A stretch of 64,000 nucleotides of DNA, taken from IMG/VR virus record IMGVR_UViG_3300026382_000175, positions 1 through 64,000 of that record; one strand, written 5' to 3'. How positions within the stretch are numbered: position 1 is the first letter of the stretch; every line of letters begins with the position of its first letter. Of the stretch, positions 1 to 64,000 are shown piece after piece. A model generated the notes under the pieces. It was not told the DNA's origin. It did no database searches and saw nothing but the letters and a program-made list of their open reading frames with translations. The translations under genes were made by a program, and so were the position numbers. This DNA is from a virus.

Positions 1-3000
1 TGGTATCTTGATTTAATAACATCTTGGTCTGATAAGTAGGTTCTATATTGTAGAGTTTGAGGTTCTGTTCTTTGAGGAATGATAACTGAGGTTATTGTTG
101 AAGATTGTTCTGGAACTTCTACATAGTTTAATATGCTTTCAAATAGTGTCTCATACGTAAGTTCTGTATTTACAGATGATATTGATGTAAGATCTGATAA
201 TGGATTAGATACATTAGTCGGTTCAATTGTTGGAGAATTTACAGTTGTAACGTTATAATCAAGAATAGTAGGTGTAAAATGGTTAAGATTGGGATTAGTT
301 AATAATTTATCTAAAACAAGTACACCATCACGAGCTGATATTATAAGTTTACCACTTATTAATTCAATTTTATTTAAACCATAATCTTCATCTAGTAAAC
401 AAAAATCAAAATCATTCCTCGGATCATTCACATTAATTCTTGCTATACCACTCTTATGAACACTTCCATCTGAAAATCCAAATGTAATATAAACATTTGT
501 ACCATCAAAAGCAGAATATCCTGTAGGCACTAATGCATTATATGAATATCTTACGGAAGCTTTACCTACAAAAGTGAGATGTATATTTTTTGTGTTATCA
601 TATGCCAGATATCCTATCGCGAATGATCCATAATTTATTCTAAAATTATCATTCACACCAGTATCGTATTTCTTTACAAGACGTAATCGCCTATTATTAA
701 AATCAATATAACCAATAACACCATTACTTCCACTATCGCCCCTACCAGCAAGAAACAATTTATTTGATTCAAATACGAGATCCCCAGGCACAATTCCAAA
801 ATCCGCAAATCCGCTCACGCTTGTCAAGTCAAATTTTAAAGAATCAGCAATTGAATTTGATGTTGTATCATATTTCCAAACATACAATTTATTTGACTCA
901 ATACTAACTAAGTAAAGATATTTATCATATTTTGCGCTAGCATTAATATTGTAGCTGCTACTTAAACTTTGTTTAAATACACTTCCTGTTTCAGTACTGT
1001 AAACCAATAATCCATACGGGAAAATAAGGTAAATTTTCCCATTTGATTCATGAATATTTCTTAGATATGCACCCAAACCAAGATATGACTTAGAAATCTT
1101 TCTTGACCCTAATAGATTAAGTTTCTTGTCAAACGTGGAAATATACAAGTTATAATCCGAGTCAAAAGAAAATAGATAGTATTTATCATTTACTAGAATA
1201 GCTTTTGAGGATTCTTTAAAACTTCCTTTAACAAACTTTTCAACCTTCAACTGAAAATCTGTGATTGTAGTTTGTTTTTTGTTTACTATTAACTCATCAC
1301 CCACTTCTAGTATATTACTTAAATCGTCAGTTAACTCAAAACTATTAGTTGTAGCTTTCTGTATCTTATCGCTTATATCTTCATCAAAATATAGACATCT
1401 ATCTGGATTGGATTCCATAGCAATGTAGACTTTTGTAGGTTCTTTCCACGCTTTTTGTGGAGGATTGGTAAGGTTGAAGGAGGAGATATCTGCTTGGTGA
1501 TAGGAATATACAGAATTCGGAAAATTATATTGATAAATTTTCCTACTACTACCACTTCTAGATACAAATAATCTAGTTCCTGTTAAGTTGAAAAAAAGAC
1601 TGCTAGGGCTATAACTTAAAGAAAAACCATCCGAATAACTTGCTGTTGAGATGTCCCAAGGAGTAGATAAATTGTATTGACTAATTTGATAATTTGTATC
1701 AATAGTTTCAGCGATAAACATTCTTGTTCCATCAGGAGAGAAAAATAAACCATAAGTTGATCTGTTACTTAAATAACTAATATTACTATAACTTGCTGTT
1801 GTTATATCCCAAGGTGTAGATAAATTGTATTGATAAACTTTACGCTCTATGGATGTTGTAACAAACATTTTAAGACCATCAGGAGAAAAGAAAAGTCCAT
1901 ATAATCTGTTCGGATTAGAAACTTGTGCACCTAAAGAAACTTCACCTGAATAACTTGCTGTTGTTATATCCCAAGGTGTAGATAAATTGTATTGATAAAT
2001 AGCCGCATGGTCAGATCCAACAATAAACATTCTTGTTCCATCAGGTTTAAAGAAAATCTCTCCTGGAAAAGAATCTTGACTGCTAACAGAAAAGCTACTT
2101 GAATAACTTGCTGTTGAGATGTCCCAAGGAGTAGATAAATTGTAGCTAGTAACATTATTATCCGAATCACCTACAACATACATAACACTTCCATCTGGCT
2201 TAAAAAATAAACCAGTAGGATAACTTGCAATTGTAGGTAGTTCAAAACTTGTATCATATTGTGCACTACTAATATTGTCGTTATTCAATATAACACTCCC
2301 AATCTCTCCTTCCTTAACTCCATCTACATTATTATACAGTACAACCTTTTCACCAGTCACAACTTCATCTACCGTTTTTAGTGTAGTACTATCAGAACCT
2401 GATAATACTTTAATCTCTTTAAGTTTTTCAGTAACAGTTACTTGATATTGATACCAGTCATTATCAGTTTCTTCTTGTTCAAAAGGAATGGAAACCCAAA
2501 CAGCAGGAAAATATTGTTTAAATGCTTTAGTAGGAGTAGTGGATAAGGAGAAGGAGGAAATATCAATAGAATTAACAACATTATATAACAATGTTAATTT
2601 TATCGGGTCAATAAAATAGATAGACTTACCATCAACTGATGAAATACTGTAATAGTTTGTCTCTATTATTGAAGAGATACCTTTTTCAATATCAGGAGTT
2701 GAATTAATAGTGGTTAAATCAAAAGGAGTCCCTAACGAGAATTCTTGTAAAACTTTATTCTGCGTTTGTATTGTTATTAGCTTGCTCCCATCACCAGAAA
2801 ACAATAATCCTGAATGATATGAGGTACTATTACCCTCTGGAAAGGTATAAACTTGAGCAGGAGATGTAATTGAACCTATATCATATGGATTTGATAAGAC
2901 ATATTTTCTAATAGTATTATCTATACCAAGTAAAAACAATGTTAATCCATCTTTACTGAAATAGAGATGATGGGGATAACCTTCAACATCTAAACTTGCT

Positions 3001-3503
3001 TCATAAGTTCTTGAACTTAAATCAAAAGGATTCGTCAAAGTATATTTGTATATCCTTCCATTCGTAAGCAATATTAAAATATAACCATCATCTGAAAGCC
3101 AAATATTAGATAAATATTCTGATGGCTCAGTAAAAGTAAATCTTCCTATTAGTCTTTTTATCTTTGCTGAATTTTTGAAATCAACATCAAAAACATAAAC
3201 AGGATAATCCGATTCAGAAGTTGTGACAAATAATTTCTGATAATTATCAGATACAAATATACCCACAACCTCATCAGTTGTAATATTAATATCTAACGAT
3301 AAACTATCACCAATAAATAAGTCACTTATATCCCAAGGAGTTCCCTGTTGAGTAACACTCCCAACATTATTCCTTATGTAGTTGGTACCATCAAACAATA
3401 CTAATTCTTCATTCTCCTTTATCTCAACTGGAGTTAGTAGTGTGTTACTATCAGAACCAGATAAAATAGGTATTTCTTTCCAGCCACCTTTTAGTGCCTT
3501 CAT
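1..3503 (-). CDS. Large tail fibre/tail surface protein with propeller-like repeats (3' end outside window)
   Basis: The frame is open from an ATG at 3503 (SD GGAGG about 9 bases upstream) to the left edge, at least 1,167 codons with no stop, so the C-terminus is missing. The middle part (about 1640-2290) repeats a unit of about 50 residues of the type FFxPDGTRMFI...YNLSTPWDIsTASYS. This beta-propeller-like unit is familiar from tail proteins of environmental phages. A module beginning LSGSDSNTLLTPVE at the N-terminus recurs in diverged form near 2420-2330 (LSGSDSTTLKTVDE), so the protein grew by internal duplication. It is the last gene of the baseplate/fibre cluster, which suggests a distal fibre or receptor-binding role; that role is inferred. 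By eye its base use (more CpG, more varied codons) differs somewhat from the baseplate genes, as expected for an exchangeable fibre gene. Confidence 0.8.
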   Translation of the reverse strand, partial: MKALKGGWKEIPILSGSDSNTLLTPVEIKENEELVLFDGTNYIRNNVGSVTQQGTPWDISDLFIGDSLSLDINITTDEVVGIFVSDNYQKLFVTTSESDYPVYVFDVDFKNSAKIKRLIGRFTFTEPSEYLSNIWLSDDGYILILLTNGRIYKYTLTNPFDLSSRTYEASLDVEGYPHHLYFSKDGLTLFLLGIDNTIRKYVLSNPYDIGSITSPAQVYTFPEGNSTSYHSGLLFSGDGSKLITIQTQNKVLQEFSLGTPFDLTTINSTPDIEKGISSIIETNYYSISSVDGKSIYFIDPIKLTLLYNVVNSIDISSFSLSTTPTKAFKQYFPAVWVSIPFEQEETDNDWYQYQVTVTEKLKEIKVLSGSDSTTLKTVDEVVTGEKVVLYNNVDGVKEGEIGSVILNNDNISSAQYDTSFELPTIASYPTGLFFKPDGSVMYVVGDSDNNVTSYNLSTPWDISTASYSSSFSVSSQDSFPGEIFFKPDGTRMFIVGSDHAAIYQYNLSTPWDITTASYSGEVSLGAQVSNPNRLYGLFFSPDGLKMFVTTSIERKVYQYNLSTPWDITTASYSNISYLSNRSTYGLFFSPDGTRMFIAETIDTNYQISQYNLSTPWDISTASYSDGFSLSYSPSSLFFNLTGTRLFVSRSGSSRKIYQYNFPNSVYSYHQADISSFNLTNPPQKAWKEPTKVYIAMESNPDRCLYFDEDISDKIQKATTNSFELTDDLSNILEVGDELIVNKKQTTITDFQLKVEKFVKGSFKESSKAILVNDKYYLFSFDSDYNLYISTFDKKLNLLGSRKISKSYLGLGAYLRNIHESNGKIYLIFPYGLLVYSTETGSVFKQSLSSSYNINASAKYDKYLYLVSIESNKLYVWKYDTTSNSIADSLKFDLTSVSGFADFGIVPGDLVFESNKLFLAGRGDSGSNGVIGYIDFNNRRLRLVKKYDTGVNDNFRINYGSFAIGYLAYDNTKNIHLTFVGKASVRYSYNALVPTGYSAFDGTNVYITFGFSDGSVHKSGIARINVNDPRNDFDFCLLDEDYGLNKIELISGKLIISARDGVLVLDKLLTNPNLNHFTPTILDYNVTTVNSPTIEPTNVSNPLSDLTSISSVNTELTYETLFESILNYVEVPEQSSTITSVIIPQRTEPQTLQYRTYLSDQDVIKSRY
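1638..2145 (-). repeat. Near-identical DNA repeats inside the tail-fibre gene
   Basis: A DNA unit of about 40 bases encoding (Y)NLSTPWDI(S/T)TASYS occurs at about 1638-1680, 1792-1834, 1950-1992 and 2103-2145, with a period of about 155 bases. Copies differ at only a few positions, such as ATATCC versus ATGTCC. Such low divergence suggests recent duplication or ongoing conversion between units. Confidence 0.75.
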
Positions 3504-3520
3504 ATATTAAACCTCCATTA

Positions 3521-4702
3521 CTAAGCAGTTAAATCCCAACCATCGTTATACTCAGTGTTGTCTTCATTAAAATTAGATACGCTTACTGCTGTGTCTGATG
3601 TGAGTTGAATATCCTTAATAGTGAGTTGCTTAGAAACTCTTTCAGTTACATCGTTGCCATCTAAATTCCTAGTTACCCATAGAGTAATAGTAGCTGTTGT
3701 GTCTTGGTCTACTTCAGGTAGTTCCCAAGTAAAGTGCATTCCACTTATTGTTAAAATACCATGAGTAACAATTCCATTTAAGGTATACTTAGAGGTATCA
3801 AAAGTCTTACCTCCATCGTGAGTTACATCACCTTCTACAGTAGACTGCTCATTTTCTTGGGATGGAATTGTGTATTCAATTTGATACTTGGTAGTGTTAT
3901 ACTCTAGTACATTAGACCAGTTTGAGGAATGACCTGCATCTCCATTATACTTAGCTCTTACATAGTAAGTTGAATCTATATCAAGTATATCTTGGTCAAT
4001 TGTTAATGTATCTTGTTTTGATGGGTCAGTTTCAGTGTAGTTAAGAACTAAGTTGTTAAATTCAGGATCAGTAGCTATTTGCCAATCAGTACTTTGCCAA
4101 TTATCAGTATAACCATAAGCTTTGAATGGTGTAAGCTTAAATGTAGGATAAAGTGAACCTGTATCAGAGGTAGATACAGTAGGAGTTTCTATGTAAGCAC
4201 TAGCAGTAGTAAAGCTAACAGGATCAGACCAATCTGAAATGTGGTAGTCTGATTTATACCTTACCCTTACATAATAGAGGGTTTCAGGGTCTAAGTTTTG
4301 AGGTTGGTAAGAGGTTAGGTTAGCAGTATCGTTATATGAGGACTCAACTATGTTAGTAAACTCTGAATCAGTAGCTATTTCCCAATCTGAAGCATCGTGA
4401 GTGCCATAAAAGTGCTCTGATGGTTGAAATGGAGAGGACTCAATAGTTCCTGAAAAGTTAGTTTCTCCATCAGTAGGATTAGTAATAGTTGGTTTGGTTA
4501 TTACAGTAGCATCTATCCCTGAGATGTTCTCAACAGTTTCAGAAAGAGTTTCTAACTCTTGAACTAAGTACTGGTCGTTTTCCAGTAGTTGAGCTATTGG
4601 TCTATTAGCAACTCCTTGTGGAGTATCATCTGTAGTTCCATCAAATTTTTCATACTGTCTATACCAGTCTAAATTTTCGTGAGGGAGCTTTTTCTCAGCC
4701 AT
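3521..4702 (-). CDS. Tail/baseplate-associated protein with fibronectin-III-like repeats
   Basis: This is a 393-residue protein. After an N-terminal helix of about 60 residues it has two Ig/FN3-like modules of about 100 residues. Each carries DWEIA/DWQIATD, SEF or PEF, then YYVRVRYKSD or YYVRAKYNGD followed by S(D/N)WS, the usual pattern of phage FN3-like domains. A third, different beta module forms the C-terminus. It lies between the large fibre gene and a small fibre-like gene, so it is probably a virion surface protein of the tail tip, although no enzymatic motif is visible. The start is supported by CAGGAGG upstream of ATG 4702. Confidence 0.75.
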   Translation of the reverse strand: MAEKKLPHENLDWYRQYEKFDGTTDDTPQGVANRPIAQLLENDQYLVQELETLSETVENISGIDATVITKPTITNPTDGETNFSGTIESSPFQPSEHFYGTHDASDWEIATDSEFTNIVESSYNDTANLTSYQPQNLDPETLYYVRVRYKSDYHISDWSDPVSFTTASAYIETPTVSTSDTGSLYPTFKLTPFKAYGYTDNWQSTDWQIATDPEFNNLVLNYTETDPSKQDTLTIDQDILDIDSTYYVRAKYNGDAGHSSNWSNVLEYNTTKYQIEYTIPSQENEQSTVEGDVTHDGGKTFDTSKYTLNGIVTHGILTISGMHFTWELPEVDQDTTATITLWVTRNLDGNDVTERVSKQLTIKDIQLTSDTAVSVSNFNEDNTEYNDGWDLTA

Positions 4703-4718
4703 TATCTAATCCTCCTGA

Positions 4719-5258
4719 TTATTCTTGGCAAGTTAAATCTAAGATAATAGTCCAGTGCAGTGTGTAAGCTTTAGTGTTAGTTTTATAGAGAGGGTAGTCT
4801 GTAATTCTAGCAAATATGTTATTGTTAGCATCTGCTAAGGCAAACTCTGAGTACTTAACTGGAGTTCCTTCATCAGAGTTACCAGTATCTTTGTCTAGGT
4901 AAAAGTTGAATGTAATAGCTTTGTTTACTTGGTCAATTTGGTAGTCTAAAACAGGTAGTTCAAGCTTGGGTTCTACTAAACCTGTATCAGAACAGCTAGG
5001 AGGAATTGGATTGTCATCTGAGTCTGTTCCTCCAGTACCTAAGAGGAGTTTAGAGATACCTTTGTTAGGTTGGTTGCTCATCATAGCTAAGAGGAGGTTA
5101 ACTGCATTTTGAACTACTTTATTCCTCTTGTGGAGAACTACATTACCCTGCTCATCTTTGATAGTTAAAATACCTTTAGGAGATATAGTAAGTTGGTCTT
5201 GAAGGTGAGAGCCTACTCTAAGTTGACTAAAAGGGTTTACTTTAAACCTATCTTTCAT
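4719..5258 (-). CDS. Putative tail fibre/collar-like structural protein
   Basis: This is a 179-residue protein. It contains KGILTIKDEQGNVVLHKRN near the N-terminus, a central LLLGTGG segment and a C-terminal KAYTLHWTIILDL segment. The pattern (rigid beta segment, 'GTGG' loop, terminal 'xxWTI' strand) resembles small structural proteins often found next to phage fibre genes; this is a family-style resemblance, not a proven match. It starts 2 bases from the end of the upstream gene in a compact baseplate operon. Confidence 0.55.
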   Translation of the reverse strand: MKDRFKVNPFSQLRVGSHLQDQLTISPKGILTIKDEQGNVVLHKRNKVVQNAVNLLLAMMSNQPNKGISKLLLGTGGTDSDDNPIPPSCSDTGLVEPKLELPVLDYQIDQVNKAITFNFYLDKDTGNSDEGTPVKYSEFALADANNNIFARITDYPLYKTNTKAYTLHWTIILDLTCQE

Positions 5259-5260
5259 AC

Positions 5261-6400
5261 TTAAACCTCCTGTATCGTTAGGACATCAGAAATACCTGAT
5301 TTATTAGAGCTAATGTAGGAACTCCCTACTGTAGTAGCTCCTACAAACATTCCATTTAGGTCTGAACTGAGAACATCTTCAGCAAAAGTTTCTTGGCTTG
5401 TAGTTAACTTGTCTTTAAGTGGATAAGTTTCAGTAGTTAACTCTCCTACTTTGAAGTTACCAATTCTGTTATTACAACCTACTAGGGAGTAATTACCCAA
5501 AAAGCTTTGACCTATTGACTCACAATAGGAATTGTCTGCAATAGTTTCTAACTTAGAATTAGCTTTAAACTCTAAATTGTCTTCAGGGTAAGCAATTAAG
5601 TTGGAGTAGTAAGCATCAGATATTGAGGAGGAGCTACCTGATACTGTTGCTTTACCTACATAGAAATATCCAATTACTGAAGGATTAAGGTCTGCTTTTA
5701 AGGTATCAGTAAAGTTGTTATCAGTTTCAGACCAGAACTCATCTTGAATAGGCCAGTAGTAACACTCCTCACCTATTAGGAACTTACCTACTTGAGTTAA
5801 ACCAATTCTTGGATTAGATTGGCAACAGTACTTACCTACTTCAAACTCTCCTACATTGGAAAGTCCTACTATTGCTCCTGGGTCTTCACACTTAGGATAG
5901 AAGTTGTTAAAGAATGAGTCAACAAAGGATTGGTCTGTTTCTACCCAAAACTCCTCATTAGCAGTTCCTGATATTATATCTTCATAGTTAAGGTTGTATA
6001 GGAGTAGATAACACTTTAAGCAAAGATGTTTTAAACTTTGCCAAGCTTGAGCTACAAATTCGTCTACTTCCTCTTCAGTTCTACCTGCTCTATCTACTTC
6101 TATAACTACACAGCATCTATCTACTAAGTTCTCTGGGTATTCATACCACTCCTTAACAGTAAAGGTGGGGTCTGTTAGGTTACCTAGTGCTAGGTAAAAA
6201 CCCTTACTACCAAAAGACTGTAAGTAATAGTTTTTAATTTGAGGAGTTTGGATTTTTAGTTTAGAACCGAATTCCTCATCCCACTCCCTTTCTCCTATTA
6301 CCTTTACAGTAGCATCTACAAAGTTCTCTAGTAGGTCTGAGGTAATTTTGATTATCTCTACATCTCTTAAGTTCTCTGGTATAAACCTTTTTATCTTCAT
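5261..6400 (-). CDS. Baseplate/tail protein of unknown fold, in the position of a gpI-like protein
   Basis: This is a 379-residue protein immediately downstream of the gp6/J-like gene, where P2-type phages carry gpI and T4-type phages carry wedge or fibre-attachment proteins. Two repeats of the form DEFWSETDNNF / EEFWVETDQSF with nearby VGxxxVG segments (VGEFEVGKYCCQ, VGKFLIGEECYY) show internal duplication. It is unusually rich in cysteine (CC pairs) for a baseplate protein. No domain is recognised, so the role as a connector between baseplate and fibre is inferred from position only. Confidence 0.55.
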   Translation of the reverse strand: MKIKRFIPENLRDVEIIKITSDLLENFVDATVKVIGEREWDEEFGSKLKIQTPQIKNYYLQSFGSKGFYLALGNLTDPTFTVKEWYEYPENLVDRCCVVIEVDRAGRTEEEVDEFVAQAWQSLKHLCLKCYLLLYNLNYEDIISGTANEEFWVETDQSFVDSFFNNFYPKCEDPGAIVGLSNVGEFEVGKYCCQSNPRIGLTQVGKFLIGEECYYWPIQDEFWSETDNNFTDTLKADLNPSVIGYFYVGKATVSGSSSSISDAYYSNLIAYPEDNLEFKANSKLETIADNSYCESIGQSFLGNYSLVGCNNRIGNFKVGELTTETYPLKDKLTTSQETFAEDVLSSDLNGMFVGATTVGSSYISSNKSGISDVLTIQEV

Positions 6401-6402
6401 AG

Positions 6403-7686
6403 TTATACCTCAGTTAGAGAAGCTGTTACACTCTTAAAGAACCCAGTTCTGTTTATAGGAGTGGGGGAAATTAAATCTGTATTAACTGGAGTAAACACAG
6501 TTGGGTAAAACTTTTCTGAAAGTTCTAGTGCTACTATTGAAGGATCTATATACTCATCAGGAGTCATTAACCTTAGTGCTAAAGTTTTCTCTAGGTAATC
6601 GTTTACTAAATTCTCTAAGTTGGATTGGGATACATATCTAACCTTAAAGGAAAGGGTTAAGTCCTCCCCTTGCGTAGGTTGGTAAGGAATGTAGTTTATT
6701 TTTAAAGCTAATAGCTTTCTCTTTTCAGTTTCATTCTTTACATAATCTAGGATTGAGTTATCTAACAGGATAAACTCTAAATCTGCTTCACAACAGTAAG
6801 AGGTATCATCAGGAGAAATCTTAAAACATCTAGCTGAAGGTATTTGAGGAAATCTCCAAACTAACCAAGACTCAAAATCCTTTTCCCTTACTAACCTAGC
6901 GTCTAAAGGGACATACTTTAAAATATTTCTTATAACATCTAAGTTGTAGTAAGTCCAAGCTAAAGTATCTTCTACTACCTGTGCATCAGGTATAGTAAAC
7001 TGAGCTGAGTTAGAGTCTAAGGAGTTTACATCTGCATTGTAGGAAATCCTTTTGTAGGTTACAGTAGTGTTTCTGTAGTAGCCTAGCTTACCATCTCCAA
7101 AGAATAACCTAGATTGGTAAAACCCTGAACCTCTTAGAATAGATTGCTTAGGATTATCTATCTGCTCTACAATGTCGTTAGCTAAGTTGATTTTATTAAT
7201 TCCCTCAGTAAGGATATCATAGTCTGATAAGAATTTACCTTTGTTAATTACAGTTTGCCTTTGGTAAGGAGTAGTAAGAAGTATTGAAGTTTCTTCCAAA
7301 TATCCAACTTTACAAATAACTCCTTCCTCATAGTAATCTACTGGTATAATCTGATAGTCTCCTAAGGTTCCTATTGGAGAGTAGAGCTCTACTGAGTAGT
7401 CTGTTTTAACCTTTAATGTTCTACCTTTAAGAGGAGGAAGAACAAATCCATAGTTGTAAACTATCTCTATTAAGGAAGTTTCAGATTTAGCAGTTTCTAT
7501 GTAGGACTCTTGCCTAGCTATTGACTGAGCCATTTGGGAGTAGTTAACAGCAATAGCTATAAGTTGGAGGAGAATTCTAAAGTTCTCTGATTGAGCTAGT
7601 TCGTTATACCTATCCCCTAGAGAAGTCTTTAGGTAATCCTCTAAGTACTTAACAGTTGTAGTTATATCTCCTACACTGATTATCAT
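6403..7686 (-). CDS. Baseplate wedge protein, gp6/gpJ-like
   Basis: This is a 427-residue protein. The N-terminal segment (YLEDYLKTSLGDRYNEL..., then AxAVNYSQMAQSIARQESYIETA around residue 50) is typical of T4 gp6/P2 gpJ-like wedge proteins, as is the order gp25-like, small protein, gp6-like. Wedge proteins of this family form the inner iris of the baseplate that triggers sheath contraction. The gene is tightly packed (2-base gaps on both sides). The assignment rests on helical N-terminal features, length and gene order. Confidence 0.7.
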   Translation of the reverse strand: MIISVGDITTTVKYLEDYLKTSLGDRYNELAQSENFRILLQLIAIAVNYSQMAQSIARQESYIETAKSETSLIEIVYNYGFVLPPLKGRTLKVKTDYSVELYSPIGTLGDYQIIPVDYYEEGVICKVGYLEETSILLTTPYQRQTVINKGKFLSDYDILTEGINKINLANDIVEQIDNPKQSILRGSGFYQSRLFFGDGKLGYYRNTTVTYKRISYNADVNSLDSNSAQFTIPDAQVVEDTLAWTYYNLDVIRNILKYVPLDARLVREKDFESWLVWRFPQIPSARCFKISPDDTSYCCEADLEFILLDNSILDYVKNETEKRKLLALKINYIPYQPTQGEDLTLSFKVRYVSQSNLENLVNDYLEKTLALRLMTPDEYIDPSIVALELSEKFYPTVFTPVNTDLISPTPINRTGFFKSVTASLTEV

Positions 7687-7687
7687 T

Positions 7688-7972
7688 TTATCCCTCTATC
7701 TTATTCTGAATAAGGAACTCTTCTAAAGAAGTTTTAGTAGCAGTTTTATAAACCAGGTCTACTGAACCTGATAGTAAGCAAGGTATCCAATAGAACCCTA
7801 CATTATCTAAAGTTTCGTAAGCTACTAAATCAGGTCTTTCACTAGGAGGAACTGATACTGGTTCTAGTAAGTAAGGTTTTGACTCAGGGTTGATTAAGTC
7901 TAATAATATTCCATCTATATCTTTAAAGTAATGGTCTGGAGAGTAGTAAGGAGTCTCAGTTTGGATAAACAT
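7688..7972 (-). CDS. Small baseplate-region protein, unknown
   Basis: This is a 94-residue protein between the gp25-like and gp6-like genes, separated from each by 2 bases. It contains PYYSPDHYFKDIDGILLDLI and ends with a short helix. No family is recognised. The position suggests a small wedge component (T4 gp53-type role), but nothing in the sequence proves that. Confidence 0.5.
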   Translation of the reverse strand: MFIQTETPYYSPDHYFKDIDGILLDLINPESKPYLLEPVSVPPSERPDLVAYETLDNVGFYWIPCLLSGSVDLVYKTATKTSLEEFLIQNKIEG

Positions 7973-7974
7973 TG

Positions 7975-8328
7975 TTACTCCCTCATAAGGTTAAATGAGA
8001 CTGAGTCTGTTATGTTTAACTCTTTTATAGTATAGGTTAGGTAAACTTGGAATAAGTGCTTATCTGGTACAGGTATAACTTCTAAAGAGAGAACTTCTAT
8101 CCTTTCCTCTTGCTTTAAGCAGTCTAGGATAATAGCTCTTAACTGGTCTGCACTAGACTCATCACACAGTTCAAATAAGTAGTCCTCTATTTGGCAACCA
8201 AAGTCTGGGTCGTGTCCTAACTCTTTCTTCTTAGTTAGGAGGATATTCCTTATACCTATCCTTACTGAATGAGAAGGAGTAGAGATTAATCCTGTATCCT
8301 GTATATCGTTAAACCTTATGTTAGGCAT
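7975..8328 (-). CDS. Baseplate protein, gp25/gpW lysozyme-like family
   Basis: This is a 117-residue protein with the family pattern: SVRIGIRNILLTKKKELGHDP then FGCQIEDYLFEL (the 'FGs...l..l.FE' element), a helix with ILDCLKQEERI, and a strand-rich C-terminus ending in a VSFNLMRE-like strand. Length matches the gp25/gpW family (about 110-135 residues). The protein is a conserved part of all contractile baseplates, linking wedge to sheath initiation. Neighbours (spike and gp6-like) agree. Confidence 0.85.
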   Translation of the reverse strand: MPNIRFNDIQDTGLISTPSHSVRIGIRNILLTKKKELGHDPDFGCQIEDYLFELCDESSADQLRAIILDCLKQEERIEVLSLEVIPVPDKHLFQVYLTYTIKELNITDSVSFNLMRE

Positions 8329-8340
8329 TTTGTCCTCTTG

Positions 8341-8886
8341 TTAAGGATTGATGTCAACTTTCTTAGATTGGATTAAGATGTGGTTGTTAGCTAGTAATCT
8401 TAGTTTATTATCAGCTTGTATCTCTATATCGTTAGGAGAGTGTAGTTTAACATCTCCATTAGGGTAAATGTGGATAAACATTCCTGAAGGATGCTCAAAG
8501 TGAACATCTCCAGTTTTCCTATCTATGTAGAACTTATTACCATAGCTATCTACCAATCCATAAGCATCAGGATAAGTAGCTAAGTGGAATGAGGTTTGGG
8601 AGGAGTCTAAACTAAAGTAAAAAGGGTGGTAAATATCTTTCAGGTAAACTGCTATAACTTTATCTCCTATGTTGGGTACATAGAAAGCAGTATTGTTAGT
8701 ATTAGAGTTAAAAGCTGAGGTTAACCTAGTAGCCCAAGGTAGTTTATCTTTAGGTATCCCTTGATACAGAGGATTGGTAAGTTTTATTCTGTGTAGCTTT
8801 TTAGGGTCGTTGTTATCTACTACCTCTGATAGAATGAACTTACCTTTTAAGTTGAACTTGTCTACTGTATCTATTAAACTTAGCAT
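8341..8886 (-). CDS. Baseplate central spike protein, gpV/gp5-like
   Basis: This is a 181-residue protein. The N-terminal half has an OB-fold pattern (GKFILSEVVDNNDP..HRIKLTNPL...LPWATRL, then YVPNIGDKVIAVYL), and the C-terminal half alternates short strands (GNKFYIDRKTGDVHFEHPSG..IHIYPNGDVKLHS), as in the beta-helical needle of gpV/gp5-type spikes. There is no lysozyme insert such as that of T4 gp5; the only lysozyme domain seen in this cluster is in the tape measure. Its start overlaps the hub gene by 7 bases, consistent with coupled expression. Confidence 0.8.
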   Translation of the reverse strand: MLSLIDTVDKFNLKGKFILSEVVDNNDPKKLHRIKLTNPLYQGIPKDKLPWATRLTSAFNSNTNNTAFYVPNIGDKVIAVYLKDIYHPFYFSLDSSQTSFHLATYPDAYGLVDSYGNKFYIDRKTGDVHFEHPSGMFIHIYPNGDVKLHSPNDIEIQADNKLRLLANNHILIQSKKVDINP

Positions 8887-9884
8887 AAAGCATCTCTCCA
8901 GAGAGTTAACTTAGTATTTACTCTTGAACCATCTACTAAAACCTCTTTCCCTACTAGGTAGTAAAGTCCATCTAAGGAAATGTTAAATCCTGTTAACTTT
9001 ACTCCTGTTAGTAGGTTTATCTCTGGTACGAAGAAGTTAGTCTGGAAGGTTAGCTGAATACCAGAGGATAAATATTGAATGTTGTCTAGGTAAGCTTGGT
9101 TGTAGTTAGGATGAACATTATCAGTATCTATGTAGGAAAAATCTATTCCATACTGGTTTCTTATAGGTTGGGTAATTCCATACTTAGTTTCAGGTTGAGA
9201 GGTTAGGAAGTTGGTTTGCCAATTGGGATAGTCTAGTTGGTAGGTATTCCCTTTAGCTAGCAGTAAACCTTGTGTCTTTAGTTCTACTATTGGGTCTGAA
9301 CCTACTATGTAGAGAGGTAGGCTGGTTCTCTCCTTTTTAGTAGATAAGTGAATTTCAGGTTTAATAGAACTCCTACCATAAAGCTTATCGTCTAGAGCTA
9401 ATACTAAGTATCCATTGGATAGTTTAGAGTGCAACCAAATGTTCTCTAAAGTATACTTAAGGGAAATCGTCTTTATCCAAACTTGGTTATCTACTCCATT
9501 AGCTTTAACATCAGGACTTAAAGAACTAGCAAATTTAGTTATAGCTTGAACTGAAGTACCATCACAGTAGTCTACTGAACTATCTAATAGCTCTTTTAGG
9601 TAAGCTACGCACTCTACTGAGTAAAGCTCCCTGTTAGGTATAAAGTTAAGGTTGGCTGGATAGAACTTGTAGGTAATTAAGTTTTCCTTATTGAGGAATA
9701 GTAAGGTGAACTGAGTATCTAAGTTTATCAGCTCTTGTATATCTAACTCAAACTTCTTCCTTATGTAGAACTTAGCTATTGGTAAGTTTAAACCTGCTTT
9801 AAGGATTAGAGAGAATCCTTGTAAGAATGGAGTTAAATCTAAATCACCTTTCTTTAGCTGAACCTCATAGTTAACTATTTTCAT
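8880..9884 (-). CDS. Baseplate hub protein, gp27/gpD-like
   Basis: This is a 334-residue beta-rich protein directly upstream of the spike gene. Order and size fit the gp27/gpD hub family, a trimer that joins spike to tail tube. Visible elements include FLQGFSLILKAG near the start, a middle segment YSVECVAYLKELLDSSVDY, and a C-terminal strand pair LDGLYYLVGKEVLVDG..KLTLWRD, similar to the closing domain of hub proteins. Overlaps of 4 and 7 bases with its neighbours indicate translational coupling. Confidence 0.7.
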   Translation of the reverse strand: MKIVNYEVQLKKGDLDLTPFLQGFSLILKAGLNLPIAKFYIRKKFELDIQELINLDTQFTLLFLNKENLITYKFYPANLNFIPNRELYSVECVAYLKELLDSSVDYCDGTSVQAITKFASSLSPDVKANGVDNQVWIKTISLKYTLENIWLHSKLSNGYLVLALDDKLYGRSSIKPEIHLSTKKERTSLPLYIVGSDPIVELKTQGLLLAKGNTYQLDYPNWQTNFLTSQPETKYGITQPIRNQYGIDFSYIDTDNVHPNYNQAYLDNIQYLSSGIQLTFQTNFFVPEINLLTGVKLTGFNISLDGLYYLVGKEVLVDGSRVNTKLTLWRDALC

Positions 9885-10495
9885 ACCAGCATACTCTTTA
9901 TCTCAGATTTGGAAAGCAACCTGTAAGGTTTTAGAGTGATCTGAACCTCAGCATAAGCTGGATAGTCGTTCTCATAAATCTTGTCACTCCAGTTTATTGT
10001 ATAGCTCTCTAATACAAAGTAAAAGCCTGAGTTTATATAAGTACTATACCTTAACCTGAGCAACCCTGTAGATTTGTTTAAGTCCTTTAAGTCTGGAGAG
10101 TAGTTATGAGGAGCTTTAATTTCTAGAGAGCTTTCATTTACTTCTGGATTAGCCCACTCCATAAAACTCTTGATAGCTTTATCTACAGGTTTGCTAGCTA
10201 AGTTAGGTATAAATAAGCTTATGCTAAGAGGAGATAAAGTTCCTCCAGTCCAGAGTTGAATAGTTTGGTTAAGGCTTACGAACAAACTCTGAGTAGCTCC
10301 AGCTAAAGTCTTAAACTTGTTAACCCACTTACTTAAATCAGACTGCTTATTTAACTCAAACATTCCTTCCCATTGATAACTAGAGCTAATGCTAAGAGGA
10401 GAAACTATTAACCCTCTTAAAGGTTCAGGATAGCTTTGAGGTTGTATCTCTGCTGTTAGCTCTCTACTCTCATAAAGCTTTTCCAGTATATACAT
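9881..10495 (-). CDS. Tail/baseplate junction protein (gpU/XkdP/gp53 position), unknown family
   Basis: This is a 204-residue protein between tape measure and hub. Many contractile phages keep a tail-terminator- or hub-associated protein at this place. The C-terminal part (FYFVLESYTINWSDKIYENDYPAYAEVQITLKPYR, quoted in part) reads like a tube-fold beta sandwich. No LysM motif is visible. The functional statement is positional inference. Confidence 0.5.
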   Translation of the reverse strand: MYILEKLYESRELTAEIQPQSYPEPLRGLIVSPLSISSSYQWEGMFELNKQSDLSKWVNKFKTLAGATQSLFVSLNQTIQLWTGGTLSPLSISLFIPNLASKPVDKAIKSFMEWANPEVNESSLEIKAPHNYSPDLKDLNKSTGLLRLRYSTYINSGFYFVLESYTINWSDKIYENDYPAYAEVQITLKPYRLLSKSEIKSMLV

Positions 10496-10497
10496 TG

Positions 10498-12432
10498 TTA
10501 GTATCCTAAGAGTAGTTTACTGAGTATTATAGTTTCTTCACTAGGTTTATCTTGAATGTAAGGTTGATTAGTATTATTCATAACTACTACTTGTTGAGGT
10601 TGGTTAGTATTATTACTAGCTAGATTAGTATTAATATCCTTATTTACTACTCCCCTATTTTCAGTAGGTTTTACTTGTATATCAAGGTTTAAACCTAACT
10701 GTTTAGCTTTAGGTAATAGAGTAGATAGTTGGTTAGAGTTATTAGCAATAGAGAGTACTCTAGCTATGTAGGATTTAGTTTCTCTAGGTAGTTCAGTAAA
10801 AGCTTTAGTAAAGTCTCCTCCATATTTAGTGTAAAGCTTCTTTACTTTACCTATACCATAGTTATAACTAGCTAATGCCCATCTAACATCTCCATTGAAC
10901 TGGGAAAGTAAGTAGGACATATATGCTTTCTGTGCCTCTAGCTGAGCTTTAGGGTTAGTTATATCAGGTATGTTTTCATACTTCAGTAAGTTAGGATTAT
11001 ACTTAGCATAGAACTCTTTCTTAGTCCAAACTTCTTTCCAAGTAGCAGGCATAAACTGAGCTAAACCAGTAGCTCCTACCCTAGATACTGCTTTAGGATT
11101 GAAGTTGGACTCTACCTTAATTTGAGCTAAGAGTAGCTTATCTAGGTTAGACTGGTTAGAAAATACCTCCTGAGATTTATCTATTTGGCCATTATGGGAA
11201 GTTCTACCCTTACTAAAGGGTTTAGTATTTAGAAGGTTAAATAAAGCTCCAAATGGCGTATATTTTAAGATTTTGTTATTCAGCCAATCTAAACCTTTAG
11301 CAACTTTCTCTTGAGATACTAAACCAAAGGTAAAGTCTGATACTACCTTAGCTCCTGCTGATTCTAATTTCTGTGCTAGTGTAGCATCCTTACCAAATAT
11401 CTTCTCAGCACTCTTAAATCCCTTATAAGCTGAGTAAGCTCCTAAAGCTAATGTTAAAGGTAAAGCTACCTTACCTAGTAACCCCTTACCTATATTAAGA
11501 ACTGTTCCTAACTTACTTACATTAGTAGCTGTTGAAACTATACCTCCAGTAGTAATAGGAGCTTTTAATCCAACTTTAGTTAAAACTTGAACTGCTTTAC
11601 TACCTAAACCTGTTTTGGATAGTACCCTACCTAATAACCTTCCTCCCTTACCTAATACCCTACCTCCTAATCCAAATATCTTATCTCCAAATAACTCTAA
11701 AGCAAAACCTAACTCAGGAGATATTCCCCAAACCTTTTGTTCTAAGTAGGTTTTAGCATACTCTTTAAAACCTCCTCCTGTTAAACCTTTGTAGAAGTTT
11801 TCTAGTTTAGAGAACAGCTGTTCTGGAGATAAAGGAGAAGTGGCTAGCTCAGATTTAGGATTAGCTATTACTTGGAACTTACTTTCTAAGTTGTAGAGGT
11901 TATCAGTAATCTTGTCTAAATCCTTTTCCCTTATTTTCTGTATTAGGGAAATAATTCTTTGTTTATCCTCATCAGAGCTGTTTAGCAAGTTAACTTCTTT
12001 CTCTAAGGTAGATTGAATCTCTTGTAGTAGCTCTTTATTAGATTGCTGAAGTTCTTTGTTTTGCTCTATGTAAGTTTTAATGGTTTCTAAGTAGGTTTTA
12101 AAGTCCTGTTGAAATACTTGCTTAATTGGTTCAGTTAAAACTTTACTATTCCAGTTCTGTAATACCTTAAGGAAAGGTTCAGCATTTAGCGTTACCTTAA
12201 CATCTTCAGGAATAGGTTTAGAGAGCTCTTTGATTAAGGTTTGAGTTTCCTCTTTAGTTAAAGACTTGGAGGATAGAAACCTAGTTAAAAGCTCTGATGG
12301 TAAAATAGGAGAGTAAGATAAAACTTTAGCAGTAGTTTGGGTTTGAATCTTGTTAAATGGAGATAGGACTACACTTTGTACTGGTTTTAGTAGTTTAGAT
12401 GAAACTGATTTGAGTTTATCTAGAGGGATCAT
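10498..12432 (-). CDS. Tail tape measure protein with C-terminal lytic transglycosylase domain
   Basis: This is a 644-residue protein. Residues about 100-190 are coiled coil. A central hydrophobic/glycine-rich stretch (about 240-345: GLGGRVLGKGGRLLGR, LPLTLALGAYSAYKG) is typical of tape measures. From about residue 430 there is a soluble lytic transglycosylase domain: QIKVESNFNPKAVS (catalytic Glu in VES), GATGLAQFMPATW, LASYNYGIGKV, and PRETKSYIARV. The chain is short for a tape measure, implying a tail of roughly 100 nm at about 1.5 A per residue; this estimate is inference. Linkers on both sides of the lysozyme domain carry DNA repeats found elsewhere in the window (11163-11230 and 10651-10680). 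The start overlaps the stop of the frameshifted chaperone extension. Confidence 0.85.
   Translation of the reverse strand: MIPLDKLKSVSSKLLKPVQSVVLSPFNKIQTQTTAKVLSYSPILPSELLTRFLSSKSLTKEETQTLIKELSKPIPEDVKVTLNAEPFLKVLQNWNSKVLTEPIKQVFQQDFKTYLETIKTYIEQNKELQQSNKELLQEIQSTLEKEVNLLNSSDEDKQRIISLIQKIREKDLDKITDNLYNLESKFQVIANPKSELATSPLSPEQLFSKLENFYKGLTGGGFKEYAKTYLEQKVWGISPELGFALELFGDKIFGLGGRVLGKGGRLLGRVLSKTGLGSKAVQVLTKVGLKAPITTGGIVSTATNVSKLGTVLNIGKGLLGKVALPLTLALGAYSAYKGFKSAEKIFGKDATLAQKLESAGAKVVSDFTFGLVSQEKVAKGLDWLNNKILKYTPFGALFNLLNTKPFSKGRTSHNGQIDKSQEVFSNQSNLDKLLLAQIKVESNFNPKAVSRVGATGLAQFMPATWKEVWTKKEFYAKYNPNLLKYENIPDITNPKAQLEAQKAYMSYLLSQFNGDVRWALASYNYGIGKVKKLYTKYGGDFTKAFTELPRETKSYIARVLSIANNSNQLSTLLPKAKQLGLNLDIQVKPTENRGVVNKDINTNLASNNTNQPQQVVVMNNTNQPYIQDKPSEETIILSKLLLGY
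10651..10680. repeat. C-run repeat copy R5 inside tape measure gene
   Basis: The plus strand reads CCCCTATTTTCAGTAGG and then a TTTTACTTGTAT tail. Copy R3 at 41936-41970 has the same core and a nearly identical tail (TTTTCCTTGTAT). In the protein it falls in the flexible linker after the lysozyme domain (PTENRGVVNKD), where sequence is little constrained. Confidence 0.6.
11163..11230 (-). repeat. Linker repeat L1, shared with the primase-polymerase gene
   Basis: Read on the minus strand, a 48-base stretch encoding KPFSKGRTSHNGQIDK matches 43558-43620, which encodes KPLGRGKKSDNGQIDK, at 41 of 48 positions by hand alignment. The similarity extends weakly on both sides and includes an AGGAGG downstream. 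Both copies sit in inter-domain linkers of unrelated proteins. Confidence 0.65.
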
Positions 12433-13267
12433 TTATCAGTCTCCTTAATAACAGCTAAGAGCAAGTTGAAATCTGGTAAAGTAAAGTTAGTTAGCTCAGT
12501 CCAGTTAAACCCTCTCTTTACTAGTAGGTAGAGGGATTTGAGTAGCTCTTTATACTTCTCTTTACCTACAAAGGGAGGAGTAACACCTCTGGTAAGAACT
12601 GGAATTCTTTAGAGCAGGACTTACAGGTTATAGTTTTAGGTTGTACTCCTACTTCACTAACCTTATCAGCAAAGGTTTCTATTAGTTGAAAGTCTTTTAG
12701 GGAAATTTCTTGTAGTAGCTTTATTACCTCTTGGATAGGTAAGGAAGAGGTTTCATATAGAGCAATAGTACCTAATAGCAGTTCAGTTTCATCAAAGTTA
12801 GGAGATAGTGAGGTAAACTCCTTTAACCTTCTTAGAGTAGGCAAACCAAAAGTAAAGTTCCCTACTCTTATAGGGTAGTCAAAATCAGGTTCTTTAAGAG
12901 CTATGTCCTCTGCTGTTAGTGTTACTGAGTTAGCATTATTACAGAATGGACACTCTACTGAGTACTTAAATATTGGGTTGTCTACTGATAAGGAATACCT
13001 AATTAAGGCTAAAGACTGAGCATCTATAAGAGTTAGTTCATTTAGGTCAAATATAGGTTGAGTAGTAATACCAGCTAAAACTACATCATACTTTTGCAGG
13101 TTGTCTAGAGTTGAAGAGGATAGGGTTAGGACATCTTTAACCTTGTAAGGTTGAACCTGTAAGGAAAACTGATAAGGGTACTGCTTACCTTTACTAGGTA
13201 GCTCAGTAGAGTTAAGGGTAACAAAACCTGTTTCAGGTTGAGTAGGTTGATTAAATTCAATCTTCAT
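12429..13267 (-). CDS. Predicted -1 frameshift product (GT-like), chaperone plus 46-residue extension
   Basis: A -1 slip on C CCT TTG at 12575-12569 would bypass the TAG and continue in the frame that reads VGKEKYKELLKSLYLL.. and ends at TGA 12431-12429, adding 46 residues to give about 279 in total. The extension frame lacks its own start codon with a ribosome site, opens only shortly before the slippery site, and stops inside the ATGA overlap with the tape measure start. All three points are expected for a gpGT-type fusion. The fusion itself is inferred. Confidence 0.65.
12566..13267 (-). CDS. Tape-measure chaperone-like protein (gpG/gp26-type) with zinc ribbon
   Basis: This is a 233-residue protein immediately upstream of the tape measure. 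It contains two cysteine pairs, VECPFCNN near residue 107 and TCKSCSKEF near residue 215, likely one zinc site. Helical segments follow (KLLQEISLKDFQLIETFADKV). Position, helical content and the overlapping -1 frame at its end match the G/GT chaperone system that guards the tape measure in many tailed phages; T4-type phages have the related gp26 family of Cys-containing hub proteins here. Its last codons form a slippery heptamer followed at once by TAG (12568-12566). Confidence 0.65.
   Translation of the reverse strand: MKIEFNQPTQPETGFVTLNSTELPSKGKQYPYQFSLQVQPYKVKDVLTLSSSTLDNLQKYDVVLAGITTQPIFDLNELTLIDAQSLALIRYSLSVDNPIFKYSVECPFCNNANSVTLTAEDIALKEPDFDYPIRVGNFTFGLPTLRRLKEFTSLSPNFDETELLLGTIALYETSSLPIQEVIKLLQEISLKDFQLIETFADKVSEVGVQPKTITCKSCSKEFQFLPEVLLLPL
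12569..12575 (-). promoter_or_regulatory. Slippery heptamer C CCT TTG for -1 frameshifting
   Basis: The heptamer fits X XXY YYZ exactly in the reading frame of the chaperone gene and is followed directly by the TAG stop. Both tRNAs keep good pairing after a -1 slip (CCT to CCC, TTG to TTT). The SD-like GGAGG sequences in this operon are not at the right distance to judge a stimulator. Confidence 0.65.
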
Positions 13268-13736
13268 TTAAGTCCTCTACAACTACTAAGTTTAGTATGT
13301 TTTGCTCTAACTGAGGTTCAGACTTACCTTCAAAGTATAAAGAAGAGTTAGGTAGCACTTTGAAGTTTTTCTCACTTAACTTAGTTAGTTCCTTACCTAC
13401 ATTAGAGTACTTGATTATCTTTAGTGGGAGAGCTCCTTTCTCAGGGAATAAGAACTTAAATCCTTTCTTTAGCCTCTTAGACCACTCTTCTAAGAATTTT
13501 TCAACCTCTCTTTTGTGAGTTTCGTAATAGGTAATTTGAATTTCCTTTACTAGGTAGTTGGATGGGATAGGATAGTTAAACCCTCCAACTTGTCTTATCT
13601 CTAGGTTGTAGGAAAAGATTAGCTCTCTCACCTCACTAACAATCCAAGGAGAGTAAGGGAAGCCTTGTAGATGGACTTCCCACTTAACAGAAGTAGATAT
13701 GTGAGGTAAATTATTCTTAAGCTCTTGAATGTTCAT
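13257..13736 (-). CDS. Tail tube-like protein, paralogue of the tube gene
   Basis: This is a 159-residue protein. Its start (LKNNLPHISTSVKWEVHL) aligns with that of the next gene upstream (VKQKLPHLYTPNKWRFQIV), and both share the remaining strand pattern (an 'IQITYYET' versus 'LTITFWQG' strand). It is probably a second tube-fold protein, such as a tube-initiation or tube-cap protein (T4 gp48/gp54-type role), or a minor tube. Its end overlaps the chaperone gene start by 11 bases. The tube fold is inferred from the paralogy. Confidence 0.6.
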   Translation of the reverse strand: MNIQELKNNLPHISTSVKWEVHLQGFPYSPWIVSEVRELIFSYNLEIRQVGGFNYPIPSNYLVKEIQITYYETHKREVEKFLEEWSKRLKKGFKFLFPEKGALPLKIIKYSNVGKELTKLSEKNFKVLPNSSLYFEGKSEPQLEQNILNLVVVEDLNED

Positions 13737-13740
13737 TTAA

Positions 13741-14286
13741 CTATCCCTTGTAATTTCTGAGATGGTAGTCATAGTCAATAGTAATAGTAAGCTGTGCAGG
13801 GTCTGCTTGCTGATCTCCTGTAAGTTGGCCTGAATCCATATCAGTAACCAGAGCTCCTATTACTGTAATCTCCCTAACTTCTTTAAGTTCATTAGAAGGG
13901 TCTAGTGAAATAAGCTTAAAGTCAAACTTAAGGTCTTCCCTGTTAGTAGTAGTTCCTTTTTCAGGATCTTCACTAGCATTAAATAGTCCCCAGAAGAACT
14001 GCTCAATCTTAAAGTCAACTCCTTGCCAAAATGTAATAGTAAGTTGACCTGAATAATCTACACTAGTTTGTTGCTTAATTTTGAAACCATGGACTTGGAT
14101 TTCTGAGTTGGTAGCAGTAGGTTTAGGAATGTCGTGAGTGTAGCATCTTAAGTCATAATCATTCCAGTCAATAGCAGGAAGTTCAACATTAGTAGCTTTA
14201 GGTTCTTTAACAATCTGAAATCTCCACTTGTTGGGAGTATATAAGTGAGGTAACTTCTGTTTAACATCAGCCATTGTCCAAGGCAT
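13741..14286 (-). CDS. Tail tube protein, gp19-like
   Basis: This is a 181-residue protein directly downstream of the sheath gene, the standard place of the tube gene in contractile phages. It is beta-rich with LRCYTHDIPKPTATNSEIQVHGF, VDYSGQLTITFWQG and an ending ADPAQLTITIDYDYH, which is the family's characteristic final strand. The start at ATG 14286 has AGGAGGA a few bases upstream. Size fits the gp19 family (about 140-200 residues). Confidence 0.8.
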   Translation of the reverse strand: MPWTMADVKQKLPHLYTPNKWRFQIVKEPKATNVELPAIDWNDYDLRCYTHDIPKPTATNSEIQVHGFKIKQQTSVDYSGQLTITFWQGVDFKIEQFFWGLFNASEDPEKGTTTNREDLKFDFKLISLDPSNELKEVREITVIGALVTDMDSGQLTGDQQADPAQLTITIDYDYHLRNYKG

Positions 14287-14302
14287 AATCTATCCTCCTC
14301 TA

Positions 14303-15931
14303 TTAAACTTGAGCAAGTATGTTAAGGTCTCCTCCAGTAGCAATAATACCAATAGTAAAGTCAATCCACTCTACAGACTTAACAGGTTTTACTGCTACTG
14401 GAACTCTCATAATGTAGTTGTCTATGTCTAGTGAAGTAGTAGCATCTCCAGGATAGAATACTTTGTAGTCGTAGAATGCTCCCCTTGCTTTGAGGTCTCT
14501 AAAGAGAGCATCCATACCTGAGTAAGCTAAATCCCAAGTTGTTTTATCATTAAGGTCAAAGATAAAGGACTCTAAGTACTCCTTACCTACTAGCTCAACA
14601 TAATTGAGGAGAAGTCTAACATTGATCCTATCTAGTGCTGAAAGGAATGGGTAAAGGGTCTTTTGTCCAAAGATTGCTAAACCTTTTCCTGGAGCAAACC
14701 TAATTGGGTTAATACCTTTGTCGTAGAGGAGACCCATTTCATTAACAGACATCCTTCTCCTTACATCTAAAGCAGTAAGGTAACCTCTCTTAAATCCAGC
14801 AGGAGGATACCAAGGATTGTAGTTAGCCCAAGTGTGAGCTATTACCTTACCAGCAAAGCAAGAAGGAGAGAGGTAAAGTGTATCATCTATGTCTGGGTTG
14901 TAAACCTTTAACCAGTTTCCATAAAGTCCAGCAAAGCTAGATAAGTCTCCTGATAGGGAAATTTGATTTTCCCTGTAATCAATAATTTGGGTTACATAGT
15001 TAGAGCTAGCTACATCTTCATAAGGAACTGATAGGGTAGCAAAGCTCCTTTTCTCCTGAGCTATTTCAGTTAGCTTTAGTGCATAAGCAGGATCTGCAAT
15101 ACCAAAGTCATTTATAACCTGATACTTATAAGTATCTCCTTTTAACCTCTCAATAGCCTTAATGTAATCTCCTGTGGTTACTGCTGAACCATCATCTCCT
15201 GCTCCTAAGCTAACAGGAGTAGAACCAGTGGATTGAAGCTTTTTACCAAAGTTCAGAGGGTTAACAAATCCTCTTATGTAAGCTGATTGCTTTAGTACTT
15301 GAGGGAGAAAGAGAGGTTTACCATTAAACTTAGCATTAGGGTCTGTACTTACATAAAACTCCTCTACTTTCTCTCCATTAACAAAAACTTCTATTAAGTC
15401 TGAGTTAGGTACCTTACCAGTAGCATCTAAGTTGGTAATCCTAATAGAAATTGAGTTACCCCAATGTCCAGGAGATTCAGCTATTATGTAAGCTACTATG
15501 TTGGAATCAGAGAACTCAGGTTGGTCTTCATCAGGATTAAAAGGTTCTCCTAAAGAGTCATAACCCAATATCTTGCTAACAGTCCAAGGAGAAGGTTGAA
15601 CAGGATTGCCATCTGTATCAGTAGTACCTTGAACAGGTATATCCATACCTGCAAATGTAATGTCATCGTGAGCTACCCTTACTAACCAAAGAGCAGACTT
15701 CTCTAATACTACTTCAGCTTCTAAGATAGTAGTAGAAAGACCTCTTTTATATCTTTTATCAGTAGGGAAGTATCTAGCTCTAAAGTAGTTAGTGTTAGGT
15801 ACAAATTGAGGGAGTAGAGAACCTCTAGGAGACTCTACTGCTCCAGCTTCAATAAATGTTTGAGTAATCTTAGGTTGGATAGATAAGTCTATTTCTCTAA
15901 GGTTTACTCCTGGTAGTCCTCCTAGTGCCAT
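14303..15931 (-). CDS. Tail sheath protein, gp18-like
   Basis: This is a 542-residue protein. The N-terminus (GGLPGVNLREIDLSIQP) resembles the opening of sheath proteins, which starts with a strand passed to the neighbouring subunit. The C-terminal part contains IRFAPGKGLAIFGQKTL (the usual 'N.ir...g.G...wG.rTl' element), RINVRLLLNYVE and a final segment VKSVEWIDFTIGII. Sheath and tube adjacency is conserved. It has one of the best ribosome sites in the region (GGAGGTTAAG before ATG). Confidence 0.9.
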   Translation of the reverse strand: MALGGLPGVNLREIDLSIQPKITQTFIEAGAVESPRGSLLPQFVPNTNYFRARYFPTDKRYKRGLSTTILEAEVVLEKSALWLVRVAHDDITFAGMDIPVQGTTDTDGNPVQPSPWTVSKILGYDSLGEPFNPDEDQPEFSDSNIVAYIIAESPGHWGNSISIRITNLDATGKVPNSDLIEVFVNGEKVEEFYVSTDPNAKFNGKPLFLPQVLKQSAYIRGFVNPLNFGKKLQSTGSTPVSLGAGDDGSAVTTGDYIKAIERLKGDTYKYQVINDFGIADPAYALKLTEIAQEKRSFATLSVPYEDVASSNYVTQIIDYRENQISLSGDLSSFAGLYGNWLKVYNPDIDDTLYLSPSCFAGKVIAHTWANYNPWYPPAGFKRGYLTALDVRRRMSVNEMGLLYDKGINPIRFAPGKGLAIFGQKTLYPFLSALDRINVRLLLNYVELVGKEYLESFIFDLNDKTTWDLAYSGMDALFRDLKARGAFYDYKVFYPGDATTSLDIDNYIMRVPVAVKPVKSVEWIDFTIGIIATGGDLNILAQV

Positions 15932-15952
15932 AACTTAACCTCCAAATTGAAA

Positions 15953-16162
15953 TTACTTAGATTTCTTACCAGTCTTAGAAGACTTTTTAGTAGACTTAGC
16001 AGGTTTCCTGATAGGGTCTTCTTGAAGCTTCATAACTCCTTTAGGAATAGCTCCTAACAGTTCAGGCTTTTTAACCTTCACTGAACCATATGGAGGAATA
16101 ATTATTACTGTATCTCCATAAGGAACTCTTACAGGATGGTTTAGCGAAGAGTAGAGTACCAT
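15953..16162 (-). CDS. Small basic protein with lysine-rich tail, unknown
   Basis: This is a 69-residue protein. The first 45 residues look like a small beta domain (VPYGDTVIIIPPYGSVKVK); the last 18 are almost only Lys, Ser and Thr. A similar design (small beta domain plus lysine-rich tail) is seen in the 82-residue protein at 26614-26862. It lies just upstream of sheath in the operon. DNA or head-tail joint binding is possible but unproven. Confidence 0.5.
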   Translation of the reverse strand: MVLYSSLNHPVRVPYGDTVIIIPPYGSVKVKKPELLGAIPKGVMKLQEDPIRKPAKSTKKSSKTGKKSK

Positions 16163-16163
16163 T

Positions 16164-16736
16164 TTAAATTACCTCCTTTATTAAGAGAGGGATTTGAATT
16201 AACTTACCTTCTTGTATCTTGGTTAATAAGAGTGAGTCAACTTTGAACTCATAATCAAAACTAGGTAAAGCTGAATTCTTATAAGAGTGAATAGCACTGG
16301 TAGTAGAAATTCTGTAGTTAAAAGGTAGTTCTACTTGTTTATCCTCTACTAGGATAGGTACAGCTTCATGATAAGAAGCATCGTGATAGAGGTAAATAGT
16401 TTCGTAAAGTTTTACTATACTAACAGGAGAATTAGATAAGAATGAACCTGTTATTACTAAGGTAATAGGTATAGTCTTATACTGGACTCCTACTAACTGG
16501 TCTATGTAAGGTTGCCTGATTATAGAAGACTTAGCTGGATATTCTTGAATTTCTAAATTCCAAGTGGCAAACCACTTACCATCAGACTTATTCCTAAGAA
16601 AGGAGTTAAAGTCTGAAATCAAGTCCTCATTGTCTAGAACGAATACCTCTCCTAGTGTATTAGATACAGGTTCTACTACTGGTTGCAGGAAATCCTTTAA
16701 CCAACCTAGTGAGTGAAAGAGTATAAAATCTAACAT
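16164..16736 (-). CDS. Head-tail joining/tail completion-region protein, unknown
   Basis: This is a 190-residue protein between the presumed head-tail connector genes and sheath. It has an N-terminal helical part followed by beta strands (DGKWFATWNLEIQEYPA, YKTIPITLVITGSF). Position suggests a tail terminator or neck role as for T4 gp15/gp3. No specific motif is visible. Confidence 0.5.
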   Translation of the reverse strand: MLDFILFHSLGWLKDFLQPVVEPVSNTLGEVFVLDNEDLISDFNSFLRNKSDGKWFATWNLEIQEYPAKSSIIRQPYIDQLVGVQYKTIPITLVITGSFLSNSPVSIVKLYETIYLYHDASYHEAVPILVEDKQVELPFNYRISTTSAIHSYKNSALPSFDYEFKVDSLLLTKIQEGKLIQIPLLIKEVI

Positions 16737-16741
16737 TACCT

Positions 16742-17152
16742 TTAACCCTTACAGTATAATTTGAGTAGTTGAACTGCATCTGGAACTACTGGAATTATAG
16801 TTTCAACAGCTACTACTTTAACATCGTAGTCTTTACCTAAGTACTTAAACTTTAATTTATCCCCCTCCCTTACTTCTAAGTAGTCTGTATAGATTTCCAT
16901 ATCGTAGTAGTCATCACCAAAATTAGAGTAGTGTTGTGAATAGTCTGGTACTGGTATTATTGAGATGTTGGATTGCTTTAAGGAGTAAAGTTCATTAGTT
17001 TCAGAGTGGAAAGATTTAGCTAAAAATCCTTCAGGAGTGTTTTGGTTGGGAGAGTAAACATCAGCTTGAGTTCCATATATCCTTACTAAGACATTAAATA
17101 CCTTTACAGAAATCTTACTGAGTATTAGTGAAAGGTTGTCTAGAATAGCCAT
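16742..17152 (-). CDS. Small head-tail connector-like protein, unknown
   Basis: This is a 136-residue beta-rich protein (LEVREGDKLKFKYLGKDYDVKVVAVE reads as an SH3-like barrel; shown in part: DKLKFKYLGKDYDV). Head-closure (stopper) proteins often have such a barrel, and the gene sits between head and sheath genes. The assignment is structural guesswork from the strand pattern. Its start codon overlaps the stop of the 62-residue gene upstream. Confidence 0.5.
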   Translation of the reverse strand: MAILDNLSLILSKISVKVFNVLVRIYGTQADVYSPNQNTPEGFLAKSFHSETNELYSLKQSNISIIPVPDYSQHYSNFGDDYYDMEIYTDYLEVREGDKLKFKYLGKDYDVKVVAVETIIPVVPDAVQLLKLYCKG

Positions 17153-17340
17153 TACTGTTCTTCCTTATTAGTTGCTGTAAGGAGCTTCAAGGCTCTACTG
17201 TAAAGTAAGGTAGATAAAGTCCTATCTTCTTCATAAAGGAGTAAAGCAGTATTTAATAATTGGATAGCCTCTATAATGTAGAGAGTAGGTTCTTTACTGC
17301 TTAACCTAACTATTAATCTTACTATGGCTTGCTTGTCCAT
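17152..17340 (-). CDS. Small helical protein, unknown
   Basis: This is a 62-residue, probably all-helical protein (AIVRLIVRLSSKEPTLYIIE, then LLLYEEDRTLSTLLYSRALK). It is the first gene of the tail block after the 69-bp palindromic element, so it may be the promoter-proximal gene of that transcript. No family recognised. Confidence 0.5.
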   Translation of the reverse strand: MDKQAIVRLIVRLSSKEPTLYIIEAIQLLNTALLLYEEDRTLSTLLYSRALKLLTATNKEEQ

Positions 17341-17461
17341 TTGAACTCTCTAGTATTACGATTAGTTAGATTAGTATTACTAAGTATTACGAATTCTTAT
17401 TGACCCTAGGGAATTTTGAATAGCAGTAATACTAAGTAATACGAATTGGCTAAAAATATTA
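17341..17461. other. Non-coding gap between head and tail blocks
   Basis: This 121-base gap on the minus-strand operon holds several GTATTAC heptamers and the 69-bp element described separately. No coding frame and no clear -35/-10 pair are visible. Confidence 0.6.
17374..17442. repeat. 69-bp two-palindrome element, copy A
   Basis: The layout is GTATTACTAAGTATTAC, 9 bases, a core TTGACCCTAGGGAATTTTGA, a short link, then GTAATACTAAGTAATAC. Copy B (44637-44705) has the same length, spacing and core (TTGATCCTAGCAAATTTTGA). Each flank is an almost perfect palindrome. Both copies have the same orientation in the window while the local genes run in opposite directions. Confidence 0.8.
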
Positions 17462-18244
17462 CTAACCCAGTACAGCCTCTATGTAACCTGCATTCTTAAC
17501 CCAATCTACTAACTGCTGATCAGTCATTCCATTCTTACCTTTAACTCTCTTATCCCTTACAAACTGAAGGAAAGAGGCTTCATCAGAAAAGCTTTCTACA
17601 CTACCACTAGGGTAAACTACATCAAAAGTATCTCCATCGTAAGTAATGACTACCTTAGTAGCCTCTTCCTCAGTTTTCTTAAAAATCTTCCTTAAGAGTT
17701 GAAGAACTTTAGTCCTCTTCCTACAAATCTCATCTCCTTTCCTATCTCCTGAACAACCATACCTATTGTAGAAGAAGTTTACTCTAGCAACAGCTTGCTT
17801 ATAATCCTTAGAAGCCTTAGCTACTGTTTTAGCTATTGTCTCAGGGTCTTTAGTAAATAAACCTTCAGGAGGATGCCACTTAGGTTTAACTTTACTTACC
17901 CAGTTAGCCTCATCTATCTCTAAGAGTAGGCTGTTAAGTCTTTCTATTAACCTCATTTCATTAACTCCACAAACCTTTTTAAGTTTCTGTATTAGTGAAA
18001 GCGTTTTAGAGCTGAATTTTCTTTCCTTAGCTAGCTTTATTACTCTACAAACAAAGATTCTCTGGTAGTTAGATTTACAACCAAACTTAAGTATCTCCTC
18101 CAACCTTCTCTGAAGAGAGTCCTCTGGAAGTAAGTGAAGATGATTAATTAGGAAAAGGAAGGAGGCTTGGTCTATGAAGAACTTAGGGAGTTGTTCTTTA
18201 ACCTTCCTCTCCTCCACTTTGAAGCTCCTTAGCCTTATTCTCAA
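17462..18244 (-). CDS. Conserved phage protein with DUF3175-like segment
   Basis: This is a 260-residue protein. Residues about 120-190 contain WHPPEGLFTKDPETIAKTV, then ASKDYKQAVARVNFFYNRYG and a basic helix. That pattern (PEG.F...pe.IA..l...skd.kqa..r..fyinRaG) is known from small phage and bacterial proteins of unknown function. The C-terminus reads GMTDQQLVDWVKNAGYIE. It is expressed with the capsid-side genes, and its start lies inside the end of the 112-residue gene upstream (47-base overlap). Function unknown. Confidence 0.55.
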   Translation of the reverse strand: MRIRLRSFKVEERKVKEQLPKFFIDQASFLFLINHLHLLPEDSLQRRLEEILKFGCKSNYQRIFVCRVIKLAKERKFSSKTLSLIQKLKKVCGVNEMRLIERLNSLLLEIDEANWVSKVKPKWHPPEGLFTKDPETIAKTVAKASKDYKQAVARVNFFYNRYGCSGDRKGDEICRKRTKVLQLLRKIFKKTEEEATKVVITYDGDTFDVVYPSGSVESFSDEASFLQFVRDKRVKGKNGMTDQQLVDWVKNAGYIEAVLG

Positions 18245-18536
18245 TAAACTCTACCATAGCTTTAAGTCCACCTTCATCTACCTCATAAGAATCAAAGACA
18301 ATGTTACCATTTTCATCTAGCTTAGTATTTACTTGGAGGATTTCTTTACCTGCTACATTAATAGCTACCATATAAGTACCTTGCTCTTCATCAATAGGGT
18401 CAAAGTCAAAATAAGAAGATTCTCTAAGGATAATCCCCATTTTATCGTAGAGGTCTTGAGTAAGAGCTTCTTTAACCTTTTTCTTCCTAGACTTACACCT
18501 CTCTACTAAAGCTAAAAGTCTTTTAGCGTTAGCCAT
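18198..18536 (-). CDS. Small capsid-region protein, unknown
   Basis: This is a 112-residue protein. It starts with a very basic helix (RLLALVERCKSRKKKVKEAL) and continues with beta strands (YMVAINVAGKEILQVNTKLD) and an acidic tail. SD GGAGG precedes ATG 18536. It is part of the operon running from the capsid gene through the ferredoxin to the tail genes. No family recognised. Confidence 0.5.
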   Translation of the reverse strand: MANAKRLLALVERCKSRKKKVKEALTQDLYDKMGIILRESSYFDFDPIDEEQGTYMVAINVAGKEILQVNTKLDENGNIVFDSYEVDEGGLKAMVEFIENKAKELQSGGEEG

Positions 18537-18549
18537 AACTTAACCTCCT

Positions 18550-18741
18550 CTACATAACTGAATCTTTCCAATCTATTGCTAGTGTAGGGCAATTTTGGAT
18601 ACATAACCCACAATTTAAACAAGAGGATTCACTTGAACTAGAAAAGTGAGGGTAATCGTTAAGAATTTGAAAACAACCCATAGGACATTCATCTACACAG
18701 ATATAGCATTGAATACACAACTCGTAATCTATTTTTACCAT
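18550..18741 (-). CDS. Two-cluster [4Fe-4S] ferredoxin
   Basis: This is a 63-residue protein with two complete cluster-binding motifs: CIQCYICVDECP (Cys 9, 12, 15, 19) and CLNCGLCIQNCP (Cys 41, 44, 47, 51). Each has the C-x2-C-x2-C-x3-C-P form of bacterial-type 2[4Fe-4S] ferredoxins, and length (about 55-80) also fits. Zinc fingers do not show this Cys-Pro pattern twice. It lies between a zinc-ribbon protein and a small unknown gene in the major-capsid operon, with GAGG upstream of ATG 18741. A ferredoxin here is unusual: it could feed electrons to phage reductive enzymes or be a metabolic gene for an anaerobic or autotrophic host. Electron-transfer function is well supported by the motif; its partner is unknown. 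Confidence 0.88.
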   Translation of the reverse strand: MVKIDYELCIQCYICVDECPMGCFQILNDYPHFSSSSESSCLNCGLCIQNCPTLAIDWKDSVM

Positions 18742-18743
18742 TC

Positions 18744-19178
18744 CTATCCCTCTACCTCAACTTCTACTTCGCACTCTCCATCTTCCATAGCACAAAGAAC
18801 TGCATCTTCAGCAGTAGGATTGGACTTAAGTTGGAGTAGCTTAGCTATTGCATCTACTTTGTTAAGAGCTGAAAAGATAGGATTACCTTGCTCATCTACT
18901 AAATCAAAAGTAGGAGCATCTGAACCATTAAAAATAAGTTTAGCTTTTATAACTTTAGCTTCATTAGATTGTTCAGGCTCTTCTGTAGGTTGTTCTGGTT
19001 CTTGGTCATCTACCTTCCTAGTCATAGGAGTACCACACTTAGGACAATCATAATTAGAGCAAGGTATTCCCATAGGAGCTTCCATCTCATAACCACAGTT
19101 AGGACATACGCAAGTTTTAGTGGGGATTTCTATATCTAACTCCTCTAGTAGAGAAATTATTTCATGTATCTTTGCCAT
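18744..19178 (-). CDS. Zinc-ribbon/rubredoxin-like protein with acidic tail
   Basis: This is a 144-residue protein. Residues about 22-53 carry CVCPNCGYEMEAP..CSNYDCPKCGTPM, two CPxCG knuckles as in zinc ribbons and rubredoxins. A PEQ-rich linker and a beta domain follow, ending in an almost purely Glu/Val tail. It is the gene next to major capsid, separated from it by a terminator hairpin, and directly precedes the ferredoxin, so the two may act together. Zinc or iron binding is the safe inference. Confidence 0.6.
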   Translation of the reverse strand: MAKIHEIISLLEELDIEIPTKTCVCPNCGYEMEAPMGIPCSNYDCPKCGTPMTRKVDDQEPEQPTEEPEQSNEAKVIKAKLIFNGSDAPTFDLVDEQGNPIFSALNKVDAIAKLLQLKSNPTAEDAVLCAMEDGECEVEVEVEG

Positions 19179-19205
19179 ACCTTAACCTCCTTTATTACTG
19201 AAAAT

Positions 19206-19229
19206 GGGAGAGGGTTGGTACCCTCTCCC
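19206..19229 (-). terminator. Intrinsic terminator after the major capsid gene
   Basis: A 10-bp GC-rich perfect stem (GGGAGAGGGT / ACCCTCTCCC) with a 4-base loop lies 9 bases after the capsid stop codon; on the minus strand it is followed by ATTTTC. Because genes downstream continue in the same direction with good SDs, it may terminate only part of the transcripts and boost capsid mRNA level. Confidence 0.75.
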
Positions 19230-19237
19230 TATATCAA

Positions 19238-20620
19238 TTAAGCATTCTTAACTTCAAGCTTACCTACGAACTGAGGAACAATAACTTCTACTCCAGCCCA
19301 TACAGCAACAGCCCTCTGGTTTGTTAGTGGGTTAGGAGAAAGTGGAATGAGGTCTGTTGTAGTAAGAGGCATATAAGGAGCATAAACTGCTGCACCTTCA
19401 AATGGGTTATCAGGATTGTAAACTCCTAGTGCTACATTAGCAGGGAGTGCATTAGCATCGTTAACCCTGATAACAGTTACTCCATCAAGAGTACCGAATA
19501 CATGAGCACCCATTGCCTTACCATCAGCAATCTTCTCAAATCCAGGGAGAGTTGAAAGAATGGATGCTACCTTAGCACCTGCTATGATAACATTAATAAC
19601 TCCTCTACCTGCATTCTGAACAATAGAACCTTCAAGATCTGCTAATGCATCCTTAGCTGTTTGCTTATGTTCAAAGTAGCTTACTCCATCTGGAGGAGTT
19701 TTATCCCAATTAATAACTCCACCAGCAGGATTAGCATTCATCTTCCTGATAAGGTCGCCACCAATTTCATTATTAATAGCTACAACCAGGTCTTTAGCTA
19801 GTTCATCTTCAGCTACAATTCCAAACCTTTGCCTGAGAGCATAGGATTGGAGAAGTCCTACTACTCCTTTAAGAGCATAAATCCTAGCTGTAACAGGTAC
19901 AGATTCAAATACAGAACCAATGCTAGGTAGATCTGCTTGAGCTTCTACATCAAGCTGATATCCAACTACAATAGAAGTTCCACTAGCAGGAGCATCAGCA
20001 AAGTGGAGTTCTACTGTACCAGTTTTGTAGTCAATAGAACCCCAAACTCCTACTCCAAGGATTACTCCATTACCATCATCCTTACCATAAACATTTCCAG
20101 CTTTAACTTGGAAAGTTTCAGGTCTTACAGGAACAGGTTCAATTGTTACTGTGAAGTCTTTAGTAGTACCATCTCCAGTAGCTACTTCTTTATCTGAGAT
20201 TACATTAGAAGCAAGTCCACTAGGAAGAACTGCTCCAGTTCTAGGGTCAATAATAGTATCTCCTGTGTCTTGCCTCTTGATTACTTTGAAGTAAACATTT
20301 CCACGCTCTTCTTCAATGTTCTGTACACTAGCTATGAAAGGAATAACAGAGTTACCATAAGCTACTGTGATAACATCAAAAGCTACTTTGGGAAGAGCTC
20401 CTAGTGAGCTAAGTCCATCTTCCCTAACAGTAGCTTCAAGCATTTCCCACTTTTCAAGTTCTTTACCAAGCTGAACTACATCCCAAGCTTGAACTCCTTT
20501 AAGCTTACCAAGGATAGTATGGGATTCAAGGGTTTCTACCTGCTCACGATACCTTTTAAAGTAGCTCTCTGCTTGTGCTTCTACTTCCCTAAGCTTCTTT
20601 TCAATAATGAGTTCGCTCAT
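19238..20620 (-). CDS. Major capsid protein (HK97 fold, gp23-like)
   Basis: This is a 460-residue protein downstream of the prohead protease/scaffold. The N-terminal helical arm (residues 1-75) is followed by LPKVAFDVITVAYGNSVIPF, a typical start of the HK97 fold in gp23-like proteins. Residues about 145-230 form an inserted beta domain (VATGDGTTKDFTVTI...GSIDYKTGTVELHFADAP), a decoration known in capsids of T4-related environmental phages. The C-terminal part (YAPYMPLTTTDLIPLSPNP..RAVAVWAG) also fits. Codon choice is visibly more uniform than in the neighbours, as expected for high expression, and the gene has a strong SD and its own terminator. Confidence 0.9.
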   Translation of the reverse strand: MSELIIEKKLREVEAQAESYFKRYREQVETLESHTILGKLKGVQAWDVVQLGKELEKWEMLEATVREDGLSSLGALPKVAFDVITVAYGNSVIPFIASVQNIEEERGNVYFKVIKRQDTGDTIIDPRTGAVLPSGLASNVISDKEVATGDGTTKDFTVTIEPVPVRPETFQVKAGNVYGKDDGNGVILGVGVWGSIDYKTGTVELHFADAPASGTSIVVGYQLDVEAQADLPSIGSVFESVPVTARIYALKGVVGLLQSYALRQRFGIVAEDELAKDLVVAINNEIGGDLIRKMNANPAGGVINWDKTPPDGVSYFEHKQTAKDALADLEGSIVQNAGRGVINVIIAGAKVASILSTLPGFEKIADGKAMGAHVFGTLDGVTVIRVNDANALPANVALGVYNPDNPFEGAAVYAPYMPLTTTDLIPLSPNPLTNQRAVAVWAGVEVIVPQFVGKLEVKNA

Positions 20621-20662
20621 ATTAATCCTCCTTTGCTTGTTTAATTTGGATTGAATTGGATT

Positions 20663-20690
20663 TAACTAACCTGATAGTGCAGGTTAGTTA
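20663..20690. other. Hairpin between scaffold and capsid genes
   Basis: A perfect 11-bp stem (TAACTAACCTG / CAGGTTAGTTA) with a 6-base loop overlaps the protease/scaffold stop codon. No T-run follows on the minus strand, so an mRNA processing or stability element for the capsid message is more likely than a full terminator. Confidence 0.55.
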
Positions 20691-21434
20691 CTTGAGGAAT
20701 GATTCAGCTATCCTTACTGTTCTGGGTTTAAGGAACTTGGGAGTATCTTCTTTGGTTTCGTCTACCTTAGATGAGGAAACTTTATACTTATTAACATACT
20801 TAGCTGATTCAGTCATCCTAGAGAGAACTTCTTTAGCTTCCTCTACTCCTAACTTAGAAACTAACCTTTCTACAACTTCCTTGTCTGCTTTAAACTCTTT
20901 AGCTAGTTCCTCTACTTGCTTATTGAGTTTTTCCTCCTTGAGCTTAAGGAGAACCTGCTCTATACCTTTAAGGAATTCTTCAACCTCTTCTAATGAACCT
21001 ACCCTAGACTGGAAGTCTGCTAGTTTTTCTAGTGTGGATTTAGCTTTTTCTAAGGTTTCCTTAATTTCTTCAGGAGTACCTAACTCAAGGTACTTTTCAA
21101 GAGTTTCTTTAGACTTGAGGAGAGACTCTTCAACTTCTTCAGGAGAACCTATTTTGAGGTAAGCTTTGAGGATTTCCTCAGACTCTTTTAGAGCCTCTTT
21201 AATCTCCTCAGGAGTACCTAGTACCTCATACTTAACAAGAGTTTCTTTGAGGGATTTGAGCTCCTCTTCTACCTTAGTGAGGCTCTCCTTTACAGATTTA
21301 GCTTCCTCTTGGTTCTTTTGGAGCCCTTCAAGTTGTCTTTTGAGTTCCTCATTTTCCTTAAGAACTTTGTCTAGCTCTTTTTCTAGTTCTACTTTCTCTT
21401 TAGTAAGTTGTTCAAGGACTTGTTCCATAGCCAT
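20688..21434 (-). CDS. Nested scaffold protein from internal start
   Basis: ATG 21434-21432 is in frame with the protease gene and has AAGGAGGAT 6 bases upstream (21441-21449), as good as any gene start in the block. The product would be 248 residues, almost all coiled coil, without the protease. This is the lambda C/Nu3 arrangement: few protease-scaffold fusions, many free scaffolds. Independent expression is inferred from the ribosome site. Confidence 0.7.
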   Translation of the reverse strand: MAMEQVLEQLTKEKVELEKELDKVLKENEELKRQLEGLQKNQEEAKSVKESLTKVEEELKSLKETLVKYEVLGTPEEIKEALKESEEILKAYLKIGSPEEVEESLLKSKETLEKYLELGTPEEIKETLEKAKSTLEKLADFQSRVGSLEEVEEFLKGIEQVLLKLKEEKLNKQVEELAKEFKADKEVVERLVSKLGVEEAKEVLSRMTESAKYVNKYKVSSSKVDETKEDTPKFLKPRTVRIAESFLK

Positions 21435-22073
21435 GCTCTTATCCTCCTTAACCTGAATTTGATTAAAGTTAGTTTGGTTGTCTGATATACTACATATACC
21501 TCCTAAACATTCCTTTAAGTCTTGCTTTATGGATTCAACTAGTTCAGGGTTAGCTTGTAAGAATCCTGGGTCATAAACGAAATCAAAACCTATCAGTTCA
21601 TACTTATCAGGATTTAAAGCTGGGACTTTACCAGTAGGGTCTTTACCTTCATATTCTCCAAATGCTCTAGAGGATACATAGAGTTTAGCTCCTGCTCTTA
21701 ATAAAGTATTAAGAACCCTACCAGCAGGAGTGTTAAGAATTAGAGCTTCTCCTATACCTCTACCTTGCTCATCTATGTAGAGGTTAGTTACTATGTGAGA
21801 AATCTTACCTTCTGCTATTGTGTTGTCGTTTATAGGAGTATCATGACCAATAGTTCCAAACATTCGTCTTTCTTTAAGCTTCTTTTGGATATCTGGATTG
21901 GATATTACCTTTTCCCAAAGCTTACGAGGGTAGAAGCGATTGTTTCTAGAGTAACCATCTGGTACAAAGAATTGGCCTTTTACCTTACCTAAGATGTGAA
22001 TACCATCTACTTCGTTAGACTCTTGCAGTGTGAACTGAATTTGTGGTTCTATGAGGTCAACTAACCTTTCCAT
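20688..22073 (-). CDS. Prohead protease (gp21/S80-like) fused to scaffold
   Basis: This is a 461-residue protein. Residues 1-190 are a T4 gp21-type protease: NNRFYPRKLW, MFGTIGHDTP (His 77), AEGKISHIVTNL, ILNTPAGRVLNTLLRAGAK, LYVSSRAFGE (Ser 134/135), as in peptidase family S80, which cleaves capsid proteins during prohead maturation. Residues about 214-445 are a long highly charged coiled coil (many EELKELK repeats) typical of scaffold. A strong internal ribosome site before Met 214 suggests the scaffold is also made alone. T4 keeps gp21 and gp22 as separate genes; here they share one frame. Confidence 0.88.
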   Translation of the reverse strand: MERLVDLIEPQIQFTLQESNEVDGIHILGKVKGQFFVPDGYSRNNRFYPRKLWEKVISNPDIQKKLKERRMFGTIGHDTPINDNTIAEGKISHIVTNLYIDEQGRGIGEALILNTPAGRVLNTLLRAGAKLYVSSRAFGEYEGKDPTGKVPALNPDKYELIGFDFVYDPGFLQANPELVESIKQDLKECLGGICSISDNQTNFNQIQVKEDKSMAMEQVLEQLTKEKVELEKELDKVLKENEELKRQLEGLQKNQEEAKSVKESLTKVEEELKSLKETLVKYEVLGTPEEIKEALKESEEILKAYLKIGSPEEVEESLLKSKETLEKYLELGTPEEIKETLEKAKSTLEKLADFQSRVGSLEEVEEFLKGIEQVLLKLKEEKLNKQVEELAKEFKADKEVVERLVSKLGVEEAKEVLSRMTESAKYVNKYKVSSSKVDETKEDTPKFLKPRTVRIAESFLK

Positions 22074-22998
22074 CGTATTTCCTCACTAATTCAAGAAATA
22101 GTGAAACTGGGATTGTTTTTATAATTTGGCACTGAGAACCTTTTATGTTAGAGTAGCTGATACTAGGGTAGTTGTAAGCAACTCTACTCTTCTCTAATGG
22201 ATCAAATAGTATCTTAGACTTATCTCCTGATATTATCAATGCATGGTTTACTTTAGGTTCACCTTGCTGTGATAAGGTTATAGAAGGGTTATTACCACAA
22301 GACACTAAAGCTATTGAGTGAGAGTGATACTTATCAGGGTTGTCATAAACCTGCTTTGCTACCTGAGCATAGCAGGAAGAGTTAGCAGGATTGTTAGAGA
22401 GGGCGAAAAGTAGCATTTTCTTTAACACATCTTTTACTGTAAACAAGTCCTCTCCTATTATGTCTAGGAGGAATTCTACATCCTCTTTATCAAGTCTATT
22501 CTCTATAAGAACCTTCTTCTCTATTTCCTCTATTAGAGGTAATACTTCTTCAGTAAAGAGCTCGTACTCAACTTCTTCTAAGAGTGGTTTGTAGTAAGCT
22601 CCTTCTATATACCAATGGGTTTTAAGGCTGGAGAGTAGCTTGAGGAATTCGTATCTTTCTGATGGGGGTAAATAAGATTCACTCCTGAATAACCTAGTAG
22701 CTAAGAATCTACCTAGTGCTCTGTGAAACCTTTTACCAGATATAGATTTGTGCCACTTTCTTAGAGCTAAGAGGTATTTAGTTCTGTACTTTTTCCAGTT
22801 CTGCTTTTGGATTAAAGAACGCTTCCTATCTTTTAACCTTTTCTTTAGAGGTTTACGACGCTTAATAATACCTTGCCAGATTTCTTCAATGGCTTCTTGT
22901 GAGAGGTTTTCTACATCATTAAGGGTTTCATATTGGTTTAGTAAACCTGCTTCAGAAAGAAGTAATATTTTGTCGTTTGGGTCTCTAAACTTTATCAT
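22057..22998 (-). CDS. Head-region protein with possible Cys/His/Asp peptidase-like C-terminus
   Basis: This is a 313-residue protein. The N-terminal 90 residues are very basic (KRLKDRKRSLIQKQNWKKYR), the middle is helical and acidic. The C-terminal part reads SSCYAQVAKQVYDNP, HSIALVSCGNN, VNHALIISGDKSKILFDPL, with Cys, His and Asp in an order seen in papain/NlpC-like folds. The catalytic reading is a guess. It overlaps the protease gene by 17 bases and the HExxH gene by 4 bases, so it is co-translated with them. Confidence 0.45.
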   Translation of the reverse strand: MIKFRDPNDKILLLSEAGLLNQYETLNDVENLSQEAIEEIWQGIIKRRKPLKKRLKDRKRSLIQKQNWKKYRTKYLLALRKWHKSISGKRFHRALGRFLATRLFRSESYLPPSERYEFLKLLSSLKTHWYIEGAYYKPLLEEVEYELFTEEVLPLIEEIEKKVLIENRLDKEDVEFLLDIIGEDLFTVKDVLKKMLLFALSNNPANSSCYAQVAKQVYDNPDKYHSHSIALVSCGNNPSITLSQQGEPKVNHALIISGDKSKILFDPLEKSRVAYNYPSISYSNIKGSQCQIIKTIPVSLFLELVRKYDGKVS

Positions 22999-23723
22999 TG
23001 GGTTGCCCTTTTGAACTGTTCTAAGTAATCTAGAGCCTTCTTAACTATCCTGCGAGTTAACCTAGAAGTACAAGGAAACTCATCAAAATAAGTCCAATAA
23101 GTATTTCCATACTTTACGAGGGAATTCCTTATCTTTCTACACTGTTCTAGGGTAGAATTAGATAAGTAGTTCCTAAACTGCTTTTCTATAATTGGGTAAA
23201 CAAAGGCTAAAGTTGCATAAGTAACAGCAAAAGCTTCAACTTCTATTGGATTAAGATGGTAAACAGGAGACTTCTTTAAAGCATTACCTTTGTGCTGGAA
23301 GTAATGAACCAGTTCATGGAGTAAAGTGCTTAGGAAGGAAGCTAATAACTTTCTCTCTGGAAATTTTACTACCTCATCTTTTAAAAGGTAGATGTGGATA
23401 GACTTAGGTTGAGGTTTATATCTACCAGCTACGCTTTTACTCTCTACAATCCAAAAGTTAACTGAAACGGACTCTCCTTTAGGCAAGGAGAGAGTAAAAG
23501 CAAGCCAAACATAACTATCAGTATATTCCCAAAACTTAACTCCTAAGTTTGAGTGATGGATGTAGTCTCCTAAACAATAATAGAAGTTTTGAGACCTTTT
23601 ACAGTACTTTACTCCCTGCTTTAACTCCTTAACAAACCTACTAGAAAAGTCCAGTAAAGAAGATAAGTCTATTTTGTTAATAAACCTCTCCAATAAGCTT
23701 AACACTTGTCTTGAAAGAGTCAT
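22995..23723 (-). CDS. Putative zinc metallopeptidase (HExxH)
   Basis: This is a 242-residue protein. It has LLHELVHYFQHKGNA near residue 137, an HExxH zinc site with a further H four residues after the motif (HELVHYFQH). A downstream glutamate (NPIEVEAFAVTYA) could be the third ligand, as in many gluzincins or SprT-like proteins. The location among prohead genes suggests processing of head or tail proteins or of the cell envelope. Protease activity is motif-based; the substrate is unknown. Overlaps on both sides. Confidence 0.6.
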   Translation of the reverse strand: MTLSRQVLSLLERFINKIDLSSLLDFSSRFVKELKQGVKYCKRSQNFYYCLGDYIHHSNLGVKFWEYTDSYVWLAFTLSLPKGESVSVNFWIVESKSVAGRYKPQPKSIHIYLLKDEVVKFPERKLLASFLSTLLHELVHYFQHKGNALKKSPVYHLNPIEVEAFAVTYATLAFVYPIIEKQFRNYLSNSTLEQCRKIRNSLVKYGNTYWTYFDEFPCTSRLTRRIVKKALDYLEQFKRATQ

Positions 23724-24295
23724 CTTTTCTTACCACCATACCTGTACTGTTCTGGGTACCAAAGGATTTGACCTTTTACCATACCTGTTTTGAAGAGCTT
23801 ATTACACACTAATACCAGATGTTTACAAAGTGCAGGCACTTTAAAAGGGTTCCTCACCTTATTAGGTACTTTGTTCCAAGGAGATGTTATCCTTGCTAAG
23901 CTTGCTCTAATGTAGAGTGGATAGGCTAAAAAGTATCTAAAGGCTTCACATTGACACCACACTTCACAAGGTAAGTCCCAGTTCCATTCTATATCTTCAT
24001 TCTTCCTGTGTAACTGAATAATACAGTTGAAAAACTTTCCTGGTCTGGTAGCTGATTTAACTCTAGCCCATATGTCTAAAGAAAGTAGGTCTTCAGATAG
24101 TTTAAACCTGATTATCTTTACTGGTTGAGGAGGAATAGGGTCATACTTGAAAACTTCATAAGGAAAGTTTACATATAGCTGATGTAAGGTTACTTTAGAC
24201 TTCCTACGCTTCCATCTAGGTAACTCTACTATCTGAGATGGATCAGGTTTATTAGACTTTTCTAGCAATCTTAAAACCTCTTGGGATAGGTTCAT
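23720..24295 (-). CDS. SWIM zinc-finger-like protein
   Basis: This is a 191-residue protein. The C-terminal half shows VWCQCEAFRYF ... VPALCKHLVLV, i.e. CxC followed after about 40 residues by CxH, the SWIM zinc finger pattern. Short SWIM-type proteins with 'C.C..F...P.LCKH' occur in large phage structural clusters, where their role is unknown. It overlaps the HExxH gene by 4 bases. Confidence 0.6.
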   Translation of the reverse strand: MNLSQEVLRLLEKSNKPDPSQIVELPRWKRRKSKVTLHQLYVNFPYEVFKYDPIPPQPVKIIRFKLSEDLLSLDIWARVKSATRPGKFFNCIIQLHRKNEDIEWNWDLPCEVWCQCEAFRYFLAYPLYIRASLARITSPWNKVPNKVRNPFKVPALCKHLVLVCNKLFKTGMVKGQILWYPEQYRYGGKKR

Positions 24296-24297
24296 TA

Positions 24298-24801
24298 CTA
24301 CTTACCTTTAGAAAGCTTTTTGAGTTCTGTAAAGAGGGTTATAAAGGCTTCTCTCATACCCTTTAATACTGAGTCCTGTTCAAACCTCTTTACTGAGGAT
24401 AAAGTGTCTTGGGAAAGCTCTTCTTTAGATATCACTAGTTTAGTTTGTAATCTTTGAGGTAGTCCTGGAACATATTCTCTAGCTTTGGAAAAGCCTGCTG
24501 AAACTTGAAGAACCACTCTATCAGAAAGCTCATTAGCTAAAACCTGAAGAGAGGCTACTGAGTATCTAGCATCAGGCTTCTTAGAAAAGTCTAACCAGAT
24601 TCCATCTTTCTTGGTAAACTTTACTTTTACTATTGCCTCATAAGTAAATGTTCTTCCAGGGAAGATAGCATCTTGAGGGTCAGTAGGCCACTCTGGTATT
24701 AGGTACATTAAAAGTTCTCTTATAAACCATCTTAAGTTTAGGTCTTGCTTATCAGTTAGCTCTTCTAACAAGAGGTTGAGGTTATCTATTAACCTACCCA
24801 T
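24298..24801 (-). CDS. Head-region protein, unknown
   Basis: This is a 167-residue protein, beta-rich in the middle (TYEAIVKVKFTKKDGIWLDF, RVVLQVSAGF) with helical ends and a basic C-terminus. It starts just after the relic of the neck-like gene and was therefore probably its direct neighbour before the endonuclease arrived. No family recognised. Confidence 0.5.
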   Translation of the reverse strand: MGRLIDNLNLLLEELTDKQDLNLRWFIRELLMYLIPEWPTDPQDAIFPGRTFTYEAIVKVKFTKKDGIWLDFSKKPDARYSVASLQVLANELSDRVVLQVSAGFSKAREYVPGLPQRLQTKLVISKEELSQDTLSSVKRFEQDSVLKGMREAFITLFTELKKLSKGK

Positions 24802-24813
24802 TTACTACTCCTC

Positions 24814-24890
24814 TTAGATTAATATTGAAGATTGTTGAAGTTTCTCTATTGTGTCTTCGTATAAATCCTTACCTTCTGATGCTAGGATTA
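24814..24890 (-). pseudogene. Displaced 3' end of the neck-like gene
   Basis: Read on the minus strand this stretch encodes LASEGKDLYEDTIEKLQQ and ends SSILI-stop. It matches the end of the gene at 26014-26610 (LASEGQKLYEDTIETLRQ ... TSILL-stop). The DNA differs at many silent positions. It is best explained as the original gene end, cut off when the endonuclease gene inserted with its own replacement end. Confidence 0.85.
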
Positions 24891-24893
24891 AAA

Positions 24894-26004
24894 TCAGCTT
24901 AAATTCCACTTATAACCATAGTCTTGTTTAATTGGTTCTGGACAAGAACCAATGTAGTTAAGAAACTTAATAGTCTCATCTGGGTTTAATCTGATAACTG
25001 GATATTTCTCTTTTGAAATATGATACTTAACTTTAATACCTACTTCACTAAACTTCTCAATTAAGAACCCTACATCTTCAAGTAAAAAAAGAATTCGTAT
25101 AAAGGTGAATATAAGGTCTTCTTTTCTTATTGTATCTCTTTATCAGACTCCCATCTCCAATATACCAATGTAAACAAACTATTGGAGTTAACTCCAAATC
25201 TTTTGGTACTATCTTTTTACCCTCTGGATACCATCTAAGATATTGCTCTGTTAGGCAAGGATAGGGTTTTGTTATAAAATGATAAGTAACACTGTTAAAT
25301 CGCTTATGTTCTTTCCTATAAATTCTTGAACACTCCAAACCTTCATCAATAAACTGTTGTCTTAGCCATTCTATATAATTCTTGTGTTTATCTCCATGTT
25401 GATAATAAGCATTTCCTTTTACTCTCTTATCTTTTGTTAAACAACCATCCCCTAAAAGAAGACCATCCAACATTTGTTTAAATTCTTCTGATAAAGTAAG
25501 ATTATAATTTTTAACAGTTGAACAGGCTTCTTTCTTCTCTCTCCTTTCTATATTGTGTCTTATCAACCAAATTCTTATAGTCTCATCGTCAACGCCTAAT
25601 TCCTTTGCAATCTGGCAAGAAGATTTCCTGTTTACTACATACTCCTGATATAACCGATCTTTATCCATATAAGGTTTAAATTCTTCTCTTGTCTTAAACC
25701 CAAACTTCTTAAAATAAAAGTCCAACGATGGAGGAATAATACCACATTCCCTAGCTATCTGAGATTTAGACTTCTTTAGAACATAATACTGATAATAAAG
25801 CCAATCCTTATCCTTGTAATACTCCTTCTTATTAAGATTTTTCTTTACATTAGGTTCTCTTCTTGGAATGTCAAACCTGATTAACCAATTTCTTATTGTA
25901 GCAGGGTCAACTTTTAACTCTTTTGCTATCTGTCTGGTAGACTTGCCTAATTCCCAATATTGGTGATAAAGCCAATCTTTATCCTTATAAGGTTTGTTTA
26001 CCAC
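24894..26004 (-). pseudogene. LAGLIDADG homing endonuclease gene, broken by a 1-base frameshift
   Basis: The intact frame runs from 26004 to a TGA inside 25078-25090. Three DNA-binding HTH repeats come first (about residues 5-50, 65-105, 112-155; each KDKDWLYxQY..KSxxQIAKELGVD..IRxWLIR). The two LAGLIDADG-type helices follow (LDGLLLGDGCL and LHWYIGDGSL). After a run of seven T on the minus strand (25084-25090) the frame breaks. With one T fewer it continues NSFLLEDVGFLIEKFSEVG and ends ..YKWNLS at 24894, a normal family C-terminus of about 369 residues in total. It is either a decayed gene or a homopolymer sequencing error. Confidence 0.85.
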
Positions 26005-26013
26005 TTATAACCT

Positions 26014-26610
26014 CTACAACAATATTGAGGTTTGTCTTAAGGTTTCAATTGTATCTTCATAAAGCTTTTGTCCTTCAGATGCAAGTATTTCGGAATCATT
26101 GGTAATTGGAAGATCATTCAATGAAAAGCTTCTCCTACTCCTAGCTAATCCCATTAAGAACTCTGCTGTTATTAAGTCTAGGTAAAGCTCATCCTCAAGT
26201 TCTATAAACTTTTTACCTGAATCATCAGTTTTGATTTCCCACTCAAACCAAGCTACAACTTCTGCTTTACCATTGAAGTTAGTGTAGAGAGTAGGTTTCC
26301 TATACTCCCACTCTATAAATGGGGTATTTCCAGATTGAGTAGCTATTTGTAGTAGTGGATTGAATACAGTAGAGTAGCAAGGATTTACATCTGATATGTA
26401 GTAAGGTATGTTTTCAGTAAAAGTGTATTGGTAGTTAGTTAGGGTTATAAAGAGCTTTTCCCTAATAGGTTTATACTTAGAGTAAGTTTTGAGAGTCTTT
26501 TTAACTAAAACCTCAAACTTATCGTAGTCTAGCTCTACATCATCTTTACCTATTAAGAACTGACCTGAACGGATAAGGATTAAGTTAAAGAGCTCTTCCA
26601 AGGTTAACAT
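26014..26610 (-). CDS. Putative neck/head-tail adaptor protein
   Basis: This is a 198-residue protein with an N-terminal helix (LTLEELFNLILIRSGQFL), a central strand segment (LFITLTNYQYTFTENIPYYISDV) and a helical end. The style and size fit adaptor or neck proteins found a few genes after the portal in T4-related phages, but no specific match can be claimed. Its last 25 residues are duplicated at 24814-24890, so its present 3' end may have come with the endonuclease. Confidence 0.55.
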   Translation of the reverse strand: MLTLEELFNLILIRSGQFLIGKDDVELDYDKFEVLVKKTLKTYSKYKPIREKLFITLTNYQYTFTENIPYYISDVNPCYSTVFNPLLQIATQSGNTPFIEWEYRKPTLYTNFNGKAEVVAWFEWEIKTDDSGKKFIELEDELYLDLITAEFLMGLARSRRSFSLNDLPITNDSEILASEGQKLYEDTIETLRQTSILL

Positions 26611-26613
26611 TGA

Positions 26614-26862
26614 TTAATCCTCTTTCTTAGGTTTCCTACCTCTCTTAGGTTTAAAGTCTTGCTTTACCTCTTTAGGAGAATCTTCTTTAATAGATTGAGG
26701 TTTAGGTTCTTCAGTTACTACCTTTAGTACTCCTTTAGTGAGGAGTAGTTTTACTGGAGGTAAGTTAGCTAGGTCTTTAGAGTATTGAGTAGGGAATTCG
26801 TATCTTTTGCCTCTGTAGTTTACTATGACCTTACCTTTAGCAGTAGGTTTTATAGTTTTCAT
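26614..26862 (-). CDS. Small protein with beta domain and basic tail, unknown
   Basis: This is an 82-residue protein. A short beta domain (GKVIVNYRGKRYEFPTQYS) is followed by a Lys/Pro/Glu tail ending RGRKPKKED. It has the same layout as the protein at 15953-16162. It lies 3 bases from the next gene and has a clear SD. A structural or DNA-contacting role is possible. Confidence 0.5.
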   Translation of the reverse strand: MKTIKPTAKGKVIVNYRGKRYEFPTQYSKDLANLPPVKLLLTKGVLKVVTEEPKPQSIKEDSPKEVKQDFKPKRGRKPKKED

Positions 26863-26874
26863 AATTAATCCTCC

Positions 26875-27480
26875 TTAACTTACCTTACACTTTTTAAGCT
26901 TAAACTTAGGTTTTAAAGATTGAGCTTTTACTCTTTTAAGATTAGCTTTAACTATCTCAGGTAATTTACCTTTCCTTACTAGAGGTAATCTTTCTCTACG
27001 ATTACCTCTTATAACATGGTAAGACTCAGGTATTAGCTTACCAGCTAAGAATAGAGCTGATACTACAGATTTCTTAAGCCAAGTTAGAGGTTCATCCCAA
27101 TCTATTCCTGCTGATATAGTGTAGTAAGCTAGTGGAACTTCTAAATTGGTTAGGTTTACTTCTATTGGTTCATCATCTGGACTAACTACTACTGCTAAGA
27201 CTTCGTTATCTACTACTGTAAAGAATACATCTACCTCTTCCTTAGTTTCAGGATTAGTAAACCTGATTAAGAGCTCTCCTGTGTTAGGGTCAAAGGAAAG
27301 GATTTTAGGTTCTATGTTAGAGTAGCCTAAGTAGTTGAGGTACTCTTTAAACCTGTTTTCCAACTCCTGTATGTCTAACTCTACTTCATCATAGGTTATT
27401 AAAGCTAGAGGGTTGCTAGGAATAACTCCTAGAGTAGATAAGTCTTCTAACATCTGGTTAAGTTGTTGGATTAGCTTCAT
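26875..27480 (-). CDS. Portal-adjacent protein, unknown
   Basis: This is a 201-residue protein directly after portal, overlapping its end by 23 bases. The N-terminal half is acidic and beta-rich (FDPNTGELLIRFTNPETKEE); the C-terminus is strongly basic (KGKLPEIVKANLKRVK...LKKCKVS). Prohead core proteins can lie here, but no specific family is recognised. Confidence 0.5.
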   Translation of the reverse strand: MKLIQQLNQMLEDLSTLGVIPSNPLALITYDEVELDIQELENRFKEYLNYLGYSNIEPKILSFDPNTGELLIRFTNPETKEEVDVFFTVVDNEVLAVVVSPDDEPIEVNLTNLEVPLAYYTISAGIDWDEPLTWLKKSVVSALFLAGKLIPESYHVIRGNRRERLPLVRKGKLPEIVKANLKRVKAQSLKPKFKLKKCKVS

Positions 27481-28972
27481 AGTCTTGTTCCTCTCCAGGG
27501 AGTTGAATTAAGGAGTCTAAACCTATCTTACTGAGTTCGTTGTTAAGGTATTCAGCAAAACCTTCTGTGTTTACATATTGAGAAAGGTTTTCATCACTCT
27601 GTAAGTCATTAACAAACCTGTGGATGTCTGAAAGGTTTTGAGTTATGGTTACTGCGTACTCAATCTTATCTAAGTCGTCTATATTGATGATTGAGTTGGT
27701 AAACCTAATTGAAAAGTCTTCAGGAGTTACTGATATACCTTTGTTAATAAGGTGGATAAGGGTAAGCTCTCTTAATCCATCTACAATAGCTTTCTGTATG
27801 TACTTAAGCTTACGATAGTACCTAGAGTACCTCTTTAAGATTTCATTCTTAGTACTATCTCCTGAGTTGAAAACAAGCTCAGGAGGAATACCTACACTGG
27901 TTAATATAACTTGCCTTAAGTCCTGAATTGAATCTAACAGGTTGGAGGACTCTTCAGGTTTGTAGTCCAGTTTAGTAATTTGACCTTTCTCTGAGGTAAC
28001 AGGTATTACTTTTATCCTACCAGCTCCTTTTAGGATTTCCACTATTGAGAGCTGGTCTAGGTCTTTATCTACTGATACACCTAGAGAATTAAGCTTCCTC
28101 TCTAGTTGTTTAGCAAAGTCTGAAGCTTCCTCAGGAGACATAGTAGGAGATACATATACTCCTACTACATTACCTTTAGAGAGGAGTTGAATTTGAGAAG
28201 CAGGTACTAACTTTTCTAGTAAGTCAAGTTCTTTAATCTTCTTAATAACTCCTGATGTAAAGAGAGGAGTTCCTATCTTAAGGAAGGAGGGTAGCTTCTT
28301 CCTCTCTTCCTCACTAAAGTAAGATAAGAACCCTTTACCTAGCCTTAACCTGATTCTTCTAGCATTAACAAAGAATACTACGAAGTCTGTTGGATTATAG
28401 TAGAAGTTAGGTTTGCCTTTATCATCTAACTTGAGGTAGAACTCCAAATCAGTCCCTTTATAGAAAGGTATTACTTCATAAGGTAAATAATCATCTTTGA
28501 TTTCTACTATACCTTGACCTTCCTCTATTATTGGCTTAAGAGTGTAAGAACCGAAAGCTATTAGGTCTGGAGTTATGTCCTGTACTAACCTATCTATATC
28601 AAACCTAAGTTGAAAGTCTTCTAGAGCTTTAGCTAATTCTGGATTATCAATATTAGGAGTTATCTCTATAATGTTGTCTGATGATACATCAGGAGTTAAT
28701 GTATCAAAGGTAAATTGGTCTAGGATTACTTCTGCTATATAGGTTTCTCTTACCCTCTCTATTTCCTTGTAAAACTTTTGATAATCCCTAGAAACCTCTA
28801 GGTACTTAGAAACTACCTCTGTTATTACTTTGTAGTCTTTTTGAGTAAACTGAATTGGAGAGTTAGTTGAATTGGTTTGAGTTGGTTTGTAGTTTTCAGG
28901 TAAGTTTAGCTCTAACCCTAAACCTGAGAGTATTTTAGATAGCAATCCCATTTTAGTTTCCTTGTCATTCAA
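27458..28972 (-). CDS. Portal protein, gp20-like
   Basis: This is a 504-residue protein, downstream of terminase and the phosphoesterase. The middle part has the portal layout: LPYEVIPFYKGTDLEFYLKLDDKG..., PTDFVVFFVNARRIRLRLGKG, then LRQVILTSVGIPPELVFN (the 'lGIP' element before the channel), and a long C-terminal helix region KRYSRYYRKLKYIQKAI. It forms the dodecameric DNA gate of the head. The start overlaps the phosphoesterase stop by 8 bases. Length is near that of T4 gp20 (524). Confidence 0.85.
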   Translation of the reverse strand: MNDKETKMGLLSKILSGLGLELNLPENYKPTQTNSTNSPIQFTQKDYKVITEVVSKYLEVSRDYQKFYKEIERVRETYIAEVILDQFTFDTLTPDVSSDNIIEITPNIDNPELAKALEDFQLRFDIDRLVQDITPDLIAFGSYTLKPIIEEGQGIVEIKDDYLPYEVIPFYKGTDLEFYLKLDDKGKPNFYYNPTDFVVFFVNARRIRLRLGKGFLSYFSEEERKKLPSFLKIGTPLFTSGVIKKIKELDLLEKLVPASQIQLLSKGNVVGVYVSPTMSPEEASDFAKQLERKLNSLGVSVDKDLDQLSIVEILKGAGRIKVIPVTSEKGQITKLDYKPEESSNLLDSIQDLRQVILTSVGIPPELVFNSGDSTKNEILKRYSRYYRKLKYIQKAIVDGLRELTLIHLINKGISVTPEDFSIRFTNSIINIDDLDKIEYAVTITQNLSDIHRFVNDLQSDENLSQYVNTEGFAEYLNNELSKIGLDSLIQLPGEEQDYEANPTT

Positions 28973-29738
28973 AGGTTAAGTGTTCTATCTTTAGGTTAAA
29001 ACTTCTTTTAGTAGCATTAGGTATGTTAGGTAGTTCTATCTTTACAGTACCATTCACACTGGGAGGATAGGCCTGAGCTGAACCATATCCTCCATACTCC
29101 ATAGAGAAGGAAGGAACATTTATGTAGTAGGTTTTGTGGAATCTAATCCTAGAATGTTTTCTATCTATTATGTACTTTTGGTCTGCTGTTATTATGAAGT
29201 CGTGAGTGTGGCCTGTTAGGATTATATCTGCATTAGGGAAGATATTACCAAACCTGTGCAAATTGTTTATCTTACCTCCCTTTAACCTGCCTCCTCCTAT
29301 TCCATGATGCAACACTAAGTACCAAGCTGTTTTAGGTAGAGAAACTTTTAAGACTAGAAAGTCTGGAGAATAGAATCTTTCTAAGTTTAGCTTTCTCATT
29401 AAGAGGGATAGGATATCTAATCCTACTGATTTGGATATACGGTTCTCGTGGTTTCCACTTACTACTCCTATTATCCTATCTCTAATAGGTTTTAAGACTG
29501 AAACTGCTAACCTTATCTCTTCATCTATTGACTTAGCCTTGTAAGGATTACCTTTACTACCTATGATAGCTGATTCTAACAAGTCTCCTAATAATACTAC
29601 CCTAACATTAGGGTTAGATGTTATATAGTTAAGAACTGAGTGGATTTTGCGTAGGTTACAGGTTTCTGAACCTAAATGTAAGTCTGATAGAGGTAGGAGT
29701 TCTATTGAGTCTTGTTCTTTTATTGTTATGAACTTCAC
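28965..29738 (-). CDS. Calcineurin-like metallophosphoesterase
   Basis: This is a 257-residue protein with the full two-metal motif set: LSDLHLGSE (DxH), VVLLGDLLES (GDxxE), VVSGNHENR (GNHE), LVLHHGIGGG, and ILTGHTHDF (GHxH). It therefore hydrolyses phosphate esters, possibly nucleic acid or a nucleotide. It sits between terminase and portal, overlapping portal; a DNA-processing or signalling role during packaging is speculation. A different phosphoesterase (gp47-like) is encoded at 62342-63301. Confidence 0.85.
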   Translation of the reverse strand: MKFITIKEQDSIELLPLSDLHLGSETCNLRKIHSVLNYITSNPNVRVVLLGDLLESAIIGSKGNPYKAKSIDEEIRLAVSVLKPIRDRIIGVVSGNHENRISKSVGLDILSLLMRKLNLERFYSPDFLVLKVSLPKTAWYLVLHHGIGGGRLKGGKINNLHRFGNIFPNADIILTGHTHDFIITADQKYIIDRKHSRIRFHKTYYINVPSFSMEYGGYGSAQAYPPSVNGTVKIELPNIPNATKRSFNLKIEHLTFE

Positions 29739-29754
29739 ATTCAGAACCTCTTAA

Positions 29755-31620
29755 TCAATCAAAATAGCTACCCCAAAACAGTTGAGTTAGAGTTTGGTTT
29801 TGTTGAGAGGTATTACTTACTTCTGCTTTATGAATCCTTTGGAAAGCTAACTGTTTGATTAAATCTTTATTAGTTACTAAATTCCAATAAACTCCTACTA
29901 CTGCATCAGCACCATCTTTACTACCTTTAGTTCCATCAGGGAACTCTTGAGGGTGATCTATTTTCTTACCTATATCCTCTACATGTAATAACTCTTTAAT
30001 CAGTAAGTCGTGTTTAGGTATCCAAACTCTTTCCTCATATATAGCGTCTCTGAAGGAGAGGTAAGGGTCTTTAGTTCTATCTACTGATAAGAGAGCTGTT
30101 TTATAACCCATCTGGGTTAACTGTTGCCTCATATCCTCAGACTGAAACCCATCAATAGTTACCATTGCTATTGGGTAACCTAATCTAGAAAGGTCTACTA
30201 TGAATTGTCTTATCTTGTAAAATGGAATTCTCTCCCCTGGTAGAGGTTCTAAATAAGCTACGAAATCTATAACTACTTCTGGTTCAGAAAAAGAGTGTTT
30301 TTCTAAAGTTAGTGGGTCAACTCTTTCTATTGTTTTGTAGCCTTTTATGTAACCTGAAGCTATACCTGTCCTATCTCCTGTTATGGAAAGGTCTATATGA
30401 ATAACTCTAGGGCACTCTTTAAAGAGTGGGTTCTTTAGGTAGTTTATGTTGAAGTAGTTAATTAAGACATCTGATTTGTCGTTAAAGGATAATCTAATTA
30501 TCTGTTGGTTAACAGGGTTAGTAACTGAAGCTTGTTTTATGAGTATGTTTTTAGTTTTGAATATCCTATGGGTTGAACCTACTGAATAACCAGCTAAGTC
30601 TCTTATGGCATTGTGTAAGTCTAACTCAAATTTATCCTTTAGCTCTATTGGAACTTCTATTACCTTAGTTTCATCTATGTATTGCAGTTGGGACTCATCT
30701 TCTATTATGAATGGATCAGTAGTTTCATCTCCTATGAAAACCTTAAAGGTTTCACCTGAATAAATACCTAGATGTTTCTTAACTTCCCATATAGGGTATT
30801 GGAAGATTATTACTCCTTGCTTACCTCTTACCTTTTCTGCATGCTGGGAAACGAAATCAGTAGGAGATTTCTCAGAAGACACTAAGCAAAGATGTCCTGG
30901 AAGTTTGCCACCAGCTTGAGCAAACCTAGATTCCATTCTTCTAAGGAGTGCATTGTAAGACTCTTGAGCTTGGTTAGATATTACATCAAAGTTAGCTTCA
31001 TCAAGTATTCCTCCAAATACAGCCATACCAAGAGTGTGGGTAAACCTAGAACCTGCTACTATACCTATGTTATTAACAAATCTGATTTCAGATGTTTTCC
31101 TATTCTCAGCATCTAAATGTTCTTGGAAGAACTCTGAGTTAGCTATTAGGTTCTTAAATGGTTCATATAAAACCTGATCAGCCAATCCTAGTGTAGCGTT
31201 GAAGAGAGCTATTACTATCCTATCAGTAGGAATTAAGTTAAACTTTTTATGAGGATTTTCCAATAGGAGAAGTTTATAAAGATCATAAAGTGTTATAACC
31301 CTTGCTATTGAACTCTTGCCAACCCCTATCGCACCTCGCAAGATGCACTCATAATAAGGAGAGTAGAATGGGTTAGGAAAGATTGTTTTTAGAGCTTCTT
31401 TCCATAATGGGTATATCTTACCTCCTAAAGAAAGGCCTAAATACTTAGGATGTTCTATAAAGGTTATTATGTCTACTGGAACTTCTTTATAGCCCTCTAA
31501 TTCAGCATATAGTTGGAATAAAGATTGAGGGTCATTTTGGAACTTCTCTATTAGCTTCTTTAGTATAGACCTCTCTTTAGGAGGTAAGGTTTTTAGTTTA
31601 TTGATTAGTTGGTTTAGCAT
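29755..31620 (-). CDS. Terminase large subunit, gp17-like
   Basis: This is a 621-residue protein. ATPase motifs: Walker A RGAIGVGKSS (about 95-104) and Walker B VFGGILDEAN (about 201-210). RNase H-like nuclease: VIHIDLSITGDRTG (Asp 410), MVTIDGFQSEDMRQQL, and KDGADAVVG near residue 585. It cuts and pumps DNA into proheads through the portal. The SD is weak (AAAGAG), and a folded RNA lies just upstream, so expression may be controlled. No small terminase subunit is recognised with certainty; the gene at 31770-32249 is a candidate by position. Confidence 0.92.
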   Translation of the reverse strand: MLNQLINKLKTLPPKERSILKKLIEKFQNDPQSLFQLYAELEGYKEVPVDIITFIEHPKYLGLSLGGKIYPLWKEALKTIFPNPFYSPYYECILRGAIGVGKSSIARVITLYDLYKLLLLENPHKKFNLIPTDRIVIALFNATLGLADQVLYEPFKNLIANSEFFQEHLDAENRKTSEIRFVNNIGIVAGSRFTHTLGMAVFGGILDEANFDVISNQAQESYNALLRRMESRFAQAGGKLPGHLCLVSSEKSPTDFVSQHAEKVRGKQGVIIFQYPIWEVKKHLGIYSGETFKVFIGDETTDPFIIEDESQLQYIDETKVIEVPIELKDKFELDLHNAIRDLAGYSVGSTHRIFKTKNILIKQASVTNPVNQQIIRLSFNDKSDVLINYFNINYLKNPLFKECPRVIHIDLSITGDRTGIASGYIKGYKTIERVDPLTLEKHSFSEPEVVIDFVAYLEPLPGERIPFYKIRQFIVDLSRLGYPIAMVTIDGFQSEDMRQQLTQMGYKTALLSVDRTKDPYLSFRDAIYEERVWIPKHDLLIKELLHVEDIGKKIDHPQEFPDGTKGSKDGADAVVGVYWNLVTNKDLIKQLAFQRIHKAEVSNTSQQNQTLTQLFWGSYFD

Positions 31621-31650
31621 TATTGAACTCTTTTAGAGTGTTATGGATTT

Positions 31651-31719
31651 GCAAGGTAGGAGAAGGGAGGACTGGGACTCCCTTTACCTGAGTGGCCAAC
31701 TCAGGCTCTCCTACCCTGC
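31651..31719 (-). ncRNA. Three-way-junction RNA fold upstream of terminase
   Basis: On the minus strand, GCAGGGTAGGAGA pairs with TCTCCTACCTTGC over 13 bp (one G-U). Enclosed are two hairpins: CCTGAGT/ACTCAGG with a TGGCC loop, and AAGGGAG/CTCCCTT with a TCCCAGTC-type loop. On the plus strand the same outer stem has an A-C mismatch, so the minus-strand RNA is favoured. It ends 30 bases before the terminase ATG. It is not a tRNA (only two inner arms, no T-loop). It may be a cis-regulator, a packaging site or a stable small RNA. Confidence 0.65.
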
Positions 31720-31769
31720 CCCAGTCTGATATATGGGTTGTGAGGAATAATGTTTTGAGGTTGTATTAG

Positions 31770-32249
31770 CTATACTTCTAGATGTTCTACTACTGAACTT
31801 AGTATTTCCTTTAGGGTATTTCTGGTTTCTTGATTTATCTCTAGTTGCTCTAGTATAGAAGAGTCTTCTTCAGTTTCTACTACTCTTAACTCTACTGATT
31901 GAGATAACTTAGAAAGTTCTTTTAGGATTGGTACTAAGGACTTAAGGTTATTGAATACTGAGTTATAAGCTTGAACTAATCCATTATAGAACTCTACCTG
32001 TTCTATGAAGTTAGAGAAGTTAGCGTTAGAAAGTAATTCGTCTTCTAGGGTTTCAAGTTTCTCTCCTAGTTTTATCAGACGAGACATGTACTTTTTTATC
32101 ATTAACCTTGTAAAAGAAGCTACTTCTAACTTTAGGGAATCTAAGTCTGGGTCTAGTTTGAAATCCTTGGAATTACCTTCTAGGTAGTCTCTTAGAGAGG
32201 TTAGTTGTTTATCTAGTTCTGATTGAACCTTTATGTTAGGCTTTTTCAT
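31770..32249 (-). CDS. Helical coiled-coil protein, candidate small terminase
   Basis: This is a 159-residue, almost purely helical and acidic protein (LGEKLETLEDELLSNANFSNF; LKELSKLSQSVELRVVETEE). It is the gene just upstream of terminase large subunit, where T4 has gp16. Length and helical nature fit, but there is no obvious DNA-binding HTH, so the assignment is tentative. A hairpin lies in its leader. Confidence 0.5.
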   Translation of the reverse strand: MKKPNIKVQSELDKQLTSLRDYLEGNSKDFKLDPDLDSLKLEVASFTRLMIKKYMSRLIKLGEKLETLEDELLSNANFSNFIEQVEFYNGLVQAYNSVFNNLKSLVPILKELSKLSQSVELRVVETEEDSSILEQLEINQETRNTLKEILSSVVEHLEV

Positions 32250-32272
32250 TAGCTACCTCTTTAAGGTTAAAG

Positions 32273-32303
32273 AAAGGGTAGAGGGTTATTTCCTCTACCC
32301 TTT
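32273..32303. terminator. Strong hairpin, possible terminator of the upstream leftward genes
   Basis: A perfect 12-bp stem (AAAGGGTAGAGG / CCTCTACCCTTT) with a 7-base loop is followed on the minus strand by TTTCTTTAAC, a weak T-tract. It lies 24 bases upstream of ATG 32249, so it could separate metabolism genes from packaging genes or act as an attenuator. Confidence 0.6.
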
Positions 32304-32327
32304 AACTCTCCTGGTCAGGGAGGAGAG

Positions 32328-32408
32328 ATGAGGGGGAAGGAGGTCAGAATGGAATACAAAGTAAAGAGAATAGTTCAAGAAGGGAGAGTATTATTTAGCC
32401 TTAGCTAA
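32328..32408 (+). pseudogene. Short plus-strand frame resembling the 5' end of the primase-polymerase gene
   Basis: A 26-residue frame with two in-frame ATGs, each with an SD (GGGAGGAGAG and AAGGAGGTCAGA). From the second ATG (32349) it reads MEYKVKRIVQ, matching MEYRVERIVQ at 42378; DNA identity is about 26 of 31 by hand. Its leader, 32311-32332, is identical over 22 bases to that of the sigma-like gene (61624-61645). It lies against the local gene direction, so it is probably a relic of recombination or a leader peptide. Confidence 0.5.
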
Positions 32409-32449
32409 CCTAGTTAAGGTAAGTTAACTCTATTATAATAACTTGATAA

Positions 32450-32884
32450 TTATAATGGTACTTGATTAGGTAGGTTAGAAATTAAAGTTTGGATTGGATT
32501 GTTTATGTAGGAATAGGATTTAACTATACTTTGGATTAGATTAGCTAATGAACAGTCTTGGTCAAACTGGTAGTTTATTTCGTACTTCTCATTAAACTTG
32601 GACTCATCTATTAATAAGGAAAACTTTAGGTCTTTAGCTTTTATGTGGGTTAGGATTAGTTCTAATAAAGTAAGCATAAGGCTTCTGCTTACTTTAAGTC
32701 TTAACTTTTTATCAAACTGATAATACTTAAGAGGAATGGTTAGCATTAGTCCAGAGTTAATATCATTGGCTGTAAAGTGGTATTTAGGATAGCGTAGTGT
32801 GGAAGAGTAGGTTAGGTTTAGCAAGTAGGTTTTCCTTTTGCCCTTCTTTAATCTCCTTATGAAGTCTCTTTCTATAATCAACAT
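32450..32884 (-). CDS. Unknown protein next to the resolvase-like gene
   Basis: This is a 144-residue protein. The N-terminal part is basic (FIRRLKKGKRKTYLLNLTYS), the middle helical, and the end hydrophobic/polar (IKSYSYINNPIQTLISNLPN). It lies 13 bases from the nuclease gene, probably one operon. No family recognised. Confidence 0.45.
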   Translation of the reverse strand: MLIIERDFIRRLKKGKRKTYLLNLTYSSTLRYPKYHFTANDINSGLMLTIPLKYYQFDKKLRLKVSRSLMLTLLELILTHIKAKDLKFSLLIDESKFNEKYEINYQFDQDCSLANLIQSIVKSYSYINNPIQTLISNLPNQVPL

Positions 32885-32897
32885 GATTAGCTCTCCT

Positions 32898-33422
32898 TTA
32901 TACGTAAACTGGAGATAAACAGTAGTTAAGGAAGAAGTCTAACCAAGTTCCTATGTAATCATTATTAACGATGTAGAAAGGTAAAGATTCAGGTCTTTTA
33001 GGTAAGTAAAGGTTTAAAAGGTTGGAGAAGTCTGGTATTCTGTTTAAGTGATCAATGTTTACTATTGCTAAGGGTCGCATGTTATTGGTAGCAAATACTA
33101 TCATTGGGAATGGAAATACTCCAAAGTGTTCATAGTACTTATGAGAGGCTACTTCTAATTGGTTAACCCAATCCTTTAGTTCCGATGTAAAGGTTAGGAG
33201 TTGGTTGGCTGAAACTCTAGAACGCTTTTTACACTCTACTATTAAGTGAGGTCTTTTTATTGTGTCTGGAGAGAATACTATGTCTGAGTAGTCAACCTGG
33301 TAAGTACCTGAAGATAAGGCTCTGTGGCATTCATGTTTTTTAAGATTCCAACACTCTCTAAAGATTTTAGCTACCCTCTCTTCAAACTGCTTTCCCTTAT
33401 TCTTAGACCTATTTCTACCCAT
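32898..33422 (-). CDS. Hjc/RuvC-substitute-like PD-(D/E)XK nuclease
   Basis: This is a 174-residue protein. It opens with KNKGKQFEERVAKIF (the 'G..fE..va..l' helix), then VDYSDIVFSP (D) and PHLIVECKKR (ExK), in the order of archaeal-type Holliday junction resolvases and related nucleases. It likely resolves branched replication or recombination DNA before packaging, the job of endonuclease VII in T4. The location two genes upstream of terminase fits. The alternative is a generic restriction-like nuclease. Confidence 0.65.
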   Translation of the reverse strand: MGRNRSKNKGKQFEERVAKIFRECWNLKKHECHRALSSGTYQVDYSDIVFSPDTIKRPHLIVECKKRSRVSANQLLTFTSELKDWVNQLEVASHKYYEHFGVFPFPMIVFATNNMRPLAIVNIDHLNRIPDFSNLLNLYLPKRPESLPFYIVNNDYIGTWLDFFLNYCLSPVYV

Positions 33423-33594
33423 ACTTACTTCTCCTTATTAACCTCTTTAGAATCTTTACCAGTTTGATTTTCTCTGAATCAGTTAATAATCTCCAACCTA
33501 ATCTATTGTCGTAAACTTGAACCTTAAAACAGTTTTGGCAAAATCTGTAATACTTTGACTTGACTTTAACCTCCTCCCACTGATGGTTGCACAC
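33415..33594 (-). CDS. Small zinc-binding protein (59 residues)
   Basis: A GTG start at 33594 (GGAG a few bases upstream, in-frame TGA just before) gives a 59-residue frame ending at TAG 33415, 8 bases inside the nuclease gene start. It begins with CNHQWEEVK and has FCQNCFKVQVYD, a CxH..CxxC zinc site, followed by a basic helix (KILKRLIRRSK). It fills the gap between NrdB and the nuclease. Function unknown. Confidence 0.6.
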   Translation of the reverse strand: MCNHQWEEVKVKSKYYRFCQNCFKVQVYDNRLGWRLLTDSEKIKLVKILKRLIRRSKYG

Positions 33595-33605
33595 AATTCA
33601 CTCCA

Positions 33606-34712
33606 CTAATCAAAGTTAATCTTGTCTATATCTTCTTCACTTACAGGTATGTGAGCATAATCAATAGCTCCAGTTTCAAAGAAAGAGGTTTTGTCTTGAG
33701 TTAAGAGTTTTTCTATATCCTCAAATGGATTTCTGTTAACATCAAATATCGGAGATATGCCTAATAAGGCTAACCTTTGGTTAGTTAAGGTTTGAATGTA
33801 GTCTTTAATGTTCTGTTCAGTCATTAATGGAACTTCTCCTGCTACTGAATTAGTATAAAATTCAATATCTGCTTCTGCACTCCTACCAAATATCTCTTTA
33901 ATTTCTTCTTCGTTGTAGTAATATCCTCTATCCCTCCACTCTTTTAGAATGTAAGTAAATAGAGGAATATGGAGAACTTCATCCTTTCTGATCTGGGTTA
34001 TCTGTTGATTAGAGCCTTGAAGAATGCCCAATTTATAAGCAAAAATATGGAAAGTATTAAATCCTGTAAAGAACACTACTCCTTCAATAGCTAAATCGTT
34101 TACCATAGCTCTAAAAACAGCTCTTTGGAGAGTTTCTTGTCTGTAAGAAAGTTGATTTAGATTATTCTCATCTACTATTCCTCTGTTAACTAAATCATTA
34201 AGAGCTTGAAAATCCCTAGTTATAGCGTAATTCCTCTTAAGAAGAGGTTCAAAATGCTTGAACTTGTAGTAAACCTCATTAATCTTCTTGTCATCTTCCC
34301 CAAACACTGATTTAAGTATATACTGGTAAGACTCTCTGTGAAGGGATTCAATAGCTGTATGCCAATAGAGAGCTGTTTTTATTTCCTCATCAGCCATTAC
34401 TCTTAACAGTGTTGAAGTATTATTAGGAACTATTGAGTCTAGGAGAATTAGAAAGGATATAACATACTCAAAGGTATCCTTTATACCTTTAGGTAAGTCA
34501 TCAAACTGCTTTTTGTCCTCAGACATAGATATTTCCTCTGGTCTCCAAAGAATAGACATAGCTTGCTTAATCCACTCTATTGCATAAGAGTGTTTGTTCA
34601 GGTTGAGGTTGGCTAGTCCTGTAGACTTTTCTACTACTTCATCAGTCCAGATTAATTCACTGAAGTTGTCATTACCATTTGGATTAAACACTTGAGGAAA
34701 CCTACTTACCAT
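33606..34712 (-). CDS. nrdB: Ribonucleotide reductase class I, small subunit
   Basis: This is a 368-residue protein that holds the diiron-tyrosyl radical cofactor. Ligands are visible: LLDSIVP (Asp), AIESLHRESYQYIL (Glu, His and, four residues later, the radical Tyr), GVVFFTGFN region and RKDEVLHIPLFT (Glu, His). The Tyr is in the classical E..H...Y position, so a normal radical-bearing R2 is expected. It follows NrdA with a 30-base gap. With NrdA it makes dNTPs for phage DNA synthesis. Confidence 0.93.
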   Translation of the reverse strand: MVSRFPQVFNPNGNDNFSELIWTDEVVEKSTGLANLNLNKHSYAIEWIKQAMSILWRPEEISMSEDKKQFDDLPKGIKDTFEYVISFLILLDSIVPNNTSTLLRVMADEEIKTALYWHTAIESLHRESYQYILKSVFGEDDKKINEVYYKFKHFEPLLKRNYAITRDFQALNDLVNRGIVDENNLNQLSYRQETLQRAVFRAMVNDLAIEGVVFFTGFNTFHIFAYKLGILQGSNQQITQIRKDEVLHIPLFTYILKEWRDRGYYYNEEEIKEIFGRSAEADIEFYTNSVAGEVPLMTEQNIKDYIQTLTNQRLALLGISPIFDVNRNPFEDIEKLLTQDKTSFFETGAIDYAHIPVSEEDIDKINFD

Positions 34713-34742
34713 CTTTTCTAACCTCCTTAGTAGAGTAGTATA

Positions 34743-37181
34743 TTAATTAGCACAGCTTACACACTCTTCTTTAGCTTGTTCTCCTTCTGCTTTAGCTACT
34801 ATCCTAGCATAGTAAAGAGCTTTTATTCCACTCTTCCAAGCCTTATAGATAAACTGACCTAGTATCCTACCCACTTCTTCTTTTGGAATGAAACCATCTC
34901 TTATGTTAACTGGATAATCAAAAGAAATTCCTGAGTCTATATACTTTTGTATAAACGAAACTATCTCTATTACATCGTATAAGTCCTGCTCAGTAAACTT
35001 TGAATACTCATCATAATAAAACCAACCTTCTGTAATATATCTAGGAAATACTACATAAACTCCAGTAGACTGCTTTTCAGTCTGAATAAGGTTAAACGGA
35101 GGAAAAATACTTGCAGTAGTTCCTGCGTAAATAGATGTAGAAGTATTAGGAGGAGCATTTAACAGCATTGTATTCCTGATTCCATATTTCTGAATATCTT
35201 CTATCAACTCATCAACTTCACCCCTATCTACATCAAATTCAACAACAGGAGAAACTTCAAAACCTTCTCCATAAGGGATTTGGCCTAAGAGTACTTCGTT
35301 CCACTTAGTTTCACTATACTTATTTGTTCTACCTTTCTCTTTAGCTAAATCTACACTAGCTCTTATAGAGTAAAATGCTATCCTACCAAATATCTGCTTA
35401 AGCAAGTTAAACAACTCATCTTTGTTAACATTTCTACTAGTTAACCTGTAAGCGTATAATTTATTGTCGTCTATTGACTTCCTAATGAGTAAGTCTGCTA
35501 GTCCTACAAACCCTATTCCTAAAGTTCTGTAGTCCTGATTGTGCTTTTTAATCTCATAGATAGGATGACCTGCTATGTCAAGAATGTTGTCCATATACCT
35601 AACTACTAACCTCATCAAAGAACTTAATTTCTGATTATCCTGTAAATAACCTAGCTCATACAAAACTGGTAAGTTGAGGGAAAGAAGGTTGCAAGAGTGT
35701 ACATAACCTAAATCTTCTATCTTTTCATCAGGTTTCTTACCTTCAGGGTTTGAGTTAGAAAAAGGAGAGTAAGACTCTACACAAAGGTTCCCACACTTAA
35801 TTTGCTCCTTGAAGGGAGAATACTGATTTACTGTGTCTACAAAGAAGATATAAGGCATTCCTGATGCCAATATGTTCTTTATTAATTGTCTATAAATTTC
35901 CCTAACCTTATAAACTTTACCTCTTATCTTTCCTTGCTTAACTAACTCCTCTGCTTTCGTATAATTTTCCTCAAACTCTTTCCCCCAACAGTTTACCAAG
36001 TCAATACCACACTTCATTTTCAACTCATAGTGGTCTATGAGTGTCCAATCTTTATTCTCTTTAACCCTCTCCATAAACAAGTCTGGTACTACTACTTGAG
36101 GGTAGAGGGAGAACATTTTCATTCTTATTTCCCCAATAGGATTACGCATAGCCATAAAGTCCAATATATCCATATGCCATATAGGGAGAGCTACTGTACC
36201 AGCTCCTTTGCGTTTTCCAAGCTGATCTATCGTATCTAACATATCGTCAAGTATCTTACACCACTTTAACACTGATACTGATTTACCTTTATTCCCTTGT
36301 ATATAACTTCCATTAGGTCTTACTTCTCCAAGATAAATACCTAACCCTCCTCCTCTTTTACTAATCTCTGCAACTTGCCAAAATGAATACATAATACTTT
36401 CAAGGTTATCGTGAATATCAAGGATATTACAAGATGATAAATTACCTTTAGCTCTTCTAAGGTTAGAAAGTTGAGGAGTAGCTGGAATTATTACCCTATC
36501 AAGTAATAGTTTATAAAACTTTTTAACATTATTCATGAATAATTCTTTATTTTGCTTATAATCTGGAAGAAAACCAAGAATAGAAATTAAGAGGAGAGCT
36601 TCGGCAAAAGTTTCAACAGGTTTATTATTATAAGTCAATATATATGATTTTGAGAATTTTACTACCTGATAGTAAAAGTCATTCCACATAAAATAAGGAA
36701 AGTTATAATTATAATCTAACTGAACCTTTTTAGCATACTCATAGAGTTCTTCAAGAATGTCATTAGAGATTTTAAGTATTCTCTCATCATAAATACCTAA
36801 TTCTATATACTTTTTTAAGTGAAAAATCCAATCGTTAGCATCTTGAAAAAACCCGTAATCATCAGTAAAAGTGTCATACTCCCTTTCTCTATGTAATCTT
36901 ATGTCTTTTATCCAATCTAATAAATAAAACCTACCTGCTAGAATAGAATAGTCTTTAATTCTACCTTTATCTGATATTGAAAGCTTATTAGCAGTAGCTA
37001 TTAAATTTTGTTGGATTTCTTTAGTAGTAATACCAGACTTAAGAGTAAAGCGAAATTCTTTCCAAAATTGCTCATCATCTATATTTAGACCTTGCCTGCA
37101 AAAGTTATACATCTTAATAATCTTATCCATACTGAAAGGTTCTTTATGACCGTCTCTCTTTACAACTTCAATTCCTATCAT
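34743..37181 (-). CDS. nrdA: Ribonucleotide reductase class I, large subunit
   Basis: This is an 812-residue protein. Visible features: an N-terminal ATP-cone-like segment (KRDGHKEPFSMDKI), the barrel with NLSSCNILDIHDN, KRGGGLGIYLGEVRPNG, the active-site region NLCVESYSPFSNSNPEG (Cys..E), the late LNAPPNTSTSIYAGTTASIFP and a C-terminal CVSCAN redox pair. It reduces ribonucleotides to deoxyribonucleotides. No intron or intein is present. Its codon use is more AT-rich than that of the virion genes. It overlaps ThyX by 4 bases. Confidence 0.94.
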   Translation of the reverse strand: MIGIEVVKRDGHKEPFSMDKIIKMYNFCRQGLNIDDEQFWKEFRFTLKSGITTKEIQQNLIATANKLSISDKGRIKDYSILAGRFYLLDWIKDIRLHREREYDTFTDDYGFFQDANDWIFHLKKYIELGIYDERILKISNDILEELYEYAKKVQLDYNYNFPYFMWNDFYYQVVKFSKSYILTYNNKPVETFAEALLLISILGFLPDYKQNKELFMNNVKKFYKLLLDRVIIPATPQLSNLRRAKGNLSSCNILDIHDNLESIMYSFWQVAEISKRGGGLGIYLGEVRPNGSYIQGNKGKSVSVLKWCKILDDMLDTIDQLGKRKGAGTVALPIWHMDILDFMAMRNPIGEIRMKMFSLYPQVVVPDLFMERVKENKDWTLIDHYELKMKCGIDLVNCWGKEFEENYTKAEELVKQGKIRGKVYKVREIYRQLIKNILASGMPYIFFVDTVNQYSPFKEQIKCGNLCVESYSPFSNSNPEGKKPDEKIEDLGYVHSCNLLSLNLPVLYELGYLQDNQKLSSLMRLVVRYMDNILDIAGHPIYEIKKHNQDYRTLGIGFVGLADLLIRKSIDDNKLYAYRLTSRNVNKDELFNLLKQIFGRIAFYSIRASVDLAKEKGRTNKYSETKWNEVLLGQIPYGEGFEVSPVVEFDVDRGEVDELIEDIQKYGIRNTMLLNAPPNTSTSIYAGTTASIFPPFNLIQTEKQSTGVYVVFPRYITEGWFYYDEYSKFTEQDLYDVIEIVSFIQKYIDSGISFDYPVNIRDGFIPKEEVGRILGQFIYKAWKSGIKALYYARIVAKAEGEQAKEECVSCAN

Positions 37182-38266
37182 CTATTAACCTCCTCCTTAA
37201 GAATTTTCTCATCAAATAATCCAATTTCTAAATTAAATCTTGCATAATAATCTTTATCTCCATACTCTACATAAACATATTTAACATCTTTATTCCAATC
37301 ATTACTTTGCATTTGTTTATATTTATCTTGAATATCTAAAATCCTAATAGTAAATCCTCCCTTATCATACAAACCTAACTTATCATCTCCTATAACTTTA
37401 ATATATTGACCTAAAAATTCAGGTTGATATTTGTATAAAAGCTCAAGTTCTGCTTTAGCTACTTCTCTTATTTGTTCTTGAGCTTGTTTTGAATATCTTT
37501 CTACATAAAAATTCCTTGCACATTTGTAATCTTTCATTACCCAAAATACAGTATAAAGAGATTGAGGTAATACAGAACGGGCTACTTCAGGTTTATAGCC
37601 TATTTTAAGCAAAATCTTATACATACTTTCAAGTTCTTGATAAAAATAACTAAGCTCTTGGAATGTTAAACCTGTTGCTTCATTAAGCAACCCATCTGGA
37701 TACCAAAACTCAAATTCTACTTTATCAGGTTTTACATATCTACGAGAAAGTTCTAAATATGAGCAACACCTATGACGATGATATTGACTTCTTACAAAGA
37801 GAGGAACTTTAACTTTAAAAGTAGCTATTGTTTGTTTGTGCCATTTTATAAAATTTTCTAAATCCTTTTCAGACGCAGAATCACTATCAAGTCTACTTGA
37901 AATTTGAGATAATACAAAATGCTTAAAATTCCTTTGATGTAACTCCTCTTCAAACGTAAAAATTCTTTTATTTCTCAGAGAATGCTCAATACCAATATAA
38001 AAATACGAATCATCTTTTCTCATAGGAAATCTAATAAATTCAAATGGACTTTTATGCCCTTTTTTAATAAGAAAATCCCAAAGTTTTTTAGGATTTTTAG
38101 CCATTTCATTACCATAGCTGATTGATGCTACTACTGATACAGCTTCCTCTCTTGATTCTTGATTAAGATTGGATAAAGAAAAATCCCATAGTTCCACAAA
38201 TCCTTTTACAGGAGAGTAATCATAAATCTCCTTTTTAGCTATTTTCTTTAAATACTTCAGTCTCAT
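37178..38266 (-). CDS. thyX: Flavin-dependent thymidylate synthase
   Basis: This is a 362-residue protein with the ThyX motif RHRCCSYLELSRRY (RHRxxSxxxxSxRY) near residue 164, preceded by VRSQYH. It makes dTMP using FAD and methylene-tetrahydrofolate. It is longer than typical ThyX (about 220-260), with an N-terminal extension around the SYGNEMAK...HKSPFE region and a C-terminal extension. It is in one operon with nrdA/nrdB, forming a precursor-synthesis set. The very AT-rich codon use suggests a separate origin from the structural genes. Confidence 0.92.
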   Translation of the reverse strand: MRLKYLKKIAKKEIYDYSPVKGFVELWDFSLSNLNQESREEAVSVVASISYGNEMAKNPKKLWDFLIKKGHKSPFEFIRFPMRKDDSYFYIGIEHSLRNKRIFTFEEELHQRNFKHFVLSQISSRLDSDSASEKDLENFIKWHKQTIATFKVKVPLFVRSQYHRHRCCSYLELSRRYVKPDKVEFEFWYPDGLLNEATGLTFQELSYFYQELESMYKILLKIGYKPEVARSVLPQSLYTVFWVMKDYKCARNFYVERYSKQAQEQIREVAKAELELLYKYQPEFLGQYIKVIGDDKLGLYDKGGFTIRILDIQDKYKQMQSNDWNKDVKYVYVEYGDKDYYARFNLEIGLFDEKILKEEVNR

Positions 38267-38284
38267 CTTTTAGCCTCCTTCCAT

Positions 38285-38716
38285 CTAAACTTCTACAGGT
38301 TCAATTACAAAACTAACTTCATTCCCTTCTTTAGTTAAAGTCCAAAATACTGGATAAGACTTACCAAACCTGATAGCATATAAGCGTGAAATCAAGTCTT
38401 CCAAAATCTTTACCAGTTCAGCATTCCTAATAGAGGTTTTAACCTCTGTAGGTGAAACCAAATGATTAATTGCTGATACTATTACTTTGTAGTAATGATA
38501 GAAATTCACAACATCATCTTCTAACAAGGAAATAAGTTCCATATAATCAGAATTGTCCATTATGTTGTCCATAAAGCTAATAAACTTAGAAGGAGTTAGA
38601 ACCAAATTCAAATCTGCATTCTCATAAAGAATAGAGACCCTAAACTTCCCTATCTTCTCATCAAAGGTAATTTGAATTTCTTGTATATCTCCTGTAAAAA
38701 ATTCTAGCAGTCTCAT
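38285..38716 (-). CDS. Unknown early protein, 143 residues
   Basis: ATG 38716 is preferred over an upstream start at 38734 because GGAGGTGGAG lies directly before it. The protein starts MRLLEFFTGDIQEIQ and contains beta strands (KFRVSILYENADLNLVLTP) and helices. It is part of the leftward early operon before ThyX. No family recognised. Confidence 0.5.
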   Translation of the reverse strand: MRLLEFFTGDIQEIQITFDEKIGKFRVSILYENADLNLVLTPSKFISFMDNIMDNSDYMELISLLEDDVVNFYHYYKVIVSAINHLVSPTEVKTSIRNAELVKILEDLISRLYAIRFGKSYPVFWTLTKEGNEVSFVIEPVEV

Positions 38717-38738
38717 TACTCCACCTCCATACATTTAG

Positions 38739-38963
38739 TTAAATTGATCTTGTATTGTCAATACAAATCAAATTATCCTTTTTAACTAACTCCTTTGCAC
38801 ATTTCTCACATAAATATTTAAGAAGAGTTCCAAAACCTTTCTTAAGACTAGAAAAGCTTTTACCCTCTTTAAGAGAGTAACAATACCTTGTCATAATAAA
38901 ACCACACTTATTACACCTTAATGCAGTTCCTTCATAAAGTTTATATTTACACAATGCTTTCAT
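38739..38963 (-). CDS. Small zinc-ribbon protein
   Basis: This is a 74-residue protein with ALRCNKCGFIM and LKYLCEKCAKEL, two CxxC knuckles about 35 residues apart, likely one zinc site. A basic helix lies between them. It overlaps the next upstream gene by 4 bases. Nucleic acid or protein contact is plausible; function is unknown. Confidence 0.55.
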   Translation of the reverse strand: MKALCKYKLYEGTALRCNKCGFIMTRYCYSLKEGKSFSSLKKGFGTLLKYLCEKCAKELVKKDNLICIDNTRSI

Positions 38964-39367
38964 CTCACTTCCTCCTCTTCCTCAATTGAAAGAACATTCC
39001 TCAAGTTTATAAAAGCTGGGACATCCTTAGCCTGTTCAAACTCTAGCATTAGTCCAGCATCCTTAAACTTCTCCCAAAATCTGTTCATGTATTGAACTCC
39101 AACTATTGGAATATTCAGGACTAGTCCATCAAAAGTTTCTACTTTTAGTCTTAACTTAAAGTCGTATAGCTGGGTCTCCTCTACATAAACTGATTCAGCT
39201 CCACTCAGACTTATCCAATTCCTCTTACCTTTACTTTCGTAATAAAAGCTGTCCTTACAGTTCAGAACTGCTGTAAACAACCTTCTGTAATCCTTCCAAG
39301 ATTCCAGCTCAACAGTTTTAACTAAATTGCTGTAAACTACCTTAGCTTTAATGTAAGTTTTAGCCAT
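38960..39367 (-). CDS. Unknown early protein, 135 residues
   Basis: ATG 39367 (MAKTYIKAKVVYSN) is chosen because AAGGAGG lies 6 bases upstream; a longer frame to 39385 lacks an SD. The protein is beta-rich with an acidic end (SIEEEEEVR). It overlaps the Sm-like gene by 8 bases. No family recognised. Confidence 0.5.
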   Translation of the reverse strand: MAKTYIKAKVVYSNLVKTVELESWKDYRRLFTAVLNCKDSFYYESKGKRNWISLSGAESVYVEETQLYDFKLRLKVETFDGLVLNIPIVGVQYMNRFWEKFKDAGLMLEFEQAKDVPAFINLRNVLSIEEEEEVR

Positions 39368-39560
39368 CTTTAACCTCCTTATCATCTAGAATATTAATCT
39401 CTTTAACAGCCTTCACCTTGATTGTATAACCATAATCCAAAATAATCCAATCCTCCTCATCTTCTTTTTCAATTCCTTCAATCATCCCCACAAAGCTACT
39501 ATCCTTCAAGATGATTTCACAAAGCTTTCCAATGTATTTCTCGTACTTTTTCTTAACCAT
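39360..39560 (-). CDS. Small Sm/SH3-like barrel protein
   Basis: This is a 66-residue protein (YIGKLCEIILKDSSFVGMIEG, DWIILDYGYTIKVKAVKEI). The five-strand pattern with G in the third strand resembles LSm/SH3-like barrels. If real it could bind RNA or protein. No catalytic motif is present. Confidence 0.45.
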   Translation of the reverse strand: MVKKKYEKYIGKLCEIILKDSSFVGMIEGIEKEDEEDWIILDYGYTIKVKAVKEINILDDKEVKDG

Positions 39561-39584
39561 ATCAACCCTCCCTACTCTTCAATT

Positions 39585-40037
39585 TTATTGATTTGTAGTA
39601 TATTTCGTAAATTTCTTCAACATTGCTTCTGCAAATTCTTCTAGATCTAGCAATTGCCTTACTACATCTTTAGCATCTTCATATATTTCTCTCGTAGTCC
39701 ACTTCTTGCATATCTTAGCCAACTCATTATTTTCATCATAATACCCTTTCCAATCAAAAGGATGTGCATAATCCCAACCATACCACCAATACCCTTTTGG
39801 TAAGTAAACTCCATCACCTTTACTTGAAAAGGTAAAACCTCCATGAACACTAATAATACTTAAATCACCATAATCAAAACCAGCTAATATGTGATTCTCA
39901 GGAAGCCCTACATAAGCTACTGGGTGAGTTCCTAAAGACATTCCTATAATCCTAAAACCAAGACACTCTTCATCAAAGAGTGTTTCAGGTTTGTCTAACA
40001 TCTCTTTCTGGTAAATCATTTCCTTAAACTTCTTCAT
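39585..40037 (-). CDS. Conserved phage protein with VHGG...WW.GxDxAH pattern
   Basis: This is a 150-residue protein, the first leftward gene after the tandem promoters. It contains GYxGLPENH-like and ISVHGGFTFSSKGD, then GYWWYGWDYAHPFDW, a pattern (VHGG.TfS...WW.GFDcAH..D) shared by many hypothetical phage proteins. Histidines and aspartates in these motifs suggest an enzyme or metal site, but no activity is known to me. Confidence 0.6.
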   Translation of the reverse strand: MKKFKEMIYQKEMLDKPETLFDEECLGFRIIGMSLGTHPVAYVGLPENHILAGFDYGDLSIISVHGGFTFSSKGDGVYLPKGYWWYGWDYAHPFDWKGYYDENNELAKICKKWTTREIYEDAKDVVRQLLDLEEFAEAMLKKFTKYTTNQ

Positions 40038-40059
40038 CTCAACTCCCCTCTCAAACCTG

Positions 40060-40096
40060 TTTACTAAACTAAACTCAAATCAGGGAGAATTTCAGG
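40060..40096 (-). promoter_or_regulatory. Phage promoter-like motif P5 (leftward)
   Basis: On the minus strand: CCTGAAATTCTC, 10 bases, GTTTAGTTTAGTAAA. The second box begins 37 bases before ATG 40037. It is the promoter-proximal copy for the leftward early genes. Confidence 0.7.
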
Positions 40097-40119
40097 CTGG
40101 TTAATCTAAACTTTCTACT

Positions 40120-40156
40120 CACTATTAACTAAACCAATCTACCCTAGAATTTCAGG
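40120..40156 (-). promoter_or_regulatory. Phage promoter-like motif P6 (leftward)
   Basis: On the minus strand: CCTGAAATTCTA, 10 bases, GTTTAGTTAATAGTG. It lies 60 bases upstream of P5 and forms a tandem set with P5 and P7. Confidence 0.65.
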
Positions 40157-40178
40157 TTAAACCTATCCAACTATCCCT

Positions 40179-40215
40179 ATCTTAAAATTAAACTCTCTTA
40201 CTATCAAATTTCAGG
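40179..40215 (-). promoter_or_regulatory. Phage promoter-like motif P7 (leftward)
   Basis: On the minus strand: CCTGAAATTTGA, 10 bases, GTTTAATTTTAAGAT. It is the most degenerate of the three leftward copies, again about 60 bases from the next. Confidence 0.55.
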
Positions 40216-40225
40216 TTGGTAGTAA

Positions 40226-40260
40226 CCTGAAATTCTAATCCAATCCAGTTTAGTTTTATA
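40226..40260 (+). promoter_or_regulatory. Phage promoter-like motif P1 (rightward)
   Basis: CCTGAAATTCTA, 10 bases, GTTTAGTTTTATA. It lies 24 bases before ATG 40285, back to back with P7, so the region 40037-40285 drives both arms. Confidence 0.7.
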
Positions 40261-40284
40261 GATACCAATCAGAAGGAGGTTAGT

Positions 40285-40494
40285 ATGAGTAAGAAAACTT
40301 ACCAGTCCTTACAAGAGTGGTTATCCACTACTAATCCTATGAACAAGCACTACCTAGCTCAGATTATTTCCCTAATAACTATGTTAGAAGTAGGAGATGA
40401 GATTAGTTTAGGATTAGTTAAGATTAAGAAGGAGTCTCATACTGATAATGGTTATACTTTCTCAGTTAGTATAGATAGTTCTCTATTAGAGTAA
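40285..40494 (+). CDS. Small early protein, unknown
   Basis: This is a 69-residue protein (YQSLQEWLSTTNPMNKHYL), the first rightward gene after P1 with a strong SD (AGAAGGAGG). Its stop codon is followed at once by repeat R1. The first gene under a divergent control region may be a regulator, but no DNA-binding motif is clear. Confidence 0.5.
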   Translation: MSKKTYQSLQEWLSTTNPMNKHYLAQIISLITMLEVGDEISLGLVKIKKESHTDNGYTFSVSIDSSLLE

Positions 40495-40530
40495 TCCCCT
40501 ATTTTTCAGTAGGTTTCTTAAGTATTACAA
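40492..40530 (+). repeat. C-run repeat copy R1
   Basis: TAATCCCCTATTTTTCAGT continues AGGTTTCTTAAGTATTAC. The layout equals R4 at 42096-42130 with a shorter C-run. It overlaps the stop codon of the small gene before it. Confidence 0.65.
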
Positions 40531-40565
40531 CAACTTTCCCAATCTAGTAAGCTAGAGGAGGAGTT

Positions 40566-41639
40566 ATGATTAGGTTTGAGGAGTATGAAGAGGTATTAGT
40601 AAAGTTACAGGATAATTTAGATGATGAAAATAGTACTCTAACTTTCCTAGATGTATTAACTAAGTTAATAAGGGATTTATTAGGTACTCATTACAGTAAG
40701 TACAGCTGGGTAAGAGGACTTAACTTTGATGAGATAGCTCCTCAGATAGCTTTAGACTACTACCTTAAGGTAAAATCTGGTTTAAGGATTAACAAGTGGG
40801 GAATTTACTTGAGAAAGAGCTTAGCTAGTGATTTGGTAAAGTTTGCTCATCCTAAAGATGTGAGCTTTGATGACTTGCTTAAAACTCCTTACACTAAAGA
40901 TGAGGAAGATGACAAGGATTACCTAGTAGAAATCCAAGAACTGTGGAAAACCCTTTTCCCTCACTTAACTAAATCTGAAATCTTAATCTTAATAGAGCTC
41001 TCTACTGAGTATAAACTCTCTCCTTATGACAAGGTAAGAGGATTAGCTAAGTACTCTTACAGGAAAAGAATAGAACTAGCTAAAGTCTTAATGAAGTTAA
41101 CTTACTACTACAGAACTAAGGAGGTAAGCATGAACAGGGTAACATCTAACTCACTAGTAAGAACTTTAGCTGGAATTATGATTTCTCCTCTATTCCTAGT
41201 TCTAGACCTAGAAGACATGGCTAAGGTAATAGCTACTCTAGGAGGACAAACTGTACGCATTCCTACCTACACAGAACTACAAAAGTTAATCCCACTCATC
41301 ATCCTCTTCTATGAACACAAAATCAACAACAAATCCCTCTCAGAACTCTCTAAAAAGTTCAACCTAGACCGTAAAGACCTTTCCCTAATCCTAAACATCC
41401 TAAACCAAGTAAAGCTCTCAGATTACGAAAAGAAGAACCTAATCATTACCCTTTCCAAGCTTACCCAATTGGTAAATGCTCAAGACTCCTTCATATCTCA
41501 AAGACTACAGGAGATAGAAGATAAGCTCAGAAAGAACTCCAAAACAGCTCTAGAACTCTACAAATCCCTCTCTAAGGAAGAAGCTAAAGGATTAGAAGAC
41601 CTAATCAAGCTAACTACTGAGATAGTTAAATTACTCTAA
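40566..41639 (+). CDS. Putative transcription-related/HTH protein (sigma-like features)
   Basis: This is a 357-residue helical protein. The first part (FDEIAPQIALDYYLKVK, INKWGIYLRKSLASDLVKF) reads like a sigma-70 region 2 core-binding helix pair. A segment LFPHLTKSEILILIELSTEY may be an HTH-like unit. Around residue 255-285 LSELSKKFNLDRKDLSLILN is a good helix-turn-helix. It lies between the divergent promoter region and the C-run repeat region. A role in phage transcription or replication initiation is inferred; no firm family match. The second half has visibly more C-rich codons (such as CTCTCC) than the first, a curious shift. Confidence 0.45.
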   Translation: MIRFEEYEEVLVKLQDNLDDENSTLTFLDVLTKLIRDLLGTHYSKYSWVRGLNFDEIAPQIALDYYLKVKSGLRINKWGIYLRKSLASDLVKFAHPKDVSFDDLLKTPYTKDEEDDKDYLVEIQELWKTLFPHLTKSEILILIELSTEYKLSPYDKVRGLAKYSYRKRIELAKVLMKLTYYYRTKEVSMNRVTSNSLVRTLAGIMISPLFLVLDLEDMAKVIATLGGQTVRIPTYTELQKLIPLIILFYEHKINNKSLSELSKKFNLDRKDLSLILNILNQVKLSDYEKKNLIITLSKLTQLVNAQDSFISQRLQEIEDKLRKNSKTALELYKSLSKEEAKGLEDLIKLTTEIVKLL

Positions 41640-41835
41640 CCTACTCTACACTATCCTACTTACTTATCTTATACTCTCAACACTGCTATACTACTAATCT
41701 TACTAACCTAGTTACTCTACTTAACCCTGTTATCCAATCCTATTAGTTAGCTTACTATTCCAGTACTTTAGTTTTGAGTTAGATAGTTAGTTATATCGCT
41801 ATATACCCTTCTGATATTGATATAGTTATACTGAT

Positions 41836-41866
41836 ATCCCCCTTTTTCAGTAGGTATTACTTGATT
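41836..41866 (+). repeat. C-run repeat copy R2
   Basis: CCCCCTTTTTCAGTAGGTA then TTACTTG. It shares the core C-run, T-run, CAGTAGG with the other copies. Confidence 0.6.
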
Positions 41867-41935
41867 TACAATAGCTTTCTAGTATTACTTATTCAGTTAG
41901 ATAATTTTTGATTAGTAGTATAGTTAGTATATAGA

Positions 41936-41970
41936 TAATCCCCCCATTTTCAGTAGGTTTTCCTTGTATT
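41936..41970 (+). repeat. C-run repeat copy R3
   Basis: TAATCCCCCCATTTTCAGT followed by AGGTTTTCCTTGTATT. It shares ATAGATAATC before the C-run with R4 and its tail with R5 in the tape measure gene. Confidence 0.7.
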
Positions 41971-42095
41971 CCATAGGTTATCTCATTATTCGTAGAATAC
42001 TAATCTGATAGAGATATACTGGTAATGGTATAGGTAACAGGTATAGAGTTAGGTAAGTAGGTTAGATAGTACTCTTATACTACTATAAGTATAGA

Positions 42096-42130
42096 TAATC
42101 CCCCCCATTTTCAGTAGGTTTCTTAAGTAT
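42096..42130 (+). repeat. C-run repeat copy R4
   Basis: TAATCCCCCCCATTTTCAG followed by TAGGTTTCTTAAGTAT. It has the longest C-run (7). Its tail matches R1. Confidence 0.7.
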
Positions 42131-42258
42131 AGCAATATCTATCTCAGAATTAGTAATAGAAAACTTATGAATTACTATAACTAAGAGAAATAGAGATATG
42201 GGAAAACTAAGTAATTCAAGGAGTTATACATATTAGGGAAAATTATCTAACTAACCTA

Positions 42259-42293
42259 CCTGAAACTCTAACTCAGACTAGTTTAGTTATATA
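42259..42293 (+). promoter_or_regulatory. Phage promoter-like motif P8 (rightward)
   Basis: CCTGAAACTCTA, 10 bases, GTTTAGTTATATA. It is in tandem with P2 58 bases downstream, both before the primase-polymerase gene. Confidence 0.6.
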
Positions 42294-42316
42294 GAGTGGG
42301 AAAGTTATATACCCAA

Positions 42317-42353
42317 CCTGAAATTCTAATCCAATTCTGTTTAGTTTAGTAGA
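42317..42353 (+). promoter_or_regulatory. Phage promoter-like motif P2 (rightward)
   Basis: CCTGAAATTCTA, 10 bases, GTTTAGTTTAGTAGA. The second box starts 39 bases before ATG 42378, the same distance as at other copies. Confidence 0.7.
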
Positions 42354-42377
42354 ATAGGTTAACAGGAGGTTGTAAGT

Positions 42378-44612
42378 ATGGAATATAGAGTAGAGAGGAT
42401 AGTTCAGGTTAGTAGATATAAGAAGTTGGGAGAAGAGGTAGATAGGACTACTGGTATAGTTTTTGTTAAGTATTACGATAGGCATAAGAAAACTGAGTTT
42501 TCAGCCTTCAAAAGTAAAGAAGATGCTAGGAAGTACTGGGAATATTGGATTGGACACGACCCAGAGGCTTTAAAGTTCTACATAAGCAGTGCTACGATAG
42601 AGGGAGAGTTTTCAGACTTTACCAGAGATGTAATAGAGTTTGAAACTCCTAATGGTAATAGATATCTCTCCTACTACAAAACAGATTTCTCCTTTGGTAA
42701 GGATTCTAACTTTACCTTTGGAGTTCATGTTCCTAAAGGTACTACTCCTTACTATCCTACTGGTTGGTGGAATCTAAATGTACCTATGAAACCAGAAGAC
42801 AAATTGATAATAGGAGTAGGTTCTCAGGTTAATATGGGTAAAGCTTTCACTAAAGAGCTAACCATAGATGAGTTCATAAAACTTATGGAAGCTAAAGGTA
42901 AGTTCTACACTCCCTTTGTCTTTGAGAATAACAAGAGGAATAAAGCTAACGCTTACAGACCTGAAAATTCATTAACAATGATCTGCATTGACGTAGACGA
43001 TGATTTGAATTTGATAGATATTCTGAAAGAAAAAGATAAAAATGGGTTTGTTAATTCCTTTCTTAATAGAGTTACCTACTACCTAGAGCAAGTTAGTAAG
43101 AGTGGAGAAGGTTATCACTTCTTTGTACCTGTAAAGGTAAAAGACACTCAGCAACTCTTAAAAATTCTCAACTACCTTCAGCTAGAGTACAAAGGAATAG
43201 CAGATATTTCAGTATTTGAACCAGCTAGGCTAATCTTCTCCTCTCCTTACAGGATAAAAGAGGTTTCTAGGATAGCAGTTACTAGGAACTTTTATGCTGA
43301 TGTAGAGCTTACCCAATTAGAACCAGCTTCAGAGAGGTTAGAAAGAATCAAATCTCATCAGCTAACTATTGAGGGTCATAAGAACTATGTGAGGAATGAT
43401 GGAGCTCTCTACATAAGAACCTATGTAGATGGAGATAGGTTAGTTAAGTGGTTTGAGGAAAAGCATGGAAAACTAACTAGTAAAAAGCTTTTCTCAGTTC
43501 AAGTTACTTCTAATCGCCAATCTATTTCCTCTATAAGCAACGAAAATAGTAAGGTAAGTACTAAACCCTTAGGTAGGGGTAAAAAGTCCGATAATGGCCA
43601 AATAGATAAACGAGGAGGCAAATTTTGGGATGAGTTAAAAGCTAGTACCATAGCAACTGTGAAAGGAGATTTAAATCCAGTTTCAGATAAGAGTAAGGTA
43701 AGGGAATACCAGAGTGGGTTAATAGGATTGATTAAAGAGCTTTCCAAGTTAGCAGGATTTAAGTTCTATGAGTTCAACAGGTATGACAAAGATGGAAATG
43801 TAGTAGGTAATTATTACCAAATTTCAGTATCTCCTGATGAGAAATCTCCTATGGATATATTTCTGTATGATAACAACCCTGAGTTTTTCTACTTTCAATC
43901 TAAAAACGCTTTAAGACACTTCCCTAAGATATTTGAGGAGATAGTTAGCTATACTACTGATGGAAGACCTTGCTTACACATATCTTGGCTAATTAAACTG
44001 TTAAGCTTTATTTCCAAGAACTTCAAACCAGACTTCAACACAGCTAAGATTAAGGACTTGATTAAGAAGTATGGAATACATGAGAAGTATCTCTATTCTC
44101 ACTTTGAGGAAGTAGAAGGATATGTAGTAGAGCTAATCAAAGCTCTTATCAAGAAGAAAGGTAAACCTGTAAGAGTATCTAAATACATTCCTAAAGAAAT
44201 TATTAGCAAATCTAGAGTGTGGAGAAGTTTTAGGAAAGAGTTGGAAAGCTTAGGCTTTGTGTTTGAAAGGAAAAGAGGAGGGTTAGTAGTATATTGGGAC
44301 GAAGAGAAAAAGAAAGACATTGATTACCTGAAGTATAACTCTAAAGGGCTTTCTCCTAAACTGAGGAAAACCTTTAAGAAGTTCTTTGCAGTGGTAAGTC
44401 AGGAAACTTGGTTTGAAGAGATAGTAGTAATACTAGAAGAAAACTGGGTTAAGCATATGGTTTATTGGGTTAGGAAGATGGTAGGAGAGGAGTTGAGAAA
44501 GTGGGAAATGATGTTTAAACGAAAACTGCGAAGTGGAGAAATGTTGTGGTATGAGGATAAACAAAAGCCTATTAGTGCTTTGTCCTATGTGATTACTAGG
44601 ATGGTAGCTTGA
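42378..44612 (+). CDS. AEP-type primase-polymerase
   Basis: This is a 744-residue protein. Archaeo-eukaryotic primase motifs are visible: ICIDVDDD near residue 205 (motif I, DhD), SKSGEGYHFFVPV near 242 (motif II, sGxGxH) and ISVFEPARLIFSS near 281 (motif III plus the basic residue). The N-terminal 190 residues (FGVHVPKGT..YYPTGWW) are an accessory domain, and the C-terminal 350 residues are helical without a Walker A, so no helicase is fused. The linker at about 395-415 carries repeat L2. It probably makes primers or starts synthesis at the phage origin. The window also encodes a separate CHC2/TOPRIM primase, which is unusual. Confidence 0.75.
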   Translation: MEYRVERIVQVSRYKKLGEEVDRTTGIVFVKYYDRHKKTEFSAFKSKEDARKYWEYWIGHDPEALKFYISSATIEGEFSDFTRDVIEFETPNGNRYLSYYKTDFSFGKDSNFTFGVHVPKGTTPYYPTGWWNLNVPMKPEDKLIIGVGSQVNMGKAFTKELTIDEFIKLMEAKGKFYTPFVFENNKRNKANAYRPENSLTMICIDVDDDLNLIDILKEKDKNGFVNSFLNRVTYYLEQVSKSGEGYHFFVPVKVKDTQQLLKILNYLQLEYKGIADISVFEPARLIFSSPYRIKEVSRIAVTRNFYADVELTQLEPASERLERIKSHQLTIEGHKNYVRNDGALYIRTYVDGDRLVKWFEEKHGKLTSKKLFSVQVTSNRQSISSISNENSKVSTKPLGRGKKSDNGQIDKRGGKFWDELKASTIATVKGDLNPVSDKSKVREYQSGLIGLIKELSKLAGFKFYEFNRYDKDGNVVGNYYQISVSPDEKSPMDIFLYDNNPEFFYFQSKNALRHFPKIFEEIVSYTTDGRPCLHISWLIKLLSFISKNFKPDFNTAKIKDLIKKYGIHEKYLYSHFEEVEGYVVELIKALIKKKGKPVRVSKYIPKEIISKSRVWRSFRKELESLGFVFERKRGGLVVYWDEEKKKDIDYLKYNSKGLSPKLRKTFKKFFAVVSQETWFEEIVVILEENWVKHMVYWVRKMVGEELRKWEMMFKRKLRSGEMLWYEDKQKPISALSYVITRMVA
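43558..43620 (+). repeat. Linker repeat L2 in the primase-polymerase gene
   Basis: It encodes KPLGRGKKSDNGQIDK and matches the minus-strand sequence at 11163-11230 in the tape measure gene (41 of 48 bases by hand). The identical 20-base end segment covers ATAATGGCCAAATAGATAAA. Confidence 0.65.
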
Positions 44613-44636
44613 CCAGTATTATGTATTACTCAAAAA

Positions 44637-44705
44637 GTATTACTTAGTAATATTAAGTTTTGTTGATCCTAGCAAATTTTGAATACCAGTAATACTTAGT
44701 ATTAC
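44637..44705. repeat. 69-bp two-palindrome element, copy B
   Basis: GTATTACTTAGTAATAT, 9 bases, core TTGATCCTAGCAAATTTTGA, link, GTAATACTTAGTATTAC. Same length and spacing as copy A at 17374-17442. It sits between the primase-polymerase stop and promoter P3. Confidence 0.8.
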
Positions 44706-44738
44706 TGATTTCACAAATCGTAATACTGCTAAAGTTAG

Positions 44739-44776
44739 CCTGAAATTCTAAGGTTAGTTGGTTTAGTTTAGTAAAC
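44739..44776 (+). promoter_or_regulatory. Phage promoter-like motif P3 (rightward)
   Basis: CCTGAAATTCTA, 10 bases, GTTTAGTTTAGTAAAC. The second box starts 33 bases before ATG 44794 and is itself a GTTTA/TAAAC inverted repeat. Confidence 0.7.
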
Positions 44777-44793
44777 AATTTTAGGAGGTTGTT

Positions 44794-45000
44794 ATGACTA
44801 GAGTACTAAACATCTCAGGAGAGTGGGATGGGAAGGAAATAGTAGGTCATCTAAACTTTAGTGCAGGAGAGTTTTGGTTAGACATTAGTCAAAATGGGAG
44901 AATGGTAGAAATCAATGAAGGGGAATTTGCACTAGCCAAGTTCTTACAGCTTCTCCTAGATGAATTGGGAGAGGAATTTCTAACTGAACTTAAGAAGTAA
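44794..45000 (+). CDS. Small protein before SSB, unknown
   Basis: This is a 68-residue protein (beta: GEWDGKEIVGHLNFSAGEFWL; then a helix with an acidic start). It is the first gene after P3, followed by the SSB gene. The small beta fold could be a transcription or SSB partner, but no family is recognised. Confidence 0.5.
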   Translation: MTRVLNISGEWDGKEIVGHLNFSAGEFWLDISQNGRMVEINEGEFALAKFLQLLLDELGEEFLTELKK

Positions 45001-45039
45001 ATTGAATTGGAATTCATAAAACTTAACAGGAGGATAGTT

Positions 45040-45975
45040 ATGGGATTCAAGAAACCAGACCTAAATGCTATTAGGCAAATGCAAGAGCAGTTCCAATCTT
45101 CAAAATCTAACCAAACTGATTACAGGTGGGCTAGCTTACCTGAGAAAGGAGAAACTATCAAAGTAAGATTCCTACCTCCAGTAGGAGAAATGAACTTACC
45201 TTTCTTCAAGCTTTATAAACACTACCAAGTACCTAATCCAGAAGGAGAAGGTACTCTTAATTTCACTTGTCTTAGGACTTGGAATATGGAGTGTCCTATA
45301 TGCTCTAAAATTGAGCACTTAAAGAGGAAGTTTGGAGATGATTTCGTTAATCAGTGGTATGCTAGTATGAGAGGCTTCTTTAATGTGCTAATCAAAGATG
45401 ATCCTAACTATGTATCAGGACTACCTTACATTTTAGGTATGCCTAAGTCAGGTTTAATTTGGTTTTTAGGAATAATGGGAGATGAGGACTATGGAGACAT
45501 AACTGATCCTTATACAGGCTTTTGGGTTAAGATTAGCAGAATGGATAACAACCAGCTTAGGTTTGACATAGTTCCTAAACCTAGTCCAATAGCCTCTACT
45601 GATGAGGAAATTAACCAAATAGCAGAGCAGTGTTTTGACCTTACTAAGATTTGGAGAAACCCTGATGATGAGTACATTATAACAGCTAACAAGATAGCTG
45701 ATAGGATTGAAGCAATAGTTAAAGAGAAAGCAGGATTACTAGAAACAGGTAAAAGCGTAGTAGAAACTCCCAACCAAGTTAATCCTAATCCTGTTAACAT
45801 TACTAAACCTACTCCAGTTCCTCAACCAACTCAACCTAAAGTTGAACCTAATCAATCTTCTGTTCAGAAGCCTCCAGGAGCTCCAGATTGCTTTGGTAAC
45901 TTCAATGAAAGTGACACTAGATGTCTAATTTGTATCCACGAAATAGAATGTAGGCAAGCTACTCAAGGAGGGTAA
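45040..45975 (+). CDS. Single-stranded DNA-binding protein, gp32-like
   Basis: This is a 311-residue protein. ATG 45040 has AGGAGGA directly upstream and is preferred over an upstream TTG at 45007. The core includes YRWASLPEKGETIKVRFLPP, a gp32-like zinc module (His in LYKHYQVP, then CLRTWNMECPIC: H..C-x7-C-x2-C), and RGFFNVLI. After a Pro/Gln-rich linker there is a second Cys cluster (CFGNFNESDTRCLICIHEIEC) in place of the usual acidic tail; T4 gp32 lacks this. It coats ssDNA and coordinates helicase, recombinase and polymerase. The extra C-terminal cluster is the odd point. Confidence 0.82.
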   Translation: MGFKKPDLNAIRQMQEQFQSSKSNQTDYRWASLPEKGETIKVRFLPPVGEMNLPFFKLYKHYQVPNPEGEGTLNFTCLRTWNMECPICSKIEHLKRKFGDDFVNQWYASMRGFFNVLIKDDPNYVSGLPYILGMPKSGLIWFLGIMGDEDYGDITDPYTGFWVKISRMDNNQLRFDIVPKPSPIASTDEEINQIAEQCFDLTKIWRNPDDEYIITANKIADRIEAIVKEKAGLLETGKSVVETPNQVNPNPVNITKPTPVPQPTQPKVEPNQSSVQKPPGAPDCFGNFNESDTRCLICIHEIECRQATQGG

Positions 45976-45976
45976 A

Positions 45977-46261
45977 ATGTTTAAAATACTTTACATCAAT
46001 TCTGAACTAGAACCTAGTATTCAAGCTTCAATTAGGAGAAGATATCAGGACTATTTAACAGATAACCCATTACTAGCGATAGTAGAAGTTTCTAATGTAG
46101 AAGCTCCTAAGATTGTTAATGAAACGACTGAGGGGGAGAGGTTGGTTATCCCTCCCTCTCTTTTGGATTCAGTTATGGAAGAAGTTTTATATGCTTTAGA
46201 GAATCAAGATGGTAAATATTTGATTTCTTTTATGGAAGGTTTAGTTAAGCAAAACAATTAG
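45977..46261 (+). CDS. Small protein between SSB and UvsX, unknown
   Basis: This is a 94-residue protein (ILYINSELEPSIQASIRRRY; later MEEVLYALENQDGKYLISFM). It has a mixed fold, 1 base after the SSB stop. Recombination mediator proteins (UvsY) sit near UvsX in T4-like phages, but there is no sequence reason to call it UvsY. Confidence 0.45.
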   Translation: MFKILYINSELEPSIQASIRRRYQDYLTDNPLLAIVEVSNVEAPKIVNETTEGERLVIPPSLLDSVMEEVLYALENQDGKYLISFMEGLVKQNN

Positions 46262-46273
46262 GAGAGGTTAAGC

Positions 46274-47410
46274 ATGGCTAAAAAGGATGTTGATATTTTT
46301 GAAACTGGTTCTGCTTTAGATAAGATTAAAGAGTTAGCTAGTACTTCTTCTCTTACCTACGAGACTGGTATATATCCTCTAGATGCTTTGTTATCAGGAG
46401 GGATTCATTCAGGTAAGATTTATGAGGTATTTGGTAAGGAAAGCTCTGGTAAATCTACTTTAGCTCTGCACTTAGCTAAAGCATATTTAGACTTTTGGAA
46501 AGATGAAGGTAATGTACTTTGGATAGAGAGTGAGAGTGCTTTTGATGTTCAAAGGGCTGTTGCATTTGGAATAGATTTGTCTAAAGTATTAGTTCAAGAA
46601 GTAGAGATAGTTGAAGATGGATTTGAGTTAATAGAGAAGGTTCTAAAGAAGGCTGAGCAAGTAGGTAGGAAAGTGTTTATAGTGTGGGACACTATTGCCT
46701 CTTGTTCAACTAAGAAGGAAAAGGATGATGGTCAATTTGGAGGAGGTATTTCTGAGAAAGCTAGGATGATAAGAAGCCTCTTGAGGAGAATTACCATTCC
46801 TCTAGGTAAAACTGATTCAGTGTTACTTTTTGTTAACCAAGTGTACGATGTTATAGGTAGCTATACCAATGAGGTGGAAAGTCCTGGAGGTAGAGGTATT
46901 AAGTTCCACGCTTCTACCAGAATTCTAATAGAACAGAAAGCTCAGATTAAGAAAGTAGTTAACAATGTAGAAATTCCAGTAGGAATTAAGTCCAAGCTTA
47001 CTCTTAAGAAGAACAAGTTAGGACTTCCAGGACTTTCAACTATGTTAGTTATATTTGGAGAGAAAGGAATAGATAAGTGGGCTACTATAACAGATTTCCT
47101 TAAGCAACTACCTGAGGTTAAGAAGAGTGGAGCTTGGTTTACATTAGAGTTACCTGATGGAAATTCTATTAAGTTTCAGAATGAAAAACTCTTAAAACAA
47201 AAGGTAGAGGAAAATCCTGAACTAGAGGAATTCATTAAGTACCTCATCTATAAGTACTATGCTGAACTTTCTATGTTTATGAAAATCAAGTTTTATGATT
47301 GGTTAATAGAGGTAGAAACTAAGTGGTATGGTAAACCTATTACCCAACTAAATGAAGAGGAAGAGAAGCTTTACCAAACTTTTAAAGAGGTAAAGGATGA
47401 AATTGGTTGA
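46274..47410 (+). CDS. uvsX: RecA/UvsX-like recombinase
   Basis: This is a 378-residue protein. Walker A GKESSGKST (about residues 54-62), a central VLWIESESAFDVQRA segment, Walker B KVFIVWDTIAS and a DNA loop region around DDGQFGGGISEKARM are all RecA-type. FVNQVYDVIGSY and SPGGRGIKFHAS also match RecA/UvsX. It catalyses strand exchange for recombination-dependent replication. The C-terminal 100 residues are not RecA-like. Its end overlaps a DUF29-like gene by 14 bases. Confidence 0.88.
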   Translation: MAKKDVDIFETGSALDKIKELASTSSLTYETGIYPLDALLSGGIHSGKIYEVFGKESSGKSTLALHLAKAYLDFWKDEGNVLWIESESAFDVQRAVAFGIDLSKVLVQEVEIVEDGFELIEKVLKKAEQVGRKVFIVWDTIASCSTKKEKDDGQFGGGISEKARMIRSLLRRITIPLGKTDSVLLFVNQVYDVIGSYTNEVESPGGRGIKFHASTRILIEQKAQIKKVVNNVEIPVGIKSKLTLKKNKLGLPGLSTMLVIFGEKGIDKWATITDFLKQLPEVKKSGAWFTLELPDGNSIKFQNEKLLKQKVEENPELEEFIKYLIYKYYAELSMFMKIKFYDWLIEVETKWYGKPITQLNEEEEKLYQTFKEVKDEIG

Positions 47411-47870
47411 AGAGCTTAAATCTTTATTGGACTTGCTTTATGAAAAAGCAAGGAAGGTTTCTGATGTAGAGAATAAAGTTACAGGTTTGTGGTATCAAGT
47501 AATTAAGCACTTGATTAAACTATACCAGTATCAAGACCCTTACGATAGAGATAAACATATAAGAGATTTAGCAACCTATGTGTATGATATACTGGAGTAT
47601 TTAGACTCTTCCAAATCTCCAGTTTCAGAAAGAAAGCTAAGAAAGTGGTTCAATTGGGATAACATAGATAGGAGTATAAAGATTAAAATCAGGCAAGTAC
47701 ATAACAGGTACACAGCTATTAGACCTAAGTTGTCTGATGAAGAAACTATTAAGATAGTTAAAGACAAACTAGCCCAACTTTTACCTTGCTTGTCTAACAT
47801 AGACATTGATTGTGTAGAGAGTTGGATTAATCAGATTAGAGCTGAGGTTCAAAATGAGGATAATTCTTAA
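47397..47870 (+). CDS. DUF29-like protein, paralogue 1
   Basis: This is a 157-residue helical protein. LWYQVIKHLIKLYQYQDPYD then a helix with HIRDLATYVYDIL matches the DUF29 pattern (a HL.K...q...R...W...I). It is paralogous to 55766-56215 and 63312-63794, which share the LW..I..H..KLY segment, a KLRKWF/KLYDWY segment and a C-terminal ..I...V..K...LL.CL segment. It overlaps both UvsX and the UvsW-like gene. The function of DUF29 is unknown. Confidence 0.65.
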   Translation: MKLVEELKSLLDLLYEKARKVSDVENKVTGLWYQVIKHLIKLYQYQDPYDRDKHIRDLATYVYDILEYLDSSKSPVSERKLRKWFNWDNIDRSIKIKIRQVHNRYTAIRPKLSDEETIKIVKDKLAQLLPCLSNIDIDCVESWINQIRAEVQNEDNS

Positions 47871-49371
47871 AGATAAATTTTGCTACATTGAAGGCTCTCC
47901 TTGGGAAATAAGGAGAGCCAAATCTATCTTAACTTGGAGAGATAAGAATACAGGATTTTCTTATTATCTGTTTAGAGAGTTAGAGAAGAATAAACTACTG
48001 GAAACTTATTGGGGAATTTACTTTTACTTAAAAGATTGGGTTAAACACGAGTTAGTTTTAGAGACTGATTACTACCCAATCTTGCTTAGATTAGGTAAAG
48101 TTCAACCTAAGTTAGTTAAGGAAATTGATTCTAACCTTCTTCCAGGAATTACTCTATTTCCTCATCAGTTAGTAGGAGTTAGAAAAGCTTTACTCTATAA
48201 AACTGGAGTAATAGAAGTTGCTACTGGTGGTGGAAAAACTGAAATGTTTATAGCTACAATAAAGTGGATTTTGGAGAACGAAAATTCTGATGCTAGGTTC
48301 CTTGTAGTAGTTCCTTCAGAGTTCTTACTGAACCAAACTTATGAAAGGTTCTTGAAAAGAGGATTTTCTAAATCTCAGTTAGGTAAGTATTATGGTAAGC
48401 AAAAGAAGTTAGGTCAAATAACAATAAGATTGATAAACTCTGTTAACAAAGCTTTTGATGAAAACAATCCAGATTTAGGTTTTCTCAATTGGCATAAAGA
48501 ACTGTATGGATTAGTAATTGATGAGGCTCATCACATTAGAGGAGAAACTTATAAAAGACTTCTCCTTAACTCTATGCATGCTGAGTACATTCTAGGTTAT
48601 TCAGGTTCACCTTATAAGGAAACTGTGGAAACCAACTTTGGAGACGCTATTATCCAAGCTATTACAGGAGGAGTTATTTACAGAGTACCTATGTCTTACT
48701 TGGTAAAGGAAGGATTGTTAGCTCAAATGTATGTTTACTTTGAGAAATTAGGAGGACAGTTTGCTCAGTTTCCTACTTTATGGAATGAAGTTTATACTAA
48801 GTATATAGTTGAGAACAAAGAGCGTAATGAGAAAATTATTGAGTGGATTAGGTTCTTCCAAGAGTGGAAAGTTCCAACTTTAGTATTAGTTCAAAGATTA
48901 GCTCATGGTAAAAAGCTACTTAACATGCTTAATGATGATAAATCAGTTTGTATATTTGGAGGAGGAGAGTGTTATATCTGTGAACATGGAGGATTGGTTA
49001 ACATAGGAGAGATAGATTACTCAGAGCTTAAGAGGAAAGTAGAGAATGGAGAAATCCTAACGATTATAGCTTCCCAAGTTATGGATGAAGGAGTTGATTT
49101 ACCTGAAGTAGGAGCAGTTATAATGGCTGGAGCAGGTAAGTCTTCTATTAAGCTAAAGCAAAGGATAGGTAGAGGAGCTAGGAAAGGTTCTACAGGAGTT
49201 AGTTTTTTGGTTGACTTCAAAGATATTGGTCATGTTTACCTTTATGCTCAGTATAAGAAAAGGAAGGAACTTTATCAAGAACAAGCTATTGAAGAGATAG
49301 ATAATTCAGTTGAATTTAAGAAGAAGGTAATAGAAGTTTATGGAAAGGAGGTAGAAAATGAAAAGATTTGA
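47854..49371 (+). CDS. SF2 DNA helicase, UvsW-like
   Basis: This is a 505-residue protein. Motifs: LFPHQLVGVRKAL (Q-like), ATGGGKTE (Walker A, about residue 122), VIDEAHH (about 223), YSGSPYKE (III), then ASQVMDEGVDLPEVG (V) and QRIGRGARKG (VI). The N-terminal 90 residues differ from the core. UvsW remodels branched DNA and R-loops, and its place after UvsX supports that role. It overlaps the DUF29-like gene by 17 bases. Confidence 0.85.
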   Translation: MRIILKDKFCYIEGSPWEIRRAKSILTWRDKNTGFSYYLFRELEKNKLLETYWGIYFYLKDWVKHELVLETDYYPILLRLGKVQPKLVKEIDSNLLPGITLFPHQLVGVRKALLYKTGVIEVATGGGKTEMFIATIKWILENENSDARFLVVVPSEFLLNQTYERFLKRGFSKSQLGKYYGKQKKLGQITIRLINSVNKAFDENNPDLGFLNWHKELYGLVIDEAHHIRGETYKRLLLNSMHAEYILGYSGSPYKETVETNFGDAIIQAITGGVIYRVPMSYLVKEGLLAQMYVYFEKLGGQFAQFPTLWNEVYTKYIVENKERNEKIIEWIRFFQEWKVPTLVLVQRLAHGKKLLNMLNDDKSVCIFGGGECYICEHGGLVNIGEIDYSELKRKVENGEILTIIASQVMDEGVDLPEVGAVIMAGAGKSSIKLKQRIGRGARKGSTGVSFLVDFKDIGHVYLYAQYKKRKELYQEQAIEEIDNSVEFKKKVIEVYGKEVENEKI

Positions 49372-49708
49372 AGTTAAACACATTTATGGTAAGTATGAAG
49401 GTGATAGAGGAGAACTCCTTTATCGCCACACTACTTGTGATGAAGAAGGAAGAGAATACAATGTAGAGATTAGAAAGATTGATGAAGAAACTTGTTTGGT
49501 AGAAGTTACTTCTATGGATGAATCACAACCAGAAGGTTGTGAAGTTTTAGTTAAAGCAGTTGGAGCAGATAATGTATTTATTGAAGCTTATGAACCTCGT
49601 GAACATTGGCAAGTTGTATTTGAACTTGAAGAAAATAATGAGGAGAAAGAAATAAAAATTGGATTGGGATTATTGCATCTATTAGATTTGCAAATTAAAC
49701 CTCTCTAA
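49358..49708 (+). CDS. Unknown protein, 116 residues
   Basis: An acidic, beta-rich protein (EYNVEIRKIDEETCLVEVTS; WQVVFELEENNEEKEI) overlapping the helicase end by 14 bases with AAGGAGG before ATG. A hairpin follows it. No family recognised. Confidence 0.45.
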   Translation: MKRFEVKHIYGKYEGDRGELLYRHTTCDEEGREYNVEIRKIDEETCLVEVTSMDESQPEGCEVLVKAVGADNVFIEAYEPREHWQVVFELEENNEEKEIKIGLGLLHLLDLQIKPL

Positions 49709-49714
49709 CTTGAG

Positions 49715-49737
49715 CTTAGTCTATTATAGAGACTAAG
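49715..49737 (+). terminator. Hairpin after the UvsX-UvsW operon
   Basis: A perfect 8-bp stem CTTAGTCT / AGACTAAG with a 7-base loop lies 6 bases after the stop. Only a weak A/T tail follows, so termination may be partial. Confidence 0.45.
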
Positions 49738-49776
49738 TAGTAAAAAGCTTGTGTTTAAGGTTGGTGGAGGAGTGGT

Positions 49777-50253
49777 ATGTTTAGTTTACTAGAGCTGATT
49801 CCTAAAAGTGTAGCTGAGAAGCTTAAAACTCTTCAGGTTAAAGAACTTAACAGGTATGTTCAATACTTAAAGGAAACTGTTAAGGAAAGGGTAATAACTC
49901 TTTTGCATTACAGAAACCACAACTTAGAAGCTCTATCTTCTATACCTGAATTTCCTTACCAAGTAGGTTTATTTTGGGTAGGACAGTTAGACTCTAGGAG
50001 GAGGCTAGAACAAGATAGAGATGACCCTTTAGTTATTCAAACCGTTTGGAATAAGGACATTTTCCTATTCCCTACTCTAGTGTTCCAATCTCAACAAGAT
50101 TTAGAAAATTGGTTAGATAACCAAATCTGGGATAATCAACCTTTTTTGTATAGGGAGGGTAAGGTTTACTACTATGAAAACTTCTTACCTTTAGGAGATA
50201 AGAGGTATTCTTCAATATCAATATTTTACAATAAGCTGTATCCTCTTTTGTGA
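49777..50253 (+). CDS. Unknown protein, 158 residues
   Basis: It starts with helices (SLLELIPKSVAEKLKTLQVKE) and ends with an aromatic-rich part (FLYREGKVYYYENFLPLGD). The gene has GGAGGAG before ATG. No family recognised; it belongs to a run of small unknown genes between UvsW and primase. Confidence 0.45.
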   Translation: MFSLLELIPKSVAEKLKTLQVKELNRYVQYLKETVKERVITLLHYRNHNLEALSSIPEFPYQVGLFWVGQLDSRRRLEQDRDDPLVIQTVWNKDIFLFPTLVFQSQQDLENWLDNQIWDNQPFLYREGKVYYYENFLPLGDKRYSSISIFYNKLYPLL

Positions 50254-50261
50254 GGTGAATT

Positions 50262-50447
50262 ATGCCATGTATCCCTTACTGGGAACTGATAAGAGGAAAG
50301 TGGGTGTTCAAAATCTTAATAGTAAGTGATAGGGATAAGGTTATTTACGATGGAGAATTCAACAAGAAGGATCAAAAGCTACTTAAACTGATTGAAGAGT
50401 ACTCAGATGATTTTGAAAGGTTTAAACAAAGGTATTTGGAGGGCTAG
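50262..50447 (+). CDS. Small unknown protein, 61 residues
   Basis: It contains WVFKILIVSDRDKVIYDGEF, a beta-rich segment followed by an acidic/basic helix. It starts 8 bases after the previous gene with GAGGTG. No family recognised. Confidence 0.45.
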   Translation: MPCIPYWELIRGKWVFKILIVSDRDKVIYDGEFNKKDQKLLKLIEEYSDDFERFKQRYLEG

Positions 50448-50449
50448 GT

Positions 50450-50896
50450 ATGTTGGATAAAGTACTATTTTATTCAGAGAAAGTGCTTGAAAGTATAGGT
50501 ATAAAGAGAGAGTGGCAATATAGAAGCCTTAATGTAGTTAGTTTAATAGGATTATTAATTGGGATAATAGTTTCATTAACTTATCCTTTCAAATATTCAG
50601 CTAATGATTACCTTTTACTATGGATTCTCAGAGGAGTTGGAATAGTTATTGTTGGGTTTGTTTTCCACATATTCTACTTTTTGTTAGGAGCTTGTTTAGA
50701 TGAAATAAATGATGAAGATATTAATTTTGCTGAGTTGATTGGGCTTATAATATTTCTTATAACACTTTTTGTAGTTTCAGTTGTATTAGGTAGTTGTGTT
50801 GGTATTGTAGGGATACTAATAACCTTTCTGTTCCAGAAATTAACTAAAGTTAAAGTTAGAAATATTTTCCTTTTTCTTAAGGGAGGTACAAAATGA
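50450..50896 (+). CDS. Integral membrane protein, 3-4 TM helices
   Basis: This is a 148-residue protein with hydrophobic segments VVSLIGLLIGIIVSLTYPF, LWILRGVGIVIVGFVFHIFY and LIGLIIFLITLFVVSVVLGS plus a following one. It is the only clear membrane protein in the window. Holin or superinfection-exclusion roles are possible, but there is no adjacent lysis gene, so no function is assigned. Confidence 0.65.
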   Translation: MLDKVLFYSEKVLESIGIKREWQYRSLNVVSLIGLLIGIIVSLTYPFKYSANDYLLLWILRGVGIVIVGFVFHIFYFLLGACLDEINDEDINFAELIGLIIFLITLFVVSVVLGSCVGIVGILITFLFQKLTKVKVRNIFLFLKGGTK

Positions 50897-51207
50897 AATA
50901 TAAGTGGTGGGATAAATTAGATAATGCTACTAAAGAGTTTCTTGAAGACAATGGGTGTTTTCCTTTTGGGGTTGAATTGAATTTTGTTTATAAAGCAGAT
51001 AGAAAGCGTTTTGATATTGAGAGGTGGCTAAATACTGAATTAAATATTTGTCATCCTGTTAAGAACGCATTGGAAAAGTTACCAAATGTAGTTAAGGTAA
51101 CTAAATGTGAATTAGATGAGAATGGTGTTTTACATATAGAACTAGAACTTCTTAGAAAAGCTTCTGGTATTAGCTCTAGAAATGAAGCTAAAGATAATGG
51201 AAGTTAG
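50893..51207 (+). CDS. Unknown protein, 104 residues
   Basis: It starts KWWDKLDNATKEFLEDNGCF and is mixed in character. Its start overlaps the membrane protein gene by 4 bases, so they are co-expressed. No family recognised. Confidence 0.45.
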   Translation: MKYKWWDKLDNATKEFLEDNGCFPFGVELNFVYKADRKRFDIERWLNTELNICHPVKNALEKLPNVVKVTKCELDENGVLHIELELLRKASGISSRNEAKDNGS

Positions 51208-51255
51208 AAGCAAAGAAATTTACTATTTCCAAAATATCCAAAAGGAGGGTTAGCT

Positions 51256-51843
51256 ATGCTAGTTCCAGTACTTACTACCAACATGGTTTATATCCCTGAT
51301 TTTTGTCCTCAGTGTGGTAATTCTTTATCAGTTAAGTTTTCATTTGAAAATGGTATGCCTTTCATAGCTTGTGATAACTGTGACTACAAGAGAGAGTTCA
51401 TTCTCTTTAAAGAATGTCCTAAGTGTGGAGGTAAAATGAAGTACATTCATAAACACAACAAGTTTAAATGTGATGGTTGTAATACTTGGTATGAAGTAGA
51501 GTTGAAAGAGTCTGATTCTTCTAGAAGAAGAAATTTCCAAATATTGGAAACTCTTTTAAATAAGGAAAATTTTAAGGGGATTGATTTAGCAGAATTCTCA
51601 AAAGATTTAATTGTCCCTTTTCCAGATTCTAATAGTGAGGTAGAAATTCAGAATATTTGGAAAGAAATATTTAGTGAGTCTCTACAAAAGGAAATAATTG
51701 ATCACATTCTGAATTCAGAACAATTTGAGAAAGGAATAGAGAAAAAGATAGCAGAATATGTTACTGAGAAATTGAAAGAACAAATTAGCATACAAGTAAT
51801 TGATGATATAGTTAGTGCTCTTGAGACTTATAAAAGAATTTAA
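51256..51843 (+). CDS. Zinc-ribbon protein, 195 residues
   Basis: The first 75 residues carry FCPQCGN, ACDNCDYK, CPKCGGK and CDGC, that is, two tandem CxxC-CxxC zinc ribbons. The remaining 120 residues are helical. Such ribbons often bind nucleic acid or RNA polymerase. It lies in the primase-proximal cluster of zinc proteins. Function unknown. Confidence 0.6.
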   Translation: MLVPVLTTNMVYIPDFCPQCGNSLSVKFSFENGMPFIACDNCDYKREFILFKECPKCGGKMKYIHKHNKFKCDGCNTWYEVELKESDSSRRRNFQILETLLNKENFKGIDLAEFSKDLIVPFPDSNSEVEIQNIWKEIFSESLQKEIIDHILNSEQFEKGIEKKIAEYVTEKLKEQISIQVIDDIVSALETYKRI

Positions 51844-51853
51844 GAGGGATTGA

Positions 51854-52051
51854 ATGATAATGAGGATTAAAGCTTGGATAGGGAAAGAATGTCACTGTAA
51901 CTATTGTGGAAGTTCTGTAATATTTACTAATGATAGTTCTAAAGGTAGAGATTATTTTCTTTATTGTTGTAACAAGGATTGTCCTTATCATAAAGGGCAA
52001 CCTGTTTACGATGATGAATTTCCTGAGTGGCTTTACTTAAAAGATGATTAG
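51854..52051 (+). CDS. Small zinc-finger protein, 65 residues
   Basis: It has CHCNYCGSSVIF and CCNKDCPYHKG, a C..C....C...C-H type site. The gene ends 9 bases before the primase start. The pattern is similar to C-terminal topoisomerase zinc fingers. Function unknown. Confidence 0.55.
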   Translation: MIMRIKAWIGKECHCNYCGSSVIFTNDSSKGRDYFLYCCNKDCPYHKGQPVYDDEFPEWLYLKDD

Positions 52052-52060
52052 AGGCCTAAA

Positions 52061-53056
52061 ATGGTTCTTAAAAACTTTCCCTTTGACTATAAGGTTAAGC
52101 CTTCAGACCCTAACGAAATTCAAATTTGTTGTCCTTTCTGTGAGAAGTTAGGTAAGACTCCTGATACTAAATACCACTTATACATTCACTTAAAGAAAAA
52201 GGTATTTCACTGTTTTAGGTGTGGTAAGTCTGGTAAGTTCAGAACCTTAAACCAACTTATAAGAATTCTAACAGGTAAAAGTCCTAATCTGCTTGAGAGC
52301 GATTGGGATGAAATTATTAAGGAAGCTTTAAGCTACTTTGACAAATCTTTCTATTTACCTGAAACTTCCCAAGCTCAAGAAGTTTTAGACCTGAATATTA
52401 TTTCCTACCCAGTTAGTAAAACTCTTACTCCAATAGCTTACAACTACCTTAAGAGTAGGAATCTAAGCGATTCTGAGATAGAGGAATATCAGATAAGGGT
52501 TGGTAAGTCTTACCAAGTTGATAACAAAACTATAAGGAAGTGGAAAGGTAGGGTTTTATTCCCATTCTTTGAGAATGGTCAAGTTATTTACTTAGTAGGT
52601 AGGACTTATACCAACCAAGAGCCTAAATACCTCAACTCTAAAGGTAATCGTAGAGATAAGCTATTCCCTAGCAGAACTTTCAAAACTTCTGAAATCATAG
52701 TTTGTGAAGGTATATTTGATGTAATCAATGCTAAAAGGACTACTGGAATATACAGCGTAGCTACATTAGGTAAAGAGATAACAGAAGAGCAGGTTAACAT
52801 TATGGTAGAGAATGGAGTTAGAACAGTTTACCTAGCATTAGACCCAGACTTAACTATTAAAGAATGGCAAAAGAACATCTGGAAATTCCTAGTTAAAGGT
52901 TGTAAGGTTTATCCAGTATTACTCCCACAAGGTTATGATGTAGACTCTATTGGAAGTAGGTTTCCTTATTACCTAGAGTTAGCTTTGAAGAAAAATTTTC
53001 TATCAACCCTCTTATTTCAGCCTGAAATTCTAGTTCAAACCTGTTTAGTTTATTAA
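52061..53056 (+). CDS. DnaG-like primase (CHC2 zinc ribbon plus TOPRIM)
   Basis: This is a 331-residue protein. The N-terminal zinc ribbon has ICCPFCEKLG ... VFHCFRCGKSG (residues about 23-60). The TOPRIM domain has IIVCEGIFDVINA (catalytic Glu, about 216), SVATLGKEITEEQV and VYLALDPD (about 261). This is the DnaG/gp61/TraC layout. It primes lagging-strand synthesis with the DnaB-like helicase at 56241. The last 12 residues are encoded by promoter motif P4, so the C-terminus is shaped by that control site. Confidence 0.85.
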   Translation: MVLKNFPFDYKVKPSDPNEIQICCPFCEKLGKTPDTKYHLYIHLKKKVFHCFRCGKSGKFRTLNQLIRILTGKSPNLLESDWDEIIKEALSYFDKSFYLPETSQAQEVLDLNIISYPVSKTLTPIAYNYLKSRNLSDSEIEEYQIRVGKSYQVDNKTIRKWKGRVLFPFFENGQVIYLVGRTYTNQEPKYLNSKGNRRDKLFPSRTFKTSEIIVCEGIFDVINAKRTTGIYSVATLGKEITEEQVNIMVENGVRTVYLALDPDLTIKEWQKNIWKFLVKGCKVYPVLLPQGYDVDSIGSRFPYYLELALKKNFLSTLLFQPEILVQTCLVY

Positions 53057-53058
53057 AC
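53021..53058 (+). promoter_or_regulatory. Phage promoter-like motif P4 inside the primase 3' end
   Basis: CCTGAAATTCTA, 10 bases, GTTTAGTTTATTAAAC; the second box starts 36 bases before ATG 53079. The flanking CCTGTTTA / TAAACAGG form an inverted repeat. It is entirely within the primase reading frame. Confidence 0.7.
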
Positions 53059-53078
53059 AGGTTGATAGGAGGGTTGAT

Positions 53079-53387
53079 ATGTATGGGGTATATCCTTTCC
53101 CTTTAAGGAACAAAGAAGTAGCTAATGTTCTAAAGTTTTTCTTAGAAGCTTATAAGAAAGGTTCTACCTACTGTCCTATCTGTGGAGGGTATGGGTTTAT
53201 AGTTCATGGGTTTGACTCAGTTGGTAATCCTCTTAACGAAACTAAGTGTAACTACTGTAATGGTAGTGGAAGAGTAATTCTTGATAAGTTTGTTGAGGTT
53301 TTAGAGAAGGATTTAGAGTTAGCTAAGGAATTAAATCAAGAAGACAATCCAAGAGAAGAAGATGAAATAGATGATATTGAATTCTAA
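53079..53387 (+). CDS. Small protein with DnaJ-like zinc knuckles
   Basis: This is a 102-residue protein. It has YCPICGGYGFIV and CNYCNGSGRV, the CxxCxGxG pattern of DnaJ-type zinc repeats (two of the usual four). The C-terminus is acidic. It is the first gene after P4. Function unknown; a chaperone-like or protein-contact role is possible. Confidence 0.55.
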   Translation: MYGVYPFPLRNKEVANVLKFFLEAYKKGSTYCPICGGYGFIVHGFDSVGNPLNETKCNYCNGSGRVILDKFVEVLEKDLELAKELNQEDNPREEDEIDDIEF

Positions 53388-53406
53388 TCAAATCAGGAGG
53401 ATAACG

Positions 53407-53484
53407 ATGAGCATTATGGATAAGTTTTACCTTCATGCATTAGTATCAAAGCTGTTAAAACCCTTCCTCAGGAGGTCAATATGA
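53407..53484 (+). CDS. Possible 25-residue leader/micro-protein
   Basis: ATG 53407 has AGGAGGATAACG upstream; the frame reads MSIMDKFYLHALVSKLLKPF and ends in a TGA that overlaps the ATG of the next gene (ATGA). The perfect SD and coupling support translation; the peptide is helical and basic. Function unknown. Confidence 0.5.
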   Translation: MSIMDKFYLHALVSKLLKPFLRRSI

Positions 53485-53666
53485 GTACTAGGAAAAAGGT
53501 TTTAGTAAAAACTAGTCAACCTTTGTTAGACTTAGGGAAGATCAAGAAAAATGTTTACCAAGTATTAGAGAGTACTCCTAATGGAATTATAGTAGAGGCT
53601 TCCCAATTTCAAATTGAAATGCTAAAAGCAGAAGGATTTGAAGTTTTAGAGGAAGTAAACGAATAA
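53481..53666 (+). CDS. Small protein, 61 residues, unknown
   Basis: It contains KKVLVKTSQPLLDLGKIKKN and EASQFQIEMLKAEGFEVLEE, a small mixed fold. Its start overlaps the micro-protein stop and has AGGAGG upstream. No family recognised. Confidence 0.5.
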   Translation: MSTRKKVLVKTSQPLLDLGKIKKNVYQVLESTPNGIIVEASQFQIEMLKAEGFEVLEEVNE

Positions 53667-53679
53667 AGGAGGGTTAGGT

Positions 53680-54051
53680 ATGAATTGGAAGTACTTTGCT
53701 ATGGTAGGAGTAGAGAAAGAGTTTGATTCACTTGATAACCAAGTTGTTTATCATGTTTATGTTAGCGATGATTTTGAGAAGAGTTCTGAAGTAGTTGGAG
53801 TAGGAGATGGTTATGATGTTATTAACGAAGTTTCTTTTGTTCCAAGATCAGTAGGAAAGATTAAAGGTAAAGAATTTATTGTTACTGATACTGCTTACCT
53901 AGATTCTGATCCATTTATTGCTCAGATTCTAATTCCTGTTTTAAAGAACTTCCAAGTTGAAAAGATCAAGATGACATCGTGGATATCTGATCAAGTTAGA
54001 GATCTTCTTACTTCTGCTGGATTCAAGGTTGAAGGAGGTAAGCAATGGTAG
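53680..54051 (+). CDS. Unknown protein, 123 residues
   Basis: It is mixed alpha/beta (KYFAMVGVEKEFDSLDNQVV, KEFIVTDTAYLDSDPFIAQI, VRDLLTSAGFKVEGG). The end overlaps the dUTPase gene by 7 bases. No family recognised. Confidence 0.45.
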   Translation: MNWKYFAMVGVEKEFDSLDNQVVYHVYVSDDFEKSSEVVGVGDGYDVINEVSFVPRSVGKIKGKEFIVTDTAYLDSDPFIAQILIPVLKNFQVEKIKMTSWISDQVRDLLTSAGFKVEGGKQW

Positions 54052-54743
54052 AGTTATTCAAGGAAGTAATAGAATTACAAGATAAACTAAATTCCAATAT
54101 TGACCCTAACTGGAAGACTAACAGGGTTTTAGAAGATTGGGTAATAGCTACTAATCAAGAATTTGCTGAGCTTATGGATAGCCTTCCTTGGGCTTGGTGG
54201 AAAAAGCAATCTGAAATAGGCATAAACAATGTTAGGTTGGAGTTAGTTGATATTTTCCACTTTCTCCTTTCCTTTGCTATACAAGGAGCATATTTAGTAG
54301 GAGTGGATAAGGAAGATTTAGCTCATTACATCCACTTCCAAGCCATCAAAGAACCCTCTACCCATTCTCTTAATCCCAGAACTTTAATGAAGCTTTACAG
54401 GGAGATGTTGTTTGAGATAGGACTCTTTACAACTCATAAAGACAAAGTTTACTTAGACTTGTATTTTGGAACTTTCTTTGAGATGGTAAAAACTGCTGGC
54501 ATGTCTATTGAAAAGTTGTTAAAACTCTACTTAGGTAAGAATGCTTTAAATCAACTCAGGAAAGATTTTGGTTATAAGGAAGGTAAATACATTAAAGATT
54601 GGAATGGTAGAGAAGATAATGAAGTTATGATGGAATTGTTAGATAACTTAGAACCTTCTTTTGAAGTTATTTACAGAACTCTAAAAGAATACTATGAAAC
54701 CAATGTTTTGAGAGAGGTTGCAAATGAAGTTCGTAAAGGTTAA
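54045..54743 (+). CDS. Dimeric dUTPase-like (all-alpha NTP pyrophosphatase)
   Basis: This is a 232-residue protein with the all-alpha pattern: VIATNQEFAELMDSLPWAWWKK (ExxE helix and 'WaWWK') and RLELVDIFHFLLS (ExxD helix), which bind Mg and nucleotide. This family removes dUTP and fits with ThyX and the UDG domain of the polymerase in keeping uracil out of DNA. It lies with exonuclease and helicase genes. Confidence 0.78.
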   Translation: MVELFKEVIELQDKLNSNIDPNWKTNRVLEDWVIATNQEFAELMDSLPWAWWKKQSEIGINNVRLELVDIFHFLLSFAIQGAYLVGVDKEDLAHYIHFQAIKEPSTHSLNPRTLMKLYREMLFEIGLFTTHKDKVYLDLYFGTFFEMVKTAGMSIEKLLKLYLGKNALNQLRKDFGYKEGKYIKDWNGREDNEVMMELLDNLEPSFEVIYRTLKEYYETNVLREVANEVRKG

Positions 54744-54912
54744 AGAAGGAGTTTATGTTAACTTAGCTAATGTTACTGATATCAGGATAGAAGGAAGGGA
54801 GAATAATTATGTTGTGGTATTTTACAACAAGGAAGATATAATCACTAAAAGTGAAGGGTTTACTTCATTTGAGGAAGCTGAAGCTTTCGTAAGGAGGGTT
54901 ATCAATGAATAA
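54724..54912 (+). CDS. Small protein, 62 residues, unknown
   Basis: ATG 54724 (MKFVKVKEGVYVNLAN) is preferred over a TTG 6 bases earlier because GAGAGG lies at a suitable distance. Beta strands (VTDIRIEGR, YVVVFYNKED) precede a helix. It overlaps the ends of both neighbours. No family recognised. Confidence 0.5.
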   Translation: MKFVKVKEGVYVNLANVTDIRIEGRENNYVVVFYNKEDIITKSEGFTSFEEAEAFVRRVINE

Positions 54913-55765
54913 CCATTACCACTTTATAGATGGTAATTACCTTATGCATCGTTCTATCCATAAAGGTCAAGGATTAACTCACAATAATATTTTTACAGGA
55001 GGAGCTTACATCTTCCTTAGAACCCTTTTTTCTATTGGAAGCTTATCCAATATGATAGTAGTTTTTGATGGAGGTCACTCTAAAAGGAGGAAGCAATTAT
55101 TAGAAACCTACAAAGTTAAGGAAAAGCATGACGATGAGTTTAGACAACAGTTCTCTACTACTCAGAAAATTCTAAAAGAGATTTTGCCTGCTTTAGGTAT
55201 AGCTGTGGTTCAAATTTCAGAGCAAGAGGCTGATGATATTATCTATTGGCTTACTACTAGGTTTTATCAAGGTAAGTCAACAGTCCATACTGATGATGAG
55301 GATTACCTACAATTATTACAATGGAATGTTAAAGTTCACAGGCCTATGAAAGGAGAGTACTACGAATCTGAACAAGATTTTATAGACAAATATGGTTACC
55401 ATTCTAAATACCTAGCTTTAAAGAAAGCTCTAATGGGAGACTCTTCAGACAACATTCCTGGAGTTAGAGGGATAGGAGACAAGAGAGCTACCCAGATTGT
55501 TAAGGAGATGTTTAAGCTAAACCTAGAACCTGAAATTCCTAACTTGGAGAGTTTAGTTAAACAGAGGAAGGAAACTTGGGCTAGGAAGGTATTAGATAAT
55601 CTAGATATAGTAGAAAGAAATCTAAAGCTGATTGACTTTAGGTATGTTGACTTAGCTGATGTTAACATTCAGTTAGACTTCACTAAGAAAGATTTAATGT
55701 TAGCTACTAGGTTATTTGGTAAGTATGGGTTTAAGAGTTTGTTATCCAAGTTAGTGGAGGTATAG
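54905..55765 (+). CDS. 5'-3' exonuclease / RNase H, FEN-like
   Basis: This is a 286-residue protein. Metal-binding acids are visible: HFIDGNYLMHRS, MIVVFDGGHSKRRKQ, EQEADDIIYW, VHTDDEDYLQLL, MGDSSDNIPGVRGIGDKRA (the last is the helix-hairpin-helix). This equals T4 rnh or the N-terminal domain of bacterial PolI, which the phage polymerase here lacks. It removes RNA primers and flaps. It is followed with no gap by a DUF29-like gene. Confidence 0.88.
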   Translation: MNNHYHFIDGNYLMHRSIHKGQGLTHNNIFTGGAYIFLRTLFSIGSLSNMIVVFDGGHSKRRKQLLETYKVKEKHDDEFRQQFSTTQKILKEILPALGIAVVQISEQEADDIIYWLTTRFYQGKSTVHTDDEDYLQLLQWNVKVHRPMKGEYYESEQDFIDKYGYHSKYLALKKALMGDSSDNIPGVRGIGDKRATQIVKEMFKLNLEPEIPNLESLVKQRKETWARKVLDNLDIVERNLKLIDFRYVDLADVNIQLDFTKKDLMLATRLFGKYGFKSLLSKLVEV

Positions 55766-56215
55766 ATGGAACTAATAAGAGAGTTGTTAGATTTATTAGA
55801 CCAGTTAGAAGAAGCTAATCAGATTAAAAAGCAAACTCAAGGTTTATGGGATCAGATACTAAGCCATATGGTTAAGTTATACCTCTTTGAGAAAGATGAC
55901 GATAAGAGAAAACACATCAAGGATATTACAGTTTGGGCTAAAGACATTTTGAGAAAACTTAAGAGGAGTAGCTCTAACATTTCTTATGGTAAACTGTACG
56001 ATTGGTATGATTTAGATAGAATTGAAGAAAACATTAGAGATGAAATTCTCTACTGGAAGTCTGAGTATCTTTCTGAACCAGTTAGAAGTGATGAAGAGGT
56101 TATTGACATTGTTAAGACTAAAATGATGAAGTTGTTAAGATGCCTAAGCGATAAAAGTTTAAACTGTGTTCTTGATTGGAGAGACCAGATAAAAGATGAT
56201 TTGAAAGTTTGGTAA
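55766..56215 (+). CDS. DUF29-like protein, paralogue 2
   Basis: This is a 149-residue protein. LWDQILSHMVKLYLFEKDD, KRKHIKDITVWAKDILRKL and KLYDWYDLDRI match the DUF29 pattern and paralogues 1 and 3. It starts directly after the exonuclease stop. Each paralogue follows a recombination or replication gene, suggesting each is a partner of its neighbour; that is inference. Confidence 0.65.
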   Translation: MELIRELLDLLDQLEEANQIKKQTQGLWDQILSHMVKLYLFEKDDDKRKHIKDITVWAKDILRKLKRSSSNISYGKLYDWYDLDRIEENIRDEILYWKSEYLSEPVRSDEEVIDIVKTKMMKLLRCLSDKSLNCVLDWRDQIKDDLKVW

Positions 56216-56240
56216 ATAACAATTAACAAAGAGGTTCAGG

Positions 56241-57533
56241 ATGAGTGAGAAACCCAAGCTTTATTCAAAGGAATTCCAATTTCAGGTTCTTTGTGCTTTA
56301 GTACAAGACCCTCTCTTTAGGTTAGACTTTTTAATGCTCTTAAGTCAAGAGATGTTTGAACCTCCTTACAACTTGTTCTTCCAAGTCCTTCAGAGTTTAT
56401 CTCCTGGTGAGAACTTTCAACCTAAGCAATATCTGTTAGAGATAACCAATTACTTAGTTCAGGTTGGATTAGATGATGAAAAGCAGAGAGAAATCATTTT
56501 AGAAGCTAAAAGGCTTTTTAAAGAGTCTGTAGATGTTTCCTATGTAAAGGAAAGAGTAATCTACTTCCTTAAAGAGGTAGAAGTAAAGAGCTTTCTATCC
56601 GAGATTCCAAGATTGGTTATGGAGGGTAAAGTAGGTTTTGTATTAGAAAAATTTGAATATATAAGTAGTATAGGAGCCTCTACTAGTAATGCTGTTAGCT
56701 TAGGAGACTTGGATTTAGTTAGAGAGGAGCTAATAAAAAGGTACTCTCCTAGTGTATTAGTTTCAACAGGATTCCCTACCTTAGATAACATTTTCTATGG
56801 AGGATTTGCTCCAGGAGAAATACATGTAGTTCAAGCTCCTCCTAAAGCTGGTAAATCTGCTTTAGGAGTTAATGTAGGAGCTATTAATGTTTTGTTAGGA
56901 AAGAAAGTTTTGCATGTTACTTTAGAGTTAACTCACTATGAAGTACTTATGAGGTATGTTCAAAGAATAGCTAGTATTAGCTATACAGATATACTTAAAA
57001 TGGAAGAAGATGAATGGAACTTACTAAAAGAAAGGATTTATAATCAAGTTTTGAAAGATTATCTCTTTGTGCTCTACTATCCTGAGAAGTCTGCTTCAGC
57101 TATGGAAATTCACAGTTGGTTAACTAGGCAAAAGGTAGTAAGGGAATGGAAACCTGATTTCATAATTATAGACTACGACGATTGTTTACTACCTTCAACT
57201 GGTAGTAAAGATAGCTTATATGAAGACTCAGGAGATATTTACTCAGACTTAATCAAATTAGCTGTAAAGTGGGATGTTCCCATCCTAACTTTTTCTCAAC
57301 CAGTAAGAGATGCTTGGAGTAAACCTGATAAAGGAGAACCAATAGAACCTAACGACCTTGCACATTCAGCAAGGAAGGCTCACAGAAGTTGGAGTATTAG
57401 TTCACTGAACTTTAAAACAGGTTCTGAAGAAGGTTTCTTCTATCTTGGGTTTAACAGGAGAGGTAAGAGTGGAGTAAGAATTCCACTAAAAAGGAAGCTA
57501 GAAATTATGTATATGGGGGAGATACAATCGTAA
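56241..57533 (+). CDS. Replicative DnaB-like helicase
   Basis: This is a 430-residue protein. The N-terminal domain (FQFQVLCALVQDP...) resembles DnaB's helical domain. RecA fold: Walker A QAPPKAGKSALG (about 199-207), LHVTLELTHYEVLMRY (H1a), Walker B PDFIIIDYDDCL (about 306-313), PILTFSQPVRDAW and the arginine-rich end FYLGFNRRGKSG. It unwinds DNA ahead of the polymerase, probably with the DnaG-like primase. Confidence 0.85.
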   Translation: MSEKPKLYSKEFQFQVLCALVQDPLFRLDFLMLLSQEMFEPPYNLFFQVLQSLSPGENFQPKQYLLEITNYLVQVGLDDEKQREIILEAKRLFKESVDVSYVKERVIYFLKEVEVKSFLSEIPRLVMEGKVGFVLEKFEYISSIGASTSNAVSLGDLDLVREELIKRYSPSVLVSTGFPTLDNIFYGGFAPGEIHVVQAPPKAGKSALGVNVGAINVLLGKKVLHVTLELTHYEVLMRYVQRIASISYTDILKMEEDEWNLLKERIYNQVLKDYLFVLYYPEKSASAMEIHSWLTRQKVVREWKPDFIIIDYDDCLLPSTGSKDSLYEDSGDIYSDLIKLAVKWDVPILTFSQPVRDAWSKPDKGEPIEPNDLAHSARKAHRSWSISSLNFKTGSEEGFFYLGFNRRGKSGVRIPLKRKLEIMYMGEIQS

Positions 57534-57548
57534 AGAAGGAGGATAATA

Positions 57549-57812
57549 ATGGTTAAGTATATTCAAGTAATTCCTACTGAAAAACTACTTTCAGCTATTA
57601 TGCAAGGATACAGAACTATTACTGGAAATCCTCTAGTAATAGCTAAGTATTTCTCTAACATTGAAGTTTGGATTACTAATTCCTTGAAGGAAGGGTTGAA
57701 AGAGGTTGAAATTAATTTACCTCTTAATGAGAAGTGGAAGTTTGGTATGTATAATGACAAAAAGTTTTATGTTAAGAATGATGAAAAGAACTATTTAGTT
57801 GAACTTAAGTAG
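57549..57812 (+). CDS. Small protein before polymerase, unknown
   Basis: This is an 87-residue protein. Its mixed pattern (IQVIPTEKLLSAIMQGYRTI, then KWKFGMYNDKKFYVK) has no match. AAGGAGG precedes ATG. It lies between helicase and polymerase; a replisome accessory role is possible. Confidence 0.45.
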   Translation: MVKYIQVIPTEKLLSAIMQGYRTITGNPLVIAKYFSNIEVWITNSLKEGLKEVEINLPLNEKWKFGMYNDKKFYVKNDEKNYLVELK

Positions 57813-57826
57813 AGTGAGGGGGCGAA

Positions 57827-60800
57827 ATGAACTCCAGATGTGAAATCTGTAAACTTTATAAGCAATGCAAGACTCACTTTGTTAAGCCCAGAGGTAATTT
57901 AGAAAATCCTAATATTATAATAGTAGGAGAAGCCCCTGGGTGTGTTTCTGGAGACACATTAATAGAAGTTGCTTTTAGGGATGTATCCAAATATCCAAAA
58001 GGAATACCTATAAGAGAGTTAGTGGGGAAGAAGGACTTTTATGTCTATTCTTATGATATTGAAAAAGATAGACTGGTTCTTGGGAAAGTTAAGAAGGTAT
58101 GGAAGACTGGAACGAAAATGACTTACAAGGTTACTTATAAGTGGAAAGCTGCTACTCAAGACGGTGAGGTGAAATGGTTTGAAGATTCTATTATTGTAAC
58201 TTCTAATCATAAGTTCTTACTTAAAAAAGCTAAACCAAAAGATCCGTTTAAAGGTATTAATACAAATGTGGAATATGAATACCTTTCTATTGATGAAGGG
58301 TTAACCGTAGGACATAGTATAATGCCATTCTACAGACGCTTTTATAGTGAAAGAGATAAGCGATACACTTTTATAGGTGTATCACATGACACTATGCAAC
58401 CAGAACATAAGTTCTTAATGGAGTTTTTAACTGGAAAAGATTTAGGAGGAAGAAAGTATAATGTCCATCATAAAGATGGAAATGGTTTGAATAATACTTT
58501 GGAAAATCTTGAAGTTCTTACTGTAGCTGAACATGCAAGGATTCACAAGTTAGAATCTAACCCTATGCACGACCCTGTTGTAAGAGAAAAACATAGGCAA
58601 GTTCTTTCTTCCAAAGAGTATAGGGAAAATATGAGTAGAATTATGAAAGAAAAGTTGAGGTCAGATAAAGAATTATATGAAAGAAGAGTAAAGCAACTTT
58701 TAGAAGCAGGTAAGAAAACAAGATTTAAGAAAGGTGAACTTGATCCTGTTAATTACTATAAAAGACTTCTTTCTTATGTGAGAAAAGGTAAGAGAACTCT
58801 AGAATGGGTAGAAGAGAGATTCAAATCTAAGTTTCCAGATTTACCATTTCCACCCATAGATAACCATATTATTGTTTCTATTGAACCTTATGGAGTGATA
58901 GATGTTTACGATATGGAAGTAGAAAAGTATCATAATTTTGTAGCTAATGGAATTATTATTCATAATTCCACTGAAGATAAGCAAGGGAAACCTTTTGTAG
59001 GTAAATCAGGTAAATTATTAGAAGAAGTATTTAGGCTCTTCAATAAGAAATTTGAAGAAGTTTGCTACATAACTAATGTAGTTAAGTGTTGTCCTTATGC
59101 AGACCTTTTTAATCCTAGTAAAGGAGTTAGGCCTCCTACTGATAAGGAAATAGAATGTTGCCTTCCTTTTCTGTTAGAAGAACTAGAAAAGTTTAAGGGT
59201 AAAGATGTCGTTATAATGCCTTTAGGTAATACTGCTTTGAAAGGATTAGGTATAAAAGGTAAGATTTCTGAGTTAGCTGGTAAAGAACTAAAGTGGAATG
59301 GGTTTAAGGTTATTCCTAACTTTCATCCTGCTTCTATTTTAAGGAACCCTAAGTGGAAGCAAAAGTTTATATCAGTATTTGGTAAAGTACTAGACAATAG
59401 GCAAGTGGAGTGGGAGAATTTAATTAAACCTTTACAACCTAAAGAAGCTATCAACTTTTTACAGAAGAAACTTGAGGAGAAACCTGAATGGTTTTGTTTT
59501 GATATAGAAACAGATGGACTTAATCCATTTAAAAATAGAATAATTATGCTTACTTTTTCATTTCCAAATGACCCTTATGGTTATGTAGTTCCTTTATATC
59601 AAAAAGACCCTTTACCAGGAGATAATTATGATGTTTTTAATGTTGTAGTAGATAATATTTCTAAGCAAAAGGTATTACAACTTACAAAACAGTTATTAGA
59701 AACTATTCCTGTTATTGGGCATAACATTAAATTTGATTTAAAATTTATGGTAACTAAAACAGGTTTGGATTTATCCAAAGTTAAAGTAAAAGACGACACA
59801 TTATTTTTAGCTCATTTTGTATTTAACAAGGTTCAACTTGGAGAGACTTTACAACTTAAAGACATAGCTGTTAAGGTATTAGGTTTAGATGGTAGATGGG
59901 ATGAAGAAGTTAAGGAATATTTAAAGTCAAGGTATCGTCTAAGGAAAGATAGACATTATGGAAATATTCCAACTTCTTTACTAATTAAGTATGCTGGATT
60001 TGATATTCTCTTTACTAAAGAGATTTATTTAGTGCTTTCTGAGAGAGTTAAAGTATTTAACTGTGACGAGATTAGGGAAGCTCTTAATAAGGCTACAATT
60101 ATGATAGCTGAATCTGAAATAAAAGGAGTTAAGGTAGATAAACAAGTTAGAGATTTTCTTGACTATAAATATCAGTCTGAAATAGAAAGAGCTGAAAAAG
60201 AGTTACAGGAATTACCTAAAATTAAGAAATGGAAAGAACTAAGAAAAGTATCTTGGTTTAATCCTTCTTCTCAAAAACATCAAAAGGAGGTAGCATTTAA
60301 AGTCTACCAATTACCTGTAGTAGAAACAACTCAAAAAGGACAGCCTTCTTTAGGTAAGAATGCTATTAACATATATTTCTCCTCTCTTCCAGAAGGTTCA
60401 GAAGAAAAACGATTTATAGAATTGTTTTACAGAATAAAACTTTTCAAAAAATTAAAGTCAACCTACATAGATGGATTTATAAGTAGTATAGACGACCTAG
60501 GGATGTATCATCCTGAATTCAACATAGCAGGAACAATAACAGGTAGATGGTCATCAGGATGGCATACTGTTGCATCAAAGTCCGACATTAAGAGAATGTT
60601 TGTTAGTAGGTGGAAAGATAAAGGAGGACTTATAGTTAGCTTTGATTATTCTCAGTTAGAGGTTAGAATTGCCTCAAGTCTTTCCAATGAAACTAAACTC
60701 ATAGAAGCTTATAAGCAAGGGATAGATGTTCATAAAAGAACTGCTTCTATGATATTTAATAAGCCTATGGAAGAGATTACTAAGCAAGAGAGGAAGATTG

Positions 60801-61540
60801 CTAAAACTGTTGTGTTTGGAATTCTTTATGGTAAAACAGCTAAGTCCTTAGCTGAGGATTTTAACATTAGCTTAGAGGAAGCTCAGCAATGGATGGATAA
60901 TCTATTTGGAGGTTACTCCAATCTTAGAAAGTGGATAGAGAATCAGCACAGGTTTGTTTTACAAAATGGTTTTGTTGTAACAGCATTCAATAGAATTATT
61001 CCAGTTCCAATGGCTTTTGAATCTGATAAGTGGAAGAAAGAGGAAGCTAAGCGTAAAGCTGTTAACTATCCTGTTCAATCCTCAGCTTCTGATTTAACTA
61101 CTACAAGTGCAGTTAGACTTTGGGAGAATATGAAAAAATTAAATCTGAAGTCTGTTCTTATAGGAACTGTTCACGATGCTATTGTTATAGATGTTTACCT
61201 TGGAGAGTTAATTACAGTTTTTAACCTTGTGATTAAAAATGCTGAAATAATACCTATGAAAAAATATGAGTGGTTAACTTGTCCTATTAGGATAGATGCT
61301 ACTATGGGAGATGGAAGCTGGTTTGGAGGAATAGAATGGGAAAGAAAAGTAGTTACTCCAGATTACCTTGAATTAGAAGGAACAGGATTTGTAAGAGATT
61401 TACTGATGTTTAAACAGTTAATGGAAATGAGTTATAATTTTGAATATGAAAAGATAGGTGAAGAAGAATTTAATGAACCCAGTCTTGATCAGTTTATTTA
61501 CTCCCCTAAGAAAGAAGTATGGAGGGTTAAAATTTGGTAG
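57827..61540 (+). CDS. UDG-(intein)-3'-5' exonuclease-family A DNA polymerase fusion
   Basis: This 1,237-residue precursor becomes about 895 after splicing. UDG family 4 part (residues 1-38 and 381-545): CEICKLYKQC, GEAPG then STEDKQGKPFVG, TNVVKCCP, FHPASILR, with Fe-S cysteines. The intein occupies 39-380. Exonuclease: CFDIETDGL (about 560), IGHNIKFDLKF, YAGFDILFT. Polymerase: motif A DYSQLEVRIA (about 939), motif B RKIAKTVVFGILYGK (about 995), motif C TVHDAIVIDV (about 1115). The 5' nuclease domain is absent; it is the separate gene at 54905. UDG-like N-termini are known in SPO1-type phage polymerases, but here the UDG residues look complete, so uracil could be removed or read by the polymerase itself. 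Confidence 0.92.
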   Translation: MNSRCEICKLYKQCKTHFVKPRGNLENPNIIIVGEAPGCVSGDTLIEVAFRDVSKYPKGIPIRELVGKKDFYVYSYDIEKDRLVLGKVKKVWKTGTKMTYKVTYKWKAATQDGEVKWFEDSIIVTSNHKFLLKKAKPKDPFKGINTNVEYEYLSIDEGLTVGHSIMPFYRRFYSERDKRYTFIGVSHDTMQPEHKFLMEFLTGKDLGGRKYNVHHKDGNGLNNTLENLEVLTVAEHARIHKLESNPMHDPVVREKHRQVLSSKEYRENMSRIMKEKLRSDKELYERRVKQLLEAGKKTRFKKGELDPVNYYKRLLSYVRKGKRTLEWVEERFKSKFPDLPFPPIDNHIIVSIEPYGVIDVYDMEVEKYHNFVANGIIIHNSTEDKQGKPFVGKSGKLLEEVFRLFNKKFEEVCYITNVVKCCPYADLFNPSKGVRPPTDKEIECCLPFLLEELEKFKGKDVVIMPLGNTALKGLGIKGKISELAGKELKWNGFKVIPNFHPASILRNPKWKQKFISVFGKVLDNRQVEWENLIKPLQPKEAINFLQKKLEEKPEWFCFDIETDGLNPFKNRIIMLTFSFPNDPYGYVVPLYQKDPLPGDNYDVFNVVVDNISKQKVLQLTKQLLETIPVIGHNIKFDLKFMVTKTGLDLSKVKVKDDTLFLAHFVFNKVQLGETLQLKDIAVKVLGLDGRWDEEVKEYLKSRYRLRKDRHYGNIPTSLLIKYAGFDILFTKEIYLVLSERVKVFNCDEIREALNKATIMIAESEIKGVKVDKQVRDFLDYKYQSEIERAEKELQELPKIKKWKELRKVSWFNPSSQKHQKEVAFKVYQLPVVETTQKGQPSLGKNAINIYFSSLPEGSEEKRFIELFYRIKLFKKLKSTYIDGFISSIDDLGMYHPEFNIAGTITGRWSSGWHTVASKSDIKRMFVSRWKDKGGLIVSFDYSQLEVRIASSLSNETKLIEAYKQGIDVHKRTASMIFNKPMEEITKQERKIAKTVVFGILYGKTAKSLAEDFNISLEEAQQWMDNLFGGYSNLRKWIENQHRFVLQNGFVVTAFNRIIPVPMAFESDKWKKEEAKRKAVNYPVQSSASDLTTTSAVRLWENMKKLNLKSVLIGTVHDAIVIDVYLGELITVFNLVIKNAEIIPMKKYEWLTCPIRIDATMGDGSWFGGIEWERKVVTPDYLELEGTGFVRDLLMFKQLMEMSYNFEYEKIGEEEFNEPSLDQFIYSPKKEVWRVKIW
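57941..58966 (+). mobile_element. Intein with HNH homing endonuclease in the UDG active-site loop
   Basis: The intein is 342 residues. Splice block A: Cys 39 in CVSGDTLI. Block B: IIVTSNHKFLL (TxxH type). Blocks F/G: VIDVYDMEVEKYHNFVANG then IIHN before Ser 381 of the extein. The endonuclease is HNH: NVHHKDGNGLNNTLENLEV and AEHARIHK near residues 210-245. Removing it restores GEAPG-STEDKQGKPFVG, an exact UDG motif. All splicing residues look intact, so it should splice. Confidence 0.93.
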
Positions 61541-61576
61541 TAGGTAGGAAATTTACCTACTTTGTAAGAAAACCAC

Positions 61577-61604
61577 TTGCCTTCTCTTGAAAAAGGCCTA
61601 TAAT
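61577..61604 (+). promoter_or_regulatory. Host sigma-70-type promoter before the sigma-like gene
   Basis: TTGCCT, 16 bases, TATAAT, ending about 36 bases before ATG 61641. This is the best standard bacterial promoter seen in the window, so this gene is likely transcribed by host polymerase independent of the phage motif. Confidence 0.6.
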
Positions 61605-61640
61605 TATAGATAAGGAAACAAAACTGGTCAGGGAGGAGAG

Positions 61641-62291
61641 ATGAGAAAGGTAGAAAGGTTTGAAAACTCAGAGTTAAACTCACTCCAAGCAATTATCTAC
61701 AAATTCTTACAGAGGAAACCTGAAAACTTAGACTTTGATGAACTTTATCAGGAACTTTTCCTTAAAGGGTTAGAGTTATTAAAAGACCCAAAAGTTCAAA
61801 CTCTTAATGAGACTGAGAAGTGGAAGTATATCAAAACTGCTTTACATAACCACATAAAAGACCTTTTAAATGCTCAACCTAAAGAAGTACCTCTTTCAGA
61901 AGTAGTAGAACCTGAAAGTCAACTTTCCTTTATAGAACAAGTATTATCGCCCTATACTAATGTTAGCAAGTCTCCAATTCCAGTGGTTAAATTTATTAAT
62001 CCAGAAACCTATGCTATTGGTAAGGAATTGATTGATAAAATAATGGCTTGGGCTGAAACTCAAGATGAAGGGACAAGAATTTTCTTTGAAGAGTATTTTA
62101 ATCCAAGTCCTGAAGTGTTAGAGTATATGGAAAAACAAACTAATAAGGGAACTTGGAAAAATAGGAAGTTTGAACCTCTATTCTTAGCAAAGGTGTTAAC
62201 TGAAATAGGTAAGTGGAAGTATAAAGATGGTAGAGATAAGTGGTTGAAAATAAAAAGAAAAATGATTAGGGATTTAGGGTTGGCTTTTTAG
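61641..62291 (+). CDS. Sigma-factor-like protein (gp55-like candidate)
   Basis: This is a 216-residue protein. FDELYQELFLKGLELLKDP then KWKYIKTALHNHIKDLL resembles the region 2 helices of sigma-70 proteins (core binding and -10 recognition). The C-terminal half is helical and basic (KWLKIKRKMIRDLGL) without a clear region 4. Size and position next to gp47/gp46 match T4 gp55, the late sigma. It has its own promoter and a strong terminator, i.e. a single-gene transcript. The role as late sigma is inference. Confidence 0.55.
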   Translation: MRKVERFENSELNSLQAIIYKFLQRKPENLDFDELYQELFLKGLELLKDPKVQTLNETEKWKYIKTALHNHIKDLLNAQPKEVPLSEVVEPESQLSFIEQVLSPYTNVSKSPIPVVKFINPETYAIGKELIDKIMAWAETQDEGTRIFFEEYFNPSPEVLEYMEKQTNKGTWKNRKFEPLFLAKVLTEIGKWKYKDGRDKWLKIKRKMIRDLGLAF

Positions 62292-62307
62292 CCAACCCTA
62301 AATTTTT
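62273..62307 (+). terminator. Intrinsic terminator after the sigma-like gene
   Basis: A 12-bp stem TTTAGGGTTGGC / GCCAACCCTAAA with a 6-base loop followed by TTTTT. It overlaps the end of the gene. It is the clearest Rho-independent terminator of the window. Confidence 0.9.
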
Positions 62308-62341
62308 CAGTATTTCTTATTTTTCTAGAAGGAGGTTTAAA

Positions 62342-63301
62342 ATGAAAATTCTTTATTACTCTGATATTCATTTTAGGGAAAAAGGGTCATTTATTCCTTG
62401 GAACAGGCAAGAGAATCGCTTCACAAAGGAGTTAAATCGTATCTTAAATTCAATGTACTGGTTATCAGAGATTGTAGAGGTTGAAAAACCTGATTTATTA
62501 CTTTGCTTAGGAGATATATTCAACAATTTGGTAATCCAATCATCCTCTACACTTGATGCTTCTGGTTTAGCGTTTTCTCAGCTAAAGAAAACTTGTAAAA
62601 GGTTAGGTATAGAGCATTGGCTTATTCCAGGAAATCACGACTATTACGGTAGGTATAACAATGCTATCTACTCTATCAGAGTGTTAGAAGGATTCTTTGA
62701 TAGGGTTTTTTATGAACCTGTTTATGAGGATAATACTTTATACTTACCTTACTTTACAGATGAAACTAAAGCCTACGAGGAAATCTTATTAAGAGAACCT
62801 AAGAAAGTTATAACTCACTTAACTTTTAATGGAGCTGATGTAGGTAAGGTTAGAATACAAGGGTTAGCTTTGCCTAAAGGAGTTAAAGCTATTTCTGGTC
62901 ATGTCCACATTCCTCAAGAAACGCCTGAATTTCTCTATATAGGAAGTTTAGTTCAATTGAGTTGGGTAGAAGGTACTAAGCATGGTGTTTATGTAGAGGA
63001 GAAAGGGAAGTTTAGATTTATCCAAAATCCAGTTGGTAAGCAAATTGTTAAGATTAGCAAGTTGGAAGAAATAGATAAGTATGATAAGGATAATACTGGA
63101 TTTATCTTAGAGGCTACTCAACTCCCAGACAAGTTGCCTAGTGGAGTAGATATTCAGGTTAAGATAGTAAAGCAGGCTAATAAGGAAGTACCAGTTGAAT
63201 ATGAGTTAGATAGTTTCCAATCTCCTATTGAGCTGTTAGAACAAGAAGTGAAGGGAGTTTATCCTGATAAGGTTAAGCTATTGAAGGAACTGCTTAAGTG
63301 A
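62342..63301 (+). CDS. gp47/SbcD/Mre11-like nuclease subunit
   Basis: This is a 319-residue protein with phosphoesterase motifs YYSDIHFRE (DxH), LLLCLGDIFN (GD), WLIPGNHDYYG (GNHD), VITHLTFNG and ISGHVHIPQE (GHxH). It forms the end-processing complex with the Rad50-like gene downstream, with the DUF29-like gene in between. It supplies ends for UvsX-driven replication. Its length is close to T4 gp47 (339). Confidence 0.88.
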   Translation: MKILYYSDIHFREKGSFIPWNRQENRFTKELNRILNSMYWLSEIVEVEKPDLLLCLGDIFNNLVIQSSSTLDASGLAFSQLKKTCKRLGIEHWLIPGNHDYYGRYNNAIYSIRVLEGFFDRVFYEPVYEDNTLYLPYFTDETKAYEEILLREPKKVITHLTFNGADVGKVRIQGLALPKGVKAISGHVHIPQETPEFLYIGSLVQLSWVEGTKHGVYVEEKGKFRFIQNPVGKQIVKISKLEEIDKYDKDNTGFILEATQLPDKLPSGVDIQVKIVKQANKEVPVEYELDSFQSPIELLEQEVKGVYPDKVKLLKELLK

Positions 63302-63311
63302 GAGGTAAGTT

Positions 63312-63794
63312 ATGAAGAGACTAGTAGAGGAATTAATGGAGTTAATTCAAGAGTTAGCTTATAGGGATAAGAAAGAAGTTGAAACTAGATTAACTGACCA
63401 GTTTAGACCTTTAGTAGAACATCTAACCAAAATTTATCTTTACAGAGATAACTATAATCTTAATGGTTGGTTAAGAACTGTTAAGAACATCGTGGGTAGG
63501 ATGATTGATATAGTATTCCTATCCAATGTTAAGATTACTACCAACAGGTTAAAGAAGTGGTTCTATTTCAACAAAATAGATGAGTACTTAGATATTGTTT
63601 TGGATATAGTGAAGAGTGATGTTGATGAATTACCTCTTGCTAGCGATGATTATACTGTTAAGTGTTTTGTTAAAAGAAGGCTTGAAGAAGTGTTTGAAAT
63701 CTTGGAGAAAAGAGACATCAATAAGTTAGAGAAGCTGATTGAAACTATTAAGTCTGATGTTCGCAATTTTAACTACGATTGTTCTGAGAGGTAG
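63312..63794 (+). CDS. DUF29-like protein, paralogue 3
   Basis: This is a 160-residue protein (LVEHLTKIYLYRDNYN, WLRTVKNIVGRMID, RLKKWFYFNKIDEY). It matches paralogues 1 and 2 in the LVEHL.K.YLY, KW.... and C-terminal segments. It separates the gp47-like and gp46-like genes by only a few bases, so it may act with them. Confidence 0.65.
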   Translation: MKRLVEELMELIQELAYRDKKEVETRLTDQFRPLVEHLTKIYLYRDNYNLNGWLRTVKNIVGRMIDIVFLSNVKITTNRLKKWFYFNKIDEYLDIVLDIVKSDVDELPLASDDYTVKCFVKRRLEEVFEILEKRDINKLEKLIETIKSDVRNFNYDCSER

Positions 63795-63797
63795 ATA

Positions 63798-64000
63798 ATG
63801 ATTAGGTTTCAAAGTTACCACATAGAAAACTTCCAATCTATCAAGGAACTCTCTGTTAATCTTGATACCAACAAAGTTTACTGTGTAGTAGGTAAGAATG
63901 GTTCAGGCAAGTCTTCTATGTTTGAAGGCTTAATTTGGATTCTCTATGGTAAAGCTAGAACCAATAACTTTATTAGACAAGGTTCAGCTTACTGTTGTGG
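63798..64000 (+). CDS. gp46/SbcC/Rad50-like ATPase (5' end only)
   Basis: The frame starts at ATG 63798 and runs off the window after 67 codons. It opens FQSYHIENFQSIKELSVNLD and has the P-loop GKNGSGKSSMFEGLIWILYG, the SMC/Rad50 N-terminal pattern. The order gp47-like then gp46-like supports the call. Confidence 0.88.
   Translation, partial: MIRFQSYHIENFQSIKELSVNLDTNKVYCVVGKNGSGKSSMFEGLIWILYGKARTNNFIRQGSAYCC

Follow-up and report, generated by a model that had tools for sequence, protein, structure and literature searches.

A tail gene block with overlapping frames

The window is the whole 64,000-nucleotide stretch of viral DNA analysed, from IMG/VR record IMGVR_UViG_3300026382_000175. Its minus strand carries, in this order, genes for a tail sheath, a tail tube, a 159-aa protein, a protein that we call G and a tape-measure-like protein of 644 aa. 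The features of this block are:

14303–15931, minus strand: tail sheath protein (PHROG 23, E 1.2e-44; PF17482)
13741–14286, minus strand: tail tube protein (PHROG 45, E 1.5e-11)
13257–13736, minus strand: 159-aa protein with no assigned function, between tube and G
12566–13267, minus strand: G gene (TAC-N), 233 aa, PF12322, ending LLLPL and stop
12584–12589, minus strand: GAGGTG, Shine-Dalgarno-like, 8 nt 5' of the heptamer; possible stimulator, by inference
12569–12575, minus strand: slippery heptamer C_CCT_TTG, directly 5' of the stop
12566–12568, minus strand: TAG, stop of the short form
12429–12569, minus strand: T extension, open in the −1 frame; CCC TTT is followed by 46 codons and TGA
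12446–12441, minus strand: AAGGAG, likely ribosome-binding site of the tape-measure gene, inside T
10498–12432, minus strand: tape-measure-like protein, 644 aa, with an SLT transglycosylase domain

G matches the PF12322 (T4_baseplate) profile with 44.2 bits against a cut-off of 24.5 (E 2.4e-11), and T4-like sheath, capsid and protease genes adjoin its locus. We infer from position and PHROGs hits that the SLT protein (12432–10498) is the tape measure. The overlapping G and T frames sit between the tail tube and tape-measure genes, as in systems of the G/GT type. The gap from G to the tape-measure gene is 133 nt, compared with −11 to 21 nt for the other gaps from sheath to baseplate in this block; gaps of 121–276 nt are present elsewhere in the window. 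Several relatives have a gene of similar size at the place of the 159-aa protein.

Among the head-tail genes, the window also encodes a 63-aa ferredoxin-like protein with two 4Fe-4S motifs (18550–18741, minus strand; PF00037, E 1.9e-13), adjoined by a zinc-ribbon protein with a weak HypA match (18744–19178). A single 1237-aa ORF (57827–61540, plus strand) combines intein splicing, HNH endonuclease, uracil-DNA glycosylase, 3'-5' exonuclease and family A DNA polymerase domains, with the intein apparently at the glycosylase domain.

A slippery heptamer at the G stop codon

Read on the minus strand, the G gene ends GAG GTG TTA CTC CTC CCT TTG TAG. The initial annotation of this DNA had placed C CCT TTG in frame just before the TAG, and positions 12575–12566 read exactly so. 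It had also described a −1 frame that adds 46 residues and overlaps the tape-measure start. This too is borne out: the frame runs CCC TTT GTA GGT ... GAT AAA TGA, and its stop (12431–12429) overlaps the tape-measure start (12432) as ATGA. The −1 frame is open from 40 nt 5' of the G stop to 137 nt 3' of it. As had been noted, the extension lacks its own start; ATG and GTG are absent, and the sole TTG is at index 48 of 60 codons. The window hence combines a slippery X_XXY_YYZ in the G frame with a −1 frame that is open to the next gene and has no early start. Within 33 neighbouring genes (8567 codon pairs), 22 in-frame XXXYYYZ heptamers were counted; G is the only one of these genes in which such a heptamer occupies the final two codons.

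The −1 extension is conserved in a second record

Searches of viral contigs with G alone, and with the tail tube alone, found no relatives. A capsid-protein search of viral contigs led to four further contigs, of which L038 has the closest tail block (68% identity to the window in the sheath, 65% in the tube and 38% in G). Its G gene ends ATC CCT TTC TAA, placing the core C_CCT_TTC_TAA at the same stop position. The initial annotation had tied its reading to the overlap frame being kept in relatives, and in L038 the same −1 extension is found, identical to T of the window at 23 of 47 positions (E 7e-16). The first ATG, GTG or TTG in this frame is at index 38, past much of T. Over the 47 codons, the two T regions differ at 17, 10 and 23 first, second and third codon positions, respectively, with dN of 0.37 and dS of 1.13. 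The other two frames contain 5–8 stops; as no more than 50 of 141 bases differ in the DNA, their translations are still similar (16/47 and 18/47 identical). The bias in codon position, the excess of dS over dN and the stops in the other frames indicate that the −1 frame codes for protein in both records, and by these measures T is under purifying selection. The −1 form was met in these two metagenomic records only.

RNA structure 3' of the heptamer was not unusual relative to shuffled sequences, either in three stretches of the window (z of −0.20, 0.16 and −0.07) or in two stretches of L038 (z of −1.18, a slight advantage with 26 of 200 shuffles as good, and 0.33). An Rfam search gave just two matches, both at chance level. 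The Shine-Dalgarno-like GAGGTG of the window is absent at that place in L038, and hence we do not claim it as a conserved stimulator.

Most relatives carry a putative +1 site at the same joint

We collected relatives of G from named phages and from searches of virus and genome contigs. Seventy-four loci were classified; removal of 22 that share the last 40 G residues with an earlier locus, and of two that are cut, left 50, among which the near-copies EP_H11 and IME392 (96%) count as two. Thirty-four of these have TTT_CGT and five TTT_CGC, in frame and close to the 3' end of G; in all 39, T is open in the +1 frame. A CCN proline codon precedes the site in 38 of the 39 and AAA in the remaining one. 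Two relatives have variant sites (CCC_TTT_CAA, CCC_TTT_TTC), and seven have a run of six or seven Ts with an open +1 (= −2) frame, although L035 is cut downstream. L038 is the sole −1 case and L036 the sole relative with no extension. The window and L038 have no +1-type TTT_CGN site; T lies in their −1 frame and the +1 frame is closed. In most of the +1-type relatives looked at, a long gene at the place of the tape measure follows T.

In 25 of these genes the phenylalanine codon at the site is TTT, compared with 194 of 331 phenylalanine codons elsewhere in the same genes, where CGT makes up 46 of 255 arginine codons; the site is defined by TTT, so that the TTT count is partly by construction, which is not so for the CGT count. 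Given this codon usage elsewhere in the same genes, the +1-type site is under constraint on its bases and not only on the protein. In relatives with TTT_CGT, the G frame continues for 7–27 codons 3' of the +1 site. This stretch (e.g. in L030, L025 and L023) is open and conserved, with a motif R-I-x-F-G, and is absent from the window and L038; its being open and conserved suggests that the DNA here codes in two frames.

Loci L079, L080, L081, L084, L085, L086 and L035 form a PF12322-like clade with a six- or seven-T run near the G end. The candidate sites CCA_TTT_GGG in L081 and CCG_TTT_GGC in L086 were dropped, as a seven-T run is the likelier site in both. The long open +1 (= −2) frame of this poly-T clade suggests another type of recoding.

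The PF12322 chaperone gene of Thermus phage phiLo (MH673673.1, 133584–134330; L012:2085-2831) is annotated 'DNA methylase', and its +1 extension after CCG_TTT_CGT carries no annotation. Some 28 kb separate it from the sheath gene; the other named relatives, those in which a sheath is annotated nearby, do not show this arrangement.

Relationship of the −1 and +1 forms

At the joint, the T frame of the +1 type reads Pro-Phe and then mostly Val, compared with Pro-Phe-Val in the window and Pro-Phe-Leu in L038. T of the window resembles +1-type T domains of L037 (E 3e-4 as a single comparison, shuffle z 5.5), L034 (shuffle z 5.2) and phiLo (z 4.5), and in pairwise shuffle tests against it 10 of the 24 +1-type T domains gave p > 0.05. 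A profile of the 24 did not pick out T of the window or L038 from 3346 decoy peptides. It did weakly better than shuffles, 16 of 1000 of which were as good for the window and 100 of 1000 for L038. With hhalign, the +1-type profile matched −1 T with E of 0.059 (global) and 0.013 (local). A common origin of −1 T and +1 T is thus suggested by position, joint, length and pairwise scores, and not by a profile E-value.

Relative to the +1-type genes, the window has one extra base before CCC and lacks the C that a +1 ribosome would skip. We built a tree of 41 rows (38 of the 50 loci, the window, gp26 and gp51). In it, the window and L038 form one clade (100/100) that has the +1-type L034 as its neighbour (93/80) and falls within the +1 group, and the poly-T genes form their own clade (99/94). 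This placement makes a switch from +1 to −1 in the lineage of the window and L038 likely; we go no further than likely because support for the L034 fork is incomplete and a long branch leads to the −1 pair. From the sequences, this family seems to arrive at a single product through frameshifts of opposite direction at the same joint.

Tail blocks can also be compared among phages with related capsids. L037 and L040, whose last 40 G residues are the same, and L039 have a +1-type block. The capsid protein of L039 is 97% identical to that of the window in the matched part, its sheath is 34% identical, and its chaperone block belongs to the other recoding type. Such a similar capsid beside a tail block of the other type points to a sharp exchange of modules, with tail blocks of the two recoding types passing among related phages.

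Predicted fold of the G protein

Across an alignment of 18 G proteins, four cysteines (C106, C109, C215 and C218) show conservation of 90% or more. An AlphaFold model built from the 18 sequences has a pLDDT of 88.7 and a pTM of 0.86. Foldseek found no match to it in the PDB at E ≤ 0.001; among predicted viral proteins 55 matched, several of them named baseplate hub. A PDB sequence search with the G alignment gave nothing at E < 0.5. With a second structural aligner, 677 PDB chains were compared. For residues 9–97, the best chain was the HK97 tail assembly chaperone 2OB9 (Z 5.9, rmsd 3.7 over 75 residues) and the second YqbN 3KLU (Z 4.3, rmsd 4.5 over 83 residues), both with Z below the value of 8 that the tool's note regards as safe. 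In the accessible part of one paper (PMC9603447), a chaperone was identified by DALI with the same two structures, at Z of 4.5 and 4.4. Residues 102–233 matched zinc-finger chains (ZitP, NrdR).

On the strength of these regional matches, G in the model appears to consist of a chaperone domain and, C-terminal to it, a zinc ribbon with two CXXC halves flanking a helical insert, and the cysteines suggest that it binds zinc. A T4-like setting with a zinc-type G had been proposed from the outset; the PF12322 match, the four conserved cysteines and the neighbouring T4-like sheath, capsid and protease genes all agree with it.

A probable frameshifted chaperone and its alternatives

The locus very probably codes for a tail assembly chaperone that exists in a short and a long form, owing to a −1 shift at C_CCT_TTG. 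The conserved frame, the family and the gene order support the G/GT chaperone logic originally proposed for it, and the fold match, at a Z below the safe value, is compatible with it. Most ribosomes would stop at the TAG and yield G alone, the short form (TAC-N). In a minority, tRNA-Pro and tRNA-Leu would slip by −1 from CCU and UUG to CCC UUU, and translation would go on to join G to the 46-residue T domain (TAC-NC); the adjacent stop codon perhaps helps slippage. If both tRNAs slip in tandem by −1, the G-frame codons would determine which residues stand at the joint, giving Pro-Leu-Val in the window and Pro-Phe-Leu in L038. By analogy with lambda, G would coat the tape measure and the T part would recruit tail tube subunits, after which both would leave. 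The shifting of ribosomes, its rate and the binding of the products are what we infer.

T might instead be no part of a fusion but a small protein of its own, made by termination and reinitiation at the G stop. The G stop lies within the T frame, coupled initiation is common in tightly packed phage genes, and EP_H11 has an ATG in the T frame at the G stop. Against this, a reinitiating ribosome would find its first T-frame ATG, GTG or TTG past much of T in both −1 records (index 48 of 60 in the window, 38 in L038), and the conserved slippery core would be left without explanation, so we regard reinitiation as very unlikely. A slightly smaller chance attaches to T being reached by some recoding other than −1 slippage at the heptamer, namely +1, −2 or slippage of the transcript. 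Relatives do use +1 or poly-T sites, but in the window and L038 the +1 (= −2) frame stays open for just 4 nt from the first base of the stop codon, and there is no homopolymer longer than three at the joint, which makes transcript slippage unlikely. A +2 shift formally gives the same frame as −1; we know of no precedent for one.

The least probable account is that the −1 frame is an artefact, through an indel error or gene decay, the true gene being a G-T fusion or G alone. Both records are metagenome-derived, and one extra base before CCC would fuse the frames. An error would nonetheless have had to strike L038, a different sequence on another contig, at the same codon pair; T shows the marks of purifying selection; and from a +1-type site two separate length changes would be required. 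A −1 shift at the heptamer hence remains our reading of the window.

Comparison with known tail chaperones and recoding sites

The PF12322 profile recovers T4 gp26 (8.8e-64) and gp51 (3.9e-52), placing the G protein of the window in the same family as both. T4 gp26 can be aligned to G as far as the joint, where it ends; gp51 is ∼48 residues longer, at the place of T, so that its extra tail is laid out as in GT relative to G. In sequence the C-terminus of gp51 is only weakly similar to T, with a shuffle z of 4.5 against T of L038 and 2.4 against T of the window. The +1-type T profile found nothing there (699 of 1000 shuffles as good), and when five gp51 tails were compared by hhalign with the pair of −1 T domains, E was 1.8e-4 and the probability 49. 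In T4, gp26 and gp51 are separate genes on opposite strands, whereas the record of the window has a single PF12322 match in 80,914 bases (the record may be incomplete), and so does not show the T4-type form with two genes. Tandem genes before the tape-measure place in L002 (10820-12610) and L010 (352-2106) were considered as a T4-style pair; only the first of each matches PF12322, in L002 below the family cut-off, and they are possibly a two-gene chaperone pair of this style.

A 2022 Virology paper on T4-like chaperones reportedly proposes a mechanism other than frameshifting. A review in NAR, in the part available, describes the tail-gene frameshift as widely conserved except in T4. The accessible text of the PRFect preprint describes some T4-like phages with a short gene and a longer fusion gene and no frameshifting, and that of PMC12846349 mentions polyT shift signals in T4-like chaperone genes, credited to the 2022 Virology paper. 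It may be that frameshifting has already been published for some PF12322 phages, perhaps with reference to the poly-T clade seen here. In the literature searched, as far as those texts were accessible, we found no report of a TTT_CGT site or a −1 site in the PF12322 family. What appears new is a T4-type chaperone that would be made by recoding and has apparently switched direction.

T4 is the stated exception to the conserved tail-gene frameshift, and relatives of its chaperones appear to recode. Because recoding would take at least two directions at a homologous joint, interconversion between the two-gene form of T4 and recoded forms becomes testable. We lean, by a modest margin, towards a broader reading: one family would have four routes to the long chaperone (+1 at UUU_CGU, poly-U, −1 at C_CCU_UUN just 5' of a stop and, in T4, a second gene), and the lineage of the window would have switched from +1 to −1 with the CCCUUU core and the joint kept, so that selection would hold the fused product and not the decoding trick. 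If so, T4's apparent exception would be one more solution to the same need.

The +1-type chaperones, among them those of Thermus phage phiLo, Escherichia phage EP_H11, Rhizobium phage RHph_TM39 and Vibrio phage GR7B, share with the window the family, the CCN-TTT joint and a related T domain, and most +1-type chaperones also share the order tube, X, G, T and tape measure. They differ in having T in the +1 frame after CCN_TTT_CGT, whereas T of the window is in −1. UUU_CGU is the core of the influenza A PA-X +1 site UCC_UUU_CGU (PMC8310308, in the part available). The relatives' site, and not that of the window itself, has this core and the same +1 direction; virus and gene are unrelated, and the likeness is presumably convergent. 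The relatives thus offer a large natural set of phage sites with PA-X-like UUU_CGU cores for the study of +1 frameshifting in bacteria.

HK97 gp13 (2OB9) and YqbN (3KLU), the best fold matches of G, are about half its length and have no detectable sequence similarity to it. Lambda gpG and gpGT, in the accessible literature, are like the products predicted for the window in being a short and a long chaperone from one gene, made by −1 slippage near its 3' end, and according to a review, available in part, they act on the tape-measure protein. Lambda gpG differs from G of the window in lacking the zinc-ribbon-like part with four cysteines, and we claim no likeness between the two from sequence.

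Follow-up and report, generated by a model that had tools for sequence, protein, structure and literature searches.

A two-box motif recurs ten times in the genome of a tailed phage, mostly in intergenic, gene-proximal positions, and its orthologous copies change in concert among related phages. Together with the wide conservation of the motif, this supports the proposal of an earlier note on this DNA, made from the sequence alone: the motif is best interpreted as a promoter that is specific to the phage and recognised by a dedicated factor. We consider it probable that the motif is the promoter of middle operons, read by host RNA polymerase carrying the ECF-like sigma factor encoded at 61641, which would itself be made from a host-type promoter.

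The 64-kb window analysed here opens an 80,914-bp virus record (G000) of a tailed phage whose tail is contractile. The minus strand encodes the sheath, major capsid protein, portal and terminase; the plus strand carries genes for a RecA-like protein, a helicase, a primase, an exonuclease, a DnaB-like protein, DNA polymerase A and SbcC/D-like proteins. Genes for ribonucleotide reductase and thymidylate synthase lie leftward of the strand switch. The large terminase shares about 40% identity with its counterparts in Rhizobium (Kleczkowskaviridae), Escherichia IME392 and Acinetobacter phages. Two genome-collection scans gave no match to a host or prophage; protein composition hints at a thermophilic host, with a rough estimate of 65-69 C. 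The DNA polymerase A gene (57827-61540) contains a uracil-glycosylase domain and, near the N-terminus, an HNH-containing intein. Two ORFs for N4/N6 DNA methyltransferases, one of them apparently partial, are found at 65368-66141 and 66778-67257 of the full record (L012:3368-4141, 4778-5257).

Copies of the motif and their placement

All eight copies listed in the earlier note are present in the window, with exactly 10 bp between the boxes in each of them; the plus-strand positions stand, while the minus-strand coordinates given there are low ends and about 2 bp off (Table 1). Two more copies in the rest of the record bring the number to ten. Both boxes are perfect, with G or T as the last variable base, at 42317, 44739 and 53021. 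One mismatch is found in the gene-proximal leftward copy, two in the copy at 40226, three in the second leftward copy and four in that at 42259, and the weakest copy, with seven, was recovered from CCTGAAATT. Shuffled windows yielded no match at three mismatches or fewer. The ten copies score 25.7-38.0 bits against a maximum of 18.2 in 20 Markov-1 genomes, a margin that is somewhat flattering because the 25-column matrix was built from these same ten sites. Two additional matches above 20 bits lie deep in genes, at 55529 (exonuclease) and 62924 (SbcD-like). In the relatives neither follows the consensus of clade B described below, and we therefore rejected both as coding coincidences.

Table 1. 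Positions of motif copies, candidate readers and the predicted host-type promoter
Feature	Position	Strand	Context and score
Motif copy	40226..40260	+	Before 40285-40494 and 40566-41639; 36.1 bits
Distal tandem motif copy	42259..42293	+	32.5 bits; next copy 58 bp downstream
Motif copy	42317..42351	+	Before 42378-44612; 38.0 bits
Motif copy	44739..44773	+	Before 44794 and recombination/helicase operon; 38.0 bits
Motif copy	53021..53055	+	Primase gene 3' end, before 53079; 36.3 bits
Gene-proximal leftward motif copy	40062..40096	-	Before 39585-40037 and nucleotide-metabolism genes; 37.1 bits
Second leftward tandem motif copy	40122..40156	-	32.0 bits
Third leftward motif copy, degenerate	40181..40215	-	25.7 bits
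Two further motif copies	66123, 66179		Full record, outside the window
Second candidate regulator, P0001, 357 aa	40566..41639	+	N-terminal half variable, C-terminal half conserved
Host sigma70-type promoter (predicted), TTGCCT-N16-TATAAT	61577..61604	+	36 bp upstream of the sigma-like gene ATG
Candidate reader, ECF-sigma-like, P0002, 216 aa	61641..62291	+	Profile, fold and divergence pattern

Eight of the 12 matches have their midpoint outside ORFs, which cover 92.4% of the genome (P = 4e-7), and the remaining two real copies each lie partly in the 3' end of a gene, immediately ahead of the next one. The copies precede replication and nucleotide-metabolism operons; none of the ten stands before structural genes. 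In the gene-proximal copies of clade A, box 1 starts 55-61 bp upstream of an RBS-preceded ATG, and the distance of 33-39 bp from the second box to the ATG, as reported earlier, is exact. In every tandem, the distal copy lies 56-60 bp upstream of its neighbour, often with a weaker box 2; such copies may add polymerase loading or may simply be old duplications.

The suggestion of a degenerate -35/-10 pair agrees with the layout, which fits a sigma70-family promoter, CTGAAW-N18-TAGTTT, in clades A and B; of the four clade C copies, one is displaced by 1 bp and one lacks a clear -10. In the proposed promoter, CTGAAA-N18-TAGTTT, the -35 element would fall in box 1 (CCTGAAATTCTA) and the -10 element in box 2 (GTTTAGTTTAGTA); transcription is predicted to begin about 3 bp past box 2, which would give leaders of about 18-24 nt. 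The motif is conserved across about 25 columns spanning both boxes, which is indeed wider than sigma70 needs.

The motif in related phages

We read the motif in three other phage lineages, which together with G000 form clades A (G000, G001), B (G002) and C (G010 and G004, taken as one phage because they overlap at both ends with 98-99.7% identity; 58,829 and 23,647 bp). G001 (84,995 bp), mostly 90-95% identical in DNA to G000 where alignable, carries the identical motif at matching places, including the degenerate third leftward copy (at 59084). G002 (88,755 bp) carries eight copies at orthologous places, of the form CCTGAATTTCT(A/T/C)-N10-CTTTA with CCTAAA as the single exception, and a TGA before box 2 is conserved in six of them. 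The clade C phage has four copies, roughly CCTGAATTTT-N12-GTYTATTTTTAGT, in which box 1 is kept and box 2 rewritten. They lie before the homologue of 40285, across the divergent region, before the homologue of 45007 and at the 3' end of the primase gene, and all four of these places also carry a copy in G000. Orthologues of the 40226 copy are found at G001 59095, G002 24683 and G010 15565, those of the 44739 copy at G002 19071 and G010 11880, and those of the 53021 copy at G002 11327 and G010 5500. The distance from box 1 to the ATG in clades B and C is mostly 56-65 bp; it is 69 bp for one B copy and, by a crude rule, 79 bp for the copy at G010 16363.

The change in clade B is concerted: GTTTAGTTTA has become CTTTAGTTTA in all eight copies. 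At motif position 23, all 20 A copies have G and all eight B copies have C, and an in-gene look-alike at G002 88291 retains the G. Since the change runs in parallel through all copies, one trans-acting reader is expected; as the product of neutral drift, or of function inside single genes, such a pattern would be hard to explain. G001, G002 and G004 come from one metagenome, which thus holds all three dialects. A contig combining an A-type sigma gene with the B-type motif (G003) was rejected as a natural recombinant; it is probably an assembly chimera, because the switch falls in the SbcD-like gene, where related contigs break. A collection match from a mis-spaced motif scan (L030) was likewise set aside as chance-like, on a contig without motif copies.

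Other repeated elements accompany these genomes. A second element, a C-run followed by ATTTTCAGTAGGT with a TACAAT-like end (TTTTCA-N17-TACAAT), occurs four times in G000 (40497-40538, 41838-41879, 41941-41982 and 42102-42143), four times in G001, five times in G002 (two before small tail-region genes) and three times, as ATTTTCAGAATGT, in G010. In A and B, the 40566 gene has one copy immediately upstream, and the element is possibly another promoter class. AT-rich blocks at 44613-44740 and 17341-17461 contain palindromes like GTAATACTTAGTATTAC with a common core, and similar blocks precede genes in G002 (40328, 53439) and G010 (31510). We also looked upstream of the terminase genes for a common late-promoter motif, with no clear result.

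Candidate readers of the motif

The products of 40566 and 61641 had both been named as possible readers. We favour the 61641 product, P0002, for its ECF-sigma-like sequence and fold, the host-type promoter upstream of its gene and a divergence that matches the boxes, and regard the 40566 product, P0001, as the weaker candidate. P0002 matches Pfam Sigma70_r2 weakly (E 0.15-0.19; 12 bits against a 24-bit cut-off). Among 93 phage proteins, it scores highest against an RpoE/FecI profile, at 29.7 compared with at most 19.3 for 60 column shuffles, and aligns in the canonical register over regions 2.1-2.4 and 4. Sigma factors make up most of the top matches in a PDB fold search, led by the M. tuberculosis ECF factor SigL (probability 0.72), with modest scores, no match at E 0.001 or better and a model of modest confidence (pLDDT 62). 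The C-terminal stretch that aligns with RpoE region 4 is predicted to be helical and is 77-95% conserved across clades. No relatives of P0002 or P0001 were detectable in 50,697 phage records.

The region-4 HTH is 95% (B) and 77% (C) identical to the window protein, and region 2.3-2.4 is 68% (B) and 25% (C) identical. Conservation of region 4 thus appears to track the near-fixed box 1, and divergence of region 2.3-2.4 the changed box 2, the pattern expected of a sigma factor whose region 4 recognises box 1 and whose region 2 recognises box 2, in a comparison that spans three clades only and was made post hoc, after viewing the data.

A host-type promoter sequence precedes the sigma-like gene or its operon in all lineages. 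The TTGCCT-N16-TATAAT of G000 is identical in G001, where the sigma-like gene is second in the operon; G002 has TTGACA-N17-TATATT before the operon containing the gene, and G004 has TTGACT-N16-TATATT 34 bp before the gene. Because sigma70 consensus sites show no genome-wide enrichment, the argument draws on this repeated position in sequence-divergent lineages. Around 61541-61720, the sigma-like gene of G000 is about 60 N-terminal codons shorter than in G001 and G002, and the genes that separate promoter from sigma gene in those two phages (236 aa in both; also 101 aa in G002) are missing, so that the host-type promoter abuts the sigma-like gene. A near-perfect TTGACA-N17-TATATT also stands at 67879-67930 of the full record (L012:5879-5930), where it leads into an operon that includes a ParB-like gene, and is conserved in G002 (83741); the ORF caller had read its TTG as a start codon. 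It is probably another immediate-early promoter.

We infer promoter activity, start sites, reader and timing as follows. Host RNA polymerase with its main sigma factor would transcribe the 61641 gene early, from TTGCCT-N16-TATAAT. The 61641 sigma factor with the host core would then turn on the motif operons for replication and nucleotide metabolism, including the regulator gene at 40566, whose product could be a later regulator.

It is unlikely, though it deserves weighing, that P0001 itself reads the motif, whether as a divergent sigma factor or as an activator, in either role with positive autoregulation, leaving the 61641 protein for the late genes. The 40566 gene adjoins the cluster of motif sites, and residues 51-185 of P0001 are 95-98% identical in G001, where the motif is the same, and 44-49% in G002, where it has changed. 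P0001 also ranks second of the 93 phage proteins against a broad sigma profile, and the first 90 residues of its model are confident helices (the model is poor beyond residue 90). Yet the same profile score is reached by an HTH-like stretch of an unrelated phage protein, P0001 has no Pfam or PHROG match, and its fold search was uninformative, with no sigma factor among the matches. Moreover, because the 40566 gene itself sits behind a motif copy, this reading would need a separate start-up promoter.

More improbable still is a host sigma factor as the reader, with phage proteins merely modulating it. The geometry does match a sigma70-family promoter with degenerate hexamers, and the genome-collection scans found no host whose sigma consensus could be compared. 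Against this, G000 has host-type TTGACA/TATATT promoters elsewhere, the conservation of the motif covers about 25 columns, and all copies change jointly between phages of one metagenome. That the boxes are an RNA leader structure, a replication iteron or a packaging signal is very improbable: the 53021 copy has a strong hairpin (z -2.7) and motif copies are concentrated around the strand switch and the turn in GC skew, but the other five of the six folded copies have no strong hairpin (z between -0.9 and +1.8), which led us to reject an RNA-hairpin function, the copies at 53021, 66123 and 66179 are far from the cluster, and proximal copies keep a near-fixed distance before genes.

If reading by the 61641 sigma factor is right, it sets out how transcription is programmed in a phage group not described before. 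It would also supply a naturally occurring set of sigma orthologues, each with its matching promoters, a route to learning what residues of a sigma factor determine promoter choice and how a regulator can change jointly with every one of its sites; the pairs could find use as orthogonal promoters. Tentatively, related phages living together might even carry mutually insulated sigma/promoter pairs, the -10 specificity of an orthologous sigma having changed and every target promoter having been rewritten. A, B and C phages would then not activate one another's genes in a mixed infection.

Comparison with known phage sigma systems

What is new here is the motif, a sigma-like family that seems unassigned and an orthologous series with shifted promoter spelling. 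In Bacillus phage SPO1, the early sigma factor gp28, made by the host polymerase, turns on middle operons, whose promoters have a TTT-rich -10 and an AGGAGA-like -35. The order from early sigma to middle operons and the TTT-rich -10 resemble what we propose; we saw no sequence relation.

In Salmonella phage 7-11, the sigma factor SaPh711_gp47 serves eight bipartite late promoters, GTAAtg-16-aCTA, before non-early genes, and early genes have host sigma70 promoters (PMC8948821); the sigma-dependent promoters had earlier been predicted from sequence (PMC4331800). The 7-11 sigma factor has region 4, and promoter positions, not sequences, are conserved with phiEco32 (PMC8948821). Our phage shares with 7-11 the bipartite (here predicted) promoters before non-early genes, the host-sigma70-type promoters and the keeping of position while sequence changes, and its motif shows two features of the 7-11-type promoter class, several near-identical copies and -35/-10 geometry. 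The promoter sequence differs, however, and the 7-11 sigma gene lies deep in the late cluster, whereas the 61641 gene lies directly behind a host-type promoter. Furthermore, the 7-11 and phiEco32 sigma factors were acquired independently, while here one orthologous family seems to have shifted in specificity.

The phiEco32 protein gp36 has been called an ECF sigma factor (PMC7881722), and a small phage-encoded ECF-like sigma that reprograms host RNA polymerase is what we infer here too. In contrast to the two-box motif and the region-4-like stretch of P0002, phiEco32 has middle/late promoters with the single element tAATGTAtA and a sigma factor without region 4 (PMC8948821). By analogy, the cascade proposed here would work like those of phages 7-11 and phiEco32.
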